Positions 1 to 64,000 of a stretch of DNA of 64,000 nucleotides are shown here, piece by piece. The notes under the pieces are model-generated. The model made no database searches. It saw nothing but the letters and a program-made list of their open reading frames with translations, and was not told the origin of the DNA. Source of the stretch: Geothrix limicola (lineage in GTDB: Bacteria; Acidobacteriota; Holophagae; Holophagales; Holophagaceae); the NCBI RefSeq assembly GCF_030268085.1, contig NZ_BSDE01000001.1, positions 868,001 to 932,000 of the forward strand, given 5' to 3'. The stretch's first letter is position 1. Each line of letters opens with the position of its first letter. A program made the translations under genes and the position numbers.

Positions 1-55
1 CTGTTGGCCACCATCCGGTGCGCACAACCGCAGTTTCACACGAGGAGTCAGAACC

Positions 56-235
56 ATGAAATCAAGCACGAAGGATCAGGTCGCAGGTACGTTTCATGAA
101 CTCAAAGGCAAGGTCGAGGAGACCGCGGGCAAGGTGACGAAAAATCCTCGGTTGAAGGACAAGGGTCGCGCTGAAAAAGTCAGCGGCAAAGTTCAGAAGA
201 AGATCGGCCAGGTGGAGAAGGTGCTTGGCAAGTAA
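56..235 (+). CDS. CsbD-like general stress protein
   Basis: A 59-residue, highly charged, Lys/Gly-rich protein with the repetitive pattern of the CsbD family (KDQVAGTFHELKGKVEETAGK near the start, then a second KVSGKVQKKIGQVEK block). CsbD proteins are small, probably disordered stress-response proteins whose biochemical role is unknown. The ATG is preceded by a good GAGGAG ribosome site about 8 bases upstream. It lies upstream of a 49-residue membrane peptide and an FtsH-like protease in the same direction, so a stress or envelope-maintenance group is likely. The family call rests on composition and the repeated motif. Confidence 0.8.
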   Translation: MKSSTKDQVAGTFHELKGKVEETAGKVTKNPRLKDKGRAEKVSGKVQKKIGQVEKVLGK

Positions 236-293
236 TCAACCTAGTGGGGTCGGGGCTTCCCGTATGGGAAGTCCCTTTTGAAAGGAAATCATC

Positions 294-443
294 ATGTTGT
301 GGACCATCGCTGTCGTCCTTATCGTTCTCTGGGTTCTGGGGCTCCTCAGTGCCTACACCATGGGCGGATTCATTCACATTCTGCTCGTGCTCGCCGTCAT
401 TGCCATTCTCGTCCAGGTGATTCAGGGGAGACGGTTGATCTAG
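294..443 (+). CDS. Small hydrophobic membrane protein (Lmo0937-like)
   Basis: A 49-residue protein made of two hydrophobic segments (about residues 3-20 and 25-43) separated by a short AYTMGG turn and ending in QGRRLI. This is the layout of the lmo0937 family of small bacterial membrane proteins, which often sit beside CsbD-type stress genes. The start has an AAAGGAAA ribosome site. The stop is only 7 bases before the next gene, so the two are probably co-transcribed. Function is unknown; the family assignment is from length and pattern. Confidence 0.7.
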   Translation: MLWTIAVVLIVLWVLGLLSAYTMGGFIHILLVLAVIAILVQVIQGRRLI

Positions 444-450
444 GGGGATC

Positions 451-2553
451 ATGTCCAATCCACCCAAACCAGGCGGAACGGCAAGGAGCGCCACGGGCCT
501 GCGGTTTTCCGTCAAAAAGGCCATCGACCGGATCCGGGTTTGGTTCACCATCCAGCCCCGGGTCCTCAAGGTGGCGATGCTCTCCTTGTGCGTCCTGATG
601 GTGGCTGCCGGCCTCTACTCCTTCAGTCTGATGCTTAGGCGAGGGCCCGTGGCGGGGCAGGTCGGGGCTTTCGTCATGGAGGGCCAGACGGGCGTCGGGG
701 TGGGGTCGCTCAACGATCAATTGCCAGTGGTTCTGGGTACCAGTTCCCTGCTGAGCTTCCTGGAATCCCATCCGATTGAGCGGGTGAATGTGATCTACAA
801 ACCCCTCATGTGGAATGTCTCCGAGCGGATCTTCCTCATCGAATCGCACAACAGGTATTACGCCTTCTATCCCAGCGACATGGAGACGAAGATCTTCACC
901 GACAAGGCCGTCACCGCAGCCTGGGGCGGCAAGCTTGTCTTCATCCCGCGGAGCGAACTCAGTGCCAGTCATCTCAGGTTGATCGAGCGATTGGACGAGC
1001 GCTTTTCCGGGGCCCGCCCACAATCCGAGAAATATGCCTGGACGACGATCGCGAGTGGATTGCTATCGGTTCTGGCTCTGCTTGGCGTGCTGGGATTCCT
1101 TTTTATGCAGGTTAAGGGGCAGTTCAAGGCGCTCAAGTTCATCGAGCCTTCGCAGGTGCATGGCTCCATCGACGACCTGGTGGGCATGGACGACATCAAG
1201 GCTGAAGTGGCTCAGATCAAGGATCAGTACCAGCGCCGGGCGGAGTACGCCGAATACGGCATCGCCAAGCCCTTCAATGTGATGTTCAGCGGCCCGGCGG
1301 GTACCGGCAAGACCAAGTTGGCCAGCTACCTGGCCAAGGAGCTGAGGCTGCCGATCCTGTTCCACTCTGCCGCCAACCTCGAAACCGGCCTCGTCTCCGG
1401 GGGGTCGAATACGCTCACGCGCATCCTGGCGTTGGCGAAGCGGCGCAAGCGCTGCATCGTCTTCCTGGACGAGGCCCAAGACCTGTTCATGAAACGCGGC
1501 GGTCGCAGGAAGTTCGACGACGACACCTCGAACACGTTCCTGTCTGTGCTGGACGGCGTCCGCAGCAGGAATGGGGCCGAGATCATCTGGATCGTGGCCA
1601 GCAATTTCAATAGCGAAACCATGGCGATGGATGAGGCCATGCTGCGGCGCTTCCAGATGAAGGTGGACTTCCGCCTGCCCAACCAGGAGGAGCGCTTGGC
1701 GATCATCGACCACTACCTCGGGCAACGCGCCGACAAGGTGCTACCCGATCTGGACCTTCGCCACCTGGTCGCCGTGACCGAGGGCTGCAGTCCGGCAGAC
1801 TTGGAAACCATCGTCAATCAAGCCGGCATCACGGCCGTACAAGCAAAGGGGATGATCGGGGCCGGTACCTTGATGCAAGCCGCCGAGCGGGTACTCGTGG
1901 GCAACGTCAACATCAACACCACGCAGGAACGCCAACGCGATCGCCGCATCATCGCCACCCATGAATGGGGCCACTTCCTCGTCGACCTCGATCGCGAACG
2001 CAAACTGACCCATGACAACTGGGAGCAGATGCTGGCCGAAGTGAAGACCATCAAGATATCCCTCAAGGCCAATCCGCGCACCAATGCGCTGGGGTTCGTC
2101 TTTCACAAGCAGGGTGTCAACCTGCTCAAGACCAAGGGCGACATCGAGCATGAGGTGCGTGTGCTTCTCGGCGGAATGGCCAATGAGGAGTTGTTCTTTG
2201 GTGAGGAGGGGACCACCAACGGGGCCCATAACGACATCACGCGCGTGACGAAGCTGCTCCATCATGCGGTGGGCGAAATGGGCATGTACCGTAAGACCCG
2301 CCTGAACTTTGGTGCGCTCTCCGAGGACAAATCCGGCGGAGGCAAGGAGGTGGACGATGAAACTCGCAGCATCATGGAAGCCCAAAGCGAGCGGCTGTAT
2401 GGAGAAACCAGGGCCATTCTGGCGGGCCTCATGCCGTTGACCGAACATCTGGTCGCCAAGCTGCTGGACGCGAATGAGATGAATTTAAGTGAGGCCCTCT
2501 TCGAGATCCGGAACTTCGAAATCGCTGGATTGTCCTTCACCGGACCGAGGTAG
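451..2553 (+). CDS. FtsH-like membrane-anchored ATP-dependent zinc metalloprotease
   Basis: The 700-residue protein has the FtsH architecture: TM helix at about 41-62, an extracytoplasmic domain of about 130 residues, second TM at 197-220, AAA+ ATPase and M41 peptidase. Visible motifs are Walker A GPAGTGKT (281-288), Walker B IVFLDE (336-341), zinc motif HEWGH (504-508) and the third zinc-ligand region NGAHND with Asp595. FtsH degrades membrane and regulatory proteins at the inner membrane. The sequence is clearly divergent from housekeeping FtsH: the usual HEAGH is HEWGH, the second region of homology is unusual, and the N-terminal region is long. Being the last gene of a stress-like trio, it is probably an accessory paralogue rather than the essential FtsH. 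A GGGGGA ribosome site precedes the ATG. Confidence 0.82.
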   Translation: MSNPPKPGGTARSATGLRFSVKKAIDRIRVWFTIQPRVLKVAMLSLCVLMVAAGLYSFSLMLRRGPVAGQVGAFVMEGQTGVGVGSLNDQLPVVLGTSSLLSFLESHPIERVNVIYKPLMWNVSERIFLIESHNRYYAFYPSDMETKIFTDKAVTAAWGGKLVFIPRSELSASHLRLIERLDERFSGARPQSEKYAWTTIASGLLSVLALLGVLGFLFMQVKGQFKALKFIEPSQVHGSIDDLVGMDDIKAEVAQIKDQYQRRAEYAEYGIAKPFNVMFSGPAGTGKTKLASYLAKELRLPILFHSAANLETGLVSGGSNTLTRILALAKRRKRCIVFLDEAQDLFMKRGGRRKFDDDTSNTFLSVLDGVRSRNGAEIIWIVASNFNSETMAMDEAMLRRFQMKVDFRLPNQEERLAIIDHYLGQRADKVLPDLDLRHLVAVTEGCSPADLETIVNQAGITAVQAKGMIGAGTLMQAAERVLVGNVNINTTQERQRDRRIIATHEWGHFLVDLDRERKLTHDNWEQMLAEVKTIKISLKANPRTNALGFVFHKQGVNLLKTKGDIEHEVRVLLGGMANEELFFGEEGTTNGAHNDITRVTKLLHHAVGEMGMYRKTRLNFGALSEDKSGGGKEVDDETRSIMEAQSERLYGETRAILAGLMPLTEHLVAKLLDANEMNLSEALFEIRNFEIAGLSFTGPR

Positions 2554-2699
2554 AGTCACCCGAATGGCCACGTACATGGCCTTGAAAACGGAAGCGCAAA
2601 GCGCGAACGCTGCGGATCGAATCCTTGAATCCCGGAGCACGGACCAAAGTTCCAAGGCCGGCCCGAAAGCCTTGAATCATTCTGGTTGAGTTGCCAATG

Positions 2700-2725
2700 A
2701 AAACGCCCCAGGGTCGGGGCGTTTT
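2700..2725. terminator. Bidirectional terminator between convergent genes
   Basis: A perfect 10-bp stem (AAAACGCCCC / GGGGCGTTTT) with a six-base loop lies between the convergent FtsH-like gene and the outer-membrane protein gene. The A/T ends of the stem give a U-run on either strand. Confidence 0.85.
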
Positions 2726-2755
2726 CGGGTACAGGGTGTCACATCAAGGTTCGCG

Positions 2756-3379
2756 CTACCAACGGAAGGTTGCAGCGAACTGCAGGTAATTGCCATCTCG
2801 GTTCACGTCTGTGCGAGCGGTTGAGGTGGGGTCATTCAAATCGAAGGCCTTGTAGGGTGAGTGCAGGAAACGGGCTTCCAAACCGATGACGCGCGTGAAC
2901 TGCCAGCCGAGTCCGGCGGCGAGGCCAAGGCTTGTGGTGTTCTTCGTCGTGTCCCGGCTTGAAGAGAAGGTGTTTCCGATCTTGTCAGAGGTGGTGTACG
3001 AGAGATCCCAGCGTGTGACTCCCGCGCCCGCGGTGAGGTAGAGGCCCTTCGGCGCGCCGTTCAGGTAGTAGAGGTAATCCAGGCCGAGGCCCAAAGAGGT
3101 GAGATCGCGGGACTCGCGGTAGTTGCTGTGGCTGGGCTCATAGGTAGAAACGTTGAAGCGGTTCACGTCAAACCTGGGGCGGATGGCATGGCCCTCAGGA
3201 AAGTCCCACTGCACCAGGAAACTTGCACCAGCACCGAGGGTCTTGTCCGTGTCGTCCTTCAATTCCCCCAGGGGAGAGTTGAGCTGGGCAGAGAATCCGA
3301 AACTGGGATGACTAGTGGATTGGGCAGCCAGAGGCAGGGAGAGCGCCACGGCTAGGGGAAAGATGGCGAAGCGATTCAT
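2756..3379 (-). CDS. Outer-membrane beta-barrel protein (porin-like)
   Basis: A 207-residue protein beginning MNRFAIFPLAVALSLPLAAQ, a clear Sec signal peptide with cleavage expected after AAQ or nearby. The rest alternates polar and hydrophobic residues in many short strands and ends in an aromatic residue (ATFRW), the signature of an outer-membrane barrel recognised by the BAM machinery. It resembles small OmpA/OmpW-type barrels (DUF-type outer membrane beta-barrel). I chose the ATG at 3379 over the upstream in-frame codons because GGAG lies 5 bases before it and the signal peptide starts there. Its role is not predictable; it stands alone. Confidence 0.72.
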   Translation of the reverse strand: MNRFAIFPLAVALSLPLAAQSTSHPSFGFSAQLNSPLGELKDDTDKTLGAGASFLVQWDFPEGHAIRPRFDVNRFNVSTYEPSHSNYRESRDLTSLGLGLDYLYYLNGAPKGLYLTAGAGVTRWDLSYTTSDKIGNTFSSSRDTTKNTTSLGLAAGLGWQFTRVIGLEARFLHSPYKAFDLNDPTSTARTDVNRDGNYLQFAATFRW

Positions 3380-3484
3380 ACGAACTCCATGGACCACCAG
3401 GTCGGTGGCGTTGAACGGAGGGCAGCGTGCCATCCGTGAGTATTCCTGTTGGTGTGCAAAATTGAATCCAAACTGGAAATACAT

Positions 3485-3865
3485 CTAAATAAACGCCTTA
3501 AATTGTAATAGCCAAGGTTAAACGAGCCGGTCCCATCAATACGAACGGACTCGTCCTTCACATCGATTCAGGTGAAGCGCCTCGTCCAGGTTGATGTCCT
3601 GGTCTGCCTGCCCTCGAATCTCCAAGAGAAGGTACTGCTGTCCCATCTGAAGGCCTGACCTGTGACTTTCCCAGACCTCACGGTCATGGCGCGGCCCCTG
3701 CTTTGGCGGATCACCGTCAGACGTGGGCCACAAAGTCGTGGCCAACAGGGCCGTTTCTCAGAATTTCTGTATACAGCCGCTGGCCCACCCAAGTGTGCGG
3801 GAAATCTTAAAAAACCACAGGAACGCTCGCTCTAGGTGGGGCTTTCGTCTTCTCATCCGCAGTCA
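3485..3865. other. Gene-poor interval, no convincing gene
   Basis: About 380 bases between the barrel gene and the tRNA-Gln terminator. A short hairpin GGCCAC/GTGGCC at 3726-3743 is the only local structure seen. A 69-codon minus-strand reading frame (3536-3745) has mixed codon use and no clear ribosome site, so I do not call it. The AT-rich edge around 3480-3520 probably holds the promoter of the barrel gene. Confidence 0.5.
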
Positions 3866-3866
3866 C

Positions 3867-3892
3867 AAAAACGCCCGACTTGTGGTCGGGCG
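3867..3892 (-). terminator. Intrinsic terminator of tRNA-Gln
   Basis: On the minus strand, just after tRNA-Gln, an 8-bp stem CGCCCGAC/GTCGGGCG with a 5-base loop is followed by TTTTT. Confidence 0.85.
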
Positions 3893-3898
3893 CTTGTC

Positions 3899-3973
3899 TG
3901 GTTGGGGAGGAAGGATTCGAACCCTCGATACGCAGGATCAAAACCTGCTGCCTTACCACTTGGCTACTCCCCA
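3899..3973 (-). tRNA. tRNA-Gln (anticodon TTG)
   Basis: A full cloverleaf can be read on the minus strand: acceptor TGGGGAG/CTCCCCA, D-arm with AGCCAAGTGGTAAGGC, anticodon loop TTTTGAT with TTG, T-arm GGGTTCGAATCC and an encoded CCA end. It matches the usual bacterial tRNA-Gln pattern and is followed by an intrinsic terminator. Confidence 0.95.
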
Positions 3974-4030
3974 GGCGGAAACATAAGCATAGCGCGGGTT
4001 CGCGTTCTTCCCAAGCCTGAGTTCCGGTCT

Positions 4031-4390
4031 TCAGGGGTTGGGTTTGGGGGTGAAGCCGAACTCCTCGACGCTCAGCAGGTCGGGGCGCACCTGGGCGGCT
4101 TCGCCCCGTTCGATGCGGCTGAGGGCGCGGTGGCCCGTGGCCGTTTCGTAGGCCAGCAGCACCTTCTCTTCGATCTGCTCGCGCAGGGCGTTGTTCAGGG
4201 GGTAGGCGATGTCCTTGAAGCTGCCATCCCGCTTCCGGCGGCTGGGCATGGCGACGAAGTAGCCGTCCTCGCCCTCCACCACGCGCAGATCGCCCACCAG
4301 GAAGCAGTCTTGGATGACGAGGGCCGCGAAGGCCTTGAGCTTGTCGTCACCCTCGACCTTGGTGATGCGAATGTCCGTGATGTTGAGCAT
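4031..4390 (-). CDS. spoVG: SpoVG family RNA/DNA-binding regulator
   Basis: A 119-residue protein starting MLNITDIRITKVEGDDKLKAFA, with the family core VIQDCFLVGDLRVVEGEDGYFVAMPSRR and FKDIAYPLNN. SpoVG proteins are small site-specific nucleic-acid-binding regulators found well beyond spore formers, in spirochaetes and Acidobacteria among others. The start is set at the MLNITD methionine; an upstream extension in the same frame has no family similarity. Acidobacteria do not make Bacillus-type spores, so a role in sporulation is not implied. The C-terminal tail after about residue 85 is longer than the minimal domain. Confidence 0.9.
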   Translation of the reverse strand: MLNITDIRITKVEGDDKLKAFAALVIQDCFLVGDLRVVEGEDGYFVAMPSRRKRDGSFKDIAYPLNNALREQIEEKVLLAYETATGHRALSRIERGEAAQVRPDLLSVEEFGFTPKPNP

Positions 4391-4440
4391 GTCCGTCCTC
4401 GGTCCGAATCGTCGGCCCAACCACGGGGCCGCCTCTCAGG

Positions 4441-5106
4441 TTATCCGATCTCGATCCAGCCCCACTGGCGCCCGGTGGTTTCTCCGCGGCGGTAGGAATA
4501 GAGCAGGTCCGGGCGGCAGACTGTGCAGAGGGCGACGCTGCCGTCCCGCGCCGGATTCAAGCCCAGGTCCAGCGCCTGCGCCCTCAGAAAGCCATGGAGG
4601 TCCAAGTGGGGCTTACCGGAAGGGCCGATGCATCGCAGCTCGTCCCGCCAGGCGGGATCCAGGCGCGCGGCCTCGATGACTTCCTCGCCCACCTCGAAAT
4701 GACAAACGAGGATCGCTGGACCGAAGGCCCAGGTGAGCTTTGCGGGGTCGCCGCCCAGGGAGCGGTAGCGGGCCACGCCACGTCGGAGGATGCCACCTCC
4801 AGGTTCGGGATCACCGAATCCCGTGGCGCCTCGCCAGCCCGCGTGCAGGGCCGCGATCCAGGGGCTTCCATCGGCCAGAGGGCCCGCCAGCAGCACGGGC
4901 ACGCAGTCTGCGACGCGCACGCCGATGCGCAGGCCCCGGGTGGTGGTCCACTGGCCGTCGCCTTCGACCACGGCATCCGAGGCTTCCACGATGCCGCATC
5001 GGTGCACCTGGTTCAGGCGGCGGGCCGGGAGGTCACCTTCGGCATCCAGGCGGGTGGAAAACCCCCAGCTCATGGGAAAGGGGGTCGGAATGTCGGGGAT
5101 CAGCAC
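4441..5106 (-). CDS. pgeF: PgeF/YfiH-type laccase-domain protein (peptidoglycan editing factor)
   Basis: The 221-residue protein carries the three zinc-ligand motifs of the family: NQVHR (His35), ADCVPVLL (Cys68) and ALHAGWRG (His88). In E. coli, PgeF removes peptidoglycan precursors wrongly loaded with L-Ser; other members have purine nucleoside phosphorylase or polyphenol oxidase activity. I place the start at a GTG eight bases after the end of the upstream penicillin-binding protein gene. An ATG at 5073 (MSWGFSTR) is the alternative. The adjacency to a D-alanyl-D-alanine peptidase gene supports a cell-wall role. Confidence 0.85.
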   Translation of the reverse strand: MLIPDIPTPFPMSWGFSTRLDAEGDLPARRLNQVHRCGIVEASDAVVEGDGQWTTTRGLRIGVRVADCVPVLLAGPLADGSPWIAALHAGWRGATGFGDPEPGGGILRRGVARYRSLGGDPAKLTWAFGPAILVCHFEVGEEVIEAARLDPAWRDELRCIGPSGKPHLDLHGFLRAQALDLGLNPARDGSVALCTVCRPDLLYSYRRGETTGRQWGWIEIG

Positions 5107-5113
5107 GGAAAGC

Positions 5114-5956
5114 TCAGCCCTTCGATCCGAGGCGGGCCTCCAGCCACTGCTTGATGCGGTTCGCGTCGCCCAGGCGGCTGTACTTGCCCCAGGAATCCAG
5201 CAGGATGACGAAGACCGGGCGGTTGGCCAGCATGGCCTGCATGACGAGGCAGCGGCCCGCTTCCTCGATGTAGCCGGTCTTTGACAGGCCGATGTTCCAG
5301 TGGCGGCTGCGCACGAGGGCATTGGTGTTGGGGAACTGGATGCTGCGGCGCCCGGACTGGATGGAGGTCTCGGGGCGGGTGGTGAAGTCCCGGATCTCGG
5401 GGTAGGCGTAGGCCGCCTGAAGGATGCGGGCCAAGTCCCAGGCCGAAGCCACGTTGCTGCTGGAAAGACCCGTGGGATCGGCGAAGCGGGCGCCCGTGAG
5501 GCCGAGCTCCTTGGCCTTGGCGTTCATGGCCTGGACGAAGGCGGGGAGTCCGCCGGGGTAGGTGCGCCCGAGGGCGTGGGCCGCGCGGTTTTCCGAGGCC
5601 AGCAGGGCCAGCAGGAGGGCCTGCTCGCGGGGAAGTCGGGTGCCCACGGGCAGCCGCGACTTGCTGTGGCGCAGCGAATCCTTGTCATCGTCGGTGATGG
5701 TGAGCATTTCGCTGGGGTCCAGGTGGGCGTCCAGCAGCACCATGGCCGTCATGAGCTTGGTCAGGGAGGCGATGGGAACCGAAGCCCCGGCCTGCTTTTC
5801 GAGCAGGGCCTGCCCGGTGCTCTGATCCAGGACCAGCGCCGAGGCGGATTTGAGGGACAGCCGGGGGGTGGCGTGAGAGGAGGCCAGGCCCGTGACCGCA
5901 ACACCGGCCATGATCCAGCTCAACACCCATCCCCGTGTGCTTCGGTTGAAGCCCAT
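5114..5956 (-). CDS. Serine D-alanyl-D-alanine endo/carboxypeptidase (S11, PBP7-type)
   Basis: The 280-residue protein has an N-terminal hydrophobic signal region (about residues 10-28) and the three penicillin-binding motifs in order: SLTK (64-67), SEN (121-123) and KTG (226-228). This is peptidase family S11, the PbpG/DacA type that trims or cuts peptidoglycan cross-links in the periplasm. No C-terminal amphipathic anchor is evident, which favours a PBP7-like endopeptidase over DacA. The start at 5956 is chosen because AGGAG lies five bases upstream. It is followed at 7 bases by pgeF. Confidence 0.88.
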   Translation of the reverse strand: MGFNRSTRGWVLSWIMAGVAVTGLASSHATPRLSLKSASALVLDQSTGQALLEKQAGASVPIASLTKLMTAMVLLDAHLDPSEMLTITDDDKDSLRHSKSRLPVGTRLPREQALLLALLASENRAAHALGRTYPGGLPAFVQAMNAKAKELGLTGARFADPTGLSSSNVASAWDLARILQAAYAYPEIRDFTTRPETSIQSGRRSIQFPNTNALVRSRHWNIGLSKTGYIEEAGRCLVMQAMLANRPVFVILLDSWGKYSRLGDANRIKQWLEARLGSKG

Positions 5957-6030
5957 GAACACTCCTGAAGATTCCGATTGTTATCACTTCTTCCCAGTCT
6001 ATCGGATCCGGGAGTCCATTGCTCAAGGCC

Positions 6031-6927
6031 TCAGGGCCAAAGAAGGGCGAGTAGGCTCAGGTCGGTCACGGCCCAGGCGCCCAGGCCCCAGTACATGCCC
6101 GCCTCGTGCCGGGCATCCGTCCAGGTCCGCCATCCGCGCATCCAGGGCAGGAGGATGGCCAGCCAGGCCAGCAGGGAGGGAAGCAGGTAGATCGTGGGCC
6201 GTCCGAGTGCCAGGACTCCCGCCAGGAAGAATCCGTGGGCGACGAAGGCCGCCAGCAGGGCCATGACCAGGCTGCGGCCCACGCCCATCTGGATGACCAG
6301 GGTCCGGTCTCCCCGGCGGCTGTCCTCGGCCACCTGGTAGATCTGGGTCATGGGATAGAGGGTGGCGAACAGGAAGGCGAAGCCGGCCGAAGCCAGCAGG
6401 ATGGTGCGGCTGAAGGGCCGCCCCGTCAGGGCCCAGCCCGCCATGGGCGTGAGCAGGCCGAAGCCCACACAGTTGATGATGAGGTCCCAGCCCGCGCGGG
6501 CCTTGAACCGGGCCGGGGGCACCGAGTAGAGCAGGCTCATGACGACGCAGGCAAGGTTGATCAGGGCGAAGGGCAGGGGCAGCAGGAAACCCAGCAGGGC
6601 CGCGGCTCCCAGCAGGGCGGATGAAAAGGCCAGCAGGTGTTCGGGGGGCTTGGGCGGGGCCTTCAGGTAGCCGATGTCGCCTTCATCCTTGTCGAAGGCG
6701 CTGTTGATGGCCAGCGTGCCGCCGTTCATCAGGGCCACGAAGACCAGCCAACCCAGGAAGGAGGGCCAGAAACGCAACCCGCAACCGAAGGCCAGGAGCG
6801 CGCCGAGGAAGAAATGGGCCGTCATGATCGGCCATTCGAGGGGCCGGAGGTGCAGCAGGTAGGGCATGGCCCTGGCGCCGATCAGGCCTTCGAAGAAGCG
6901 GCGGATGGGAAACCGGTCTCCGCTCAA
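6031..6927 (-). CDS. UbiA-family prenyltransferase
   Basis: A polytopic protein of about 298 residues with eight or so hydrophobic helices. The first aspartate-rich motif is NSAFDKDEGD and the second is EDSRRGDRT, the magnesium-diphosphate binding sites of UbiA enzymes, which attach polyprenyl chains to aromatic or other acceptors in the membrane. Likely products are a quinone, haem O/A or an archaeal-type lipid intermediate, but the sequence does not decide. I use a TTG start at 6927 that overlaps the TGA of the upstream DUF116 gene and has GGGAAGG upstream; an ATG at 6867 (MPYLLHLRP) is the alternative. Confidence 0.82.
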   Translation of the reverse strand: MSGDRFPIRRFFEGLIGARAMPYLLHLRPLEWPIMTAHFFLGALLAFGCGLRFWPSFLGWLVFVALMNGGTLAINSAFDKDEGDIGYLKAPPKPPEHLLAFSSALLGAAALLGFLLPLPFALINLACVVMSLLYSVPPARFKARAGWDLIINCVGFGLLTPMAGWALTGRPFSRTILLASAGFAFLFATLYPMTQIYQVAEDSRRGDRTLVIQMGVGRSLVMALLAAFVAHGFFLAGVLALGRPTIYLLPSLLAWLAILLPWMRGWRTWTDARHEAGMYWGLGAWAVTDLSLLALLWP

Positions 6928-7712
6928 GCGATGCCTTCCCGCCGCAGGGGCTGGATATCCCCGGATGGGCGCTTGGGCTCCACGAGGGCCTCCATGGCCG
7001 AAAGCAGCAGGGGAATGCTGAAATCCGTATCGACGCACATGCCGTGGGGCAGGGAGAGCGGAATCACGTACGAGGGGATCTCCGGCAGCTTCGTCAGGCC
7101 CTTCAGCAGGCGGTCGGTGCAGCTCACGGCGACGATGAGGTCCGGGCGGTATTCCCGGGCCTCGCGGTAGGCCTTGTGGCTGCGGTTGGTGATGCGGCCT
7201 TCCCAGTGATTCAGGAGGACGGCGTTCATGTAGTCGCCGACCGGGCAGAGGCCGCAGTCGTAGCAGGCCTGCAGGTCGTCGAGGATCCCGGCCTTGCATC
7301 GAGCCATCTGGATGCAGTGGGGCAGCAGGATGAGGGCCCGCTTGGCCCGGCGGCCGCCGAAGGCCTCGCGCACACGGCTGTTGTTGTGACGGCAGAAGGA
7401 GAGGATCCAGGCGTCTTCCTGGTTCAGCCAGCGTGCCAGGGGGCGCAGGGCGTTGGCCCAGAGGCTGTCCTGGCGCATGACCCGGGTCCGGTTGCGTTGA
7501 AACGATTCGCCGCGGAGGAAGCTCGGCCAGGCGGCCGCCAGGGCACCCACACCTGCCAGGATCCACCATCCGCGTCCCACGTCGTGCAGCGCGGCGGCCA
7601 AAAAGGCGAGGGCCGCAGCAGCCAGGGGCACCCCCCGGCGCACGCAGAGAAACAGCCGGCCCTGCTCGTCCGGCAAGGGGCCGGGGGCGGGCAGGGCGCG
7701 GAGTTCCTTCAC
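6924..7712 (-). CDS. DUF116 family cysteine-rich protein
   Basis: The 262-residue protein has two N-terminal hydrophobic segments (about 28-45 and 49-63), then a soluble domain with LPHCIQMARCK and CYDCGLCPVGD, the conserved cysteines of DUF116. These cysteines could bind a metal or Fe-S cluster; the family has no established function. Its GTG start overlaps the stop of mlaD (GTGA), and its own stop overlaps the start of the prenyltransferase gene, so it is translated as part of the mla-ubiA operon. A link between DUF116 and prenyl or lipid metabolism is only suggested by this packing. Confidence 0.8.
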   Translation of the reverse strand: MKELRALPAPGPLPDEQGRLFLCVRRGVPLAAAALAFLAAALHDVGRGWWILAGVGALAAAWPSFLRGESFQRNRTRVMRQDSLWANALRPLARWLNQEDAWILSFCRHNNSRVREAFGGRRAKRALILLPHCIQMARCKAGILDDLQACYDCGLCPVGDYMNAVLLNHWEGRITNRSHKAYREAREYRPDLIVAVSCTDRLLKGLTKLPEIPSYVIPLSLPHGMCVDTDFSIPLLLSAMEALVEPKRPSGDIQPLRREGIA

Positions 7713-9172
7713 TTCCCGACTCCGGCGAGACCGATCATCTTCTTGAGATCGTCATCCTTCCAGCGCAGGCCGCCGCCGAAGAAGACCGTGCGGAGATCCT
7801 TGTTGCCGATGTCCTGCAGGCCCGCCTGGATGTAGGCGCCCTTCCAGAACTGATAGCTGCTGGTGAAGCGGTAGCGGGGGTTCGGCTTGTCGTCGCGCTT
7901 GGTGAAATCGTAGGCCAGCACGCCGAAGCGCAGACGATCTTCGAGGGTGCGGAATTCCAGGCCGCCGCCGCCCTTGCCTTCGACGATGCCGGCGGAGAAG
8001 ACGGCAGCGCCGATGCGCTTCGCGAACTGGGCCGAGACCGTGAAGGCCTTGTCCGTGGTGACCCAGCTGTCCTTCTGGGTGACGGTGATGGGTTTGCCGG
8101 TGATCGGATCGATCTGGGTGACCGAATGGGTGGTTTCGTTGATCTTCCCGTCGGGAGTCGATGCGAAGCCCAAGGCGTACCAGTAGTCGGGCCGCGGCGC
8201 GATCTCGAGATCGAGGCCCACGCGGCTGTCGTGCCGCTTGTCCCACTGGGCGCCGTTCATGTCGAGGCGGAAGTCCATCTTGTTGACGCCGCCCAGCAGG
8301 CCGTTCAGGTTGTCCACGGCCTCGTTGATCTTCTTGACGGTGGCGTCGTCGTTCAGCAGCTTGCCGATGGTGCCTTCGCCCTTGTTGAGGCGATCCGTGA
8401 GCACCTTGATGTTGTCCGCCGATCCCTGGAAGCTCTGGGCCAGCTTGCGCACATCGCCCATGACGCCCTTCAGCTCGGGGCGGTTCTCCTCGATCATGGC
8501 GTTCAGGTTCCGGCCGACGCTTTCAAACTGCTGGGCCAGCTTGGGCAGCCGATCGCGCAGCTCCGCGGTGATGGCTTCCACGTTGGCCATCGTGTGGTTG
8601 ATGGCGCCGTGGTTTTCCTGGGCCATACTGCGCACTTCGGCGGTCAGCACCCGGATGTTGTCGACGATCTCGTCGAGCTTCTGGCGGCCCTGTTCACCGC
8701 CGATGGATTCGTTGAGCGCCTGGGTGACACCCTTCACGTTCTTGCCGATGTCAGAGAGGGTCTCCATCAGGTTATCGAGGCTGACACCGGCCTTGCTGGG
8801 CAGGGGCTTGTCTTCGGGGAAGGGTCCCTTGGCGCTGTGGCCGGGATCGAGATCCACGAACTTTTCGCCCAGGATGCCGATGGAACCGAGGGACACGGTG
8901 GCATCCCCATAGACCGGCACCTGGTTCGAGAGGCCGAGGACCACGTGGGCCTTGCCGTTCTCGAGGGAGATGGCGCGCACCTCACCGACCTTCACGCCGG
9001 CGATCAGGACCTTGCTCTGCAGGTTGAGACCCGCCACCTGGTCGAAGTAGGTGAACCGTTCCGCCATGTTGCGCTTGCCGCCGAAATCCAGTTTTTCGGT
9101 ACGGAAAATCAGCACGCCCATGAGGGCGATGGCTCCGGTGAAGAAGAGGCCGACCTTGGTTTCAAGCTTCAT
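7709..9172 (-). CDS. mlaD: MlaD/MCE-family lipid transport protein
   Basis: A 487-residue protein with an N-terminal membrane anchor (residues 7-24) followed by an MCE domain (about 38-115, with VAGLNLQSKVLIAGVKVGEV and a GSIGILGEKFVDL segment). After this come a long helical region (about 140-290) and a C-terminal beta-rich part. MlaD is the periplasmic substrate-binding hexamer of the Mla phospholipid transport system. At 487 residues it is much longer than E. coli MlaD (about 180) and closer to the long MCE proteins of other phyla; the C-terminal region resembles a barrel-like strand pattern. It overlaps mlaF by four bases (ATGA). Confidence 0.87.
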   Translation of the reverse strand: MKLETKVGLFFTGAIALMGVLIFRTEKLDFGGKRNMAERFTYFDQVAGLNLQSKVLIAGVKVGEVRAISLENGKAHVVLGLSNQVPVYGDATVSLGSIGILGEKFVDLDPGHSAKGPFPEDKPLPSKAGVSLDNLMETLSDIGKNVKGVTQALNESIGGEQGRQKLDEIVDNIRVLTAEVRSMAQENHGAINHTMANVEAITAELRDRLPKLAQQFESVGRNLNAMIEENRPELKGVMGDVRKLAQSFQGSADNIKVLTDRLNKGEGTIGKLLNDDATVKKINEAVDNLNGLLGGVNKMDFRLDMNGAQWDKRHDSRVGLDLEIAPRPDYWYALGFASTPDGKINETTHSVTQIDPITGKPITVTQKDSWVTTDKAFTVSAQFAKRIGAAVFSAGIVEGKGGGGLEFRTLEDRLRFGVLAYDFTKRDDKPNPRYRFTSSYQFWKGAYIQAGLQDIGNKDLRTVFFGGGLRWKDDDLKKMIGLAGVGK

Positions 9173-9960
9173 GAATGGGCCTCCTGAATTTTGCGTTTGG
9201 GTGGGGGCGGGTCCTGAAGGAAGGGACCGTCCGCATCGCCGCGCAGAAACTGCTGGATGACGGGATGCGGGTTGACCTTGAACTCCGAGGGCTTTTCGCA
9301 GGCGATGCATTCGCCGCGGAAGAGCAGGGCGATGCGGTCGGCGATCTCGAAGGCGGACTTGAGGTCGTGGGTGATGGTGATGGTCGTGACGCCCAGTTCT
9401 TCCTTGAGATCGAGGATCACGCGACCGATGACGTCCGTCATCACGGGATCCAGGCCTGTCGTGGGCTCGTCGAAGAGGAGGATCTTGGGCTTCAGCGCGA
9501 TGGCGCGGGCGAAGCCGACGCGCCGCTTCATGCCGCCGGAAAGCTCCGCGGGCTTCAGCTTGTCCGTGCCCTTCATGCCGACCATGGTCAGGCATTCCTC
9601 CACCCGGGCGCCGATCTCGGCCTCGGTGGCCTTCATGTGCCTGCGCAGCCCGAAGGCCACGTTCTCGAAGACGGTCATGGAATCAAAGAGGGCGGCCATC
9701 TGGAAGCACATGCCGATGCTCTGGCGCACGTTGAAGAGCTCTTCGCGCGACAGCTGGGCGATGATTTTGCCCTCCACCGCCACGTGGCCCGAATCCGGCG
9801 TGAGCAGGCCCATGATGTTGCGCAGCAGCACGGTCTTGCCCGTGCCCGAACCGCCGAGGACCACCAGGCTTTCGCCCTCCTGGACCTGAAGGTTCACGTT
9901 GGAGAGCACGACCTTGGGCCCGAAGGCCTTGGAGAGGTTGACGACATCGATCAGGGCCAT
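9169..9960 (-). CDS. mlaF: Mla-type ABC transporter ATPase
   Basis: The 263-residue ATPase has Walker A GGSGTGKT (36-43), signature LSGGM (140-144), Walker B plus D-loop FDEPTTGLD (163-171) and the switch histidine in ITHD. The sequence and the order mlaE-mlaF-mlaD identify it as the energy subunit of the phospholipid transporter between inner and outer membrane. The C-terminal tail (PPPPKRKIQEAHS) is short and polar. Confidence 0.93.
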   Translation of the reverse strand: MALIDVVNLSKAFGPKVVLSNVNLQVQEGESLVVLGGSGTGKTVLLRNIMGLLTPDSGHVAVEGKIIAQLSREELFNVRQSIGMCFQMAALFDSMTVFENVAFGLRRHMKATEAEIGARVEECLTMVGMKGTDKLKPAELSGGMKRRVGFARAIALKPKILLFDEPTTGLDPVMTDVIGRVILDLKEELGVTTITITHDLKSAFEIADRIALLFRGECIACEKPSEFKVNPHPVIQQFLRGDADGPFLQDPPPPKRKIQEAHS

Positions 9961-9964
9961 GTCG

Positions 9965-10741
9965 TCACACCAGCAGAAGCTTGGTCAGGAAAAAGTCGGA
10001 GATGAGGATCCACAGCGAACTCGTCACCACGCTGCTGGTGGGCGCGTTGCCCACGCCCTCGGCACCGCCTTGGGTGCGGTAACCCTTCCAGCAGCCCACG
10101 AGCGCGATGATCATGCCGAACACGAAGGCCTTGTAGATGGCGATGCGAAGATCGCGGAAGGCCAGCAGCTTGTAGAACTCGTTGCCGTAGACGTAGGCGC
10201 TCTGGCCCTCCACGCCGACGAGGATGAGGTAGCCGCCCCAGAAACCCACGTACACGGACACCACGGTCAGCAGGGGCACCACGAGCATGGAGGCAAGGAG
10301 GCGGGGCACGAAGAGGTAGTGGACGGGATCCGTGGCCAGGCACTCCAGCGCGTCGATCTGTTCGGTGACCTGCATGGTGCCCAGCTCGGCGGCCATGGCG
10401 GATCCGATGCGTCCCGACAGCATGAGGCCCGTGATCACCGGCGCGAGTTCCCGCATGATGGCGAGGCCTTCCACCTGGGAAGCCAGGCCCTCCGCCTGGA
10501 ACTGCTTGAAGCCGAAGGCCAGCTGCACGGCGAACACCATGCTCACGGCCAGGCTCGTGAGCACGACGACGGGGATGGAGTTCACGCCCACAGACTGGAA
10601 CTGGTTCAGGAGATTCTTGATGTCGAAGGGGCGCTTGAAGATGGCGGCGAAGGTGCGTCCCGCCAGGACGGCGAAATCGCCGAAGGTGTCCGTGCCCTTC
10701 AAGACAGCCGCGCCGACCTTGTCGAATACAGTCAGGACCAT
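9965..10741 (-). CDS. mlaE: MlaE permease
   Basis: A 258-residue integral membrane protein with the MlaE core: PVVVLTSLAVSMVFAVQLAF, MRELAPVITGLMLSGRIGSAMAAELG and MQVTEQIDALECLATDP. It is the permease of the Mla lipid transport complex. The ATG at 10741 is preceded by GGAG at a good distance; a TTG five codons upstream is less likely. It is four bases from mlaF and twenty bases from glmU, so a glmU-mlaEFD-DUF116-ubiA transcript is likely. Confidence 0.92.
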   Translation of the reverse strand: MVLTVFDKVGAAVLKGTDTFGDFAVLAGRTFAAIFKRPFDIKNLLNQFQSVGVNSIPVVVLTSLAVSMVFAVQLAFGFKQFQAEGLASQVEGLAIMRELAPVITGLMLSGRIGSAMAAELGTMQVTEQIDALECLATDPVHYLFVPRLLASMLVVPLLTVVSVYVGFWGGYLILVGVEGQSAYVYGNEFYKLLAFRDLRIAIYKAFVFGMIIALVGCWKGYRTQGGAEGVGNAPTSSVVTSSLWILISDFFLTKLLLV

Positions 10742-10761
10742 GGGGCTCCGAGCCAAAAGAA

Positions 10762-12159
10762 TTAGCTTACCCGAGTCGGATTCTTCTGCCTGGATCTGAG
10801 CCTGACAGCGCCGCCTTCCTTGGAGGTCTGGGGCACCCGGCTGAGGGCCAGGGCATCCGCGGGCACATCCTGGGTGATGGTGCTCCCGGCTCCGATGAGC
10901 GCGCCGTCTCCGATGGCCACCGGGGCCACCAGTTGGGTGTCGGAGCCGACGAAGACGTTCCGTCCGATGGCGGTGTGGTGCTTGTTGACGCCGTCGTAGT
11001 TGCAGGTGATGACGCCGGCGCCGATGTTGCTCTTCTCGCCGATCTCGGTGTCGCCCAGATAGGCCAGGTGGTTGGCCTTGACGCCGCGATGGAGCTTGGC
11101 TTTCTTGGTTTCCACAAAATTGCCGACGTGGACCTCTTCCGCCAGGTCGGTGCCTTCGCGCAGCCGCGCGAAGGGCCCCACCTTCGCGCCGGCTCCCACG
11201 AGGGCCCGTTCGATGACGCAGTAGGGACGCACCTCGACATTGGTGCCCAGTTCAGAATCCGTGATGACCGTACCCTGGCCGATGCGGGTGCCTTCGCCCA
11301 CGGCGACGTAGCCCTCCAGCGTGACGCCGGGTTCCAGCAGCACGTCACGCCCAAGGGTGACGCGCGGTCCCACGAAGGTGCCTTCGGGATGGAGGAAGGT
11401 CACGCCCTCGGACATCCAGTGCCGCTGGATGCGCCGCTGGGCGGCGGCCTGCAGGCTGGCTTGATCCTGGCGGGAGTTCATGCCCGCCATTTCTTCGGGG
11501 TCGCAGACCTCCACGGTGACGGGGAAGGCTTGGGCTACAGCCGCCACCGCGTCCGTGAGGTAGTACTCCTTCTGGGCGTTGTGGTTCGTCAGCCCCTGCA
11601 GCGCCTGGCGCAGCGCGGGCCAAGGAAGGGCGTAGGTTCCGCCGTTCACCCGACGGACGGCCAGCTGCTCGGGCGTGGCGTCCTTCGCCTCCACGATGCC
11701 CGCGAGACGCCCGTCCGGATGCTGCAGCACGCGGCCATAGGCGCCGGGCGTCGGCAGGTCCATGGCCAGCAGCAGCGAATCCGCCGTGCAGAGCCGGGCC
11801 ACGGTGGCCGGCGTCGTGAGGGGCACGTCGCCGGAGAGGATCACCACCTTGGTGGCCCCCAGACGGTCCAGTTCGGGGATGCAGGTCTGAAGTGCGTGCC
11901 CCGTTCCCAGCGGTTCGCCCTGGTCCACCGTGGTCACGGGACAGGGCAGCAGCCCGGCCTTCCGCCAACTTTCCAGAGCGGCGAGAACCTGCTCCTTCCC
12001 GTGGTGGACGATGACGACGGCTCCGCCGAGATCCTTGGGCAGGGTGCGGAGCACCCACAGCAGGGCGGGGTCGCCCAGGATCGGATGCAGGACCTTGGGA
12101 AGCCGGGATTTCATGCGGGTTCCGAGACCCGCCGCCATGATGACCGCAACCGTGGACAT
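10762..12159 (-). CDS. glmU: Bifunctional UDP-GlcNAc pyrophosphorylase / glucosamine-1-phosphate acetyltransferase
   Basis: The 465-residue protein has the N-terminal uridylyltransferase signature MAAGLGTRMKSRLPKVLH (8-25) and a C-terminal left-handed beta-helix with hexapeptide repeats, including VETKKAKLHRG and GAGVITCNYDGVNKHHTAIG. GlmU makes UDP-N-acetylglucosamine for peptidoglycan and lipid A in the cytoplasm. Length and motifs match the family. A GGGAGG ribosome site precedes the ATG at 12159. Confidence 0.96.
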   Translation of the reverse strand: MSTVAVIMAAGLGTRMKSRLPKVLHPILGDPALLWVLRTLPKDLGGAVVIVHHGKEQVLAALESWRKAGLLPCPVTTVDQGEPLGTGHALQTCIPELDRLGATKVVILSGDVPLTTPATVARLCTADSLLLAMDLPTPGAYGRVLQHPDGRLAGIVEAKDATPEQLAVRRVNGGTYALPWPALRQALQGLTNHNAQKEYYLTDAVAAVAQAFPVTVEVCDPEEMAGMNSRQDQASLQAAAQRRIQRHWMSEGVTFLHPEGTFVGPRVTLGRDVLLEPGVTLEGYVAVGEGTRIGQGTVITDSELGTNVEVRPYCVIERALVGAGAKVGPFARLREGTDLAEEVHVGNFVETKKAKLHRGVKANHLAYLGDTEIGEKSNIGAGVITCNYDGVNKHHTAIGRNVFVGSDTQLVAPVAIGDGALIGAGSTITQDVPADALALSRVPQTSKEGGAVRLRSRQKNPTRVS

Positions 12160-12198
12160 GCCACCTCCCTCGGATCTCAAACAACGCACCCCATCAGC

Positions 12199-14202
12199 CT
12201 ACAACAGGCCGTGTCCCGTTCCATCCGGCTGATGGAGCAGGGCCAGCAGCGCCTCGAGGAAGGCTTCGGCTCGGAAGGGCTTCTCCAGGAACCCGAGACG
12301 CCGCAGCCCGAGGGCGCTGGGGTTGATCGGAAGCGGATGGCCCATGCCCAATACGAGGGTGGGGATGGGCTCCTTCTGGAAGGCGCGAAGAGAGCGGTGG
12401 AACCGTTCGAGGCGCGGCGTCCGCTCCAGCACCAGCACGTCGGGTTGGGCCTGCTCGCGGCTGTCGCGCAGCAGGCCGCGCAGGTCCTCGAAGCTCCGTG
12501 CCTGGCCACCTCCCAGCTCGATCAGGGTGGTCAGCGCTTCGCAGGCGAGGGGATCCTGATCCACCACCCAGACCTGCCGGCCTGCGAGAGCCTGCGCCGC
12601 CGGTGTTTCCAGTCGGGAGGCCGTCGGAAGGTAGACCCGCGGCCGAAGCCCGCCGTGGAGGTCCTGATCCAGTTCCAGCAGGCCTCCGACCTCCAGCACG
12701 GACTGGCGCAGCCAACCCAAACCGAAAATGGTGGCGACGGGCCGGGTGCGGCCGGCCTGGGCGCGCACGTGCAGGAGTCCGAAGGTCCGGCTGCCCAGGA
12801 GGACAGATTCGAGGATCAGGGTGAGGCGTCCCTCGGGCGCATGCTCAAGCGCATGGAGGGCCAGGTGCGTGGCGATGCGGCGCAGCGCATCGGGATCCAT
12901 CGCCAAAGGCAGGGCCTCGGCCTCCAGCTGAAGCGAACCCCCCACGGGGAGGATCGTCTGGAGCCAGGGCAGCACCATCGTGAGGGCCTCCTTTCCGTCC
13001 AGGTGGGGCCTGGGTGTCTGCGGATCCGGGGACGGGTCCAGTCGGGCCGCGGCGGCGCCGATCTGATCGACCACCGCATGTAGGGGTCCCTGGGGAAGCT
13101 CGGAACGGAAGCGCTCGATGGCGGCGGACAGGGCGAGCAGGGCGTTGGTCCGCTGACGGCGGCCCTCCTCGGCGCCCCCGGCCTCGAGGGCCCCGGCCCC
13201 GCTCAGGCTGAGGGATCCGGCGGCCGGGTCGCGCATCCAGACCAGGGCCATGCCCCGATCGAAGGCGGCGGCTTCCAGACCCATTTGACGGAAGGTGCCG
13301 TCCTCGCTGACCTGGGTGGCCTGGGTCGCACCGCAGCCGTACTGCAGCAGCTGGCTGCGCAGATCCTCCCAGACCGCGGTCACCCCGCCCTGGAAGATGG
13401 CATCCAGCGCATAACCCCGCAGCCGATGGCGGGGGAGTCCGGCCAGCTGGCTGAAGGGGCCGTTGGATTCGAGGATCCTTCCCTGCGCGTCCACGAGCCA
13501 CATGGGCTGCCGGGCCTCGAGGCCCAGGGCGAGGGCCGGAGGGGTGCCCAGGGTCTTCTGATCGAGAATGGCGAGGGCCACGCGCAGGCCTTCGCCCCGG
13601 CCCTCGACCCAGGCCCCTTGGCTCCTCAGCCAGCGGAGCTGCTGAAGCGCGACCAGACCCAGGAGGATGCCCGCAAGCAGCGCCGCGGACCAGGAAACCC
13701 GGGGTGCTCCGGCCGGGAGGAACCGCTGCGCCAGGGCACCCAGGCCCAGTGCCGCGGCGCCCACGAGGGGCATGCGGACCTCGAGCTGGCGGCCCTTCGC
13801 CCAGCGGTAGGCGAGATCCGAGCACAGCAGCCAGAGCAGGCCTTCCAGTGCGGCACCCACCCAGAAATGGGCCACCTCGCGCGCCGGCAGGTGCAACCGC
13901 AGGAGCAGCAGCAGCAGGAAGCCCGTGGCTCCACCGACGCCCAGCGCCAGCCGCCGGACGCCCTGCACACCTTCGCGCTGGGCCTGCAGGAAGAGGGTGA
14001 ACCCGAAGAGCGCGCCGCCGAGCTGCGCGGTGGGCACGGGGCTGCCCGCGAGGTGCGCCCAGGGCAGCGCGAGCATGGTGAGGATGCCACCGAGGAAGTA
14101 GCCGTAGCTGAGGCCGATCCGTCCTTTTCGGCGGAAGATCCAGAACCCCAGCCAGGGCGGCAGGGGCAGCAGGAGGGCGGCGATCAGGTCCGCAACGGCC
14201 AT
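12199..14202 (-). CDS. Membrane PAS sensor with degenerate kinase and pseudo-receiver domains
   Basis: The 667-residue protein begins with about seven hydrophobic helices (residues 5-200), followed by a PAS-like domain (about 230-340), a histidine-kinase-like region and a C-terminal receiver fold (543-660). No phosphoacceptor histidine box is recognisable: the expected position reads LLALSAAIERFRSE. The ATP-binding boxes are eroded (GLGWLRQSVLEVGG where a G-box is expected). In the receiver, the acidic pair (Asp548 and Asp550) and Lys641 are kept, but the phosphoacceptor Asp is replaced by Glu593 (DVLVLERTP). It therefore looks like a signalling scaffold or constitutively active pseudo-receiver. 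It is 25 bases downstream of the aminotransferase gene. Confidence 0.7.
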   Translation of the reverse strand: MAVADLIAALLLPLPPWLGFWIFRRKGRIGLSYGYFLGGILTMLALPWAHLAGSPVPTAQLGGALFGFTLFLQAQREGVQGVRRLALGVGGATGFLLLLLLRLHLPAREVAHFWVGAALEGLLWLLCSDLAYRWAKGRQLEVRMPLVGAAALGLGALAQRFLPAGAPRVSWSAALLAGILLGLVALQQLRWLRSQGAWVEGRGEGLRVALAILDQKTLGTPPALALGLEARQPMWLVDAQGRILESNGPFSQLAGLPRHRLRGYALDAIFQGGVTAVWEDLRSQLLQYGCGATQATQVSEDGTFRQMGLEAAAFDRGMALVWMRDPAAGSLSLSGAGALEAGGAEEGRRQRTNALLALSAAIERFRSELPQGPLHAVVDQIGAAAARLDPSPDPQTPRPHLDGKEALTMVLPWLQTILPVGGSLQLEAEALPLAMDPDALRRIATHLALHALEHAPEGRLTLILESVLLGSRTFGLLHVRAQAGRTRPVATIFGLGWLRQSVLEVGGLLELDQDLHGGLRPRVYLPTASRLETPAAQALAGRQVWVVDQDPLACEALTTLIELGGGQARSFEDLRGLLRDSREQAQPDVLVLERTPRLERFHRSLRAFQKEPIPTLVLGMGHPLPINPSALGLRRLGFLEKPFRAEAFLEALLALLHQPDGTGHGLL

Positions 14203-14227
14203 GGGAGGAATCCTCTCTTGAAGCGTC

Positions 14228-14932
14228 TCACAGAAGGGTCGCGGGCCAGATGCCGCGCAGCGCGTTCATGCACCACAGCTGGCCGGCACTCATCTGGGCG
14301 GGGGATAGGTGGTCCTGCTCGGTCCGGAGCCCCCTGGATGCGGCCCATCCGGGGAGATCCAGTCGTTCCGCCAGGCTGGCCACGCGGCCGGGAGCCGGCG
14401 GCACCACCAGCACCTGATCGACCTGCAGGGCGATGGACGTAATGGCGGTTTCCGCGAGGGAACCATCGGACCAGGCGAGCAGAGCGTCTTCGGCACCTCG
14501 GGCGCGGGCCCGGGCGAGGGGCTCGACCCACCACGCTCCCGCCAGTCCCTTGTGGGTGACCAGGGGATCCGCTTGTCGGAGAGCCAGGGGATGCGGCATT
14601 AGGACCAGGCGGTACGGCGCCGGGGCGACCGGTAGGGCCTCCAGCTTGGCGGACAGAAGCCCCAAATCCGGATGCAGGATCAGTCGCAGCGCGGCGTCTT
14701 GACCGGACAGGCTCGAACCCAGCCAGGCTTCGATTTCAGATTGAAGGCCCGGCAGCCAGGGCGCGGGATGACCCTGGATCGACGCCCCTGCTTCCAATCG
14801 CCGCAGATGCGCTTCCAGATGCCGGGGGATGCCCTGCAGCACGGGCAGGGCCGTGCGGGGCAGGGGACCGGTCGTTGGCACGGGCGCAGGTGTCACGCCG
14901 GCGCCCGGACCGAAGGATCGAAGACCGTTCAT
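14228..14932 (-). CDS. Class IV PLP aminotransferase / aminodeoxychorismate lyase-like protein
   Basis: A 234-residue protein with fold-type IV features: the candidate PLP lysine in LVTHKGLAG, then the motif DALLAWSDGSLAETAITSIAL, which corresponds to the G-x-x-x-E-x-x-x-S/N segment of the family. Members include PabC (4-amino-4-deoxychorismate lyase, folate synthesis) and branched-chain or D-amino-acid aminotransferases. The short length and lack of BCAT signatures favour a PabC-like enzyme, but the substrate is not fixed by sequence alone. The ATG overlaps the pdxA stop codon (ATGA), so the two are translationally coupled; pdxA makes the PLP cofactor that this enzyme needs. Confidence 0.7.
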   Translation of the reverse strand: MNGLRSFGPGAGVTPAPVPTTGPLPRTALPVLQGIPRHLEAHLRRLEAGASIQGHPAPWLPGLQSEIEAWLGSSLSGQDAALRLILHPDLGLLSAKLEALPVAPAPYRLVLMPHPLALRQADPLVTHKGLAGAWWVEPLARARARGAEDALLAWSDGSLAETAITSIALQVDQVLVVPPAPGRVASLAERLDLPGWAASRGLRTEQDHLSPAQMSAGQLWCMNALRGIWPATLL

Positions 14933-16170
14933 GCCAACGGCACGTTGGGATGCGCGAGCTGGCCGGCTCGGCCAGAGAGCCGGACGGCGAGGGCGGCGGC
15001 CTCCAGGAAGTTCTGGGCATCCGCGATCCATTTCCCGGCCTTGTCGAAGGCCGTCCCATGGTCGGGGCTCGTGCGGATGAAGGGCAAGCCCAGCGTGAGG
15101 TTCACGGCGCGGGCGGGTTCGAGAACCTTGACGGGGATGAGGCCCTGGTCGTGGTACAGCGCCACCACCAGGTCGAACTCGCCGCGAGAGGCTCGCCCGA
15201 AGAGGCTGTCCGAGGGCAGGGGACCGAAGAAGCGCGGCGCGGGCCGGGTATCGGGCAGGTCTCCGGTGGCGAGGACCTCCAGCCCGCGCTGTCCTGCGGA
15301 ATGCTGCGGCGGGGCCACTTCCGATGGGGGCAGCGTGAGGCGGAAGGGGGAGACGGAGGCGGATGCCGGGCCCTTGGCGGTGGGGAAGTCCATGAAGGCG
15401 GCCTCGGCCTGCACGATGGCCTCTTCCAGCAGGACCTCTTCTCCACCGAAGGCCCCCTGTTCGCCGGCGTGGGGATTCAGGGCGCAAAGCGCCACCCGCA
15501 GGTCGAGCTTTCCGGTGAGCCGGATGAACTGATCCGCCGAAAAGACGAGGGTTTCCGCCACCTCGTCGGCATCGATGGTTTCGACGACCGAGCGCAGGCT
15601 CTGATGCACGGTGTGGAGCACGACGTTCAGGCGCGGGCTCACGAAGGCCATGCGGGTGATGGGGGCGCCCGACAGGTCCTGGAGATACTCGGTGTGGCCG
15701 GGGATGTCGTAGCCGGCCAGGTGCGCGGCGGACTTGGCCATGGGCAGGGTCACGAGGGCATCTGCCGCACCGCTGAGCGCCATCAGGGCGGCCACACGGA
15801 TGGCTTCGACCGTGGCCTGCCCGGAGGCGGCGGAGCCTTCGCCAAGGGTCAGATCTGCGGTCCCGATCTCAGGCGTGGGATCCAGCCAGAGCGCTTCTCC
15901 CAGGATCTGGCCGGGCGTTTCGCCCAGGGAAAGCACCTGCAGGCCGTACGCCTTGCCCGAGAATCCCCCGGGGGGTTGGATCGGCGGCTCCACCCAGCGC
16001 CAGGCCACGGGGGCGCCGGGGCGATCGAGCAGCAGATCCACGCCGCCCTTGCATCCCACCACGGTCACATCCGTCCAGGGCCGGATGGACGAAAGGCCCG
16101 CCAGAAGCAGCTCCGGGCCGATGCCGCAGGGATCTCCGAGGCTGATGACGATGTGCGGACGACGGCTCAT
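14929..16170 (-). CDS. pdxA: 4-hydroxythreonine-4-phosphate dehydrogenase with internal insertion
   Basis: PdxA oxidises 4-phosphohydroxy-L-threonine in pyridoxal phosphate synthesis. Motifs seen are GDPCGIGPEL (12-21), GHTEYL (158-163), LNPHAGE (231-237), YHDQGLIPVK (339-348) and TSPDHGTAFD (367-376). The protein is 413 residues, against about 330 in well-known PdxA. The extra length is mostly one Pro/Ser-rich block at about 262-313, between LNPHAGE and GPLPSDSLF. The insert keeps the reading frame, and all metal and substrate motifs remain, so the enzyme is probably active. Confidence 0.92.
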   Translation of the reverse strand: MSRRPHIVISLGDPCGIGPELLLAGLSSIRPWTDVTVVGCKGGVDLLLDRPGAPVAWRWVEPPIQPPGGFSGKAYGLQVLSLGETPGQILGEALWLDPTPEIGTADLTLGEGSAASGQATVEAIRVAALMALSGAADALVTLPMAKSAAHLAGYDIPGHTEYLQDLSGAPITRMAFVSPRLNVVLHTVHQSLRSVVETIDADEVAETLVFSADQFIRLTGKLDLRVALCALNPHAGEQGAFGGEEVLLEEAIVQAEAAFMDFPTAKGPASASVSPFRLTLPPSEVAPPQHSAGQRGLEVLATGDLPDTRPAPRFFGPLPSDSLFGRASRGEFDLVVALYHDQGLIPVKVLEPARAVNLTLGLPFIRTSPDHGTAFDKAGKWIADAQNFLEAAALAVRLSGRAGQLAHPNVPLA

Positions 16171-16198
16171 GGAGTCCCCTGCGTACTGGTGCCAGGGC

Positions 16199-16681
16199 TC
16201 AATCGTAGACCGGGATCTCGACCTCGGCGGCCAGAGGCTCTTCCTTCTTGGAGGAGCGGCTGCGGCGGATGCGCGGCTCTTCCTCCTGCTTGTAGATGTA
16301 CTTGATGTTGTGCTTGGGCACGAGGACGTTGGGTTCCTTGACCCGGTTGATCTTCAGGCAGTGCTTGTCGTACCACTCGATGACGCCCCGCACCTTCTCG
16401 TCGTCCTGAAGCACGATCACCATCGGCGTCTTGGACTGCATCTGCTTGAGGTAGTAGAAGCTTTCGGCGTTGGTCTGTTCGGGCGGAGCGATCTTCCGCC
16501 GGGGGCTGCCCAGTCCCTGGGGAGCCGTGGCGGCCGAGGGATTGACCGCCGGATTGGGTTCACCGCTCGACGTCGTCGCCGGAGGAAGGGCAGTCATGGC
16601 TTCCCCTCCGCCACCTTTGGCAGGGATCCCAAGCTTGTCTTTCAATTCACTGAGATTCGGTCGGATGAGCTTCCGGTTCAT
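16199..16681 (-). CDS. Hfq-like Sm-fold RNA chaperone with long N-terminal tail
   Basis: A 160-residue protein. Residues 71-133 look like an Hfq core: NAESFYYLKQMQSKTPMVIV, then LQDDEKVRGVIEWYDKHCLKI and the Sm2-type VPKHNIKYIYK, with the conserved KH pair at 123-124. Ahead of it is a 70-residue low-complexity Gly/Pro/Ser/Thr-rich tail, and after it a basic-acidic tail (RIRRSRSSKKEE). E. coli Hfq has no N-terminal extension. Hfq binds small RNAs and mRNAs to control translation. The start MNRKLIRPNL has an AGGA site upstream. It is 28 bases ahead of pdxA. Confidence 0.75.
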   Translation of the reverse strand: MNRKLIRPNLSELKDKLGIPAKGGGGEAMTALPPATTSSGEPNPAVNPSAATAPQGLGSPRRKIAPPEQTNAESFYYLKQMQSKTPMVIVLQDDEKVRGVIEWYDKHCLKINRVKEPNVLVPKHNIKYIYKQEEEPRIRRSRSSKKEEPLAAEVEIPVYD

Positions 16682-16879
16682 GGAGGATCCTGGCCCAGTG
16701 GGCGGTACGGGAGATGTCAAAGGCATCGGCCAGTGGCCGAACTCCGATCAGACCTGGACAGCCAGACCCGTGAATGGGCGGACTGAGCGCACTGAAAGGG
16801 GATGAACCACTGTGGCAGGTGCCGAGCGGCCCCTGCAAGGGTGGATGCCAATTTTTGATGCTTGAAAGCAGGGAGAAGT

Positions 16880-18592
16880 TTACGACTGATCGGCCTGCGG
16901 CGCCATTGCCTCTTCATTTCGTTGGACCGGAAGGAAAATCTGGACGAGGGTGCCCTGGCCGGGACTGCTTTCCACTTCGATCTGCCAGCCCATGGCCTCG
17001 ATGAATTTGTAGACCAGGCTCATGCCCAGTCCTGATCCCTCTTCAAAGCTTCCCGCGAAGGGCACAAACAGGCGGTCCAGCTGCTCGGGCGTCATGCCGC
17101 AGCCGTTATCGGAGACGGTGAGTCGAATGGAGGCCTCGCTGACGAGACAGGCCAGCCGCACCGATGGCGCGGGCACGTGCTTGACCGCCTTGCGGGCGTT
17201 GCTGAGCAGGTTCATCAGGGCCCGGTGGAGGCCCGTGGGATCCGCCTGGATCCACACCGGAGGCACGGGTTCCATGGCCAGCGTCAGGCCCACGGTGCGC
17301 GGGTCCATCTCCCAGCTGGAACGCACCTCTTCGAGGATCTTGGGAAGGAACAGCACGGCGCCGTTGGGGGAGGCCACCTTGGCGAAATCCAGGAAGTCCG
17401 ACACGATGGCCCCGACCCGGTGGGTTTCCCGCTCCAGGATGCCCAGCACACGGGTGCGCACCTCTTCGGGAGAGCCTTCCCGGCCCAGCAGCTGGACGCA
17501 TCCGCTGATGGAGGCCAGGGGGTTTCGGAGTTCGTGGGCGAGTCCTGCGGTCAGCTGCCCGATGGCCGCCAGCCTTTCGCTGATGCGGGTGCGCTCCTCC
17601 AGGGCCTTGAGGTCCGTGAGGTCCTGGAACAGCAGGAGCTGCCCGGATTCGATGCCCGAGGAATCGCGAAGCGAGGCCAGGTGTCCGCCGAGGATACGGC
17701 GCTCCTTGCCAGGCCCGGGGAGCACCACTTCGAACCGGTGCTCACGCCCCCGGCGCCAGGGGATGGGATCGCCGATGGGCAGCAGGTCTTGAATGGGCGC
17801 CCCCGTGGTGATCGGCAGCCCCAGGATGGCCTCGGCGGCGGGGTTGGCGGACGTGATCAGGCCTTTCAGATCCAGCGTGATCAGCCCCGAGCTCATGGAC
17901 TCCACCACGCGCTGGTGCAGGGCGGACAGCTTGTCTACGGCGGCTTCGCTGTCCTTGAGGTCGGTGCGGAGCCGGTCCAGGTTCCTCCGGATGAGCACGA
18001 CCACCAGGGTTGCCGCGAAGACCTGCAGGGAGGCGATGCCGAGCAGGTAGGAGAGGCGGCCCTGGTCCGGTTCCCCCATCTCGCCTGAAAGGCCGAAGGG
18101 GGGGAACAGGTTGAAGGCGAAGCCGAGCACCAGGAAGACGTGGGTCAGCGACGAGGCGACCCCGACCCACACGATCTCCACCGTGCTGAGGTAGAAGGCC
18201 GAGGCCAGGACGGGAAAGATGTAGAGCGTGGCGAAGCGCTCCTGGACCACCCCGTGGAACGCGATGATCAGGGTGACCATGGCCAGGTCCAGCGCGAGGT
18301 TCCACCAGATCCAGGCCTTCGGGGGCGTGCTGAACAGGTGCCCCGAGGCCAGCTGGCTGCGTCCCGACTCCCAGGCCGATTCGGCGAACATCAGCAGGAG
18401 GACCAGGAGGTAGGCCAGTTCCCCCGGGCCCGAAGGCCTGGTGTCGATGGGCAGGGCGGCATGCAGGATCAGCAGGCCGAAGGTGGCGAACAGGCGGAAG
18501 GAGAGCGGAAGGAAGGGGGCGCTCGGGTCTGATACACCCAACCGGTCCAATGTGCGCTGGAGCATAGCGTTCATGGTGCCCGAATCTGCCAT
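16880..18592 (-). CDS. Membrane sensor histidine kinase (NtrB/PilS type)
   Basis: The 570-residue kinase has about six N-terminal TM helices (33-205), a short coiled linker, a PAS domain (about 225-335), a HisKA box AGLAHELRNPLASISG with His353, and a complete HATPase domain (N-box NLLSNARKAV, G1 DNGCGM, G2 GSGLGMSL). The layout resembles PilS or NtrB-like kinases that pair with sigma54 activators. No response regulator gene is in the window. The start codon lies three bases from that of the divergent Fur-family gene, so the promoters must overlap the coding regions or the true start may be the ATG at 18574. Confidence 0.85.
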   Translation of the reverse strand: MADSGTMNAMLQRTLDRLGVSDPSAPFLPLSFRLFATFGLLILHAALPIDTRPSGPGELAYLLVLLLMFAESAWESGRSQLASGHLFSTPPKAWIWWNLALDLAMVTLIIAFHGVVQERFATLYIFPVLASAFYLSTVEIVWVGVASSLTHVFLVLGFAFNLFPPFGLSGEMGEPDQGRLSYLLGIASLQVFAATLVVVLIRRNLDRLRTDLKDSEAAVDKLSALHQRVVESMSSGLITLDLKGLITSANPAAEAILGLPITTGAPIQDLLPIGDPIPWRRGREHRFEVVLPGPGKERRILGGHLASLRDSSGIESGQLLLFQDLTDLKALEERTRISERLAAIGQLTAGLAHELRNPLASISGCVQLLGREGSPEEVRTRVLGILERETHRVGAIVSDFLDFAKVASPNGAVLFLPKILEEVRSSWEMDPRTVGLTLAMEPVPPVWIQADPTGLHRALMNLLSNARKAVKHVPAPSVRLACLVSEASIRLTVSDNGCGMTPEQLDRLFVPFAGSFEEGSGLGMSLVYKFIEAMGWQIEVESSPGQGTLVQIFLPVQRNEEAMAPQADQS

Positions 18593-18595
18593 CCT

Positions 18596-19036
18596 ATGGG
18601 CGTGTCCAACACCGCCGCCTCATCCACCCCATCCCTCCGAGCCGCCGGCATGCGGCAGACCCCGCAGCGCGAAGGCATCCTCCACGTGCTGAAGGACTCC
18701 GACCGGCCCCTGACGGTGGAGGAAATCTGGGAGCGCATGCCCGAGCGGCGATCAGGCCTGCCGACGGTGTACCGGAACCTGGAGCGCTTCGTGCGCGAGG
18801 GCTGGGCCGAGAGCATCCTCGGCGCGGATCAGGTGATGCGCTTCGTCCGCTGCGATTCGCGCCACCACCACCACCACCTGCAATGCGAGCGCTGTGGCCG
18901 CACGGCGGAGGTGGATGCCTGCGGTCTGGAAGAGTCCTTGAGGAAACTGGAATCCCTCTCCGGTTTCCAGATCACGCGCCATCAACTCATGCTCTTCGGC
19001 CTTTGCGGAGCCTGCAGTGCTGAAAAAGATCGTTGA
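18596..19036 (+). CDS. Fur/PerR/Zur-family metalloregulator
   Basis: A 146-residue protein with the Fur-family winged helix (MRQTPQREGILHVL, then GLPTVYRNLERFVREGWAE) and the C-terminal metal-binding region HHHHHLQCERCGRTAEVDAC plus CGAC, giving the structural zinc site Cys-x2-Cys and Cys-x2-Cys. It could respond to iron, zinc or peroxide. The His run at the dimerisation hinge does not decide between Fur, Zur and PerR. Its stop codon overlaps the -35 element of the downstream tRNA-Gly promoter. Confidence 0.85.
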   Translation: MGVSNTAASSTPSLRAAGMRQTPQREGILHVLKDSDRPLTVEEIWERMPERRSGLPTVYRNLERFVREGWAESILGADQVMRFVRCDSRHHHHHLQCERCGRTAEVDACGLEESLRKLESLSGFQITRHQLMLFGLCGACSAEKDR

Positions 19037-19061
19037 CCGGATCGCGCGCCATTGCTAGTCT
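19033..19061 (+). promoter_or_regulatory. Sigma70-type promoter of tRNA-Gly
   Basis: TTGACC (19033-19038), a 17-base spacer and TAGTCT (19056-19061) lie 12 bases before the tRNA-Gly 5-prime end. The -35 element overlaps the stop codon of the upstream Fur-family gene. Confidence 0.6.
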
Positions 19062-19072
19062 TGATGTCTAAC

Positions 19073-19147
<75 letters not shown>

Positions 19148-19151
19148 CTAA

Positions 19152-19173
19152 CCGGGCCGCGCAAGCGGCCCGG
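19152..19173 (+). terminator. Hairpin after tRNA-Gly
   Basis: A perfect 9-bp GC stem CCGGGCCGC/GCGGCCCGG closed by GCAA and followed by ATCGTTT. It could separate the tRNA-Gly and tRNA-Cys transcripts or act as a processing site. Confidence 0.65.
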
Positions 19174-19200
19174 ATCGTTTGAAAACCAGTGCAACACCAA

Positions 19201-19275
19201 GGCGCCGTAGCCAAGTGGTAAGGCCCGGGACTGCAAATCCTGTATTCATCGGTTCGATTCCGATCGGCGCCTCCA
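19201..19275 (+). tRNA. tRNA-Cys (anticodon GCA)
   Basis: Acceptor GGCGCCG/CGGCGCC, D-arm AGCCAAGTGGTAAGGC, anticodon loop CTGCAAA with GCA, T-arm CGGTTCGATTCCG and encoded CCA. Its 3-prime end is duplicated downstream (see repeat entries). Confidence 0.95.
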
Positions 19276-19344
19276 ACCAGCCCCCGCAAGGGGGCTTTCT
19301 CGTGCCGATCGGAATCGAAGTCGAGGATGGCGCGCAGGTAGGCC
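19256..19344 (+). repeat. 89-bp direct repeat, copy 1 (tRNA-Cys 3-prime end + terminator + inverted T-arm)
   Basis: This segment starts inside the tRNA-Cys T-arm. It contains the tRNA end, a terminator hairpin (AGCCCCC-GCAA-GGGGGCT at 19279-19296, then TTCT) and a perfect 16-bp inverted copy of the T-arm sequence (19253-19268 against 19304-19319). It recurs at 19418-19506 with two mismatches. The unit thus encloses the terminator between inverted copies of the tRNA T-arm. Confidence 0.9.
19279..19300 (+). terminator. Terminator of tRNA-Cys
   Basis: A 7-bp stem AGCCCCC/GGGGGCT with a GCAA loop, followed by TTCT. The same hairpin is copied at 19441-19458 in the second repeat. Confidence 0.75.
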
Positions 19345-19417
19345 CCGCCTCGGGCGCCACTGAATGTGGCGGCCGGGGCGAAGGGGGCCGTGCGCAGCCA
19401 GCGCGCGGCGGGAACCG

Positions 19418-19506
19418 GATTCCGATCGGCGCCTCCAACCAGCCCCCGCAAGGGGGCTTTCTCATGCCGATCGGAATCGAAGTCGCGGATGGCGCGCAGG
19501 TAGGCC
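19418..19506 (+). repeat. 89-bp direct repeat, copy 2 (partial tRNA-Cys relic)
   Basis: This copy matches 19256-19344 at 87 of 89 positions with an offset of 162 bases. It carries only the 3-prime part of tRNA-Cys from the T-arm on, so it is a tRNA fragment and not a gene. The spacer between the copies (19345-19417) is very GC-rich. Confidence 0.9.
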
Positions 19507-19578
19507 GCGGACCCGCGCACGTCGCGCCACACCCGTTTCAGTCGTCGGGCGATCCCTTCCCGGATCGCCCGTCAGCGT

Positions 19579-20157
19579 TCACATATGTTCGGGCTGGGGG
19601 ACTGGGCGATCGTCAGTGACTTGCTTCGCGGCGGAACCCGATGCCAGGCCCAGAATCACGCCCAGCGCCAACGACCACAGGGCCGCCAGGCCCACCTGGA
19701 AGTCCACGGGCAGGCTGAAGGTGAGCGTGTGGGCGGGAATCCAGAACCAGACGAGGGTCCGAATCGCGGGCGCCATGCCGTCGAAACCGCGCCGACCCAG
19801 GATGAGGTTGTCTTCCAGGCGATGGAACAGCATCATCTGGGGCCCGAAGAATACGTTGGTGAGGGTTGATAGCGCGAAGGCCCAGCCCATGCCGGTTCCG
19901 AGGAAGGCCGGCAGGATGTGGTGATCCAGAAGCGCCTTGGTGAACCCCTTCATGCCGACGAATCCGGCCTTGATCACCAGCCCGAGCAGGGCCCAGGCAA
20001 GGACCTTGGCCGAGAGTTGGAGGGGGGTGCAGGGCAGGGTGAAGCGGCGGGCCCTCAGGCTGGCCGCCACCAGTTCCCCCAGCGTGCCCAGGAGGCCGAA
20101 TTGGAGCGCGGCGGACAGGAAGGGGTGGGCCTGCACCCAGAGGCGATAGGTATCCAT
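19579..20157 (-). CDS. Integral membrane protein of unknown function
   Basis: A 192-residue protein with four or five hydrophobic helices (about 13-33, 48-70, 84-104, 130-150 and 158-178). A conserved-looking segment GWAFALSTLTNVFFGPQMMLFHRLEDNLI recalls Mpv17/PMP22-like bacterial membrane proteins, but I cannot confirm that. It lies alone between the tRNA repeat region and mnmA, reading away from mnmA by only 48 bases. No catalytic motif is visible. Confidence 0.65.
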   Translation of the reverse strand: MDTYRLWVQAHPFLSAALQFGLLGTLGELVAASLRARRFTLPCTPLQLSAKVLAWALLGLVIKAGFVGMKGFTKALLDHHILPAFLGTGMGWAFALSTLTNVFFGPQMMLFHRLEDNLILGRRGFDGMAPAIRTLVWFWIPAHTLTFSLPVDFQVGLAALWSLALGVILGLASGSAAKQVTDDRPVPQPEHM

Positions 20158-20205
20158 GCCTGCAGGCTACCGGGGGCCGGGCCGGGCGGGGGTCACAGCC
20201 CGCTT

Positions 20206-21333
20206 TCAGCGGCCGTCGATCCAGCCGCCGCCAAGCACCTCGCCATCGCGGTAGAAGACCACGGCCTGGCCTGGCGCGATGGCGCGCTGGGGTTCGGCGA
20301 AGGCCACCTTCACCCGGCCGTCGGGAAGCGGGATGACGATGGCCTCGGCCTCAGGGGCGCGGCTCCGGATGCGGGCCTCGCAGGCGATGGGTGCCGCCGG
20401 GGCCCCATCGACCCAGCTCAGCTCCCGCGCCACGAGGTCCCGGGACATCAGGCCCGATTCCGGCCCCAGCCAGATGGTGTTGGTGTCTGGATCGATCCGA
20501 ACGACATAGAGCGGCTCGGTGGAAGCCACCCCCAAACCGCGCCGCTGGCCGATGGTGTGCCTCCAATAGCCCTGATGGTGACCCAGGACACGACCGTCCA
20601 GGTGCCGGATCTCGCCTTCGCCCCGTCCGGGATCGCGCCCTTCAGATTCCAGGAAGGCATCGTAGCGGTCCTGGGTCACGAAGCAGATTTCCTGGCTTTC
20701 GGCTTTTTCGGCCAGATGCAGCCCCAATTCGGCGCCCAGCTGGCGGACCTCGGGTTTCGTGAGGTGGGCCAGGGGGAACAAGGTTCGGGCGAGGCTCTCC
20801 TGGGTGTGGTGGAAAAGGAAATAGCTCTGATCCTTCGCGGCGTCGGATGCCTTTCGGAGGTGCCATTTCCCCTCGGCGAGGGAGATGGTCGAGTAGTGTC
20901 CGGTTGCGACGAAAGCCGCATCCATGGAATTGGCCCGATCCATGAGCGCAGAGAATTTAAGGTGTTGATTGCAACGGATGCAAGGGCTTGGGGTTTCGCC
21001 GTTCAAATACCCTTGGATGAAACCTTCGATGACGGTGTCGCGGAACTTCGCCTCGAAGTCCATCACGTAGTGCGGAAATCCCATCTCATAAGCCACTCGG
21101 CGAGCATCTTGGAAGTCATCCAAAGTGCAACACTTCCCGTCCGAATCTCGGGTCGTCTTCTTGTCGAAGAGTTGCATGGAAATGCCAATGACCTCGTACC
21201 CTGCGTGGTGAAGGAGGGCCGCCATGACCGAGCTGTCGACACCTCCGGACATGGCCGCGAGGATGCGGTCGCCCTGGCGCAAGGTTGGATGGGTGCGCAG
21301 GGGAGCCAGGGCGAAATCAAGCAGGTCACTCAA
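20206..21333 (-). CDS. mnmA: tRNA-specific 2-thiouridylase
   Basis: MnmA makes the 2-thio group of U34 in tRNA-Lys, -Glu and -Gln using sulfur relayed from IscS. The 375-residue protein shows the PP-loop SGGVDSS (29-35), the CIRC motif with the nucleophile Cys118, and the second catalytic Cys217 in SQEICFV. The TTG start at 21333 is two bases after the end of lptFG and has GAGGA eight bases upstream; no ATG lies near the expected N-terminus. Part of a kdsD-lptFG-mnmA run. The window also carries tRNA-Gln(TTG), one of its substrates. Confidence 0.94.
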   Translation of the reverse strand: MSDLLDFALAPLRTHPTLRQGDRILAAMSGGVDSSVMAALLHHAGYEVIGISMQLFDKKTTRDSDGKCCTLDDFQDARRVAYEMGFPHYVMDFEAKFRDTVIEGFIQGYLNGETPSPCIRCNQHLKFSALMDRANSMDAAFVATGHYSTISLAEGKWHLRKASDAAKDQSYFLFHHTQESLARTLFPLAHLTKPEVRQLGAELGLHLAEKAESQEICFVTQDRYDAFLESEGRDPGRGEGEIRHLDGRVLGHHQGYWRHTIGQRRGLGVASTEPLYVVRIDPDTNTIWLGPESGLMSRDLVARELSWVDGAPAAPIACEARIRSRAPEAEAIVIPLPDGRVKVAFAEPQRAIAPGQAVVFYRDGEVLGGGWIDGR

Positions 21334-21335
21334 GA

Positions 21336-23576
21336 TCAGGTCCTCAGTCGCCGGAGGCGCAGGAACGAGGCCGCCAACAGCAGGAGAAGGGGGGCGAGAA
21401 CGCCCCAGTAGGCTGGAATTTCGGAAGCTCGGGCGGCGCCTCCGAAGAGGGTCTGGAGCCCGAGGAAGATGAGCCCCGCGACCAAGCCGGCGCCAAGGGC
21501 CTGGCCACGACCCTGTCGGGGTCCCGGGAAGGCGTACGAGAGCATGGCCAGGGCCAGGCAGGGACCTGCCAACCAGCCCAGGATCCTTCCCCACAACATG
21601 TAGGCCCGCTCGGGATCCGGAGCCCAGGCCTGCCAGCGGATCAGATCCAGGGTGCGCGCCTCCTCGGCGTTGGCTGCGTTGCGCAGGGCCTGGGAAGGGA
21701 ACAGGCGCTCGGCTGGAGGGCCCTGAACCAGACGCAGTCCACCCCAGGCCAGGGCCTCTGAATGGGAATCCCCCATGCGCCAGTGCAGCAGGATCGGGGC
21801 TTCGCCTGGGGCCTTGAGGGGAAATCCCCACCGTTGCTCAGCCTGGAGGTGCCAAAGCACACCGGTCGATCCAAGGTAGAGCCAGGGCTTGGTCGCGGTG
21901 GCGTTCTGGGATCGCTTGAGGATTTGTCTGTAGAGCGTGTTGGCACGGCCCATGGCGAAAGGCGCCACGCCGACCTGGAGAAGCAGTGTGAGACCGGCCA
22001 CCAGGCCCCAGGCCCATCGGCTGCTCCAAAGCCACCGCAGGAGGCTCACGCCCCCCGCCCGGAGGGCCAGCCACTCCCGGTTCAAGGCGGCCTCTGAAAG
22101 GGTCAGGAGGGATCCAAGCAGGAAGGCCATCGGAAGGGCGACCACCAGAAACGGCGGAAGATTCCAGATCCAATATCGAACAAAAACAATAAAATGGACA
22201 CCATTCTTCGACAGATCTCCCGCCAGGGTCGCGTACTCCACCAGCAGGTTCAGCACGAGCAGGCTGCCAAGGGCTGAGGCCCAATTTCGCCACCAGGCGA
22301 GGGTGGCCCAATGTCTCAGCACCCCGTGCTGGGTGCCCTTGCCATGCAGCCAGCAAAGGGCGGAATCCTTGGATCGCTGAAGGCGGCCGAGAAGGGGGTT
22401 CAGTTGGTGTCGAAACGGCCTGAAGACCGGCGCCAACTGTCTTATCAATCGACTGGAATGGTGGGGCTTGAGGCGTTCACGCAGGAGGAGCCAGCCACCC
22501 ACAAGGAAGGGGATCGGCACCAGGAGCATGGGGGCAATGGTTTGAATCTTTCCACCCATCCACATGTTTTCAAAGTACTTCATCACCAGGTAATAAAGCA
22601 TGATGATGCCGAGGCTCTTGAGGATCGCGCCCCCTCGGTAGAACCGGGGATGGCCAAACCCCAGGGCGATCCCCAGCAGCAACAAAGCCGCGGCGGCCAG
22701 GGGCAGCGTTACCCGTCGGCAGAATTCCTGAGCCGCCTGCAGGCGCTGCTCCTTGGATTCCGGCGTTGCTTCGGCGAGGGGCGACGAGGCCCAGAGCTTG
22801 CGGAGCAGGGCCGCCGAGCTTTCGTAGCGCATGGGCGTCGGGGGTAGCAGACGGGTGCCTGCGGCGATGGCGAACCGGAGGACCTGCTCCTTCTGGCTCA
22901 GGTGCAGGACGCTCCCTGCTCCGGAGGTCTGGTAGAGCGCCCCCTGGAGCCCGGAGAGGTGAAGCTGCAGCTCGGATGATCCGTCAGGCTTGGCTTCAAG
23001 GGCGTAGGTCATGGAGGAGGCCGTCAGGTGCTGCACCCCCTGGGGTGTGGACTCCATGATGTGGATCTGCCCCTCGGGAGACACCCAGAAGGCTGAGTGG
23101 GGCGCGCTCGGGGGAAACCAGGGTGGGGCACCGGGCCGAAGGAACCTGGCCTTGGCCTCCTCGGCCATTCGGACCTTGATGGACTGTTGGATTCGCGCCG
23201 CAGCGGGAACCAGGAAATGGGCATTGAGGGTGGCGAGCAGCACCAGCCAGAAGGACATGCGGATCCAGGGTGCCGTCCAGGTGCGCCGTCCGGCGCCGAG
23301 TCCCTGGGCTGCCACGAGTTCGGAGCCTTCCATCATCTGCTGGGTTCCCAGGAGGCCGCCGAGGACCGCCGCCATGGGGATGACCGTCCCCAGGTTTTCG
23401 GGCATGGAGGTCAGCAGCAGCGGCACGAGCCAGCGGAGTGGAGCGCCTTCTGAAAAGATCTCTCGGGAGATGGCAACCATCTCCCAGGACAGGAGGAGGA
23501 ACCCATAGAACAGAAGGGCACCCAGGAACGGGGTGGCCCAGCGTCTCAGGACGTATCGCGTCAGCAAAGGAGGCAC
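21336..23576 (-). CDS. Fused LptF-LptG permease of the LPS export system
   Basis: About 746 residues made of two YjgP/YjgQ permease units in one chain. The first has TM helices near 15-35, 60-85, 95-115 and 290-370, with a periplasmic beta-jellyroll between them. The second starts near residue 420, with TM segments near 425-445 and 470-530 and again at the C-terminus. In E. coli LptF and LptG are separate proteins that form the inner-membrane channel lifting LPS with LptB2. I choose the GTG at 23576, because the AT-rich stretch upstream (23586-23630) looks like a promoter (TTGTAT ... CATTAT) rather than coding sequence. A TTG at 23630 is the longer alternative. Confidence 0.82.
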   Translation of the reverse strand: MPPLLTRYVLRRWATPFLGALLFYGFLLLSWEMVAISREIFSEGAPLRWLVPLLLTSMPENLGTVIPMAAVLGGLLGTQQMMEGSELVAAQGLGAGRRTWTAPWIRMSFWLVLLATLNAHFLVPAAARIQQSIKVRMAEEAKARFLRPGAPPWFPPSAPHSAFWVSPEGQIHIMESTPQGVQHLTASSMTYALEAKPDGSSELQLHLSGLQGALYQTSGAGSVLHLSQKEQVLRFAIAAGTRLLPPTPMRYESSAALLRKLWASSPLAEATPESKEQRLQAAQEFCRRVTLPLAAAALLLLGIALGFGHPRFYRGGAILKSLGIIMLYYLVMKYFENMWMGGKIQTIAPMLLVPIPFLVGGWLLLRERLKPHHSSRLIRQLAPVFRPFRHQLNPLLGRLQRSKDSALCWLHGKGTQHGVLRHWATLAWWRNWASALGSLLVLNLLVEYATLAGDLSKNGVHFIVFVRYWIWNLPPFLVVALPMAFLLGSLLTLSEAALNREWLALRAGGVSLLRWLWSSRWAWGLVAGLTLLLQVGVAPFAMGRANTLYRQILKRSQNATATKPWLYLGSTGVLWHLQAEQRWGFPLKAPGEAPILLHWRMGDSHSEALAWGGLRLVQGPPAERLFPSQALRNAANAEEARTLDLIRWQAWAPDPERAYMLWGRILGWLAGPCLALAMLSYAFPGPRQGRGQALGAGLVAGLIFLGLQTLFGGAARASEIPAYWGVLAPLLLLLAASFLRLRRLRT

Positions 23577-23651
23577 CTTGAGGTCAATATTTGACTTTCG
23601 ATAATGTATATTATGTAACCTTGAATACAAACCAGCGAACTGGCCCGCGAA

Positions 23652-24638
23652 TCATAAGACCTTGGCTGCCAAGAGATCGTGGATGTGCAGGACACCGCAC
23701 GGAGCTCCCTTCCGGGTCACGATGAGAAAGGTGATCTTCCGGGCCTCCATGGTTCCGGCCGCTTCCAAGGCCAAAGCCTCTTCATCGATGGTGGATGGCG
23801 TCCGGGTCATGATGCGTTCCGCGGTCAGATCCAAGGGATTGCCGCCTTCCTTTTCAGACCTTTCCAATGCGCGGCGGATGTCCCCATCCGTCACGACCCC
23901 GGACAGAACCGATCCCTTCATGACGCTGGTCATGCCGAGCCGACCTTCAGTCATGGCTTTCAACACCTGGGTCAAAGAGGCCTCGGGCGGCACATTGGGC
24001 CACGAATCGTGCATTAAGGGGCCAACTTTGATGAGTTTGGCTCCAAGACTTCCACCGGGATGGTTCAAGGCGAAGAGGTCCCGGGTGAAGCCCTTCCGAA
24101 CCATGAGGCTTCCGGCCAGGAGGTCGCCCCAGACCAACTGGAGGGTGGTGCTCGCCATGGGCGCAAGATCCAAGGGGCAACCCTCCCCGAGGGGCAGCCG
24201 ATAGCTGAAGGTCCAATCCGCGGCCACTCCCAGGCTGCTTTCGGGTTTGGCCGTGATGGCTGCGAGGGGGATTTCCAGACGAAGGAGGCTGGGAAGCAGC
24301 CGCACCACTTCCTCGCTCTCACCGCTGTTCGAAAGGGCCAGAACCGAATCCTCGGGCGTCACCATGCCGAGGTCGCCGTGCAGGGCTTCCGCAGGATGGA
24401 GGAAGAAACTCGGACACCCGGTGGATGCGAGGGTGGCGGAGATCTTCTGTGCGACGAGCCCCGACTTGCCCATGCCGGTCAGGACGACGCGTCCGGGTCG
24501 GGCCACCACCATGCTGGTCCAGTCGTCAACCTTGCGGGCATCCCAACCGCCCCTGAGGTCGTCGAGTGCTCTGCGGGCCGCGTCCAGTACGGCGTTTCCA
24601 ACTTCCAGTGCCCCGGCACCCTCGTTCTCATCCTTCAC
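23652..24638 (-). CDS. kdsD: Arabinose-5-phosphate isomerase (KdsD/KpsF)
   Basis: The 328-residue protein has an N-terminal SIS sugar-isomerase domain (about 40-190, with VVLTGMGKSGLVAQKISATL, FFLHPAEALHGDLGM and LALSNSGESEEV) and two C-terminal CBS domains. It interconverts ribulose-5-phosphate and arabinose-5-phosphate, the first step to the Kdo sugar of LPS. It begins with GTG. Its position just upstream of lptFG makes LPS biogenesis the shared theme. Confidence 0.92.
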   Translation of the reverse strand: MKDENEGAGALEVGNAVLDAARRALDDLRGGWDARKVDDWTSMVVARPGRVVLTGMGKSGLVAQKISATLASTGCPSFFLHPAEALHGDLGMVTPEDSVLALSNSGESEEVVRLLPSLLRLEIPLAAITAKPESSLGVAADWTFSYRLPLGEGCPLDLAPMASTTLQLVWGDLLAGSLMVRKGFTRDLFALNHPGGSLGAKLIKVGPLMHDSWPNVPPEASLTQVLKAMTEGRLGMTSVMKGSVLSGVVTDGDIRRALERSEKEGGNPLDLTAERIMTRTPSTIDEEALALEAAGTMEARKITFLIVTRKGAPCGVLHIHDLLAAKVL

Positions 24639-24674
24639 TGCGCAGACTCCGATGCTATGACGAGCAAGGTGTTC

Positions 24675-25298
24675 ATGCTACCAGCCCTTCTGCCCCTATT
24701 CCCCCTGCCCCAGGTCGTGCTCTTTCCGCAGACCTTTCTGCCGCTCTACATCTTCGAGCCGCGATACCAGGAGATGACGGTGGAGGTGCTCAATTCCCAC
24801 CACCACCTGGTCATCGCCCTGATGCGGGAAGCTCCAGAGGCGGGCGCCCTCGGGGAAAAGGCGCCCGTGTTTGAAACGGGCTGCCTGGCAGAAGTGGTGC
24901 GAGCAGAACCCCTCACCGGGGGCAGGTGGAACCTGCTGCTTCAAGGCAAGAACTCCGTGAAGATCCTCGAAGAAGCCCCGGGAAAGCCGTACCGTCAGGC
25001 CAGGACCGAAACTGTGCCATTCGATGCTTCGGTGCTTTGGCCGGGACCTCACCGGCGCCGCCTGATGGAATCGTTGCACGCCTACGCTGCATCCGAAGGG
25101 ATCGAAGTTCAATTGAAAGAGCTGCTCGATCTTCCCTTGGAAGACATCGGCCGATTGAACACGTTGGCCATGGCTCTGGATTTCGAGCCCACGGAACGCC
25201 AGTTCCTGCTGGAGTCGAAGGACCTTCTGACCCTCGCCGACCGCATGCTTCAGTTGCTGGATTTTGCCGTGGGCGGCCGTTCCATCCAGGGGCTCTAG
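24675..25298 (+). CDS. LON substrate-binding domain protein (Lon N-terminal-like)
   Basis: A 207-residue protein consisting only of a LON N-terminal domain: LPLFPLPQVVLFPQTFLPLYIFEPRYQEM at the start, then the beta-rich core and a helical bundle. There is no AAA+ or protease domain, so it is not the Lon protease. Stand-alone proteins of this type are common, with unclear function. The ATG at 24675 is preferred because AAGGTG lies five bases upstream and the domain begins there; another ATG at 24657 would add six residues. It is divergent from kdsD by about 36 bases. Confidence 0.85.
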   Translation: MLPALLPLFPLPQVVLFPQTFLPLYIFEPRYQEMTVEVLNSHHHLVIALMREAPEAGALGEKAPVFETGCLAEVVRAEPLTGGRWNLLLQGKNSVKILEEAPGKPYRQARTETVPFDASVLWPGPHRRRLMESLHAYAASEGIEVQLKELLDLPLEDIGRLNTLAMALDFEPTERQFLLESKDLLTLADRMLQLLDFAVGGRSIQGL

Positions 25299-25322
25299 GC
25301 TGGTTCGCCTCATTCCATTTGC

Positions 25323-25328
25323 TACACT
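25323..25328 (+). promoter_or_regulatory. -10 element (TACACT) before tRNA-Ile2
   Basis: GCTACACTG lies seven bases before the tRNA. The same GCTACACTG occurs before tRNA-Met at 33916-33924, which supports use as a shared -10 region. No convincing -35 was seen. Confidence 0.4.
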
Positions 25329-25334
25329 GGCTGC

Positions 25335-25410
25335 GGCCCTGTAGCTCAGCGGTCAGAGCTGGCGGCTCATAACCGCTTGGTCGTGGGTTCGAACCCCACC
25401 GGGGCCACCA
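25335..25410 (+). tRNA. tRNA-Ile2 (CAT anticodon, lysidine-modified)
   Basis: A cloverleaf with CAT in the anticodon loop. The body GGCCCTGTAGCTCAG and GCTCATAACCGCTTGGTCG closely match bacterial tRNA-Ile(CAU) rather than tRNA-Met. The cytidine is expected to be changed to lysidine by TilS so that it reads AUA. CCA is encoded. Confidence 0.85.
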
Positions 25411-25425
25411 TTTGCCATGGCTGGC

Positions 25426-25468
25426 GACAAGGACGAGGGCACATGAAGTGTCCTCGTTAACCCTTGTC
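25426..25468 (+). terminator. Long hairpin downstream of tRNA-Ile2
   Basis: Inner stem ACGAGGGCAC/GTGTCCTCGT (25433-25442 with 25448-25457, one G-U pair) and outer stem GACAAGG/CCTTGTC make one extended hairpin. There is no strong U-run. It lies between the tRNA and the convergent end of the GntR-family gene and may serve both. Confidence 0.6.
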
Positions 25469-25493
25469 ATATTTGGCTGTTAAAGGCGATTGC

Positions 25494-26210
25494 CTAGATG
25501 ATCCATTTGCGGAGTTCCCCCTCGGCGAAGATCAGGTGGGCCAGCATCGCCTCGGACGCCTTCTTGGGAGACCGGGAGCGGATGGCTTCCAGGATCTCGG
25601 AATGCTGATCGATGATCCGCTGCGCGTTCTGGATGTTGTCGTGGTACAGCTGTCGCCGGGCCACGGAATTGGCCTTGGCGAATTCCTCGGACACGGTCTT
25701 GAACAGCTTGGTGAGCAGGCTGTTGTGGGTGGCCTCGGCCACGGCGTAGTGGAAGGCCGCGTCGAATTCCTCGCCCTTTTCGGGATCGAGCACATTCAAC
25801 CGTTCGCGCATCTTTTCGAGCATGGCCTCGATGTGATCCAGCTCTTCTTCCGTGGCCCGTTCAGCGGCCAGGCTGGCCGTGGCCGTTTCGAAAATGCGCC
25901 GCATCTCGAACATATCGAGAAGTGAACTGCGCTCCACCGCCAGGAACATCGCCAGAGGCCGGATGATGTCGTCGGTCTCGGTGCCTCGCACGAAGGTGCC
26001 CTCTCCCGGCCGGATATCGATGACACCGAGCATCTCCAGGGTCCGGATGGCCTCCCGCACTGAGGCGCGGCTCACCTGGAACTGTTCCGCCAGTTCCCGC
26101 TCGGCCAGCAGCTTGTCCCCGGGCTTCAACCGGCCATCGGTGATGAGTTTTTTGATCTGCTCCACGATCTCTTCGTAGAGGCGCTTGGTCTTTATCGGGG
26201 TGAAATCCAT
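25494..26210 (-). CDS. FadR/GntR-family regulator of lactate utilisation
   Basis: A 238-residue regulator with an N-terminal GntR winged helix (about 10-75, recognition helix in FQVSRASVREAIRTLEML) and an all-helical FCD ligand domain (about 90-225, with metal-ligand style His residues in AAFHYAVAEATHN and IIDQHSEILEAI). Members LldR, LutR and PdhR sense lactate or pyruvate and release a TGGTnnnACCA-type operator. It is divergent from the lactate permease gene, and a perfect operator of that type sits between them, so control of the lct-dld-lutABC genes is very likely. Confidence 0.9.
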   Translation of the reverse strand: MDFTPIKTKRLYEEIVEQIKKLITDGRLKPGDKLLAERELAEQFQVSRASVREAIRTLEMLGVIDIRPGEGTFVRGTETDDIIRPLAMFLAVERSSLLDMFEMRRIFETATASLAAERATEEELDHIEAMLEKMRERLNVLDPEKGEEFDAAFHYAVAEATHNSLLTKLFKTVSEEFAKANSVARRQLYHDNIQNAQRIIDQHSEILEAIRSRSPKKASEAMLAHLIFAEGELRKWII

Positions 26211-26288
26211 GGGGTCACTTTGAAATGGACGTCTAAACAGTAGGAAAAAAGAACATGCAACCTGTGATCAAAATACCACGCTCACTAC

Positions 26289-26299
26289 TGGTCTGACCA
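26289..26299. promoter_or_regulatory. FadR/LldR-type operator
   Basis: TGGTCTGACCA is a perfect 11-bp dyad around a central T. It matches the operator pattern of FadR-family lactate/pyruvate regulators and lies in the divergent region between the GntR-family gene and the lactate permease gene. Confidence 0.75.
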
Positions 26300-26378
26300 C
26301 TAGACCCATTGTAATCTTCGGCCAGGATCTTTTCAAAAACGCTATCTATCCATCATCTACCCCCTTAAAGGAGGCTTC

Positions 26379-28118
26379 ATGACCCCCTGGACTCAGGTCT
26401 ATTCCCCCGTGGCGGGGAATATCTTTCTTTCCGCCCTGGTGGCCGCCTTGCCGGTCTTTGTGCTCCTGGGTTTCCTGGCCAAGCACGTGAAGGCCCATTA
26501 CTCCGCCATCCTGGGCCTCATCACCTGCCTGGCCGTCGCCATCGCCGTCTACAAGATGCCTGCAGGTCTGGCCGGCATGGCCGCCGTCAACGGCGCCCTC
26601 TTCGGCCTGGCGCCCATCGGCTGGATCGTGCTGAACGCCATCTTCATCTACGACATCACCGTGAAATCCGGCGATTTCGAGGTGGTGAAGCACTCCATCG
26701 CGGGGCTGGCGGGGGATCGCCGCATCCAGGCCCTGCTCATCGCCTTCAGCTTCGGGGCCTTCATCGAAGGGGCCGCGGGCTTCGGCACCCCGGTGGCCAT
26801 CAGCGCCGCCATGCTCATCGGCCTGGGCTTCCGCCCTCTCCAGGCCGCCGGCCTTGCATTGATCGGCAACACGGCTCCCGTGGCCTATGGCGCCCTGGGT
26901 AGCCCCCTCATCGCGCTCGCCGGTGTCACCGGCCTGCCCCTGGACATGCTGAGCGCTGCCGCGGGCCGCATCCTGCCCTTCTTCTCGTTGATCGTGCCCT
27001 TCTGGATCATCTGGACCATGGCCGGACGCAAGGCCATGTTGGAAGTCTGGCCGGCCTGCCTGGTGGCGGGCGGCAGCTTCGCCATCACCCAGTTCGCCGT
27101 GAGCAATTTCCATGGCCCCTGGCTGGTGGACATCATCGGCGCCATCGTCTCCATGATGTCCCTGGTGCTCTTCCTGAAGGTATGGCAGCCCAAGACCACC
27201 TGGCGCTACGAGCATGAGCGGGAAGAACCCCACGCCGCCAAGGTCGAGCAGCCCACCCGCAAGGTCGTGAAGGCCTGGATGCCCTGGGTGTTCCTCTCCC
27301 TCTTCGTGTTCGCCTGGGGCACGCCGCAGGTGAAGACCTTCCTCAATGGCGGCACCAAGGAGAAGCCGAACTTCCTCGCGGGGTACACCGTCAAGACCTT
27401 CGAGATCCCCCTGCTCCACAAGAACGTCATCAAGGCCCCGCCCGTGGTCGCCAAGGCCTCCGTCGAACCGGCCACCTGGACCTTCAATTGGCTCTCCCTC
27501 ACGGGCACCAGCCTGCTGCTCGCGGGCATCTGCAGCGGCCTCCTGCTGGGCTTCCGCCCCATGGCCCTGGTCCGCATCTTCGGCCACACCATCAATCGCG
27601 TGAAGATCTCCCTGCTCACCATCGCGGCCATGCTGGCCCTCGGTTTCGTGTCGAAGTCCGCCGGCCTGGACGCCACCATGGGCCTGGCCTTCGCCAGCAC
27701 CGGCGCTCTCTTCCCCTTCTTCAGCGCCATGCTGGGCTGGTTGGGCGTGGCCCTCACGGGCAGCGACACCTCCGCCAACGTACTGTTCGGCGGCCTGCAG
27801 AAGATCACCGCCCAGCAGCTGGGCCTGAACCCGATCCTCACCGCGGCGGCCAACACTACCGGCGGCGTCATGGGCAAGATGATCGACGCCCAGAGCCTCG
27901 TGGTGGCCTCCGTCGCCACCAACCAGCAGGGCGAGGAGGGCACCATCCTCCGTTACGTGTTCTTCCACAGCCTCTCCCTGGCGGCCATGGTGGGTATCGT
28001 GATCTTCCTCTACGCGAAGGTCCTGCCCGCGAACTGGATGCCCCAGCTCCCGCCTCCCGCTCCGACAGGCACGACGGCGGCGCCCGCCGCTCCCGCCCTG
28101 CCCGTCCCCGCGAAGTAA
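26379..28118 (+). CDS. lctP: L-lactate permease (LctP family)
   Basis: The 579-residue protein has 12 or more hydrophobic helices and LctP-family segments such as FGAFIEGAAGFGTPVAISAAM, GNTAPVAYGALGSP and LTGSDTSANVLFGGLQ. It imports lactate (and glycolate) by proton symport. A strong AAAGGAGG ribosome site precedes the ATG. It leads the lactate operon, followed after 96 bases containing a hairpin by the D-lactate dehydrogenase gene. The C-terminal tail is Pro/Ala-rich. Confidence 0.94.
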   Translation: MTPWTQVYSPVAGNIFLSALVAALPVFVLLGFLAKHVKAHYSAILGLITCLAVAIAVYKMPAGLAGMAAVNGALFGLAPIGWIVLNAIFIYDITVKSGDFEVVKHSIAGLAGDRRIQALLIAFSFGAFIEGAAGFGTPVAISAAMLIGLGFRPLQAAGLALIGNTAPVAYGALGSPLIALAGVTGLPLDMLSAAAGRILPFFSLIVPFWIIWTMAGRKAMLEVWPACLVAGGSFAITQFAVSNFHGPWLVDIIGAIVSMMSLVLFLKVWQPKTTWRYEHEREEPHAAKVEQPTRKVVKAWMPWVFLSLFVFAWGTPQVKTFLNGGTKEKPNFLAGYTVKTFEIPLLHKNVIKAPPVVAKASVEPATWTFNWLSLTGTSLLLAGICSGLLLGFRPMALVRIFGHTINRVKISLLTIAAMLALGFVSKSAGLDATMGLAFASTGALFPFFSAMLGWLGVALTGSDTSANVLFGGLQKITAQQLGLNPILTAAANTTGGVMGKMIDAQSLVVASVATNQQGEEGTILRYVFFHSLSLAAMVGIVIFLYAKVLPANWMPQLPPPAPTGTTAAPAAPALPVPAK

Positions 28119-28147
28119 GCAGGGCGGCCTTTCGACGAACGCATGGA

Positions 28148-28179
28148 ATCCCGCCGACCTCAACACCTGTCGGCGGGAT
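28148..28179 (+). terminator. Hairpin between lactate permease and dehydrogenase genes
   Basis: A perfect 11-bp stem ATCCCGCCGAC/GTCGGCGGGAT with a 10-base loop follows the permease gene. A weak U-run (TTC) suggests partial termination or mRNA stabilisation within the operon. Confidence 0.6.
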
Positions 28180-28214
28180 TTCGCACCACCCCGCAAGGAA
28201 TGAGGATCTTTTTC

Positions 28215-31067
28215 ATGACCACTGCCAGTACCCCCCTGAGGGAATCCATCGCGGCCATCGTGGGGCCCGACCGCGTGCTCGACCGACCCGTCGACCTCAT
28301 CGCCTTCGCCTCGGATGCCAGCTTCTACCGGCTCATCCCCAAGGCCGTGGCCTTCGCGTCGAACGTGGAGGAGGTTCGTTCGCTCTTCCGTCTGAGCCGC
28401 GAACGGAAGATCCCCATGACCTTCAGGGCCGCGGGCACCAGCCTCTCGGGCCAGTCCGTGTCGGACGGCATCCTCGTGGAAGTCGCCCGCAATTGGCGCG
28501 GCATCCAGGTGCTGGAGGGCGGCGCCAAGGTGAAGGTCCAGCCCGGCGTCATCGGCGCCCACGTGAACCATGCCCTCAAGTTCTTCAAGGCGAAGATGGG
28601 CCCCGATCCCGCCTCCATCAACACCTGCACGGTGGGCGGCATCCTCTCCAACAACTCCAGCGGCATGTGTTGCGGCGTGACGCAGAACGCCTACCACACG
28701 CTCGAATCGCTGACCTTTGTGCTGCCCTCGGGCACCGTGATCGATACGGCTTCGCCCGACGCCAATGAACAGTTCTGCGCCCTGGAGCCAGCCTTGGCGC
28801 AAGGGCTTTTGAACCTCAAGGCCGAACTCCTGGCCAACCGGCCCCTGGCCGAGCGCATCCGCGCCAAGTACCGCATGAAGAACACCACGGGCTATTCGCT
28901 GAATGCCTTCATCGATTTCGATCGGCCGGTGGACATCTTCCGCAACCTGCTGGTGGGTTCCGAAGGCACCCTCGCCTTCATCGCCGAGGCGGTGTTGAAG
29001 TCGGTGCCCGATCTGCCCGTGAAGGTGACGGGCTTCCTGCTCTTCCCTGATCTCCACGCCGCCTGCGCGGCCATTGTGCCCCTGCGCGACGCGGGCGCGG
29101 CTGCCCTCGAGATGCTGGACCGCGCCTCCCTGCGATCCGTCGAGAACCAGCCGGGCACCCCGCCCTCCATCAAGACCCTGCCCGAAGGCGCCGCCGCCCT
29201 CCTCGTGGAGTTCCAGGGCCCCAACGAGTCGGCCCGCGCCGAGTTGGAGCGCCTCGCCCTGGCCGCCGCCGGGAACCTCACCCTGCTGGAGCCCGCCCGC
29301 TTCACCCATGATCCCGTGGAGCAGGCCCTCTTCTGGAAGATCCGGTCGGGCACCTTCCCCTCCGTGGGCGCGGTGCGCAAGCGCGGCACGACGGTGCTCA
29401 TCGAGGATGTGGCCTTCCCCATCGACAAACTGGCGGACGCGGCGGTGGACCTTACCAAGCTCTTCGCCAAGCACCGCTATGACGAGGCCATCCTCTTCGG
29501 TCACGCCAAGGACGGCAACCTGCACTTCGTCATCACCCAGTCCTTCAACGATCAGGCCGCGGTGGACCGCTATTCGGCGCTCATCGATGACGTGGTGGAA
29601 CTGGTCGTCAAGAAATACGACGGGGCCCTCAAGGCCGAGCACGGCACGGGCCGCAACATGGCCCCCTTCGTGGAAGCCGAATGGGGACCGGAAGCCAAGG
29701 CCGTCATGGAAAAGCTCAAGGCCCTCGTGGATCCCGAGCACCTGCTGAACCCCGGCGTCATCCTCAACGCCGATCCCAAGTGCCACCTGGCCGACCTCAA
29801 GCCCATGCCCGGCGTGGAGGAGGAAGTCGACAAGTGCATCGAGTGCGGCTACTGCGAGCCCAAGTGCCCCAGCCGCGAACTCACGCTCACGCCCCGCCAG
29901 CGCATTGTCGTGCGCCGCGAGATGGCCCGCCTCGAATCCAGCCGCGAGAACCCCGCCCTGCTCGCCTCCCTGCGAGAAGCCTGGCCCTACATGGCGCTGG
30001 ACACCTGCGCCGTGGACGGCCTGTGCGCGACGGCCTGCCCCGTCAGCATCGACACGGGCCAGCTCACCAAGCGTTTCCGCAGGGCCAACCACAGCCGACG
30101 GGCCCAGAAGATCGCTCTTTCCGTCGCGCGGAACTTCGCCACCGTGGAACCCATCATGCGAGTGGCCCTGCGCTCGGGTCACCTCGTGCAGAGCCTCTTC
30201 GGACCCAAGGTGATGCCCTTCATCACGCGGGTCCTGAAGACCTTCGGCGCCTCCCACCAGTGGAGCCCCGAGATGCCCAAGGCCACCAAGGCGCCCCTTC
30301 CCCTGACTTCGAACGAGAAGGCCCAGGCCATCTACTTCCCCGCCTGCATCTCCCGCATGATGGGCCACCTGCCGGGAGAACCCGAGGAGATGAGCCTCGT
30401 GGAGGCCCTCGTGAAGGTGGCGGAGCGGGCCGGTGTTCCGGTCCACATCCCGCGCGATGTGGAAGGCACCTGCTGCGGCGTGCCCTTCTCGTCCAAAGGT
30501 TTCGACCTGGCCCACAAGTACACCGTGAACCATGCCATCGAAAAGTTCTGGGAATGGAGCGACGGGGGCCGTTTGTCCATCGTCATGGACACCAGTCCCT
30601 GCACCTACGGCATGATCACCAGCCGTGCCTATCTGACGCCTGAGAACCAGGCGAAGTTCGACAAGCTGAGGATTCTCGACAGCACCGCCTTCGCCCACGA
30701 TGTGCTGCTGCCGCGGCTCCGGGTCACGCACAAGGTGGGTTCGGTGGCGCTGCACCCGGTCTGTTCGGTGACCAAGATGAACCTGTTGCCCAAGCTTGAA
30801 GGCGTGGCCAAGGCCTGTGCTGACAACGTGGTGGTGCCGCGCGACGCCGGCTGCTGCGGGTTCGCGGGGGACCGGGGCTTCACCCACCCCGAGCTGACGG
30901 CTTCGGCCACCAAGCATGAGGCCCGCGAAGTGAAGGCCCAGGCCTTCGACGGCCACTACGCCAGCAGTCGCACCTGCGAGGTGGGCATGACGCGATCCAC
31001 CGGCGCGGTCTATCGGAGCTTCCTATACTTGCTGGAATCCGCGACCCGGCCGGAGGTGGTCCAGTGA
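28215..31067 (+). CDS. FAD/Fe-S D-lactate dehydrogenase (Dld-II type)
   Basis: The 950-residue protein joins a VAO-type FAD domain (about 20-260, FRAAGTSLSGQSVSDG and NNSSGMCCG), an FAD-oxidase C-terminal domain (about 265-535), a two-cluster ferredoxin region (CIECGYCEPKCP starting at residue 541; CAVDGLCATACP starting near 598) and a C-terminal CCG region (CCGVPFSSKG, CCGFAGDRG). This matches the large membrane-associated D-lactate dehydrogenase first described in Shewanella, feeding electrons to quinone. The start at 28215 is favoured by AGGA eight bases upstream. The gene overlaps lutA by four bases. Confidence 0.92.
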   Translation: MTTASTPLRESIAAIVGPDRVLDRPVDLIAFASDASFYRLIPKAVAFASNVEEVRSLFRLSRERKIPMTFRAAGTSLSGQSVSDGILVEVARNWRGIQVLEGGAKVKVQPGVIGAHVNHALKFFKAKMGPDPASINTCTVGGILSNNSSGMCCGVTQNAYHTLESLTFVLPSGTVIDTASPDANEQFCALEPALAQGLLNLKAELLANRPLAERIRAKYRMKNTTGYSLNAFIDFDRPVDIFRNLLVGSEGTLAFIAEAVLKSVPDLPVKVTGFLLFPDLHAACAAIVPLRDAGAAALEMLDRASLRSVENQPGTPPSIKTLPEGAAALLVEFQGPNESARAELERLALAAAGNLTLLEPARFTHDPVEQALFWKIRSGTFPSVGAVRKRGTTVLIEDVAFPIDKLADAAVDLTKLFAKHRYDEAILFGHAKDGNLHFVITQSFNDQAAVDRYSALIDDVVELVVKKYDGALKAEHGTGRNMAPFVEAEWGPEAKAVMEKLKALVDPEHLLNPGVILNADPKCHLADLKPMPGVEEEVDKCIECGYCEPKCPSRELTLTPRQRIVVRREMARLESSRENPALLASLREAWPYMALDTCAVDGLCATACPVSIDTGQLTKRFRRANHSRRAQKIALSVARNFATVEPIMRVALRSGHLVQSLFGPKVMPFITRVLKTFGASHQWSPEMPKATKAPLPLTSNEKAQAIYFPACISRMMGHLPGEPEEMSLVEALVKVAERAGVPVHIPRDVEGTCCGVPFSSKGFDLAHKYTVNHAIEKFWEWSDGGRLSIVMDTSPCTYGMITSRAYLTPENQAKFDKLRILDSTAFAHDVLLPRLRVTHKVGSVALHPVCSVTKMNLLPKLEGVAKACADNVVVPRDAGCCGFAGDRGFTHPELTASATKHEAREVKAQAFDGHYASSRTCEVGMTRSTGAVYRSFLYLLESATRPEVVQ

Positions 31068-31807
31068 GCTCGAAACCGACCAAGGTCTACTTCTACGGCA
31101 CCTGCCTGGTGGATCTCTTCTTTCCGGATGCGGGCATGGCAGGCATCCAGCTCCTGCGGGAGGCCGGGTTGGAGGTGATCTTCCCCCAGGGCCAAACCTG
31201 CTGCGGCCAGCCCGCCTTCAACTGCGGCTACTGGGAGGAGGCACGTGACGTGGCCCGCACCCAGGTCGCCCTCTTCCCCCAGGACCTGCCCGTGATCCTG
31301 CCCTCGGGCAGCTGCGCCGGCATGATGAAGGTGCACTATCCGGAACTGTTCCACGGCCAGCCGGACGAGGCGAAGGTCCGCGCCTTCAGCGCCCGTGTCT
31401 TCGAGCTGACCCAGTTCCTGGTGGAGGTCCTCGACGTGAAACTGAAGGATCTGGGCGAGCCCGTGAAGGTGACCTGGCACAGTTCCTGTCACGCCGTTCG
31501 CGATCTGGGCTTGAAGGGCGAACCCCAGTCCCTGATCGGCCAGCTGTCGAATGTCACCCTGGCCCCGTTGGCACGGGAGCATGAATGCTGCGGCTTCGGC
31601 GGCACCTTCTCCGTGCGCCAGCCGGAGATCTCGGGGGCCATGTCCTGCGACAAGGCCGCGGATGCCGAAGCCACCGGCGCCTCCGTGGTCCTGTCCACGG
31701 ACGGCGGCTGTCTGCTCAATGTGAACGGCACTCTGGAGGCGAAGCAGAGCCCCCTCCGCGTCCAGCACATCGCTGAATTCCTGTGGGAGCGGACCCATGC
31801 ACGTTGA
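31064..31807 (+). CDS. lutA: L-lactate dehydrogenase complex subunit LutA
   Basis: The 247-residue protein has two CCG domains (CCGQPAFNCG near 46-55 and HECCGFGGTFSVR near 172-184), the heterodisulfide reductase-like folds that bind Fe-S clusters in LutA. LutABC oxidises L-lactate to pyruvate. The GTG start overlaps the stop of the D-lactate dehydrogenase gene (GTGA), and its end overlaps lutB by 11 bases, indicating tight coupling. Confidence 0.95.
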   Translation: MSSKPTKVYFYGTCLVDLFFPDAGMAGIQLLREAGLEVIFPQGQTCCGQPAFNCGYWEEARDVARTQVALFPQDLPVILPSGSCAGMMKVHYPELFHGQPDEAKVRAFSARVFELTQFLVEVLDVKLKDLGEPVKVTWHSSCHAVRDLGLKGEPQSLIGQLSNVTLAPLAREHECCGFGGTFSVRQPEISGAMSCDKAADAEATGASVVLSTDGGCLLNVNGTLEAKQSPLRVQHIAEFLWERTHAR

Positions 31808-33230
31808 ATCCGAAATCCACTTCCGCGACGCCGCTGCGAAGGCATTGCTGGATCCCCAGCTCCGGGCCAATTTCCGCCGGGCCATGGATGGCCTCATTTC
31901 CAAGCGCCGAGCCCAGTTCCCGGATCCCCGCGACCTGCAGGATCTGCGGGATCTCAGCACGGCCATCCGCTCGCGCAGCCTGCTGAACCTTCCCGATCTG
32001 CTGGAGCAGCTGGAAGCCAGCTGCAGGAAGAACGGCATCCAGGTGCACTGGGCCGAGACCTGCGAACAGGCCAACGAGCTCATCCTGGGCTTGCTCCAGG
32101 CCAAGGGTGCCAAGACCCTCGTCAAGGGCAAGAGCATGGTCTCCGAGGAGATGCACCTCAACGCCTTCCTTGAATCCAAGGGCATCGAGGCCCTCGAATC
32201 CGACCTCGGCGAGTACATCATCCAGCTCGATGGCGAGACGCCGAGCCACATCATCATGCCTGCCATCCACAAGAACAAGGATCAGATCGCCCGGCAGTTC
32301 AGCCAGAAGATCAAGGACGCGAAGTACACCGAGGACGTTGATGAGCTCACGGCCATGGCCCGCAAGGTGCTGCGCCAGAAATTCCTCGATGCGGACGCGG
32401 GCCTATCGGGCGTGAACTTCGCCGTGGCCGAGACCGGGACTCTCTGTCTCGTGGAGAACGAAGGCAACGGCCGCATGAGCACCCACGTGCCGCCCCTGCA
32501 CATCGCCGTGATGGGCCTGGAGAAGGTGGTGGCGCGCCTGGAGGACGTGGCGCCGCTGTACTCGATCCTCACGCGCTCAGCCACGGGCCAGGCCGTGAGC
32601 ACGTACTTCAACCTGATCTCGGGCCCTCGAGGCACCGGCGAGAAGGATGGCCCCCAGGAAGTGCATCTGGTCATCCTCGACAACGGCCGCTCGCGGATCT
32701 ACGCCGATCCCCAGCTGCGTGCCACCCTGCGCTGCATCCGCTGCGGCGCCTGCATGAACCACTGCCCCGTCTACACCCGCGTGGGCGGCCACGCCTACGA
32801 GGCCGTCTACCCCGGCCCCATCGGCAAGATCCTCACGCCCCAGATGGAAGGCGTCGGCGTCCGCCACGACCTGATCCATGGATCAAGCCTCTGCGGCGCC
32901 TGCGCGGAGGTATGTCCGGTCGAAATTCCCATTCCCGAAATCCTCGTGCGCCTGCGCCGCGAGGCCACCCATGAGGATGCCGGGTCCAAAGTGGAAGGTC
33001 GCGGCACGGGCCGCACGGCCACGGAAGACTGGGCCTGGCGACTCTGGGCCGGCGTGCTCAAACGCCCCACCCTTTATCGTCTGGCCGCCTGGTTCGCCAC
33101 GCGCTTCGGCAAGGCTCTGCCGACCGGGGCGCCGCTCATCAAGGATTGGACGCGGACCCGCACCAAACCCGTTCCAGCCCGCCGCTCACTGCAAGAGCGC
33201 ATGCGCGCCGAGGGAGCCCGCCATGACTAA
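31797..33230 (+). CDS. lutB: L-lactate dehydrogenase Fe-S subunit LutB
   Basis: The 477-residue protein has a LUD domain (about 60-300, TLVKGKSMVSEEMHLN) and a two-cluster ferredoxin region (CIRCGACMNHCPV from residue 313, CGACAEVCPV from 366). LutB passes electrons from lactate oxidation through its [4Fe-4S] clusters. It overlaps both neighbours lutA and lutC. The C-terminal 90 residues hold a basic helical extension. Confidence 0.95.
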   Translation: MHVESEIHFRDAAAKALLDPQLRANFRRAMDGLISKRRAQFPDPRDLQDLRDLSTAIRSRSLLNLPDLLEQLEASCRKNGIQVHWAETCEQANELILGLLQAKGAKTLVKGKSMVSEEMHLNAFLESKGIEALESDLGEYIIQLDGETPSHIIMPAIHKNKDQIARQFSQKIKDAKYTEDVDELTAMARKVLRQKFLDADAGLSGVNFAVAETGTLCLVENEGNGRMSTHVPPLHIAVMGLEKVVARLEDVAPLYSILTRSATGQAVSTYFNLISGPRGTGEKDGPQEVHLVILDNGRSRIYADPQLRATLRCIRCGACMNHCPVYTRVGGHAYEAVYPGPIGKILTPQMEGVGVRHDLIHGSSLCGACAEVCPVEIPIPEILVRLRREATHEDAGSKVEGRGTGRTATEDWAWRLWAGVLKRPTLYRLAAWFATRFGKALPTGAPLIKDWTRTRTKPVPARRSLQERMRAEGARHD

Positions 33231-33897
33231 CGCCACCGCCGATGCCCGCTCCGCCATCCTGGGCCGCCTCCGCGCTTCCATGGATACGGGCCCCCTGCCC
33301 GGCCTCGACACCGCCGTGCTCGAACGGCGCGCCTGGCCTGCCGCCGAACGCGTCGTCCGCCTGCGGAAAGGCATGGAGGCCGTCCACACGGAATTCCTCG
33401 ACGCCACCCCCGCCGATTGGCCCGCGGTGGTCCGTGCCTTCTGCGACCGGGAGGGGCTGAAGAACCTGCTCTTCGGGCCGGCCAGCGAAGCGGGCGCCGC
33501 TCTGGCAGACGCCTGGACCCCCGGCGGCACCCAGCTCCTGCCCTATGACCGTCCCGTGGAAACCTTCAAGGAGGAGCTCTTCACGGGCGTCGATGCCGGG
33601 TTTACTGACACCGTGGGCGGCGTGGCCGAAACCGGCGGACTGCTGCTGATGCCCGGCCCCGCCGAACCCCGGCTCATGTCCCTGGTACCGCCCATCCACA
33701 TCGCCCTGCTGCGGGCCTCCACCATCCAGAACACGTTCTGGTCCGCCGTGAAGTCCCTGGGATGGGGACGCCGCCTGCCCCCCAACGCCCTGATGATCTC
33801 CGGCCCCAGCAAGACCGCCGACATCGAGCAAACTCTCGCCTATGGCGTCCACGGCCCCAAGCGCCTCATCGTCGTGCTCGTGCAAGATCTCTCGTAG
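33223..33897 (+). CDS. lutC: Lactate utilisation protein LutC
   Basis: A 224-residue single LUD-domain protein (DTVGGVAETGGLLL, SLVPPIHIALL, SGPSKTADIEQTLAYGVHGP) matching LutC/YkgG. It is the third subunit of the L-lactate oxidation complex. The ATG overlaps the end of lutB. It is the last gene of the lactate operon; tRNA-Met follows after 35 bases. Confidence 0.94.
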   Translation: MTNATADARSAILGRLRASMDTGPLPGLDTAVLERRAWPAAERVVRLRKGMEAVHTEFLDATPADWPAVVRAFCDREGLKNLLFGPASEAGAALADAWTPGGTQLLPYDRPVETFKEELFTGVDAGFTDTVGGVAETGGLLLMPGPAEPRLMSLVPPIHIALLRASTIQNTFWSAVKSLGWGRRLPPNALMISGPSKTADIEQTLAYGVHGPKRLIVVLVQDLS

Positions 33898-33917
33898 ACG
33901 CAGGCCCAGGCCTACGC

Positions 33918-33923
33918 TACACT
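33918..33923 (+). promoter_or_regulatory. -10 element (TACACT) before tRNA-Met
   Basis: GCTACACTG at 33916-33924 repeats the sequence found before tRNA-Ile2 and lies nine bases before the tRNA 5-prime end. Confidence 0.4.
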
Positions 33924-33932
33924 GTGCGTTCT

Positions 33933-34009
33933 GGCTGGGTAGCTCAGGTGGTTAGAGCGAGGGTCTCATAATCCCTAGGTCGGCAGTTCGAGTCTGCCTC
34001 CAGCCACCA
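33933..34009 (+). tRNA. tRNA-Met (elongator, anticodon CAT)
   Basis: Acceptor GGCTGGG pairs with the CTCCAGCC end with one mismatch-type pair. The D-arm is AGCTCAGGTGGTTAGAGC, the anticodon loop CTCATAA and the T-arm GGCAGTTCGAGTCTGCC, and CCA is encoded. The body resembles elongator tRNA-Met, not initiator or Ile2. Downstream lies an inverted copy of the T-arm. Confidence 0.93.
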
Positions 34010-34012
34010 CTC

Positions 34013-34042
34013 AGAAGATCGGAGCCACGGCCCCGATCTTCT
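34013..34042 (+). terminator. Terminator of tRNA-Met
   Basis: A 10-bp stem AGAAGATCGG/CCGATCTTCT with an inner GGCC-containing loop, followed by TCTG. Confidence 0.7.
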
Positions 34043-34061
34043 TCTGTACGTACGGCAAGGA

Positions 34062-34210
34062 AGGCAGACTCGGACTGCCGAGAAGCAGTGGCGGCCCGAT
34101 AGGCCGCAGCGAGCAAGGCCCCAGTGGGGCCTGCGCAGCGTCCGCGGGCGTGGCCAGCCACGCGCCAGTTCGAGTCTGTCGGCCGAGTCTTGGGCGCGTG
34201 GTTCGAGATC
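34062..34210 (+). repeat. tRNA-Met-derived repeat region: inverted T-arm, hairpins and partial forward copy
   Basis: A 19-bp inverted copy of the tRNA-Met T-arm (34062-34080 against 33981-33999, one mismatch) comes first. Three GC hairpins follow: GCGGCC/GGCCGC at 34091-34107, GGCCCC/GGGGCC near 34116-34131, and GCGTGGC/GCCACGC at 34148-34163. Then comes a 13-base forward copy of the T-arm (CAGTTCGAGTCTG at 34167-34179). The arrangement parallels that after tRNA-Cys. I see no gene in 34010-34322. Confidence 0.75.
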
Positions 34211-34322
34211 TGAGATTCTCCTTAGAAACATCAGATATTAATATCAAAGACAGCTTGACCTCGAACAACCCCACGCGGTGTCCGCATTACCAGTCCGTTC
34301 CAAGCCTCAGCCAAGGAGTCCC

Positions 34323-35894
34323 ATGCGTTGCTTCAAGAACTCGATTACCCACCACGCCTCATCCGTCATGCGAACGGTGGTGGCGTTCGTCGTCATCGCA
34401 GGTTCCCTTGGGATCCTAAGGGCTGGATCCAACCCGTCGGATGCGAAGGCCGAACTCGAACTCACCTCTTCGGACGCAGACCTGGTGAAGGGCTTCGCCT
34501 GGGCAAAGAAGCAGGCTCTGGCCTACGTCTTCGAGGGGGACCCCGTGGGGCCTTGGTACGAGGCCGCGCTGCCTGGGCGAATGGCCTTCTGCATGCGGGA
34601 CACGGCCCATCAGGCGAACGGGGCGCAGGCGCTCGGCCTGGCCCGGCACACGAAGAACATGCTGCACCGCTTCGCGGAGAACATTTCGGAATCCAGGGAC
34701 TGGTGCAGCTACTGGGAGATCGATCGGCTGAATCGCGCCGCGCCGGCCGACTACAAGGACGACAAGGACTTCTGGTACAACCTGCCGGCCAACTTCGACG
34801 TGCTGGACTGCTGCTACCGCATGTACCTCTGGACGGGCGATGCGGCCTATCTGAACGATCCCGCCTTCCTGAATTTCTACGACCGGACGGTGAACGAGTA
34901 CGTCCAGCGCTGGGACCTGGGGCTCGACCGGATCATGCAGCGGCGCCGCGCGATGAACCAGACCCCGGCGAAGGACTCGACTCTGAAGTTCCGCGGGGCA
35001 CGCGGCATCCCCGGCTATGACGAGGGGGATTCGCCCTACTGCGCCAGCCTCGATCTGCTGGGCACCCAGTACGCCGCCTACCAGGCCTACGCCCAGATCC
35101 AGGATCTCCGCGGCAGCCATGACAGGGCCCGTCAATTCCGGAAGAAGGCCACAGGCGTCCGCGCCCTCGTCAACACGACCTGGTGGAATCCGCAGGGCGG
35201 TTACTTCCACGCCACGGCGCTGGGGCCAGGTTCGTTCGAGGGGCGCGGAGGCCTGGACCCGCTCTATTACGGGATCGTGAACGAAGGCCCCCAGGCCAAG
35301 GGGGCCGTCGATGAGCTGGTGGCGGCTATCCGCAAGGATCCTTCCTCCGAAAGCGTGGAGGGACAATCCCACCAGGCCGAGGTCCTGTACCGGTGCGGCC
35401 TTCCGGATCTGGCCAGCCAGCAGCTGCTGGATCTCACGCAGGAACGCCGGTCGAGGCAGGAATATCCGGAGGTTTCCTTTTCGGTGGTGGGGGCCATCGT
35501 GACGGGCCTGATGGGGATCGAGGTGGTGCCCACCTCCCCCTTCTCAGTCCTGCGGAGGGAGGCTCCGGCGCCCGTGGCCGTGAGGACCCTGCCCGCCCTC
35601 GGCAAGCTTGGCTGGGTGGAGCTGAGGCACCTGCCGGTGAGGGACAACCAGATCGGCCTCCGGCACGAGGCGGGGCGCTCCAGCACCTTTCACAATGAGC
35701 GCGGGCCGGACCTGACCTGGGAAGCGGCCTTCGAGGGGCGCCACCAGGTCCTCCGGGTCAACGGCAAAGCGCAGAAGGCCCGTCTGGAACGCGGCCCCCT
35801 CGGGCGGACCATGTCCGTGGTGCGGCTGCAGGTCCGGGCCGGAGGGACGGCCACGGTGGCGTTGTTGAAGGCTCCGAGCCCGACTGGGCGCTGA
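34323..35894 (+). CDS. Exported six-hairpin glycosidase-like protein
   Basis: A 523-residue protein with a signal-like N-terminus (hydrophobic run VVAFVVIAGSLGILRAG at about 19-35). The body reads as an all-helical toroid with recurring aromatic motifs (DWCSYWEIDRLNR, DFWYNLPANFDVLDCCYRMYLWTGD, TQYAAYQAYAQI, TTWWNPQGGYFHATALG), which points to the six-hairpin glycosidase superfamily. A short beta domain ends the protein. I cannot name a substrate or catalytic residues with confidence. A good AAGGAG site precedes the ATG. It stands alone between tRNA-Met and mobA. Confidence 0.55.
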   Translation: MRCFKNSITHHASSVMRTVVAFVVIAGSLGILRAGSNPSDAKAELELTSSDADLVKGFAWAKKQALAYVFEGDPVGPWYEAALPGRMAFCMRDTAHQANGAQALGLARHTKNMLHRFAENISESRDWCSYWEIDRLNRAAPADYKDDKDFWYNLPANFDVLDCCYRMYLWTGDAAYLNDPAFLNFYDRTVNEYVQRWDLGLDRIMQRRRAMNQTPAKDSTLKFRGARGIPGYDEGDSPYCASLDLLGTQYAAYQAYAQIQDLRGSHDRARQFRKKATGVRALVNTTWWNPQGGYFHATALGPGSFEGRGGLDPLYYGIVNEGPQAKGAVDELVAAIRKDPSSESVEGQSHQAEVLYRCGLPDLASQQLLDLTQERRSRQEYPEVSFSVVGAIVTGLMGIEVVPTSPFSVLRREAPAPVAVRTLPALGKLGWVELRHLPVRDNQIGLRHEAGRSSTFHNERGPDLTWEAAFEGRHQVLRVNGKAQKARLERGPLGRTMSVVRLQVRAGGTATVALLKAPSPTGR

Positions 35895-35944
35895 ACCGAG
35901 TCCTGAGGCCTAGGCTCTGGTCTTTGGCAGGAAGCTGCCCTGCT

Positions 35945-36532
35945 TCAGTCGGAAGGTCTCCAGGCTTTCACTTCATCCTGAAAGGCCGTGTGCTCCTCGG
36001 GGGTATCCACATCCCGCCAGCCCTCCAAGCCGCTATCCAAGATCAGGTGCGGCAGTGCGTTCACGAGGTCCCGAAGCGAGGCCCCGCGGGCCTGGGCGAG
36101 GTTCGGGCGGAGCGCCGCGGGCAGCCAGCCGCCCAAGGGTTGCAGCATGCCTTCGGACCGGGCCAGGATCCAACGTTCATGGGCCGGATCGAGGGCTTCG
36201 GCCTGATTGATCCAGGCCCTCAACGCGTCTGCTCGCCAGCGCACCTGATCGCAACCGACCACCCACCACAGGTCCGCTGCGGGACTAGGCGCCAGGGCCC
36301 AGGCGCGGAGGGCCGCCGCAGGCCCTTCGCGGGGATCTTCCACCAGGGGCAGCTCCGGCAGGTCCTGCAGAGGTTCTCCGAGCACCTGAACGGGGCCTTC
36401 CGGAAACACTTCCCGGAATACGTCGATGAGGTGTCTTCCCCAGCTCGCGCCCGAAGGGTGGGCCAGGTTGTGCTTGGGCGCGCCCATGCGGGAGCCCCGC
36501 CCGCCCGTGAGCAGCAGCATCCCGACCTTCAT
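35945..36532 (-). CDS. mobA: Molybdenum cofactor guanylyltransferase (MobA-like)
   Basis: A 195-residue nucleotidyltransferase with the N-terminal signature LLLTGGRGSRMGAPKH (6-21) and a mid-region GCDQVRWRADAL typical of the MobA/IspD fold. MobA adds GMP to molybdopterin to make the bis-MGD cofactor of Nar/Nas-type enzymes. The call rests on the signature plus its position, divergent from modABC-mobB and next to two molybdoenzyme clusters. It is sequence-divergent from E. coli MobA. Confidence 0.82.
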   Translation of the reverse strand: MKVGMLLLTGGRGSRMGAPKHNLAHPSGASWGRHLIDVFREVFPEGPVQVLGEPLQDLPELPLVEDPREGPAAALRAWALAPSPAADLWWVVGCDQVRWRADALRAWINQAEALDPAHERWILARSEGMLQPLGGWLPAALRPNLAQARGASLRDLVNALPHLILDSGLEGWRDVDTPEEHTAFQDEVKAWRPSD

Positions 36533-36633
36533 TCGCCGACCTTCATCTGACCGCCCTCACCACATCCTCACGGTTCATTCCAGGATGCTCGCCGGACGAT
36601 TTGCCGTCATGCTCAAAAGGCATTGGAGTACGC

Positions 36634-37425
36634 ATGTCACGTTGGTCGCGCGGTTTGACCTACACCCTGATCCTGGTTCTATCCCTCGTGGGTTGCCGGC
36701 GCGCACCCTCGAAGGACGTGCCAGTGGTGGCCGCCGCGGCAGACCTCCAGTTCGCATTGGAAGAGGTCGCACAGCACTTCAGCGCCGGCACCGGCCTGCA
36801 GGTGAAGCTCGCCTTCGGCAGTTCGGGCCAATTCGCCAGGCAGCTGGAACAAGGTGCCCCTTTCCAGCTCTTCATGTCGGCGGACGAAGCCTTCGTGACC
36901 CGCCTGTCCCAGGCCGGCAGGACGATGGATGCCGGAACCCTCTATGCCATCGGACGGATCGGCCTCTTCGTGCCCCGGGGTTCGCCCCTGAAGGCAGACG
37001 GCAGCCTGGAGGACCTTCGCGTGGCATTGAAGGACGGACGCCTCCGATCCTTCGCCATCGCCAATCCCGAGCACGCGCCCTACGGCCAGAGGGCCGAAGA
37101 GGCGCTCCGCAGGGCGGGCCTGTGGGAAACCATCCGGCCGAAGCTGGTGCTGGGGGAAAACGCGAGTCAGGCAGCCCAATTCACCGCCTCGGGAAGCGCC
37201 CAGGGCGGGATCCTGGCCTATTCGCTGGCGCGGTTACCGCGGATCGCCGAAGCCGGAACCTTCGCCCTCATCCCTGCGGAATGGCACCGCCCCTTGGCCC
37301 AGCGCATGGTGTTGATGAAGGGGGCGGGGCCCGCCGCCAAGGCCTTCTACGTCTACCTGCAGCAGCCCGAAGCCCGGGGCATCCTGCAGAAGCATGGCTT
37401 CGTCCTTCCCGATGAAAGACCCTGA
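36634..37425 (+). CDS. modA: Molybdate ABC transporter substrate-binding lipoprotein
   Basis: A 263-residue periplasmic binding protein. The N-terminus has a hydrophobic stretch ending in the lipobox LVGC (about residues 19-22), so it is probably a lipoprotein. The body has ModA motifs AAAADLQFALEEVAQHF, FGSSGQFARQLEQGAPFQLFMSAD and ANPEHAPYGQRAEEAL. It binds molybdate or tungstate. The ATG at 36634 has GGAG upstream; an ATG at 36601 is a poorer start. First gene of modABC-mobB. Confidence 0.92.
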   Translation: MSRWSRGLTYTLILVLSLVGCRRAPSKDVPVVAAAADLQFALEEVAQHFSAGTGLQVKLAFGSSGQFARQLEQGAPFQLFMSADEAFVTRLSQAGRTMDAGTLYAIGRIGLFVPRGSPLKADGSLEDLRVALKDGRLRSFAIANPEHAPYGQRAEEALRRAGLWETIRPKLVLGENASQAAQFTASGSAQGGILAYSLARLPRIAEAGTFALIPAEWHRPLAQRMVLMKGAGPAAKAFYVYLQQPEARGILQKHGFVLPDERP

Positions 37426-37427
37426 GC

Positions 37428-38096
37428 GTGGATTGGACCGCCCTCTCTCTTTCGCTCCGCCTGGCCCTTTGGACCATGCTGATCCTCTTTCCCGTGGGCA
37501 TCTTGTTGGGGCGAAGACTCGCGTGGTCGGCATTCCGCGGGAAGAGCGGCGTGGAAGCGCTGCTTGCGCTTCCACTCGTGCTGCCGCCGACGGTGCTGGG
37601 TTACTACCTGCTGGTGGCCATGGGCGCCCAGTCTCCCCTCGGGGGCCTATACGCGCGCCTGGCGGGCCGCCCCCTCGCCTTCACCTTCGAAGGTTTGCTG
37701 CTGGCTTCGGTGATCTTCAACCTGCCCTTCGCCATCCAGCCCATGCAGCGGGCCTTCGAAGGCATCCCCAAGGAGGTCCGCGAGGCGGCCGCGTGCTGCG
37801 GGCTGTCCCGCTGGCGAACGCTCTGGCGCATCGAGATCCCCCTGGCCTGGCCGGGCCTCCTGAGTGCCCTAGTCATCACTTTCGCCCACACCCTCGGCGA
37901 ATTCGGCGTCGTGCTGATGGTGGGCGGCAACATCCCCGGCGAAACGAAGACCATGGCCATCGCCATCTACGATCAGGCCCAGCGCCTCGATCATTCGGCC
38001 GCGGGGCTGATGTCGCTCGTGCTCCTGCTGATCTCGCTGGCGGCCATCGGGCTCTCATACGCAGCCACGGCGCGGCGGAAGAGGCGTCATGTCTGA
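37428..38096 (+). CDS. modB: Molybdate ABC transporter permease
   Basis: A 222-residue protein with five or six TM helices and the permease EAA-type motif EAAACCGLSRWRTLWRIEIPLAWPG. PLVLPPTVLGYYLLV is typical of ModB. It starts with GTG two bases after modA and overlaps modC by eight bases. Confidence 0.93.
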   Translation: MDWTALSLSLRLALWTMLILFPVGILLGRRLAWSAFRGKSGVEALLALPLVLPPTVLGYYLLVAMGAQSPLGGLYARLAGRPLAFTFEGLLLASVIFNLPFAIQPMQRAFEGIPKEVREAAACCGLSRWRTLWRIEIPLAWPGLLSALVITFAHTLGEFGVVLMVGGNIPGETKTMAIAIYDQAQRLDHSAAGLMSLVLLLISLAAIGLSYAATARRKRRHV

Positions 38097-39228
38097 GCGC
38101 GCCGAAGGCCTCTGGGCGCAGGTCTCCCAGACCCTGCCGATCCCGCTGGAGGCCACCCTCGCCTGCGCCCCGGGTGAGGTCCTGGCCCTTGTGGGGCCTT
38201 CCGGCTCGGGGAAGTCCACCCTGCTCCGCACCCTCGCGGGCCTGGTGCGGCCTGCTTCGGGCCTGATTCGCTGTCAGGGCGAGATCTGGTTCGACGGCGA
38301 ACGGCACCTCGACCTCAGCCCCCGCCAGCGCCGCGTGGGTTTCGTGTTCCAGAACTACGGCCTGTTCCCGCATTTGACAGCCCTCGAAAACGTCATGGAG
38401 GCCGTGGATCGCGGAAGTGTGCCCGAACGGCGGGCCCGGAGCCGCCAGTGGCTGGAGCGCGTGCATCTCCAGGGGCTCGAATCCCGCAAACCCCACCAGA
38501 TGTCCGGCGGACAGCAGCAACGGGTCGCCATGGCCAGGGCCCTGGCGCGCAACCCCGACCTGCTGCTGATGGACGAGCCCTTCTCCGCCGTGGACCGCGT
38601 CACGCGGGAAAAACTCTACCTGGAGCTGGCGGACCTGCTCCAGGGCCTTTCCATCCCCATGATCCTCGTGACCCATGATCTGGACGAGGCCGCCATGCTC
38701 GCCTCCCGCATGGTGCTGCTCTCCCGGGGGCGCACCCTGCAAAGCGGCACGCCGGACGAGGTCATGCTGAAGCCCAACTCGACCGAGGTCGCGCGGCTCC
38801 TGGGCAACCGCAACATCTTTTCCGCGGTGGTGCGCCGGCAGGACGCGGTGACCGGGGAAACCGTCCTGGATTGGGAGGGCGAGGAGATCCTCGCGCTGGT
38901 GGCAGATCCCTTGAGCTTGGGCGAGCGCGTGTCCTGGGTGATCGCACCGGGCGACGTGAGCTATCGCTACCCCGGCACGCCGGAAGACCGGCCCGGCCAT
39001 ACCTACCTCGGCGGCACCATCTCGACCCTGGTGCGATTCGGGGACACGGCGCGCGTGGTGCTCGCCCTGCCGGGCGCCGCCGAACGCACCCTGCATCTCA
39101 CGGCCTCGCGTCAGATGGTGCAGCGGAGCAACCTGGCGGCGGGGCACCCGATCCGGATTGCCCTGCCTGCGACCAAGATCCAAGTGTTCCGCGAGGAAGG
39201 GGCCGGTTCGAAGGGGAGGCACGCATGA
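38089..39228 (+). CDS. modC: Molybdate ABC transporter ATPase
   Basis: The 379-residue ATPase has Walker A GPSGSGKST (36-44), signature MSGGQQQ, Walker B LLLMDEPFSAVD and a C-terminal regulatory region (about 250-370) with TOBE/MOP-type beta structure, as in ModC. Its end overlaps mobB by four bases (ATGA). Confidence 0.92.
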   Translation: MSERAEGLWAQVSQTLPIPLEATLACAPGEVLALVGPSGSGKSTLLRTLAGLVRPASGLIRCQGEIWFDGERHLDLSPRQRRVGFVFQNYGLFPHLTALENVMEAVDRGSVPERRARSRQWLERVHLQGLESRKPHQMSGGQQQRVAMARALARNPDLLLMDEPFSAVDRVTREKLYLELADLLQGLSIPMILVTHDLDEAAMLASRMVLLSRGRTLQSGTPDEVMLKPNSTEVARLLGNRNIFSAVVRRQDAVTGETVLDWEGEEILALVADPLSLGERVSWVIAPGDVSYRYPGTPEDRPGHTYLGGTISTLVRFGDTARVVLALPGAAERTLHLTASRQMVQRSNLAAGHPIRIALPATKIQVFREEGAGSKGRHA

Positions 39229-39749
39229 AGGTCATGGGCATCGTCGGCTGGAGCGGCAGCGGGAAGACCAGCCTGCTGGTGGAGCTGCTGCCCATCCTCT
39301 GCGGCATGGGACTGAAGGTCTCGACGATGAAGCACGCCCATCACCGCTTCGACGTCGACAAGCCCGGCAAGGATTCCTTCCGCCACCGGGAGGCCGGAGC
39401 CTCGGAAGTACTCGTCGTCACCTCGTCACGCTGGGTGCTCATGCACGAATCCCGCGAGGAACCCGAGCCCAGCATCGAGGCCCTGATCGAGCGCATGACC
39501 CCCGTGGACCTGCTCCTCATCGAAGGCTTCAAGACCCACCATCATCCCAAGCTGGAAATCCATCGCGAGTCGGAAGGCAAGCCCCTGCTCTATCCGGGGG
39601 ACCCGGAGATCGTCGCCGTGGCCAGCGACACGAAGCTGCCGGGCCAGACGATTCCTCAACTGGATCTGAACGATCCGGCCGCCATCGCCCGTTTCATTCT
39701 CAACCACACGGGACTGGAGCCTCGAAAGGGAACCGACGTCGCGCTATGA
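39225..39749 (+). CDS. mobB: Molybdopterin-guanine dinucleotide biosynthesis adaptor MobB
   Basis: A 174-residue P-loop GTPase-like protein with Walker A GWSGSGKTS (8-16), then MKHAHHRFDVDKPGKDSFRHREAGA, the MobB signature, and LLLIEGFKTHHHPKLEI. MobB binds nucleotide and aids MobA in making the guanine dinucleotide cofactor. Last gene of the mod operon. Confidence 0.93.
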   Translation: MKVMGIVGWSGSGKTSLLVELLPILCGMGLKVSTMKHAHHRFDVDKPGKDSFRHREAGASEVLVVTSSRWVLMHESREEPEPSIEALIERMTPVDLLLIEGFKTHHHPKLEIHRESEGKPLLYPGDPEIVAVASDTKLPGQTIPQLDLNDPAAIARFILNHTGLEPRKGTDVAL

Positions 39750-40057
39750 CTTGCGTCACAGGGTGGTGGATTGTCCGGGTCCAAGCACTCGGTCTACAAT
39801 TCGGAGTGATGAATCCTAAACCCTTCACCCGCTCCAGTCCTCAGGCCCAGCCGATTCTAAAGCCCGAAAGGCGCCAGAAAACCAAGGGAATCCTGCCCAT
39901 CCCTGGATTCAATAGGCGCTTCCAAATGGCTGAATGAAAACCGGTTGGGGCTGGTCCACTGAAACACCCCTGCAAATGTCTTGATTGTCGTTCCCGAAAC
40001 AGCCACCTTTTGGGTCCCATTCTCTGAAACGCCAGACAGGGTCTCCGGAGACACGCC
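39750..40057. other. Intergenic region before the molybdo-Rieske cluster
   Basis: About 308 bases without a convincing gene. A 42-codon frame at 39809-39937 has a GGAG only two bases from its ATG and no recognisable similarity, so it is not called. The promoter of the downstream cluster must lie here, but no clear -35/-10 pair or FNR-type site was seen. Confidence 0.5.
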
Positions 40058-41170
40058 ATGTCCTTATCAGACCGTCTCGATCTCGAACCCCGGCCCTTGA
40101 TCCGGGCCACCCTGGTCACCGCCGTCCTGGGCGGCGTGGTGGCCCTGGGCAGCCGCGGAGGGCGCTGGCTGGATCCGGCCCTTCTCGGCTACCTGCTGGC
40201 GACCCTCTTCGCGTGCTTCGGCATCGCCTACCGCTACTTCACCTGGATCGAGCGGCCCGCCACGCGCATGTATTTCCGCCACACCATGGGCACCCTGCTC
40301 TCGCCCAAGGCCTTCAAGGCCCTGCCCCGCATGGCCGTGCTGGCGCTGGACCAGATGTTCCTGCAGCGCTTCATCGAGAAGCGCTCGCTTCGCCGCTGGG
40401 GCGCCCACGCGCTGATCGCCTGGGGCTGCATGCTCGGGTTCGCGGTGACCATCCCGCTGGTCTTCGGCTGGGTGCGCTTCACCAGCGAAGGTCTGGACGC
40501 CACCCGCTATCAGGCCTGGCTCTTCGGCTTCCCGGCGGGTTCCTTCCCACTCGACAGCTTCATCGCCTTCTGCAGCTTCCACGTGCTGGATCTCGCCGCC
40601 GTCATGGTCATCGCCGGCTGCGTGCTCAGCCTTATCCGCCGCAAGCAGGATGAGGGCGACACCGCCACGCAGCGCTTCGACCTGGACCTGCTGCCGCTGG
40701 TGCTGCTCATCGCCGTCAGCATGACGGGCCTGATGCTGACGGCTTCGGAGAAGTGGCTGCAGGGCCGCAACTTCGAAACCCTCTCCTTCATGCACGAACT
40801 CACCGTGATCCTCATGCTTCTGGGCCTGCCCTTCGGCAAACTCTTCCACGTCATCCAGCGCCCCGCCCAGGTGGGCGTCAGCCTTTACAAGGCTGACGGA
40901 GAAGCCGAGGGACGCCTCGCCTGCAAGGGCTGCGGCAGCCCCTTCATCCGCGCCAACCAGCGCCGTGACCTCGGCGCACTGTGGAAAGAACTCGACCTGG
41001 ATGGCGCGCGGCACGGCAAGGAGATCCACCACCTGGATCTCTGCCCGAAGTGCAAGCGGCGACTCGTCGCCAAAGCCCAGAGCGAGCGGCTTCAGGGGGC
41101 CTTCGATCCCTTCGCTACCATCCCCGTGCACGCCGAGCCCATTCCCGATCTCACCAGCTTGAAGTCCTGA
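40058..41170 (+). CDS. Cytochrome-b-like membrane subunit with C-terminal zinc ribbon
   Basis: The 370-residue protein has about six hydrophobic segments (18-33, 43-61, 115-138, 175-198, 208-230, 245-265). It carries histidines suited to haem b ligation: FHVLDL in one helix and the pair in [24 protein letters not shown], 18 residues apart. This resembles the NarI/DsrM type of quinone-linked cytochrome b. The soluble C-terminus has CKGCG and CPKCK, a zinc-ribbon-like pair of CxxC motifs unusual for such a subunit. It is the first gene of a cluster with a molybdopterin enzyme, so it is likely its membrane anchor and electron connection. Confidence 0.62.
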
Positions 41171-41177
41171 GGTACCC

Positions 41178-43439
41178 ATGAGCGTTCTTCCTCTTTCCCA
41201 GGATCAGCTCCGCGCCCAGTTCGGCCCCCATCTGAACCTGGCCCCCCCGGGGGGCTGGCTGGCCGATCCCACGCCGGACAAGATCGTCGAGACCCACTGC
41301 TGCTTCTGCGGCCAACAGTGCGGCATCAAGCTGAAGGTAAAGGACAACAAGGTGATCGGCTTCGATCCCTGGGAGGAGTTCCCCTTCAACCAGGGCAAGC
41401 TCTGTCCCAAGGGTGTGAAGCGCTACCTGCAGGGCAACCACCCGGATCGCCTCACCAAGGCCATGAAACGTACGGCCAATGGCTTCGAGCCCATGGACTG
41501 GAACGAGGCCATGGACCGCACGGTGGCCGAGATCCAGCGCATCCAGACCACCCACGGCAAGGACGCCTTCGCCGTGCTGTCCGGCGTGTCCCTGACCAAC
41601 GAGAAGAGCTACCTCGCGGGCAAGTTCGCGCGCCTGGGTCTGCAGACCAAGAACCTCGACTACAACGGCCGCCTCTGCATGGTGAGCGCCGGCGCGGGCA
41701 ACAAGAAGGCGTTCGGGGTCGATCGTGCCGCCAACTCCTGGGCCGACATTGAGCTGGCCGACGTGATCTGGGTGGCCGGATCCAATGTGGCCGAGTGCTC
41801 GCCCATCACCACCGACTACATCTGGCGCGCCCGGGACCGCGGCGCCCTGCTCATCGTCGTGGACCCGCGGATCACGCCCTTGGCCCGCACGGCGGACCTG
41901 GTGCTGCCCCTCAAGCCCGGCACCGACTCGGCGCTGACCAACGGCATCCTGCACCTGCTGCACAAGTGGAACCTCATCGACTGGGACTTCGTGAAGGCGC
42001 ACACCCACGGCTTCGAAGAAACCCTGGAGGCCGTGAAGGACTGCACGCCCCAGTGGACCAGCCAGATCACGGGCCTGCCCGTGGAGGCCATCGAAAAGGC
42101 CGCGCGCATCTGGGGCGAGGCCCGGACCAGCTTCCTGCTCCACGCCCGCGGCATCGAACACCAGAGCAAGGGTGTGGACAATGTGCTGGGCTGCATCAAC
42201 ATGGTGCTGGCCACGGGGCGCATCGGAAGGCCCGGCTGCGGCTACGGCACCATCACGGGCCAGGGCAACGGCCAGGGCGGCCGCGAGCACGGTCACAAGT
42301 GCGACCAGCTGCCGGGCAACCGCGACATCAGCAACCCCGAGCACCGGAAGTACATCTGCTCGGTCTGGGGCTGCACGGATGAAGAGCTTCCGGGCATGGG
42401 CCAGAGCGCCCAGGAGATCATGAATGCCATCCATGCGGGCGAGATCAAGGGCCTGCTGCTGCTCTGCTTCAACCCCCTGGTGTCGCTGCCCAACACCGAA
42501 TTCACCCGGGAGGCGCTCAGCAAGCTAGAGTTCTTCGTCTGCCTGGATTTCTTCCTCAGCGAAAGCGCCCAGCACGCCGACATCGTGTTCCCCTCGGCCT
42601 TGCACGAGGAGGACGAAGGCACGTCCACGAGTGCCGAAGGCCGCGTCATCCGCATCCGCAAGGCCGTGGAATGCCCCGGCGACGCCCGCCCCGATTGGCA
42701 GATCATGGTCGAGCTGGCGAAGCGCCTGGGCCGCGGCAAATACTTCGACCACTTCACCAGTTCCGAATCCATCTTCAACGAGCTGCGTATCGCCTCCAAG
42801 GGCGGCACGGCGGACTACGCGGGTATCACCTACGAGAAGATCGAAAAGAACATGGGCATCTTCTGGCCCTGCCCCACGGAGGATCATCCCGGAACGCCGC
42901 GGCTCTTCGAAGGCGGGAAGTTCTTCCACCCGGACGGCAAGGCCAAGTTCAATCCGACGCCCTACCGCCCGCCCATGGAGGTGGTCGATGACGAATACCC
43001 CATCTGGCTCACGACGGGCCGCGTGGTCTTCCATTACCTGAGCGGCACCCAGACGCGGCGCATCGGCTTCCTCGTCGAACAGTGCCCGCATCCCTACCTG
43101 GAAATCCATCCGCGGCTCGCCGAGCGGTACGGACTGCAGGAGGGCGACGCCGTGGAGATCAGCTCACGGCGCGGCTCCATGGTGCTGCCCGCCAAGGTGG
43201 TGAAGACCATCCGCCCCGACACCGTGTTCATCCCCTACCACTGGGCCGGGGCCCTGTCGGCCAACCGGCTCACGGCCAGGCACCTGGATCCCGTGTCGAA
43301 GATTCCCGAGTTCAAGGTGAGCGCCGTGCGGCTCAAGAAGACCACCAAGGACCAGTTCTCCCCCGAGTTGGCCGAACTGCAGCGCATGGCCTTCGAGGCC
43401 CGCAGCAACCAGACCGACATGCCCGAGCAGGTGTTCTGA
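41178..43439 (+). CDS. Molybdopterin oxidoreductase (Nas/Nap/FDH class)
   Basis: The 753-residue catalytic subunit has an N-terminal [4Fe-4S] site of form C-x2-C-x3-C-x27-C (Cys41, Cys44, Cys48, Cys76), then the molybdopterin domains and a C-terminal dinucleotide-binding domain (EVSAV... tail). The Mo ligand is probably Cys167 in [11 protein letters not shown], as in NapA/NasA rather than the Asp of Nar[22 protein letters not shown] is the usual pterin-binding region of NasC/NarB-like nitrate reductases and formate dehydrogenases. The substrate could be nitrate or another oxyanion or small molecule. It lacks a Tat signal, so it is cytoplasmic unless carried by a partner. Confidence 0.85.
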
Positions 43440-44020
43440 TGGTGCCCCAGGACTACGGCTTCTTTATCGATCCCCAGCGCTGCATCGGCTGTCGCTCCTG
43501 CGTGGGCGCCTGCGCCGAATGCGGCACCCACCGCGGCCGGTCCATGATCCACCTGGATGAGATGGATCGTTTCAACAGCACCCAGACGGTGCCCACCGTG
43601 TGCATGCACTGCGAGGATCCCATCTGCGCCCAGGTCTGCCCCTCGGATGCCATCAAGCGCAGCGAGGACGGCGTCGTGCACGCGGCCCAGAAACCCCGCT
43701 GCATCGGCTGCCAGAACTGCGAGCTGAGCTGTCCCTTCGGTGTGCCGCTCGTGTTCTCGGGCCTCGAGCAGATGCTCAAGTGCGACCTCTGCTACGACCG
43801 CACCTCCGTGGGCCATAAGCCCATGTGCGCCACGGTCTGCCCCAGCCAGGCCCTGCTCTTCGTGCGCAAGGACGAAGTGGCGGGCATGCGCAAGAACAAG
43901 CCCCTGCGCGAATTCCTCATCGGCACCGTGAGGGTGAAGACCAAGAACGCCATCATGGTGCCCGACCCCGAAACGCCCCTGCACCTGGATGCTGCGCTGC
44001 TGATTGACGGAGGCTTCTGA
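43439..44020 (+). CDS. Four-cluster ferredoxin-type electron transfer subunit
   Basis: The 193-residue protein carries the NrfC/DmsB-like set of cysteines: CIGCRSCVGAC, CMHCEDPICAQVCP, CIGCQNCELSCP and CDLCYDR...CATVCP, enough for up to four [4Fe-4S] clusters. It is the expected electron conduit between the molybdopterin subunit and the membrane. Start and stop overlap both neighbours (TGATG), so the subunits are translationally coupled. Confidence 0.9.
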   Translation: MVPQDYGFFIDPQRCIGCRSCVGACAECGTHRGRSMIHLDEMDRFNSTQTVPTVCMHCEDPICAQVCPSDAIKRSEDGVVHAAQKPRCIGCQNCELSCPFGVPLVFSGLEQMLKCDLCYDRTSVGHKPMCATVCPSQALLFVRKDEVAGMRKNKPLREFLIGTVRVKTKNAIMVPDPETPLHLDAALLIDGGF

Positions 44021-44595
44021 TGACCTGGTGGCGTCGCGCCTTCCCCCTTGAACTCGCCGAGGAAGGCCATTTCTCCCGTCGCGAGTTCGCCCGTTTCCTG
44101 GCCCTGGTCAGCGCCGGCTTCACCGCCGGCATTGGTTTCCTGTGGATGCGGAAGAAGCCTCTCGAAGGTGCCTCCGACCCCGAGTCCGGACTCACGGGAC
44201 AGCCCGTCGCCCTGGGCATGGCCTCGGATCTGAAGCCCGGCGAAAGCCGCCTCTTCAAGTTCAGGGATGCCCACGACGCCTGCATCCTGCTTCGGACTTC
44301 CACAGGTGAGCTGAAGGCCTACCGGCAGACCTGCACGCACCTGGGCTGCGCCGTGCGTTTCTCAGGTGGTCGCCTGGAATGCCCCTGCCACCTGGGCTTC
44401 TTCGAAACCGACCGCGGCTTCCCCGTGCAGGGCCCGCCCAGCCGTCCCCTGTCCGCCATCGCCCTGGAAACCCGCCCCGACGGCAGCCTCTGGGCCGTGG
44501 GTGAGCTTCCCAAGCCCACCCTCGAAAACCTCGACCGCCGGGCCGACTGCCCCAAGGAACAACAACTTCAAGAACGGCAGGAGGTGAAGGCATGA
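44020..44595 (+). CDS. Rieske [2Fe-2S] protein with Tat-type anchor
   Basis: A 191-residue protein with an N-terminal FSRREFARFL (Tat-like twin arginine) and a single TM anchor (about 27-43). Then comes a Rieske domain with CTHLGC (Cys105, His107, Cys110) and CPCH (Cys121, Cys123, His124). The extra cysteine pair matches the high-potential, disulfide-containing Rieske proteins of bc1 and related complexes. It would sit on the outer face of the membrane, giving a route for electrons to or from cytochromes. Its place beside a molybdopterin enzyme and not a cytochrome bc1 is unusual. Confidence 0.88.
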   Translation: MTWWRRAFPLELAEEGHFSRREFARFLALVSAGFTAGIGFLWMRKKPLEGASDPESGLTGQPVALGMASDLKPGESRLFKFRDAHDACILLRTSTGELKAYRQTCTHLGCAVRFSGGRLECPCHLGFFETDRGFPVQGPPSRPLSAIALETRPDGSLWAVGELPKPTLENLDRRADCPKEQQLQERQEVKA

Positions 44596-44804
44596 CTCCC
44601 CGCGTCCGCATCTCCCCCGCAGCCCTCGGCGTCATCCTCGTGCTGCTGGTGATCCAGGTCTACCTCTTCGAAACGGTGCTGGGCGCCGTGCTCGATGGTC
44701 AGCGCAAGGTCCTGCCAGGAGCTTTCGGCGTGTCCCTGGCCCTCACGGCCATCTGCCTCTTCCTCGCCTTCCGCAGCACAGTGGAGCACGGGCCGAAGGA
44801 CTGA
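44592..44804 (+). CDS. Small membrane protein of the molybdo-Rieske cluster
   Basis: A 70-residue protein with two predicted TM helices (about 10-30 and 42-60). It overlaps the Rieske gene by four bases and ends the cluster. I do not recognise a named family; a small stabilising subunit is plausible. Confidence 0.65.
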   Translation: MTPRVRISPAALGVILVLLVIQVYLFETVLGAVLDGQRKVLPGAFGVSLALTAICLFLAFRSTVEHGPKD

Positions 44805-44860
44805 TACGGCCGATGAGAACCCATTCCGGTCGATAGGGCACGGCCAGAACCGAAGATCCT

Positions 44861-44890
44861 TTTCATCACCATCCATCACCGTTCATCACC
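44861..44890 (+). repeat. Three 10-bp tandem units (nnYCATCACC)
   Basis: TTTCATCACC, ATCCATCACC and GTTCATCACC follow each other in the convergent gap. The last two units form the left arm of a longer hairpin. Confidence 0.6.
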
Positions 44891-44923
44891 GGATAAAAGA
44901 ATGTGCCGGAGATGGACGGTGAT
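44875..44923. terminator. Long hairpin between convergent operons
   Basis: A 13-bp arm ATCACCGTTCATC pairs with GATGGACGGTGAT (44911-44923, one mismatch), with an inner CCGG/CCGG pair enclosing an AT-rich loop. It lies between the ends of the molybdo-Rieske and act operons and probably stops both. Confidence 0.5.
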
Positions 44924-44973
44924 AAGAAGAATGGTTCCAGGATCCGCGGGTTCGCGGGCTTCCGATCCGAGCC

Positions 44974-46116
44974 TTAGTCAGCCTGCGGCAGTTCCTGGCT
45001 GGGGTTCACGTCCTTCATGAACACGGGCCAGCAGGCCAGGTGGCCAGCGCCCAGTTGGAGGAGGATGCCGCCCAGCTCGGGCAAGCCGAAGGCCGGCGCG
45101 GCTCCGCGCAGGACCGGCGGCATGATCTGAAGGTAGAGATCCAGCCAGCGCCCCACCAACAGGATGGCGCAGGTCGCCAGCAGCACCGTTTCGCTCGTCT
45201 TCGCCTTCCGCTGGAGCAACAGGACGAAGGGCAGGCCGAAATTCAGCAGCAGGTTCAGGTAGAAGAGGGGCACCCAGGGCGCCTGCAGCAGCAGGCGCAG
45301 GGGGCCCGTTTCCTCGGGGAGGTTCGCGTACCAGATGAGCAGGAACTGGCTGAGGAAGATGTAGGCCCAGAAGCTGCTGAAGGCGAAGAGGAGCTTGCCC
45401 AGGTCATGGTTCTGGGCCTTGGATACGGCGGGAATGAGCCCCACGCGGCGCAGCACGATGGCGCTGATGGTGACGATGGCGATGCCCTGGAGGAACATGC
45501 CGGAAAACCCGTAGATCGCGAAGATGGTACTCGACCAGATGGGCTCGAGGGACATCAGCCAATCGAAGTTCGCCAAGCAGAAGGTGAGGGCGAAGATCAG
45601 GATGAAGGCCGCCGCCCCCCTGCCCTGTCGCGCCAGCCGTCGCCCCGCCCAGATCCAGGCGGCAAAGATCAGGATCACCCGACCGAAGAAGAATGGCGTG
45701 TTCAGCCAAGCGAGCCGCCCGTGCAGCACCGGATCCAGGTCCGCGCCCGGCCTCGCCCAGGGATAGAGCACCGCGGCACCGTAGGCCAGCAACAGCATGA
45801 GGACACCGGCCACGGGCAGCAGGGCCGGCATCGCGCGGTGGGCCTTGAGGATGGGATCGCTCCATCGCGCCCCTGTGATGGACTGGATGGCGAGGAGGAA
45901 GAGCCCGCCGAGCCCCACGCAGGCCAGGTTGAAGGCGGTCAGCAGCAGGTTCGCCCAGCCACGTTCCGCCTGGAGCACCAGGCCGAGCGCGAGCAGCAGG
46001 CCGCCTAGGATCACGAAGGTCCAGGCGCCGCCCTGCAGCCGGTCGCCGATGTCAGCCAGGGTGGGAATGCCGGTCTTGGTCAGATCCCGGACAGGAACCG
46101 TGGAAGATGGGCTCAT
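44974..46116 (-). CDS. actF: Alternative complex III subunit ActF
   Basis: The 380-residue protein has about ten TM helices and the ActF/NrfD-like segments FDWLMSLEPIWSSTIFAIYGFSGMF and FWAYIFLSQFLLIWYANLPEETG. ActF is a quinol-site membrane subunit of alternative complex III, the bacterial replacement for cytochrome bc1. It is the last gene of the act operon and overlaps actDE by four bases. Confidence 0.88.
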   Translation of the reverse strand: MSPSSTVPVRDLTKTGIPTLADIGDRLQGGAWTFVILGGLLLALGLVLQAERGWANLLLTAFNLACVGLGGLFLLAIQSITGARWSDPILKAHRAMPALLPVAGVLMLLLAYGAAVLYPWARPGADLDPVLHGRLAWLNTPFFFGRVILIFAAWIWAGRRLARQGRGAAAFILIFALTFCLANFDWLMSLEPIWSSTIFAIYGFSGMFLQGIAIVTISAIVLRRVGLIPAVSKAQNHDLGKLLFAFSSFWAYIFLSQFLLIWYANLPEETGPLRLLLQAPWVPLFYLNLLLNFGLPFVLLLQRKAKTSETVLLATCAILLVGRWLDLYLQIMPPVLRGAAPAFGLPELGGILLQLGAGHLACWPVFMKDVNPSQELPQAD

Positions 46117-47295
46117 GGCTGGACTCCTCCAGGAAGGGGCGTCACCGCAGGGGCGGAAGTTGGCCTGGCGGCGGCCTTCTGCAGCTCCCGGATGTAGAGC
46201 ACCACCAACCAGCGGTCCTCGCGGCTGAGCAGATCGCCATACCCCTTCATTTTCATCGGCCCGCCGTAGGTCGCGATGTGGAAGAGGCGCCCGTCGGGCA
46301 TGTCCCGGACCAGCGGCGACACGAGCACCGTCGGCGCAAAGGCGCCGCGGTTGACGACCACGCTTCCGTTGTTGTCCCCTTCGCGGCCGTGGCAGGTGGC
46401 GCAGACGCGCTCGAACATGGCCTTCCCCCGGTTGAAGCGGGCCTGGGTGGGCTGGTAGGGGTTGATGAGTTCGCGTCCCGCCCGCTCGGCTTCGGTTTTG
46501 CCTGGCGCGAATGCCAGGGGGGCGGCCCCACTCCTCGAGAGGGTTCCAGGCGGCGGCGCCTGCAGCACCAGACCGCCTCGCAGCACGGCGCTGGCATCAA
46601 AGGCCTGGGCCGATACCGGAGCCCCCATGCCCCCGTCCCAGGCAAGGTTGCGCTTCTGGAAGTCGCGGTTGAACAGCGGAACCGAGGCCACCAGGAGGAA
46701 GGCCGGCAGGCAGGCCAGGATGAGGGCCCCTGCCCCGGCGGGCCGATCCCAGAAAGAGGCGCCTTTCACCAGGCGGTCCTCCACCAGCAGGGACATTTCC
46801 ACGGCTCCGAGCGCATCCAAATCGGCGGCCACCGCAGAGAACTGCGTGTCCATGGCCAGTTCGGCCGCAAGGATGAAGCGATCGTCGTTGGCCCCCGGAT
46901 GCAGGTCGGACACATGCAGGCGGGGCCACATGCGCGCCACCGCGAAGAAGCTGGCCACCACGCCCAGGCCCGCCAGGAGCACCGTCAGTTCGAAGGCCAC
47001 GGGGATGAAGGCCGGCAGCGCGATGAGGGGCTTGCCGCCCATGCGCAATGGGTAGTCGACGGCGGAACTCCAGATCTGGAAACCAAAGGCGAGGGTGAGG
47101 CCCAGGGCCGCAAAAGCCAGACAAGCACGGGGAAGACGCGAGGGACGCACTCCCAGGGCCTCATCCATGCCGTGCACGGGAAAGGGCGAGTAGGTGTCCA
47201 GCACGGTGTGCCCCGCGGCCCGCAGATGCTTGACCGCAAAGAGCAGGCGATCCGGATCGGCGAAGGAGGCGCGGAAGCGGCTGCGGCGGAGGTGC

Positions 47296-47309
<14 letters not shown>
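46113..47309 (-). CDS. Fused ActD-ActE subunit of alternative complex III
   Basis: The 398-residue protein joins two subunits that are normally separate. Residues 1-185 form an ActD (DUF3341) domain with two TM segments (about 62-80 and 95-125). Another TM at 193-213 leads to a class I cytochrome c domain with CATCH (Cys303, Cys306, His307) and a downstream axial Met in the [11 protein letters not shown] segment, equivalent to ActE. The cytochrome would face the periplasm. It starts inside the end of actC (14-bp overlap). Confidence 0.85.
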
Positions 47310-48682
<1,373 letters not shown>

Positions 48683-48693
<11 letters not shown>

Positions 48694-51595
48694 GGTGACC
48701 TCTCTGATTGGGTTCGCCCTCGACATTGCGTATCTTTGTCAGGTAGCTCACGGCCGGTCCGATGCCCAGGTCGCCCAGCACCACGAAGCGCTTGGGATCG
48801 CGCAGGACTTGGCTGATGCGGCTGTCAGGATCCTGCACATCGCCGAAGACGATGGCCTGCGCGGGGCAGCTCTGCATGCAGGCCGGCAGCGCCTCACCGT
48901 CTTTCAACTCGCGCCCTTCATTCTTGGCCGTGATCTTGGCGGCCATGAGGCGCTGGACGCAGAAGGAGCACTTCTCCATGACCCCGCGGCTGCGCACCGT
49001 GACATCAGGGTTCAGACCCAGCCGTTCCAGTTCACTGGCATGGGGATACTCCCACCAGTTGAAGCGGCGCACCTTGTAGGGGCAGTTGTTGGCGCAGTAG
49101 CGGGTGCCCACGCAGCGGTTGTAGACCTGCTGGTTGAGGCCCTCCTCGCTGTGCACGGTGGCCAGCACGGGGCACACGTTCTCGCAGGGGGCCTGGTCGC
49201 ACTGCTGGCACATCATGGGCTGGTGCACAACGCCGGGTTCGGCCTCTGAACCCGTGTAGTAGCGGTCGATGCGCAGCCAGTGCATTTCCCGCTTGCGGGC
49301 CACCTCATCGCGGCCGACCACGGGGATGTTGTTCTCCATCTGGCAGCCCACCACACAGCCGGAACAGCCCGTGCAGGCGCTCAGGTCGATGACCATGGCC
49401 CAGCGGTGGGCGCCGTGTGGATGCTCGCCATAGACCGATGGCCCCACGTGCTCGTGGGGCCGCGCGGAGGCCGGATCGCGCAGGTAGGGGGCCAGGGCCA
49501 TTTCCCGCACCAGCTCCCGGCCTTCGAGGCTGTGGTGGTCCTGCGTGCAGGCCAGTTCCACGCGTCCCGAACCGCGTCGCACCTGGAGGGGCGCCGCCTC
49601 GGCCGCCAGGAATCCCGCCGTGAAGGACCGCCATGGGTAGGCGTTCTTCCCCACGTGAAGTCCGGCCTTGCCCCCCGCGGTGCGGCCGTATCCCAGCGCC
49701 ACCGCGACGGTGCGGTCGTCCAGGCCCGGCTGAACGAGGACCGGCAGTTCCAGCTCCAGGGCATGCCCTTCCGGGCGCAGCCTCAGCAGATCGCCCTGTT
49801 CCAGGCCCAGCCTGGCCGCGGCGGCGGGCGAGACCTGCGCGTAGTTGTCCCAGGTGGCCTTGGTGATGGGGTCGGGCAGCTCCTGGAGGAAGGGGATGTG
49901 GGCGTGGCGGCCATCTCCCAGGCCCACCTTGGCGTAGAGCAGCAGTTCGTAACCACCCTGGTGGGCGGGCCTCGAGGCGCCCTCCACGCGGCCTGCCCGG
50001 TAGCTGGGCGCGTTTCCGGTTTCTATCTGCGCGACGCCCTTCTGCAGAGCCCCGTTCCAGAATGCATCGAAATCAGCGACCCCCTTCTGACGCAGAAACA
50101 CCGCGGTCTTCCAATGCTCGCGCAGGGCCGCGAGGGCCTGGGTGGGGTGGCCCGACCAGGCACCGAGGCTTTCAACGGCGTCGCGAGTGTTGAAGAGCGG
50201 GTTGATCAGGGGCTGCGCCAGGGCGAATGTTCCCGCCACCGCCTCCGAATCGCGCCAAGTCTCCAGCCAATGATGGTCAGGGGCGAGGTGGGTACAGCGG
50301 GCGGCGCTTTCGTCCTCCGTGAGGGCCATGGAGATGCGCAACGGCACCTTTTCGAAGGCGGCCGCGAAGGCGGGTGTCTGGTCGTAGAGGGGATTGGTCC
50401 CCAGGAGGATCAAAGCCCCGATCTTGCCTGCGGCCATGTCTCGGATCAGCGATTCAAGATCCCGGTCATCGCCCTGCTTCTGCAGGCTGGGATGGGCCAG
50501 ATCCACCGTGACGCCCTCATGGCCGAGGGCATGGTTGATCCGTGCGCAGAGTTCCTGTGCCCGAGGGTCATTGAGGCCGCAAAGGAGCAGGCCGTGACCG
50601 CGGTGGCGCAGGAGGGCATGGGCGACGGCCTCCGCCTTGGCCTTCAGGGCGGCAGGCAGGACGCCGACCGGCCCATCAAGATCGGCGTGATGGGCCAGGT
50701 GTTCCAGGAAGATGATCGCTTCGGAGGGCGCCAGGCGAACCCGCTCATCCGCATTGCTGCCCGTGAGCGACATCCCGCTTTCCACCTGGATGTGCTTCGA
50801 CATGGCCTTGGGCCGGTCGGGACCGCGGCGTTCCGCGTAGGCACGGGTGAAGCCCACGGGGTCCAGCCAGGTGCCGAGGAAATCCGCCTCGACACCCACG
50901 ATGAGGTCCGCCTCCTCCAGCCGGTAGTGCGGGACCAGCCGCTGGCCGTGGGTCCGCTCGTAGGCGGCGGCCAGGGCGGCGCAACCGAGGGCGTCGGCCT
51001 GGACGAGGCGGCCATCCTTGAAGGTGCCTAGGAAGGCCAGTACGGCCGCCTTCAGCGTAGGACTGGTGAGGGTTCCGGACAGCACACGGACGGCGCCGCC
51101 GGAGGTCCGCAGCGCGGCGAAGCGATCCGCGAGATCGGCATCCAGCTTCGTCCAGTCCACATCCCCGCCTTCGATGCGCGGGCCGCGCAGACGGGACTCA
51201 TCGTAGAGGCCCCGGGTCTGCACCTGGCCCATGGCGCACAGGCCGCCGCGGTTCAGAGGATGATCCGGATTCCCCTCCAGCTTCACGGGGCGCCCGTCGC
51301 GGCTCTTGGCCAGCACGCCGCACCCGGCGCTGCAGCCTCCGCACACGGTGGCGTACCACTGCGCGACGCCGGGTGTCAGGCCCTCCCGGGCGTTGAGGTA
51401 GGGCATGGCCCTTTCGACCACCTTGCTCTTGCAGCCGAGGGCCAGGCCTGCAGCAAAACTGAGGCCTGAAAAACGGAAGAAGTCCCGGCGGCTGATCTGC
51501 CGGACGCTCTCTCCCACGGGCAGTTCATCCTCGAATTCGGCCTTCCTGGCGCGCACCGTTCCGCGTCGCTCACCGAGGCTTTTCCAGGTCTTCAT
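48683..51595 (-). CDS. actB: Alternative complex III iron-sulfur/molybdopterin-like subunit ActB
   Basis: A 970-residue protein starting with a Tat motif [10 protein letters not shown] (35-44) and lipobox-like LGC, then a molybdopterin-oxidoreductase-like domain (about 80-690) and a ferredoxin domain with [37 protein letters not shown] and CSFCVQRL motifs. ActB in known complexes keeps the fold but has no Mo cofactor, and relays electrons through Fe-S clusters to cytochrome ActE/ActA. The N-terminal [10 protein letters not shown] may bind the first cluster. Confidence 0.93.
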
Positions 51596-51604
51596 GGGGT
51601 CTCC

Positions 51605-52189
51605 TCAGTGATGGCAGGCGGCGCAATCAGTCGGGGCCTGGGCGGGCTTGCCGGCCAACAGCTGTTTCTGGTTTTCGAGGCGATGGCAGGCCAGGCATTC
51701 ACCCATGGCCAGGGCCATGAACTGCTCTACCCGCTCCTCGCCCTGGATCTCGCCATGGCAGGATTGGCAGGCCACCCCGGATCGGACGTGGCGGCTGTGC
51801 GGGAAGGTGACATGGGCGGGCAGGCGGTGGATGCGAACCCATTGGATCCCGCGCCCGCTGACGTAGGCTTCACGGAGCTTCTGGATGTCGGGACTGGGAT
51901 TCGACTTCCCGGCGGGCGTGCCGGCCTTGTTGAGCACGGACTCGTGGCATTTCATGCACGTGCTGAGCGGGGGGATGCCCGCATGGCGGCTCGTTTCCGC
52001 AGCCGAGTGGCAGAATTGGCAATCGATCTTCAGCTCGCCTGCGTGCAGGGCGTGGGAATAGGCGATGGGCTGGATGGGCTTGTAGCCGCTCTGATCCCCC
52101 AGCAGGCGGGTGTCCAGGCTCAAGGCGAAGATCATGAGCGAGGCGCCGAAGGCCACACAGCCCGTGATGGCCACCGTCCTCAGTCTCAT
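51605..52189 (-). CDS. actA: Pentaheme cytochrome c subunit ActA
   Basis: A 194-residue protein with an N-terminal anchor (about 5-26) and five CxxCH motifs: CQFCH, CMKCH, CQSCH, CLACH and CAACH. This is the pentaheme ActA of alternative complex III, on the periplasmic face. It starts inside the stop codon of narI (ATGA overlap), so the nitrate reductase and act genes read as one unit. Confidence 0.92.
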   Translation of the reverse strand: MRLRTVAITGCVAFGASLMIFALSLDTRLLGDQSGYKPIQPIAYSHALHAGELKIDCQFCHSAAETSRHAGIPPLSTCMKCHESVLNKAGTPAGKSNPSPDIQKLREAYVSGRGIQWVRIHRLPAHVTFPHSRHVRSGVACQSCHGEIQGEERVEQFMALAMGECLACHRLENQKQLLAGKPAQAPTDCAACHH

Positions 52190-52860
52190 CGCAGTCCCTT
52201 TCGGTTCCAGATCACCACCTGGGGCCGCCGCCAGTAGTAGAAGACCGGAACCACCAGGAAGTGGACCAGGCGCGTGAAGGGCAGCAGGAGGATCACGGTG
52301 AACCCGCTGAGGAAGTGGACCTTCACCATCCAGGGCAGCGGCACGATGAATTCGGGCCGGGGCGCCAGCTTGACCAGGCTCCACAGGTAGGGCGCGGCAT
52401 TGGTGGAGAACCAGGAGCTGCCCCAGCGGAAGCGGATGGCCACGTCGATGCCGCTGGCCACCTGGAAGAGCAGTACGGCCAGGAGCACGAGGTCTAGGGT
52501 GCTCGTCACCACCTTCACGCGGCGGTCCGCGAACCTTCGGATGATCAGGGCCACCACGCCCACCAGGGCCAGCAGGGCCATGGACAGGCCCGTGATTTCC
52601 AGCAGGTAGAGCCTCAGGGGGCGGGCGTTCCAGGCGATGATCGCCTCGGGCAGGAAGAAGGCGAAGAGATGCCCGGAGAGCACCCAGAGGATGCCCCAGT
52701 GCCATAGGCCCGAGCCCCAGAAGAGGTTCTCCGACTCCAGGAACTGGCTCGACAGGCTCGAATAGCTGAAGGGCCGCCAGGTGAAGCGGAGGATGCTCAC
52801 CACGATGGCCAGCGCGAGGGCCACATAGGGGAATCCCACGAAGAGGAAATTATTCAGCAC
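52186..52860 (-). CDS. narI: Respiratory nitrate reductase gamma subunit (cytochrome b)
   Basis: The 224-residue protein begins MLNNFLFVGFPYVALALAIV and has five TM helices with the NarI haem b histidines (LWHWGILWVLSGHLFAF; VKVHFLSGFTVILLLPFTRLVHF). NarI takes electrons from quinol for NarH and NarG. A GTG at 52860 is used; it overlaps narJ by 11 bases. The end overlaps actA by four bases. Confidence 0.94.
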   Translation of the reverse strand: MLNNFLFVGFPYVALALAIVVSILRFTWRPFSYSSLSSQFLESENLFWGSGLWHWGILWVLSGHLFAFFLPEAIIAWNARPLRLYLLEITGLSMALLALVGVVALIIRRFADRRVKVVTSTLDLVLLAVLLFQVASGIDVAIRFRWGSSWFSTNAAPYLWSLVKLAPRPEFIVPLPWMVKVHFLSGFTVILLLPFTRLVHFLVVPVFYYWRRPQVVIWNRKGLR

Positions 52861-53476
52861 AGGCCGCCTCCGCAGGGGACGACTGGTCCGGGCTTTGCCC
52901 GGGCCGGGCGTGGGGGGGTCCGGGGGGGACGCAGAGGGCCGCATGGTCCGGGCGGTCCCCCTCGGAGGGCATTCGATCCACGGTGAAAATCAGGAAGAGC
53001 GCATGGAGCACATGGACGTAGGGGCTGTCTTTAAGGGCGGGCAGGACCTTCTCCACCGTGGGCAGGATGCAATCGTCCACAAGATCCATGGCGTCCTGGC
53101 GTTCCAGCCTCATGCCCAGGTCCAGCAAGTTCGGGAGGTGGTCCGGCAGGTTCTTGCCTTCTTCGATGCCGTGCTCGTGGAGGTGATGGCGCATCATGGC
53201 CATGAACTGGCCCCGCTGGTACGTCTCGCCGAACAAGTGCCAGCCCGCATCCAGACTGCAATCAGGATTGAGATCGAAACTGCGGGTGAACAGTTCCTGC
53301 AGTTCCCGCAGGTCGAGATCCTTGACCGTGAGGGCGAAGGCCTCCAGGTGTTCCTGGCAGGGATGTCCGGTGGCCATGGCCGCGTCGGCGAGGGAGGCGG
53401 CCAGTTCTGAGGTGCATTCTCCGGGATAGCGGAGCAGCTGGCTGATGGGGGGAATAAGGTGGACAGGTACCTTCAT
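52850..53476 (-). CDS. narJ: Nitrate reductase assembly chaperone
   Basis: A 208-residue soluble helical protein with NarJ features (ISQLLRYPGE, DLRELQELFTRSFDLNPDCSLDAGWHLFGE, YQRGQFMAMM). NarJ holds NarGH until the Mo cofactor is inserted. The ATG is two bases after the narH stop. The last 40 residues are Pro-rich and probably disordered. Confidence 0.9.
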   Translation of the reverse strand: MKVPVHLIPPISQLLRYPGECTSELAASLADAAMATGHPCQEHLEAFALTVKDLDLRELQELFTRSFDLNPDCSLDAGWHLFGETYQRGQFMAMMRHHLHEHGIEEGKNLPDHLPNLLDLGMRLERQDAMDLVDDCILPTVEKVLPALKDSPYVHVLHALFLIFTVDRMPSEGDRPDHAALCVPPGPPHARPGQSPDQSSPAEAACAE

Positions 53477-53478
53477 GA

Positions 53479-54975
53479 TCACATCCCCCTCTGAGGCGCT
53501 TCGCGGAAGCCGAACCCTGAAGCGCCCTTGCGCTCCAACGGATTGGTGAGCACCTCCACCGCCTGCTCGCGATGCGAAGGCGGAATGACGAAGCGCTCCT
53601 CGAAGGTGCAGAGACTGGTGATGCGGTAGATTGCTTCGGCCTGCACGGGATCGCAATCGGCCTCGCGCAGACCTGCCAGAGCCAGCTTCATGTCCACGTC
53701 GCCCACGGTTTGGGCGCGCTTCCATGTGCGAATGGCCAGCATCTTCTTCATGGCGTAGCGCACCGGTGCCTCCTGCCCTGCCCCGAAGAGGTTGGCCAGG
53801 TAGGCCATGGGCAGGCGGGCCTGGTCCAGGGGCGCGAAGATCTCGTCCACGGAGGTGGGATTGAGGGCCACGCCGTTCTCCATGGAGTAGGTGACGGGCC
53901 CGAGGGCCGGCACGTAGAAGAGGCTGGGGAAAGTGCGGTACTCGGGATGGGGCGCCAGGGCCAGGCCCCAGGCCTTCACGAACTGGTAGACCGGGCTCTT
54001 CCGGGCGGCCTGCAGAGTCTGTTCGCTGACGCCGTTCCTGCGGGCCGATTCAATGACAGCCGGATCGTTGGGATCGGCCAGGAGATCGCGGTGAGCCGTC
54101 ACCAGCTCCGCATCGGGCCTGAGGCCGGCGGCCTGGATCTTGTCGGCATCGTAGAGCAGGACGCCCATGTAGCGGATGCGACCCACGCAGGAGTGGAAGC
54201 AGGCGGGGGCCTGGCCCGTTTCCACACGGGGGTAGCAGAGCAGGCACTTCTCGGATTTGCCGGTGCTCCAGTTGTAGAAGACCTTCTTGTAGGGGCAGGC
54301 ACTCACGCAGTAGCGCCAGCCACGGCAGACCTTCTGGTTCACGAGGACGATGCCATCCTCCCCCCGCTTGTAGAGGGCCCCGCTGGGGCAGGCGGCCACA
54401 CAGGCCGGATTCGCGCAGTGGTTGCAGATGCGCGGCAGGTAGAACATCACCAGCGTCTCGATGGAGAGCAGCTGGAGCCGTTGTTCTTCGCTGAGCGCCG
54501 ACAGGTTCACGTCGTTGCGGGCGTAGAGAGTGGAACCGCCCAGATCGTCGTCCCAGTTCGGACCGGCCTCGATGTCGATGTACTCCCCTGTGACCTTGCT
54601 GATAGGGATGGCCGTGGGCTGATCGTCTTGTTCGGGGCCCGTGAAGAGGTCTTCGTAGCGGTAGGTCCAGGGCTCGTAGTACTCGTCCATGGTGGGCATG
54701 GAAGGCTGGTGGAAGATCTTCTGGAGGAACTTGCCCTTGGCCGTGAGGCGCAGCTGGAGCTTGCCGTCCTTCACCACCCAGCCGCCTTTGTATTCCTCCT
54801 GGTTTTCCCACTGGGTGGGATAGCCTGTTCCAGGCTTGGTCTCCACGTTGTTCCACCACATGTAGTCGGCGCCCTTGCGGTCGGTCCACACGTTCTTGCA
54901 GGCGATGGAGCAGGTATGGCAGCCGATGCACTTGTCCAGGTGGAACACCATCGCCACTTGAGAGCGGATATCCAT
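53479..54975 (-). CDS. narH: Nitrate reductase beta subunit (Fe-S)
   Basis: A 498-residue protein with the four NarH cluster motifs: CIGCHTCSIACKNVW (16-30), CNHCANPACVAACPSG, CRGWRYCVSACPYK and CLLCYPR...CFHSCVGR. The Trp in CRGWRYC is the usual sign of a [3Fe-4S] cluster. It carries electrons from NarI haem b to NarG. It lies 10 bases after narG. Confidence 0.96.
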   Translation of the reverse strand: MDIRSQVAMVFHLDKCIGCHTCSIACKNVWTDRKGADYMWWNNVETKPGTGYPTQWENQEEYKGGWVVKDGKLQLRLTAKGKFLQKIFHQPSMPTMDEYYEPWTYRYEDLFTGPEQDDQPTAIPISKVTGEYIDIEAGPNWDDDLGGSTLYARNDVNLSALSEEQRLQLLSIETLVMFYLPRICNHCANPACVAACPSGALYKRGEDGIVLVNQKVCRGWRYCVSACPYKKVFYNWSTGKSEKCLLCYPRVETGQAPACFHSCVGRIRYMGVLLYDADKIQAAGLRPDAELVTAHRDLLADPNDPAVIESARRNGVSEQTLQAARKSPVYQFVKAWGLALAPHPEYRTFPSLFYVPALGPVTYSMENGVALNPTSVDEIFAPLDQARLPMAYLANLFGAGQEAPVRYAMKKMLAIRTWKRAQTVGDVDMKLALAGLREADCDPVQAEAIYRITSLCTFEERFVIPPSHREQAVEVLTNPLERKGASGFGFREAPQRGM

Positions 54976-54985
54976 GTCGGTCCTC

Positions 54986-57900
54986 CTACCAGACCAGCTG
55001 GCCGAGCTTGCGGACGTAGACCACCGTTTCGCGGTTCACGCCGGTGGGTCCCCAGTAGTTGAAGTGGTAGGTGAACTGCCCGTAGCCGCCGACCATCAGG
55101 TTTGGTTTTAGCCGCGTCCGGGTGAGGCTGTTGTTCATGCCACCCCGCTTCATGCCGCGTAGGGGTGACTTGGGCACGCCGTAGGTGCGCTCGGTGGCGT
55201 GGTATTGGATGCAGGCGCCCTTGGGGATCCGGGCGCTCACGCAGCAGCGCACCACCACCACGCCGTTGTCGTTATGGACCTCCACCCAGTCGTTGTCCTT
55301 GAGGCCGATGGAGGCGGCATCCTCCTCGCTGAGCCACAGGGGATCCATGCCGCGGGACAGCGTGGTCATGCGCTCCGTGTCGCCGTAGGTGGAGTGGATG
55401 TGCCACTTGCCGTGCGGCGTGAGGAAGTTGAGCAGGAGCGTCTTCCCTTCCCGCTTGGAGCAGCGGAGGTCGCCGAGGATCTGGGCCGGCGGCGTGGGTT
55501 TGTAGGTTGGCAGGTGCTCGCCGAAGGCCAGGTACCCCTCATGATCCAGGTAGCAGTGCTGGCGGCCCGTGAGGGTGCGCCAGGGCACCATGCGCTCGAC
55601 GTTGTAGGTGAAGGCCGAATAGGGCCGCTTCTCATCCACGAGCCCCGACCAGCAGGGGCTGTTGATGACGCGGCGGGGCTGGGAGAGCAGATCCTTGTAG
55701 GTGCGCTTGATGCCACGGTAGGGCTCAGCCAGGTCCTTGAGGGGCAGGCCCGTGCGCCCCTCCATGAACTGGTAGGCCCGGTAGGCCAGTTCGCCGTTGC
55801 ATTCGGGCGCCAGGTGCAGGAGCACGTTGGCGGCATGGACATCCTCTTCCAGGCTGGGGCGGGCCTGGCCTTCCACCACCACCGTGGGGTGGGTGTTCAG
55901 CATGTCGTCGTAGATGTCGGCGATGGGATATTTCACGCCGTGGGCGCCGAGGCCTTGCTCGCGCACCATGGGCCCAAGCGAAATGAACTTCTCGTAGACG
56001 GTCTTGTAGTCCCGGGTCACCAGCTTCAGGCCCGGCATCGTTTTACCGGGAATGGCTTCGCACTCGCCGGCCATCCAATCCTTGATGTGGGGCTGGGCGA
56101 TCTCCGCCGGTGAATCATGGGACAGCGGCGAAGACACCAGATCCTCGATGGGATCGGGCAGGTGCTTGGCGGCCAGGTCGCTCACCACCTTGGCCATGTA
56201 TTTGAAGATGTCCCAGTCGCTGCGAGATTCCCAACAGGGCGGCACGGCCGCGGACAGCGGGTTGATGAAGCTGTGCATGTCCGTGGAATTCAGATCCGTC
56301 TTTTCGTACCAGGTGGCCGTGGGCAGCACGATGTCGCTGTAGAGCGCCGAAGTGTCCATGCGGAAGTTGATGTCGACGACCAAGTCCATCTTCCCGGTCA
56401 CCGTGGGGCGCCAGGTCACGTCCTTGCAGGTGCCTTCAGCCACCTCTTCGGCAATGGCGTTGCTGTGGGTGCCAAGGTAATGCTTGAGGAAGAACTCGTG
56501 ACCCTTGGCCGACGTGCCGATGGCGTTGCCCCGCCAGATGAACCAGACGCGTGGCCAGTTTTCCTGGGCGTCGGGATCCTCCACGGAGAAGCGGAGATCC
56601 TTCTTCTTCAGGCGGGAAACCGTGCTGGCGATGATGGCCGCCTCGTCCTTGGCGCCGGCCTTCCGGGCATCGGCCACCACGGACATGGGACTTTCGTTGT
56701 ACTGCGGGTAGAAGGGCAACCAGCCGCTGCGAACGGCCCGGGTCTGCATGTTCATGCAGTGGCCTTCCACCAGCTCGCTGCCGTCCGGCACCGTGTTGTA
56801 GGCCTTGAACTCCTTCTCGTAGCGCCACTGGTCCGAGTTGACGTAGTGCCAGCTGGGGCCGTTCTGAAGGCGGTTCACGGGGATCCAGTCCCGGGCCATG
56901 GCGATGGCCGACCAGGACGCCACGGGCGCCAGCTTCTCCTGTCCCACATAGTGGGCGAGGCCGCCGCCGTTGGTGCCGATGCAGCCGCAGAAGACCAAGG
57001 CGTGCTGCGCGGCGCGGTAGATGAGGTTGTTGTGGTACCAATGGTTGATGCCCGCGCCGATGATGACGGTGCACTTGCCCTTGGTGAGTTCGGCCGTGCG
57101 AGCCCATTCGCGGGCGAAACGCAGGACGTTCTCGCGCGACAGGCCCGTGATGCGCTCCTGCCAGGCCGGTGTGTAGACGGCCGCCCCGTCGTTGTAATCC
57201 TTTGGATAGGCGCCGCCCAGACCGCGTTCCACGCCGAATTGGGCCATGAGCAGGTCGTAGACGGTGGTGACGAGGGCCGTGCCGCCATCGGCCAGCGCGA
57301 CGCGTCGCACGGGCACACCGCGCAGGAACGTTTTCCCATCGGCGAAATCATCGAACTGAACCTGCTCGGATCCCTGACCCAAAAAAGTCAGCGAAGGGGC
57401 GATGGGGCTGTCGTCCTTGCCATCCTGCAGCAGCAGGTTCCACTCCCCCTGCTTGGTGCCCCAGCGGTGACCCACGGAGCCCTTGGGCATCTTCGGCGTC
57501 TGGCTGCCCTCGTCCCACATGAGGAACTTCCACTCGCCGTGTTCCTCGTTCGCGTACTTCGCAAGGCGTCCCGCTCGCAGCAACTGGCCCGGACGGTATC
57601 CGCCGTTCGTTTCCGTCAGTTCCACCAGGAAGGGACCGTCCGTGTAGGTCTTCTGGTAGTCCAGGAAGAAGGGCACCTGCTTCTGATGGTGGAACTCGGT
57701 GAGGATGACGTGGTTCACGGCCATCCAGAAGGCGCCGTCCTGGCCCTGGTGCACGGGCATCCACTCGTCGGCGTACTTGGCCACTTGGTTGAAGTCGGGG
57801 CTGAACACCACCATCTTCGTGCCGTTGTGGCGGCTTTCGGCGGCGAAGTGGCAGTCCGGCGTGCGGGTCATGTTCAGATTCGAGCCCATGACGGCCAGGA

Positions 57901-58612
57901 ACTTCGCGTTGTACCAGTCGGCGCTTTCCTGCACGTCCGTCTGCTCGCCCCACATCTCGGGGCTGCTGGGCGGCAGGTCGCAGTACCAGTCGTAGAAGCT
58001 GAGGTTGGTGCCGCCCATGAGCTGGATGAAGCGCGAACCCGCGGCGTAGCTCAGCATGGACATGGCCGGGATCGGACTGAAGCCCGCGATGCGATCGGGA
58101 CCATGGGTCTTGATGGTGTGGATGTTGGCCGCGGCGATGAGTTCGGCCGCCTGCTCCCAGGAAGCGCGGCGGAAGCCTCCCTTGCCCCGGGCGCGCTGGT
58201 AGCGGGCCCGCTTGTCGGGATCATTCTGGATGCTGGCCCAGGCCGCCACGGGGTCCTGGTGCTTGCCCTTGGCCTCTTCCCAGAGATCCATGAGGGCGCC
58301 CCGCAGGTAGGGGAACTTCACCCGCAGCGGGCTGTAAAGGTACCAGCTGAAGCTGATGCCGCGCTGGCAACCTCGGGGTTCGTAGGGCGGTACCTTCTCA
58401 TCCAGCATCGGATAGTCGGTCACCTGCATTTCCCAGGTGACGATGCCTTCCTTCACGTAGATGTTCCAGCCGCAGCTGCCCGTGCAGTTCACGCCGTGGG
58501 TGCTGCGCACGACCTTGTCGTGGGCCCAGCGGTTCCGGTAGAACTCCTCCCAGGAGCGGGTTTCGGGATCGACGATATCGGTGATCCAGTGGCTCTGCTT
58601 GCGCTCGGTCAT
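54986..58612 (-). CDS. narG: Respiratory nitrate reductase alpha subunit
   Basis: The 1208-residue catalytic subunit matches NarG along its length: FS0 cluster site His39-x3-Cys43-x3-Cys47-x33-Cys81, Mo-ligand Asp211 in [20 protein letters not shown], and HxxNNLIYR and [13 protein letters not shown] pterin regions. NarG reduces nitrate to nitrite with bis-MGD. No Tat signal is visible ([18 protein letters not shown]), so the active site faces the cytoplasm as in E. coli. Its expression is probably tied to the Rrf2 regulator and nitrate transporters encoded divergently. Confidence 0.97.
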
Positions 58613-58628
58613 GTGAGTTCCTTCGGGA

Positions 58629-59438
58629 TCAACGGCGGGGCTTGAGGTTGCGGCGCAGGCCGCGGAAGCGCTTGCGGCCCAGGCGGCCCGCCAGCAGCAT
58701 CCCCGAAACCAATCCGACGATGCCGAGGACGGGGAAGGCCATGTCGGTGCGCGCCGGAGGCTGGGAGGCGATGCTCTTCAGGAACGCCCCCACGGCGAAG
58801 GCTTCCTCGCCCGTGAGCGGGGTCTTTTGGAAGACGCCCTGCATGGTCGGGAATGCGGGATTCTCGATGGCCGAAACCAGGCCCACGCCGAGTTTTCCTG
58901 AAGCCCCCGTGAGGTCCGGGCCCAGGCGGCCGCCGCCGAATCCGCCGAGGCCCTGGGCGCTGTGGCAGGAGAGGCAGGCGGGCGCCCCCGACTTGAAACG
59001 CGAAAGCCCGAGGAAGAGCCGCTGGCCCTGGCGGATATCCTCGGGCGTGGCCTGCCGGGCGATGGCTGCGGTGCCCAGGGTCTTGCCCGAGGCCGTGTAG
59101 TCGTCGATGAGCTTCAACAAGGCCAGGGATTCGGCGGCGGTCACGCCGAGGTCGGGCATCCGCGTGCCGTTGAATTCGCGAAGCAGGGCCGCAGCCGTCG
59201 CATCGCCGCCATCCAGTTGGGCCGATGGCATCTGGATGAATCGGGAGGACCAATCGTGGGGGCGGCGCTGGCCGAGCCCCTTCAAATCGGGACCCACCTT
59301 CCGGCCGGCGCCGATGGTGTGGCAGCTCATGCAGCTCTTCCGGAACTGGGATTCTGCATCCTGGGCGCCCAGCGGCTGGGACCATGGGAGGAGCAGAGTG
59401 GCCAGCAATACCAGTCGTGGCGCGGGCTTGGGAAACAC
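58629..59438 (-). CDS. Membrane-anchored diheme cytochrome c (NarC-like)
   Basis: A 269-residue protein with a signal peptide (about 8-25, cleavage near GAQ), two cytochrome c domains (CMSCH at 36-40; CLSCH at 155-159) and a C-terminal TM anchor (about 235-255) with a basic tail. In Thermus a cytochrome c gene narC likewise precedes narG; this may play the same role as periplasmic electron mediator. It uses a GTG start with a strong GAGGAGG site. It is the first gene of the nar-act unit. Confidence 0.82.
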
Positions 59439-59733
59439 GGCACCTCCTCGACGGAGCGGTCCGCGTCTGGGGCGGACATATTTAAGATGAATGATTCGGA
59501 AATATTTTCAAAAGTATGGAGCTCGATCTCCCCATTGCGCAAGGGGTATTGTCGAAAATAAACAGATGTGATTTGTTTTGTTTATTTATTGTTTTAATTG
59601 TAGTTAACAAATATTAATAACCCGTGTCGCCTTCGAAGCTCTCCTAAAGTCACGAGCCGGCAGACCCCTGGCTGGCGAACATCAGCCCGCCCCCTCAGAA
59701 GGCGAATTTCAAAAAAATGAGAAAAATCGGGCA
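59439..59733. promoter_or_regulatory. Divergent regulatory region of the nar-act operon and rrf2 gene
   Basis: Two AT-rich tracts lie in this gap: 59548-59620 and 59700-59798. A dyad CCC-n-TTGCGCAA-n-GGG is at 59531-59546. On the minus strand TACCCCT (59541-59547) matches the NarL/NarP heptamer TACYYMT. No canonical FNR box was found. The region from 59621 to 59700 looks featureless. Confidence 0.45.
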
Positions 59734-59761
59734 TTGTGCTTCGTGCAGTCGCAATTATATT
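59734..59761 (+). promoter_or_regulatory. Candidate promoter of the Rrf2-family gene
   Basis: TTGTGC (59734-59739), a 16-base spacer and TATATT (59756-59761) lie about 38 bases before the ATG. Confidence 0.4.
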
Positions 59762-59798
59762 CAGATTAATAATTCTTTAATAATGACATGGAAGGTCT

Positions 59799-60284
59799 AT
59801 GCATCATTCCGATCCCGGCCTGCCCCCATCGCGTAGCCTCTTCCACGCGCCCACCCGTTACGCGCTGCAAGCCCTGGTGCGGATGCCGCATGATGGCACC
59901 TACCGCCTGGCGCGGAGTCTGGCCCGCGAACTCGGCCTGCCCGGACCCTTCCTAGCCAAGATCCTTCAGACCCTAGGACACGCTGGAATCCTGGAATCCC
60001 ATCGAGGCCCCTCGGGTGGATTTCGCCTGAACCGCGCTCCTGAGCACATTTCCCTCAAGGAGATCGTGGTGGCCATGGAAGGGCCCGAACCCTTCGAGGC
60101 CTGCCTTCTGGGCCATCACGGTGGCGAGGACGGATGCCGGTGCCCCATCCGCCCCACCTGGGACATCCTTCAGAACCTCCTGACCACGGTGCTGGCCACG
60201 ACCTCTCTCCGAGACCTCCAATCCTCCCAGGATTGGTCCCACCGTCCGGACGACCCGGACCGCCCCTTCGCCGCTCCTGTGTAA
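59799..60284 (+). CDS. Rrf2-family (NsrR/IscR-like) transcriptional regulator
   Basis: A 161-residue protein with an Rrf2 winged helix (YALQALVRMPHDGTYRLARSLARELGLPGPFLAKILQTLGHAGILESHRGPSGGFRL region, about 20-80) and three cysteines downstream (Cys102, Cys113, Cys115) that could hold an Fe-S cluster, as in NsrR or IscR. Members sense nitric oxide, redox or iron. It lies between the nar-act operon and the narK-type genes, so NO- or nitrate-linked control is a natural guess. A 12-bp perfect palindrome follows its stop. Confidence 0.85.
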   Translation: MHHSDPGLPPSRSLFHAPTRYALQALVRMPHDGTYRLARSLARELGLPGPFLAKILQTLGHAGILESHRGPSGGFRLNRAPEHISLKEIVVAMEGPEPFEACLLGHHGGEDGCRCPIRPTWDILQNLLTTVLATTSLRDLQSSQDWSHRPDDPDRPFAAPV

Positions 60285-60291
60285 GTTTGAT

Positions 60292-60303
60292 GATCACGTG
60301 ATC
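60292..60303. promoter_or_regulatory. Perfect 12-bp palindrome upstream of narK
   Basis: GATCACGTGATC sits between the Rrf2-family gene and the first NarK-type gene, about 75 bases before the narK ATG and ahead of an AT-rich GGATTAAATATT stretch that may hold the -10. It is a candidate operator for a dimeric regulator. Confidence 0.45.
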
Positions 60304-60377
60304 CGAATCACTTTTTCACCCCGCCATTTTCTTTGGATTTAGGATTAAATATTCCGATTTGAAACCTCGGAGCCCCC

Positions 60378-61904
60378 ATGTCCGAACGATCCCAAGCCGT
60401 CACCGCCCTGGCCATGAGCACCTTGGCCTTCACGTTCTGTTTCGCCGTCTGGACGCTCAACGGGGTTCTCGTCACCTTCCTGGTGGAGAACGGCCTGTTC
60501 CGGTGGGACACGGCTCAGATCGGCTGGCTCATCGGGATTCCCGTGCTCACGGGTTCCATCATGCGCCTGCCCGTGGGCCTGCTGACGGACCGCTTCGGCG
60601 GCCGGAAGGTCTACACGATCCTCCTGCTCCTTTCCGCCTTGCCCACCTGGCTGCTGGGCAGCGTGCACGACTACCAGGGCTTCCTCCTGGCCTCCCTTGG
60701 CTTCGGTCTCTCCGGCGCGGCCTTCGCGGTGGGCATCGCCTATTCCAGTGTGTGGTTCAGCAAGGCGCGCCAGGGCACGGCCCTGGGCATCTTCGGCGCG
60801 GGCAACGCGGGGTCGGCCATCACCAGCATGGGCGCGCCGCTCCTCTTGAAGAAGCTCACGTCGGGTGGTGCGAACCTGGAGGCCTGGCGCACCCTGCCTC
60901 GGATCTACGCCATGGTCCTGCTGGTCATGGGCGTGTCCTTCTTCCTCCTCACCCACGAAAAGAAGGCCGAGGGCGCCAAGGGCAAGTCCTTCGCACAGAT
61001 GCTCACGCCCCTGCGCAACGTCCGCGTGTGGCGCTTCGGGCTCTACTACTTCCTCGTCTTCGGTTGCTTCGTGGCCCTGGCCCAGTGGCTGATCCCCTAC
61101 TACGTGGGCGTCTACGGCATGAGCCTCGTCATGGCGGGCCTCCTGGCCTCCCTGTTCAGCCTGCCCTCGGGCCTCATCCGCGCCGCGGGCGGCTGGATGT
61201 CGGACCGCTTCGGCGCCCGCACGGTCATGTACTGGACCTTCGGCCTCAGCATCTTCGCCTGTGCGGCTCTGATGGTGCCGCGCATGTCCATCGAAAGTCC
61301 CGGCCCCTCGGTGCTCGCTCAGTTCGGCGGCGTCGTCACTGAAGTCCACCCCGGGCATATCACCGTGGGCGAAACAACCTATCCGCTGCGCACGAAGGCC
61401 GCCGAGCCAGAGCTTCGCAACGAGCAGATGCTCGTGCTGCCCCAGAGTCGCTTCTGGCAGAGCCCCGTGGTGAAGGTCGGCGACCGCGTGAAGAAGAAAC
61501 AACTGCTGGCTTCGGGCACCACCCATGTGTTTTTCCAGGCCAATGTCTGGATCTTCACCTTCCTCGTCTTCCTGGTGGGCATCGTCTGGGGCATCGGAAA
61601 GGCGGCCGTCTACCGCTACATCCCGGACTACTTCCCCGACGAGGTGGGCGTGGTCGGCGGCATCGTCGGCGTCATCGGCGGCCTGGGCGGCTTCGCGGGG
61701 CCCATCCTCTTCGGCTACCTGCTGCGCGCCACGGGGCTGTGGACAACCATGTGGGTGTTCCTCATGGGCCTTTCCGCCGTCTGTCTGATCTGGCTTCATA
61801 CGGTGGTGCGGCGCATCACCCGCGAGCAGAATGAAACCTTCTTCACCCGTTTCGAACACCATGCCCCGGCCATCTCCCCCGATGATGCCGTCGAACCCGC
61901 CTGA
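60378..61904 (+). CDS. NarK-type nitrate/nitrite MFS transporter with loop insertion
   Basis: The 508-residue MFS protein has 12 TM helices and NarK signatures GVAYSSVWFSK-type and GIFGAGNAGSAITSMGAP (137-154). It imports nitrate or exchanges nitrate for nitrite. Between helices 8/9 lies a stretch of about 85 residues (304-389) not usual in E. coli NarK. It includes VVKVGDRVKKKQLLASG (364-380), the pattern of a lipoyl/HlyD-like barrel-sandwich strand, and FFQANVWIF leads back into the membrane. Divergent from nar and just upstream of a second narK-type gene. Confidence 0.85.
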   Translation: MSERSQAVTALAMSTLAFTFCFAVWTLNGVLVTFLVENGLFRWDTAQIGWLIGIPVLTGSIMRLPVGLLTDRFGGRKVYTILLLLSALPTWLLGSVHDYQGFLLASLGFGLSGAAFAVGIAYSSVWFSKARQGTALGIFGAGNAGSAITSMGAPLLLKKLTSGGANLEAWRTLPRIYAMVLLVMGVSFFLLTHEKKAEGAKGKSFAQMLTPLRNVRVWRFGLYYFLVFGCFVALAQWLIPYYVGVYGMSLVMAGLLASLFSLPSGLIRAAGGWMSDRFGARTVMYWTFGLSIFACAALMVPRMSIESPGPSVLAQFGGVVTEVHPGHITVGETTYPLRTKAAEPELRNEQMLVLPQSRFWQSPVVKVGDRVKKKQLLASGTTHVFFQANVWIFTFLVFLVGIVWGIGKAAVYRYIPDYFPDEVGVVGGIVGVIGGLGGFAGPILFGYLLRATGLWTTMWVFLMGLSAVCLIWLHTVVRRITREQNETFFTRFEHHAPAISPDDAVEPA

Positions 61905-61921
61905 ACCGCCCAGGAGAATCC

Positions 61922-63451
61922 ATGGCCAAGCTCACCAACTGGAAACCTGAAGATCCCCAGGCCTGGGCTGCCGGCGGCAGCCGCACTGCCTGGCGGAACC
62001 TTTCGATCTCCGTGCCCGCCCTGCTCTCGGCCTTCTGCATCTGGATGTTCTGGAGCGTGCTGACGGTGCGCATGAAGGAGGCAGGCTTCCCCTTCACCGC
62101 CGCCCAGCTCTTCACCCTCATCAGCATCGCGGGGTTGAGCGGCGCCACGCTGCGCATCCCCAGCGCCTTCCTCGTCGGCCTGGCGGGAGGCCGCAACACC
62201 ATCGCCCTCACCACGGCCCTGCTCGTGGCTCCGGCCCTGGGCGCGGGCATCGCCCTGCAGGACAAGGCCACGCCCTTCGCTACCTTCGCGATCCTGGCGG
62301 CCCTCAGCGGCGTCGGCGGCGGCAACTTCGCTTCATCCATGGCCAATATCAACGGGTTCTTTCCCAAGCGCTTGGCGGGCCTCGCGCTGGGCCTGAACGC
62401 GGGCATCGGCAACCTGGGCGTGAGCATCATGCAGGTGCTCGTGCCAGCGGTCATGGGCGCGTCGATGTTCGGCGCCCTGGCCGGCGCACCCCACCTGAAC
62501 GCAGCGGGCCGCCAACTCTGGGTGCAGAACGGCGCCCTCGTCTGGGTGCCTTTCCTTGCCGTGCTGGCGGTGCTGGCCTGGTTCTTCATGGACAACCGCG
62601 AAGGCCAGGACTGCGAGCCCACGGGCCTCGCCCTGCTCAAGATCCTCGGCCTGCACCTCATTGGTTTCGCGGCCACGGCCATGGGCGTGATGCTGCTGCT
62701 CCGTTTCAAGCTCGGTCTGATGCTCCAGATGGGTGTGCTGGTGCTCACGATCCTCGTCTGCCTGGGCCTCATGAAGCTCCTGCCGGGCAAGATCAAGACG
62801 GGCCTGGACGCGCAGTTCGCCATCTTCCCCAAGAAGCACACCTGGATCATGACCGTGCTCTACCTCATGACCTTCGGAAGCTTCATCGGCTTCAGCTCCG
62901 CCCTGCCCCTGCTCATCAAGGTGGTCTTCGGCCGCTTCCCGGTGGGCGTGCTGAACCCGCACAGCCCCAACCCCCTGGCCTACGCCTTCCTCGGGCCCCT
63001 GGTGGGTTCCATCGTGCGGCCCATCGGCGGCCTGCTCTCGGACAAGTTCCGCGGCTCGCGCGTCACCCAGTGGGCCACCGTACTGATGATCCTCGGCGCC
63101 CTGGGTGTGGCGCACTTCGTCAAGCTGGCCCAGGCCGCGCCGGATCCGGCGGTCCACTTCATGCCCTTCCTCGTGCTCTTCCTGCTGCTCTTCGTGGCCT
63201 CGGGCCTGGGCAACGGCTCCACCTTCCAGATGGTGCCCTTCATCTTCGAGCCCAAGCTCGCGGGCCCGGTGTTGGGCTGGACATCGGCCGCGGCGGCCTA
63301 CGGCGCCTTCATCATTCCCGCCATCTTCAAGATCCAGGTGGATGCCGGCAAGGTGGAGGTGGCCCTCTATGGTTTCGCCCTCTTCTATGTGCTCTGCCTC
63401 GTCCTGAACTGGTACTACTACGCCCGGAAGAACGCCGAGGTGAAGTGCTAG
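61922..63451 (+). CDS. NarK-type nitrate/nitrite transporter
   Basis: A 509-residue MFS protein with more than 12 hydrophobic helices and the NNP-family motifs GVGGGNFASSMANINGFFPK and GLALGLNAGIGNLGVS. It differs from the upstream NarK and is probably the proton-coupled or antiporter counterpart, as in organisms with paired narK1/narK2. It follows 17 bases after the first transporter gene, so the two are co-transcribed. Confidence 0.9.
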   Translation: MAKLTNWKPEDPQAWAAGGSRTAWRNLSISVPALLSAFCIWMFWSVLTVRMKEAGFPFTAAQLFTLISIAGLSGATLRIPSAFLVGLAGGRNTIALTTALLVAPALGAGIALQDKATPFATFAILAALSGVGGGNFASSMANINGFFPKRLAGLALGLNAGIGNLGVSIMQVLVPAVMGASMFGALAGAPHLNAAGRQLWVQNGALVWVPFLAVLAVLAWFFMDNREGQDCEPTGLALLKILGLHLIGFAATAMGVMLLLRFKLGLMLQMGVLVLTILVCLGLMKLLPGKIKTGLDAQFAIFPKKHTWIMTVLYLMTFGSFIGFSSALPLLIKVVFGRFPVGVLNPHSPNPLAYAFLGPLVGSIVRPIGGLLSDKFRGSRVTQWATVLMILGALGVAHFVKLAQAAPDPAVHFMPFLVLFLLLFVASGLGNGSTFQMVPFIFEPKLAGPVLGWTSAAAAYGAFIIPAIFKIQVDAGKVEVALYGFALFYVLCLVLNWYYYARKNAEVKC

Positions 63452-63458
63452 GAAGCGT

Positions 63459-64000
63459 TCAGGCCCTCAGGACGACCTGGGCCTTCAGCGCCCGCTCATA
63501 GCGATGGTTGACCTCATCCCAGTTCACATTCTGGAAGAAGGCCTCGATGTACTTGGCTGCGGCTGCGCCGTAATCCATCTGGTAGGCGTGTTCGTACATG
63601 TCCATCACGAGCAGGGGCAGGCCTGCCGCGAGGGTCTGGCTGTGATCCCCTGCCCAGGATAGGCGCAGCTCGCCGCTGGGCAGGTGAAGGTCGAGGATGG
63701 CCCAGCCGCTGCCACCAGCCAGGCTCATCCCTAGCGCGCGGAAGGACTGCTCCCATGCGCCGAGCGAACCCCAGGTGGCCGCCAGGGCCTTGGAAACCGG
63801 GCCATCGGCCTTGCCATCGCCGCCCAGGTTGCCGAAGTAGGCCTCATGCAAGGTCATGGAGTTGGCGTAGGCCAGCTCTTTGGCGCGTAGACCACCCACC
63901 AGGAATCCCGGCGCGTCTTTCGTGGCCTTGGCCAGTTCGGCGCGTACGGCGTTCAGGTTCTTCACGGCCCCCGCGTAATTGTTGTCGTGGTGGGACACGA
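63459..64000 (-). CDS. Fe/Mn superoxide dismutase (5-prime end beyond window)
   Basis: The C-terminal part of a superoxide dismutase of about 180 visible residues: TLHEAYFGNLGG (metal His), GSGWAILDLHLPSGELRL, and VMDMYEHAYQMDYGAAAAKYIEAFFQNVNW with the DxxEHAY metal pair. The first His ligand and the N-terminus are upstream of the visible part, which runs off the right edge; the GTG at 63998 is probably internal. It removes superoxide in the cytoplasm. It is convergent with the second narK-type gene, 7 bases apart. Confidence 0.88.
   Translation of the reverse strand, partial: VSHHDNNYAGAVKNLNAVRAELAKATKDAPGFLVGGLRAKELAYANSMTLHEAYFGNLGGDGKADGPVSKALAATWGSLGAWEQSFRALGMSLAGGSGWAILDLHLPSGELRLSWAGDHSQTLAAGLPLLVMDMYEHAYQMDYGAAAAKYIEAFFQNVNWDEVNHRYERALKAQVVLRA

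Follow-up and report, generated by a model that had tools for sequence, protein, structure and literature searches.

A conserved molybdoenzyme-Rieske gene set in Geothrix limicola, most likely encoding a membrane-bound nitrate-respiring enzyme of unusual composition

A 64,000-nucleotide stretch of the Geothrix limicola genome (the window hereafter) contains five adjacent genes at 40058-44804 that combine a cytochrome-b-like membrane protein (CytB), a molybdopterin enzyme (MopB), a ferredoxin (Fd), a Rieske protein and a small membrane protein of the DUF6755 family. A sequence-only reading had described the genes as a coupled operon, and each of them was found at its place (Table 1). This gene set most likely encodes a membrane-bound nitrate-respiring enzyme of unusual composition that is apparently uncharacterised. 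We consider it probable that the module is a membrane-bound quinol:nitrate oxidoreductase with a cytoplasm-facing active site and with an associated electron path and transporters.

Table 1. Genes of the module and other genes of the window discussed in the text
Feature	Position in window	Strand	Basis
CytB, cytochrome b membrane subunit of NarI-like type, with a zinc-ribbon-like domain at the C terminus	40058..41170	+	Profile search, 30-row alignment, AlphaFold model
MopB, catalytic molybdopterin subunit, NasC-like, with N-terminal [4Fe-4S] motif and active site NGRLCM	41178..43439	+	Profiles, alignment with NapA 2jio, tree
Fd, DmsB/NarH-like ferredoxin with 16 Cys in four cluster motifs	43439..44020	+	Profiles, Cys motifs
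Rieske [2Fe-2S] protein, twin-arginine membrane anchor at the N terminus	44020..44595	+	Profiles, motif counts, fold
DUF6755 small membrane protein with two hydrophobic segments	44592..44804	+	Profile; co-occurrence with CytB in the phylum
NarG, separate gene	54989-58612		TIGR01580 profile search
Dihaem cytochrome (better gene than the wrong-frame ORF 58612-59385)	58629-59438		
NarK-family nitrate/nitrite transporter next to narCGHJI, roughly 16 kb from the module; possible partner	60378..61904	+	TIGR00886 E 1.9e-54, 185 bits, under cut-off 312
Second NarK-family transporter	61922..63451	+	TIGR00886 E 7.7e-87, 292 bits, under cut-off 312

Gene order and conservation

A gap of 7 bases separates CytB from MopB, and the remaining junctions are TGATG, TGATG and ATGA overlaps, which makes translational coupling of the module genes plausible. 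The Fd start listed in Table 1 was chosen within an open frame that extends further upstream. A scan for promoters and terminators gave no result exceeding chance. The DUF6755 protein (PF20540) scores 27.7 bits against a cut-off of 27 when searched as a protein and 26.2 bits in a genome-frame search, so its assignment in this genome is borderline; in searches of Acidobacteriota genomes, DUF6755 co-occurs with CytB.

The four large subunits are encoded on one strand in 84 of 99 related loci, 82 of them in a single order, which excludes chance grouping and marks the genes as a coherent, conserved set. The search for co-occurrence in other phyla that the sequence-only reading had proposed located module loci in seven phyla, plus Deinococcus plasmids. 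Both Deinococcus plasmids that were opened have these five genes and, after them, a transporter gene, annotated as "nitrate/nitrite transporter" in one and "MFS transporter" in the other, and the CytB gene itself bears the annotation "MFS transporter" on all four Deinococcus plasmids found. The modABC genes had also been pointed out as neighbors; this linkage holds in the window but is local, and modABC was rejected as part of the system since ModC-like matches occur in just two of 79 loci within flanks of up to 8 kb (L005, 43%; L021, 28%). RIC-type NO-repair genes lie near 13/79 and 7/20 modules, and Mo-cofactor genes are found near the module in several loci. A literature search yielded no usable nitrate phenotypes for Cecembia, Litoribacter and Algoriphagus species.

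Catalytic subunit and ferredoxin

MopB (753 residues) has three Pfam domains above their cut-offs. Its best-scoring family is NasC (NF047855), at 832.8 bits under an equivalog cut-off of 1100, and therefore an oxyanion other than nitrate is possible as substrate. It falls short of the NapA models (286 and 274 bits; cut-offs 904 and 930) and of the AioA model (173 bits; cut-off 359), while NarG (TIGR01580) matches only in weak pieces, the best at 24.4 bits against a cut-off of 1084. Alignment of the NGRLCM site with NapA 2jio shows the Nas/Nap-type Cys-Met pair, and Met comes directly after the catalytic Cys in all 15 module rows of the tree alignment, in agreement with the earlier assignment of a Cys-ligated, Nas/Nap-type molybdoenzyme.

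Module rows form one side of a branch with support of 96/100 in a first tree and 78/98 in a second, in which the NapA row was replaced and the unassigned L123 row left out; all of 200 bootstrap trees of the second tree keep this branch. In that tree, NasA-type Nas, Nap and Fdh share a branch supported at 97/99. NasC is the nearest outsider to the module in one tree (89/83), a point that the other leaves unsettled. Fd matches Fer4_11 at 71 bits (cut-off 26), and 16 of its 17 Cys residues fall in the four cluster motifs, as expected for the four-cluster ferredoxin proposed from sequence.

Membrane subunit

The only Pfam match of CytB at E values up to 1 is Nitrate_red_gam (PF02665), at 19.9 bits under a cut-off of 22.9; no match to a bc1/b6f-type cytochrome b appeared in that range. 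QmoC/TmcC models match at E of about 3e-6, also under their cut-off. The AlphaFold model of CytB (pLDDT 86) aligns with eight entries of E. coli NarI at VIA Z scores of 10.3-10.9 over 171-182 residues and with EtfD at 11.6, the next row besides these two being 6.9, although helical models can reach Z 13 through common arrangement. A Foldseek search returned no PDB match at E <= 0.001, EtfD being first at 0.12, so the predicted NarI-like fold of CytB rests on the VIA comparison and not on Foldseek.

His117, His246 and His264 are present in all 70 CytB sequences compared, and the invariance of His246 and His264 favors the preferred reading. His175 is found in 62 of the 70 and is not universal, which counts against the proposed oxidoreductase. 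Lys and Arg residues of the window protein number 11 in positions 65-117, 17 after 267 and two in 137-174; this charge pattern would place 65-117 and the region after 267 inside and 137-174 outside. About 47 of 70 sequences have the C-terminal zinc ribbon noted earlier in full, but in 22 others three of its four Cys residues are replaced.

Rieske protein

The Rieske domain (PF00355) scores 39.2 bits (cut-off 20.3) and has the two Cys and two His ligands. The ligand motif CxHxxC...CxCH occurs in 69 of 70 sequences, the remaining one ending at a contig edge, and an RRx[FL] motif is present in all 70, which supports the Tat-type protein suggested before. Its predicted fold is nearest to that of AioB (Z 14.9-15.8), and the AioB model TIGR02694 matches at E 1.1e-8 and 35 bits, under the cut-off of 96. 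In bc1 Rieske proteins a Ser and a Tyr raise the potential. Alignment of the module protein shows Gly and Phe in these two columns, and the earlier label "high-potential" is accordingly doubtful, though both disulfide Cys residues are present.

The Rieske protein may take part in quinol oxidation, or it may relay or branch off electrons in the manner of NarC of Thermus. Neither a cytochrome c nor another acceptor for it is encoded among the five genes, and this counts against the proposed enzyme. NrfA is strong in 15 of 25 module genomes (16 above cut-off, one of them at 25.6 bits) and NirK is above cut-off in four. Eight of the 25 have neither a clear NrfA nor a clear NirK, two of these with a NirK-like match under cut-off, and we therefore rejected the idea that the Rieske protein generally feeds NrfA or NirK.

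Linkage to transporters

Of 84 complete loci, 75 have a transporter gene no more than 2 kb away, encoding NarK in 52, SLAC1/TDT in 11 and HPP in 12. Upstream, 29 transporter genes are close by and none at 4-6 kb (62 loci); downstream, the numbers are 18 and one (48 loci). In-frame NarK-CytB fusions occur in 17 of 79 loci and in six further Acidobacteriota loci, giving 23 Acidobacteriota loci in all, and DUF6755-NarK fusions in four of the 79, all from Verrucomicrobia. The fusion domains were confirmed for L049, L062 and L043. In L048, an apparent triple fusion of NarK, CytB and MopB was dismissed, as its frame crosses an undetermined stretch (X in the translation) between CytB and MopB; the NarK-CytB portion precedes that stretch. 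One NarK-CytB fusion locus with no MopB match in 15 kb (L094) is apparently decayed and was counted among the fusions only.

Among Acidobacteriota, 26 of 43 genomes with the module have NarK-type matches (E <= 1e-40), against 29 of 254 without it. Two observations count against the preferred reading: in 52 of these 55 genomes the matches are under the TIGR00886 cut-off, and neither nine of the 84 complete loci nor the window locus has a NarK, TDT or HPP gene within 2 kb.

Other nitrate reductases

A separate narCGHJI operon is present in the window, and the genome carries both NarG and NapA, which also counts against the proposed role. Among 25 module-bearing genomes, NarG is above cut-off in seven and NapA in one, which favors our reading. 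NarG co-occurs with the module and does not exclude it (10/43 module-bearing against 16/254 other Acidobacteriota), again a point against our explanation. Apibacter adventoris has the module but neither NarG nor NapA, and the accessible part of PMC9862579, citing Zhang 2022, reports that the genus acquired nitrate-respiration genes. Geothrix rubra, Geothrix paludis and Algoriphagus aquaeductus likewise have the module while neither NarG nor NapA reaches its cut-off in them.

Proposed electron path and alternative readings

Gene context makes nitrate the most likely substrate and the cytoplasm the most likely site of its reduction. Reduction on this side is suggested by the linked or fused NarK, by the CytB charge pattern and by the 79 MopB and 72 Fd sequences, none of which shows a Tat-like pattern among its first 45 residues. 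The cytochrome b/Rieske face, on the periplasmic side, would oxidise quinol, and electrons could cross the membrane via two haems b of the NarI-like CytB, continuing via Fd, with its four iron-sulfur clusters, and the MopB cluster to the Cys-ligated molybdenum, where nitrate would be reduced to nitrite. The linked or fused NarK, SLAC1/TDT or HPP transporter would bring nitrate in and probably take nitrite out. The Rieske head would be bound to CytB on the outer side and most likely serve there as a periplasmic relay or branch point for electrons, in the place held by the dihaem cytochrome NarC in Thermus NarCGHI, with DUF6755 as a possible small structural subunit between complex and transporter. 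The sequence-only reading took the Rieske protein as a sign that electrons reach the periplasmic side; this agrees with an outside Rieske head, but catalysis itself is predicted to be cytoplasmic, and the contrast which that reading drew with a cytoplasmic nitrate reductase is not supported.

An assimilatory nitrate reductase fed by quinol, producing nitrite for biosynthesis and not for respiration, is an unlikely alternative that would fit the score and tree position of NasC and the nearby Mo-cofactor genes. However, a separate long MopB (open frames of 1176-1215 aa, matching the NapA model under cut-off) is present in seven of the 25 genomes with the module, and the two such stretches included in the tree cluster with Nas enzymes encoded next to nirB/nirD. 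The RIC-type genes near modules also argue for respiration, to which a NarI-type membrane complex would be suited.

Alternatively, the Rieske protein and CytB could form a bc1-like quinol-bifurcating site that sends one electron to nitrate inside and the other via the Rieske protein to a periplasmic acceptor. The two proteins share an operon. The portion of PMC2483277 available proposes a Q-cycle for the haloarchaeal nar operon with its Rieske and cytochrome b genes, and the available text of PMC5317091 describes such genes in the Caldithrix nap cluster. We nevertheless find bifurcation rather unlikely, given that CytB falls outside the bc1 family by Pfam, that the gene set is without a periplasmic acceptor and that eight genomes are without clear NrfA and NirK. 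A similarly speculative extension is an energy-converting nitrate respirasome, in which a cytochrome b of NarI type, paired with a compact AioB-like Rieske protein, would bifurcate quinol at a site that originated independently of bc1, passing one electron to cytoplasmic nitrate and the other to a periplasmic carrier; in some lineages the transporter built into CytB would couple transport and reduction physically.

In AioAB, the molybdenum subunit has no Tat signal of its own and is exported together with the Rieske protein. Signal peptides do not settle the sidedness of the module, because AioA is exported in this way and the module Rieske fold is nearest to AioB. The Tat signal of the Rieske protein could carry MopB and Fd out, with electron transfer among CytB, Rieske and MopB on the outside of the membrane, an arrangement with which the match to TIGR02694 would also agree. 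This is improbable in our view: an enzyme working outside would hardly call for linked or fused NarK, TDT or HPP transporters, the NarI-like CytB is predicted to have its C-terminal domain on the inner side, and MopB resembles NasC rather than AioA. Finally, a formate dehydrogenase or a chlorate, selenate or thiosulfate reductase is very unlikely; MopB scores 591 bits with Fdh-alpha (TIGR01591; cut-off 666) and Fdh chains rank first in a PDB search, yet the three Fdh rows of the alignment have His where the module has Met after the catalytic Cys and nitrate/nitrite-type transporters adjoin, and formate dehydrogenase was rejected on this active site and gene context.

Implications

If the quinol:nitrate oxidoreductase proposed here is real, a widespread kind of nitrate reductase escapes narG surveys; a survey confined to NarG gave no match at E <= 1e-200 in 33 of the 43 module-bearing Acidobacteriota genomes. 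DUF6755 would gain a testable function, and TDT/SLAC1 and HPP proteins would be suggested as bacterial nitrate/nitrite transporters. The bioenergetic question would then be why a cytoplasmic nitrate reductase bears an outside Rieske protein.

Comparison with known systems

The sequence-only reading named no characterised complex with this set, and the literature we searched contains no assigned complex with it. By family tests, the module is distinct from NarGHI, Nap, NasC and AioAB. NarGHI and Thermus NarCGHI share with it a NarI-like anchor, a multi-cluster ferredoxin, a molybdenum enzyme that is cytoplasmic (predicted for the module) and an adjoining NarK. They differ in that the module has a NasC-like Cys enzyme of 753 residues in place of NarG, a Rieske protein in place of NarC, and DUF6755. 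A NarJ chaperone is not among the five genes, the NarJ of the window belonging to narCGHJI. The part of PMC7694296 available describes NarC of Thermus as a periplasmic redox subunit bound to NarI and a possible electron donor to nitrite and NO reductases.

The refuting case named in the sequence-only reading, an assigned nitrate reductase with a Rieske subunit, is matched only loosely by the haloarchaeal nar operon, which includes a Rieske protein (NarB) and a cytochrome b (NarC), according to the accessible text of PMC2483277. Its NarG and bc1-homologous cytochrome b (PMC8301774, likewise available in part) are not one-to-one homologues of the NasC-like enzyme and NarI-type cytochrome b of the module. 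The Caldithrix abyssi nap cluster similarly combines a nitrate reductase with genes for a Rieske protein and a cytochrome b, but there, in the text of PMC5317091 at hand, the enzyme is NapA with NapGH and NapM and the cytochrome b is similar to bc1.

Bacillus-type assimilatory NasC is the best catalytic family for MopB, which sits in a membrane gene set. AioAB likewise pairs a Rieske protein with a molybdenum enzyme and provides the nearest Rieske fold, whereas MopB is far from AioA and the module adds a membrane cytochrome b, Fd, DUF6755 and a transporter.

Conservation and distribution of the module

The five genes of the module are present in the window, in the order that the sequence-only reading gave: a NarI-like cytochrome b (CytB), a NasC-like molybdoenzyme (MopB), a 16-Cys ferredoxin (Fd), a Rieske protein and a small membrane protein (DUF6755). 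CytB and MopB are separated by 7 bases, and the next junctions overlap (TGATG, TGATG and ATGA). The window MopB and its counterpart in Geothrix fermentans DSM 14018 (locus L068) share 93% identity.

That reading also proposed to look for co-occurrence of the genes across phyla, and this co-occurrence was borne out. Using MopB as the query in one scan of genome contigs yielded 79 loci, and 20 further Acidobacteriota stretches brought the number examined to 99. CytB, MopB, Fd and Rieske were all present, on one strand in each case, in 84 of these, several of which are single MAG contigs. Record titles place such complete loci in seven phyla: Acidobacteriota, Bacteroidota (with Kapaibacterium), Verrucomicrobiota, Thermodesulfobacteriota, Actinomycetota, Deinococcota and Omnitrophota. 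Gene order is identical in 82 complete loci and permuted in two (L027, L063). Many of the 15 incomplete loci are short contigs, and one Armatimonadota-like contig (L026) carries CytB and MopB only.

CytB was found in 43 of 297 sampled genomes of Acidobacteriota. DUF6755 matches (E <= 0.01) occurred in 40 of these 43 versus five of the 254 others, all five below cut-off, while each of the 28 genomes with DUF6755 above cut-off has CytB. The match lies 4.3-4.8 kb from the CytB start in the 20 genomes with coordinates compared; in genome G075 it is on a different contig. CytB was also found on four Deinococcus plasmids, and on the two opened (L111, L112) all five module genes stand in the usual order, with a transporter in addition. 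Their annotation calls CytB an “MFS transporter”, a label perhaps transferred from NarK fusions.

Linked transporters and other neighbours

Among the 84 complete loci, a NarK-family gene lies within 2 kb of the module in 52, a TDT/SLAC1 gene in 11 and an HPP gene in 12. These families are near the module upstream in 29 of 62 cases versus 0 of 62 at 4-6 kb distance, and downstream in 18 of 48 versus 1 of 48. Nine complete loci have none of the three within 2 kb: six are from Holophagaceae (L005, L007, L009, L011, L012, L068), and the five checked for NarG, all but L005, have it in their genomes; in the remaining three the flanks are cut (L060, L069) or the miss is genuine (L107).

An in-frame fusion of NarK with CytB occurs in 17 of the 79 loci and in six of 26 non-Holophagaceae CytB matches of the Acidobacteriota sample (recognized by frame lengths, all six then confirmed). 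One fusion (L091, from genome G149) sits in a single-contig 7.5 Mb genome. NarK carries DUF6755 as an N-terminal fusion in four of 79 loci, all from Verrucomicrobia by record title (L043, L044, L077, L079). Family searches confirmed the NarK part in L049, L062 and L043, with matches below the TIGR00886 cut-off, and the DUF6755 part (Pfam) in L043.

A TDT/SLAC1-family anion channel adjoins the module where other loci have NarK (L045, L099, L100, L101, L104, L108), which suggests nitrate/nitrite transport. In loci without a nearby NarK, an HPP protein takes that place (L006 and other Holophagaceae; L028, L037, L110); the accessible text of PMC4137279, which cites Maeda 2014, describes a candidate plastid nitrite transporter in this family.

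RIC-type NO-repair genes occur near the module in 13 of the 79 and seven of the 20 loci. Of 26 Holophagaceae loci, 20 have an Rrf2-type regulator directly before CytB, on its upstream side; in the window an Rrf2 gene stands beside the NarK pair instead. Matches related to the TauE/SafE-type permease of L073 were seen in L025, L035, L036 and L079.

Coordinates of features in the window and in compared loci
Feature	Locus	Position	Strand
Five-gene module	window	40058-44804	
narCGHJI-like operon, separate from the module (dihaem cytochrome c, NarG, NarH, NarJ, NarI)	window	within 44974-59438	-
Dihaem cytochrome c (two CxxCH), start of the NarG-NarH-NarJ-NarI operon	window	58629-59438	
Multihaem cytochrome gene and a set we take to be alternative complex III-like, into which the narCGHJI-like operon runs	window	44974-51595 (- strand)	
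Rrf2 gene	window	59799-60284	
Rrf2-type regulator	L068	6322-6768	
TauE/SafE-type permease (PF01925) among Mo-cofactor genes near the module	L073	13741-14466	
TDT/SLAC1-family channel	L045	5783-6832	
HPP protein (PF04982)	L006	11665-12282	
CytB on Deinococcus plasmids	L111, L112	11836-12948 in both	
NarK-CytB fusions (Terriglobia/Bryobacterales, other Acidobacteriota)	L049, L055, L062, L091-L093, L095, L109 and others		

Active site, sidedness and the Rieske protein

The MopB active site reads NGRLCM in all 15 module rows of the alignment, with Cys-Met as in Nas (NSRLCM) and NapA (NPRLCM) and unlike the Cys-His of Fdh. Lys and Arg in CytB number 11 in residues 65-117 and 17 after 267, versus two in 137-174. 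From this charge pattern, the NarI-like CytB model and the transporter fusions, we infer that Fd and MopB would lie in the cytoplasm. All 70 CytB sequences have His117, His246 and His264, and 62 of them have His175; by topology, 117 and 264 would ligate an inner haem and 175 and 246 an outer one. E. coli NarI has two ligands in its last helix 18 residues apart, the same spacing as between His246 and His264.

An RR motif, found in 70 of 70 Rieske sequences, indicates that the Rieske head should lie outside. The cluster motif in a 19-row alignment is CTHLxC...CPCHxGxF with both disulfide Cys kept, and Gly and Phe stand where bc1 Rieske proteins have Ser and Tyr; this replacement argues for a moderate potential. 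The nearest fold to the Rieske model is AioB (Z 14.9-15.8), followed by Rieske ferredoxins (up to 14.7) and bc/b6f-type heads (11.3-13.9). Since rows within 1 Z count as tied, the match is to a compact Rieske head rather than to arsenite oxidase. The protein may act as a relay or branch, or in quinol oxidation. Periplasmic nitrite reductases as a test of this role gave a mixed outcome: NrfA is strong in 15 of 25 module-bearing genomes and NirK above cut-off in four, while neither is clearly present in eight of those searched.

Comparison with known nitrate reductase systems

Three observations count against the proposed nitrate-reductase reading. NarG occurs in 10 of 43 module-bearing versus 16 of 254 other Acidobacteriota genomes (Fisher p 0.001), a positive co-occurrence, and thus the module is not simply a NarG substitute. 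The window genome has both NarG and NapA above cut-off, so the module is not needed there for nitrate reduction. MopB scores below cut-off for every nitrate reductase model among those listed.

In a literature search that was thin on subscription journals, we found no description of the complex and no paper containing “DUF6755”. Apibacter is reported, in the accessible part of PMC9862579 (which cites Zhang 2022), to have acquired nitrate-respiration genes. The Apibacter adventoris genome has the module with two NarK genes and, when searched for NarG and NapA, gave neither above cut-off; the report therefore probably concerns the module genes, which makes partial earlier recognition likely.

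If the module is counted as a probable nitrate reductase, the Geothrix limicola genome has three such gene sets of different kinds (the module, the narCGHJI-like operon and NapA), plus NrfA. As described in the available text of PMC7694296, the Thermus nar operon begins with narC, whose product, a dihaem cytochrome of the periplasm, binds to NarI, is required for enzyme maturation and possibly hands electrons to nitrite and NO reductases; the window's narCGHJI-like operon likewise has its dihaem cytochrome first. Haloarchaea have a Rieske protein and a cytochrome b in the nar operon, for which a Q-cycle has been proposed (PMC2483277, accessible part). In light of these precedents and of the narC-type operon in the window, the module appears to be a second version of the Thermus nar design, NasC-based and with a Rieske protein that would replace NarC.
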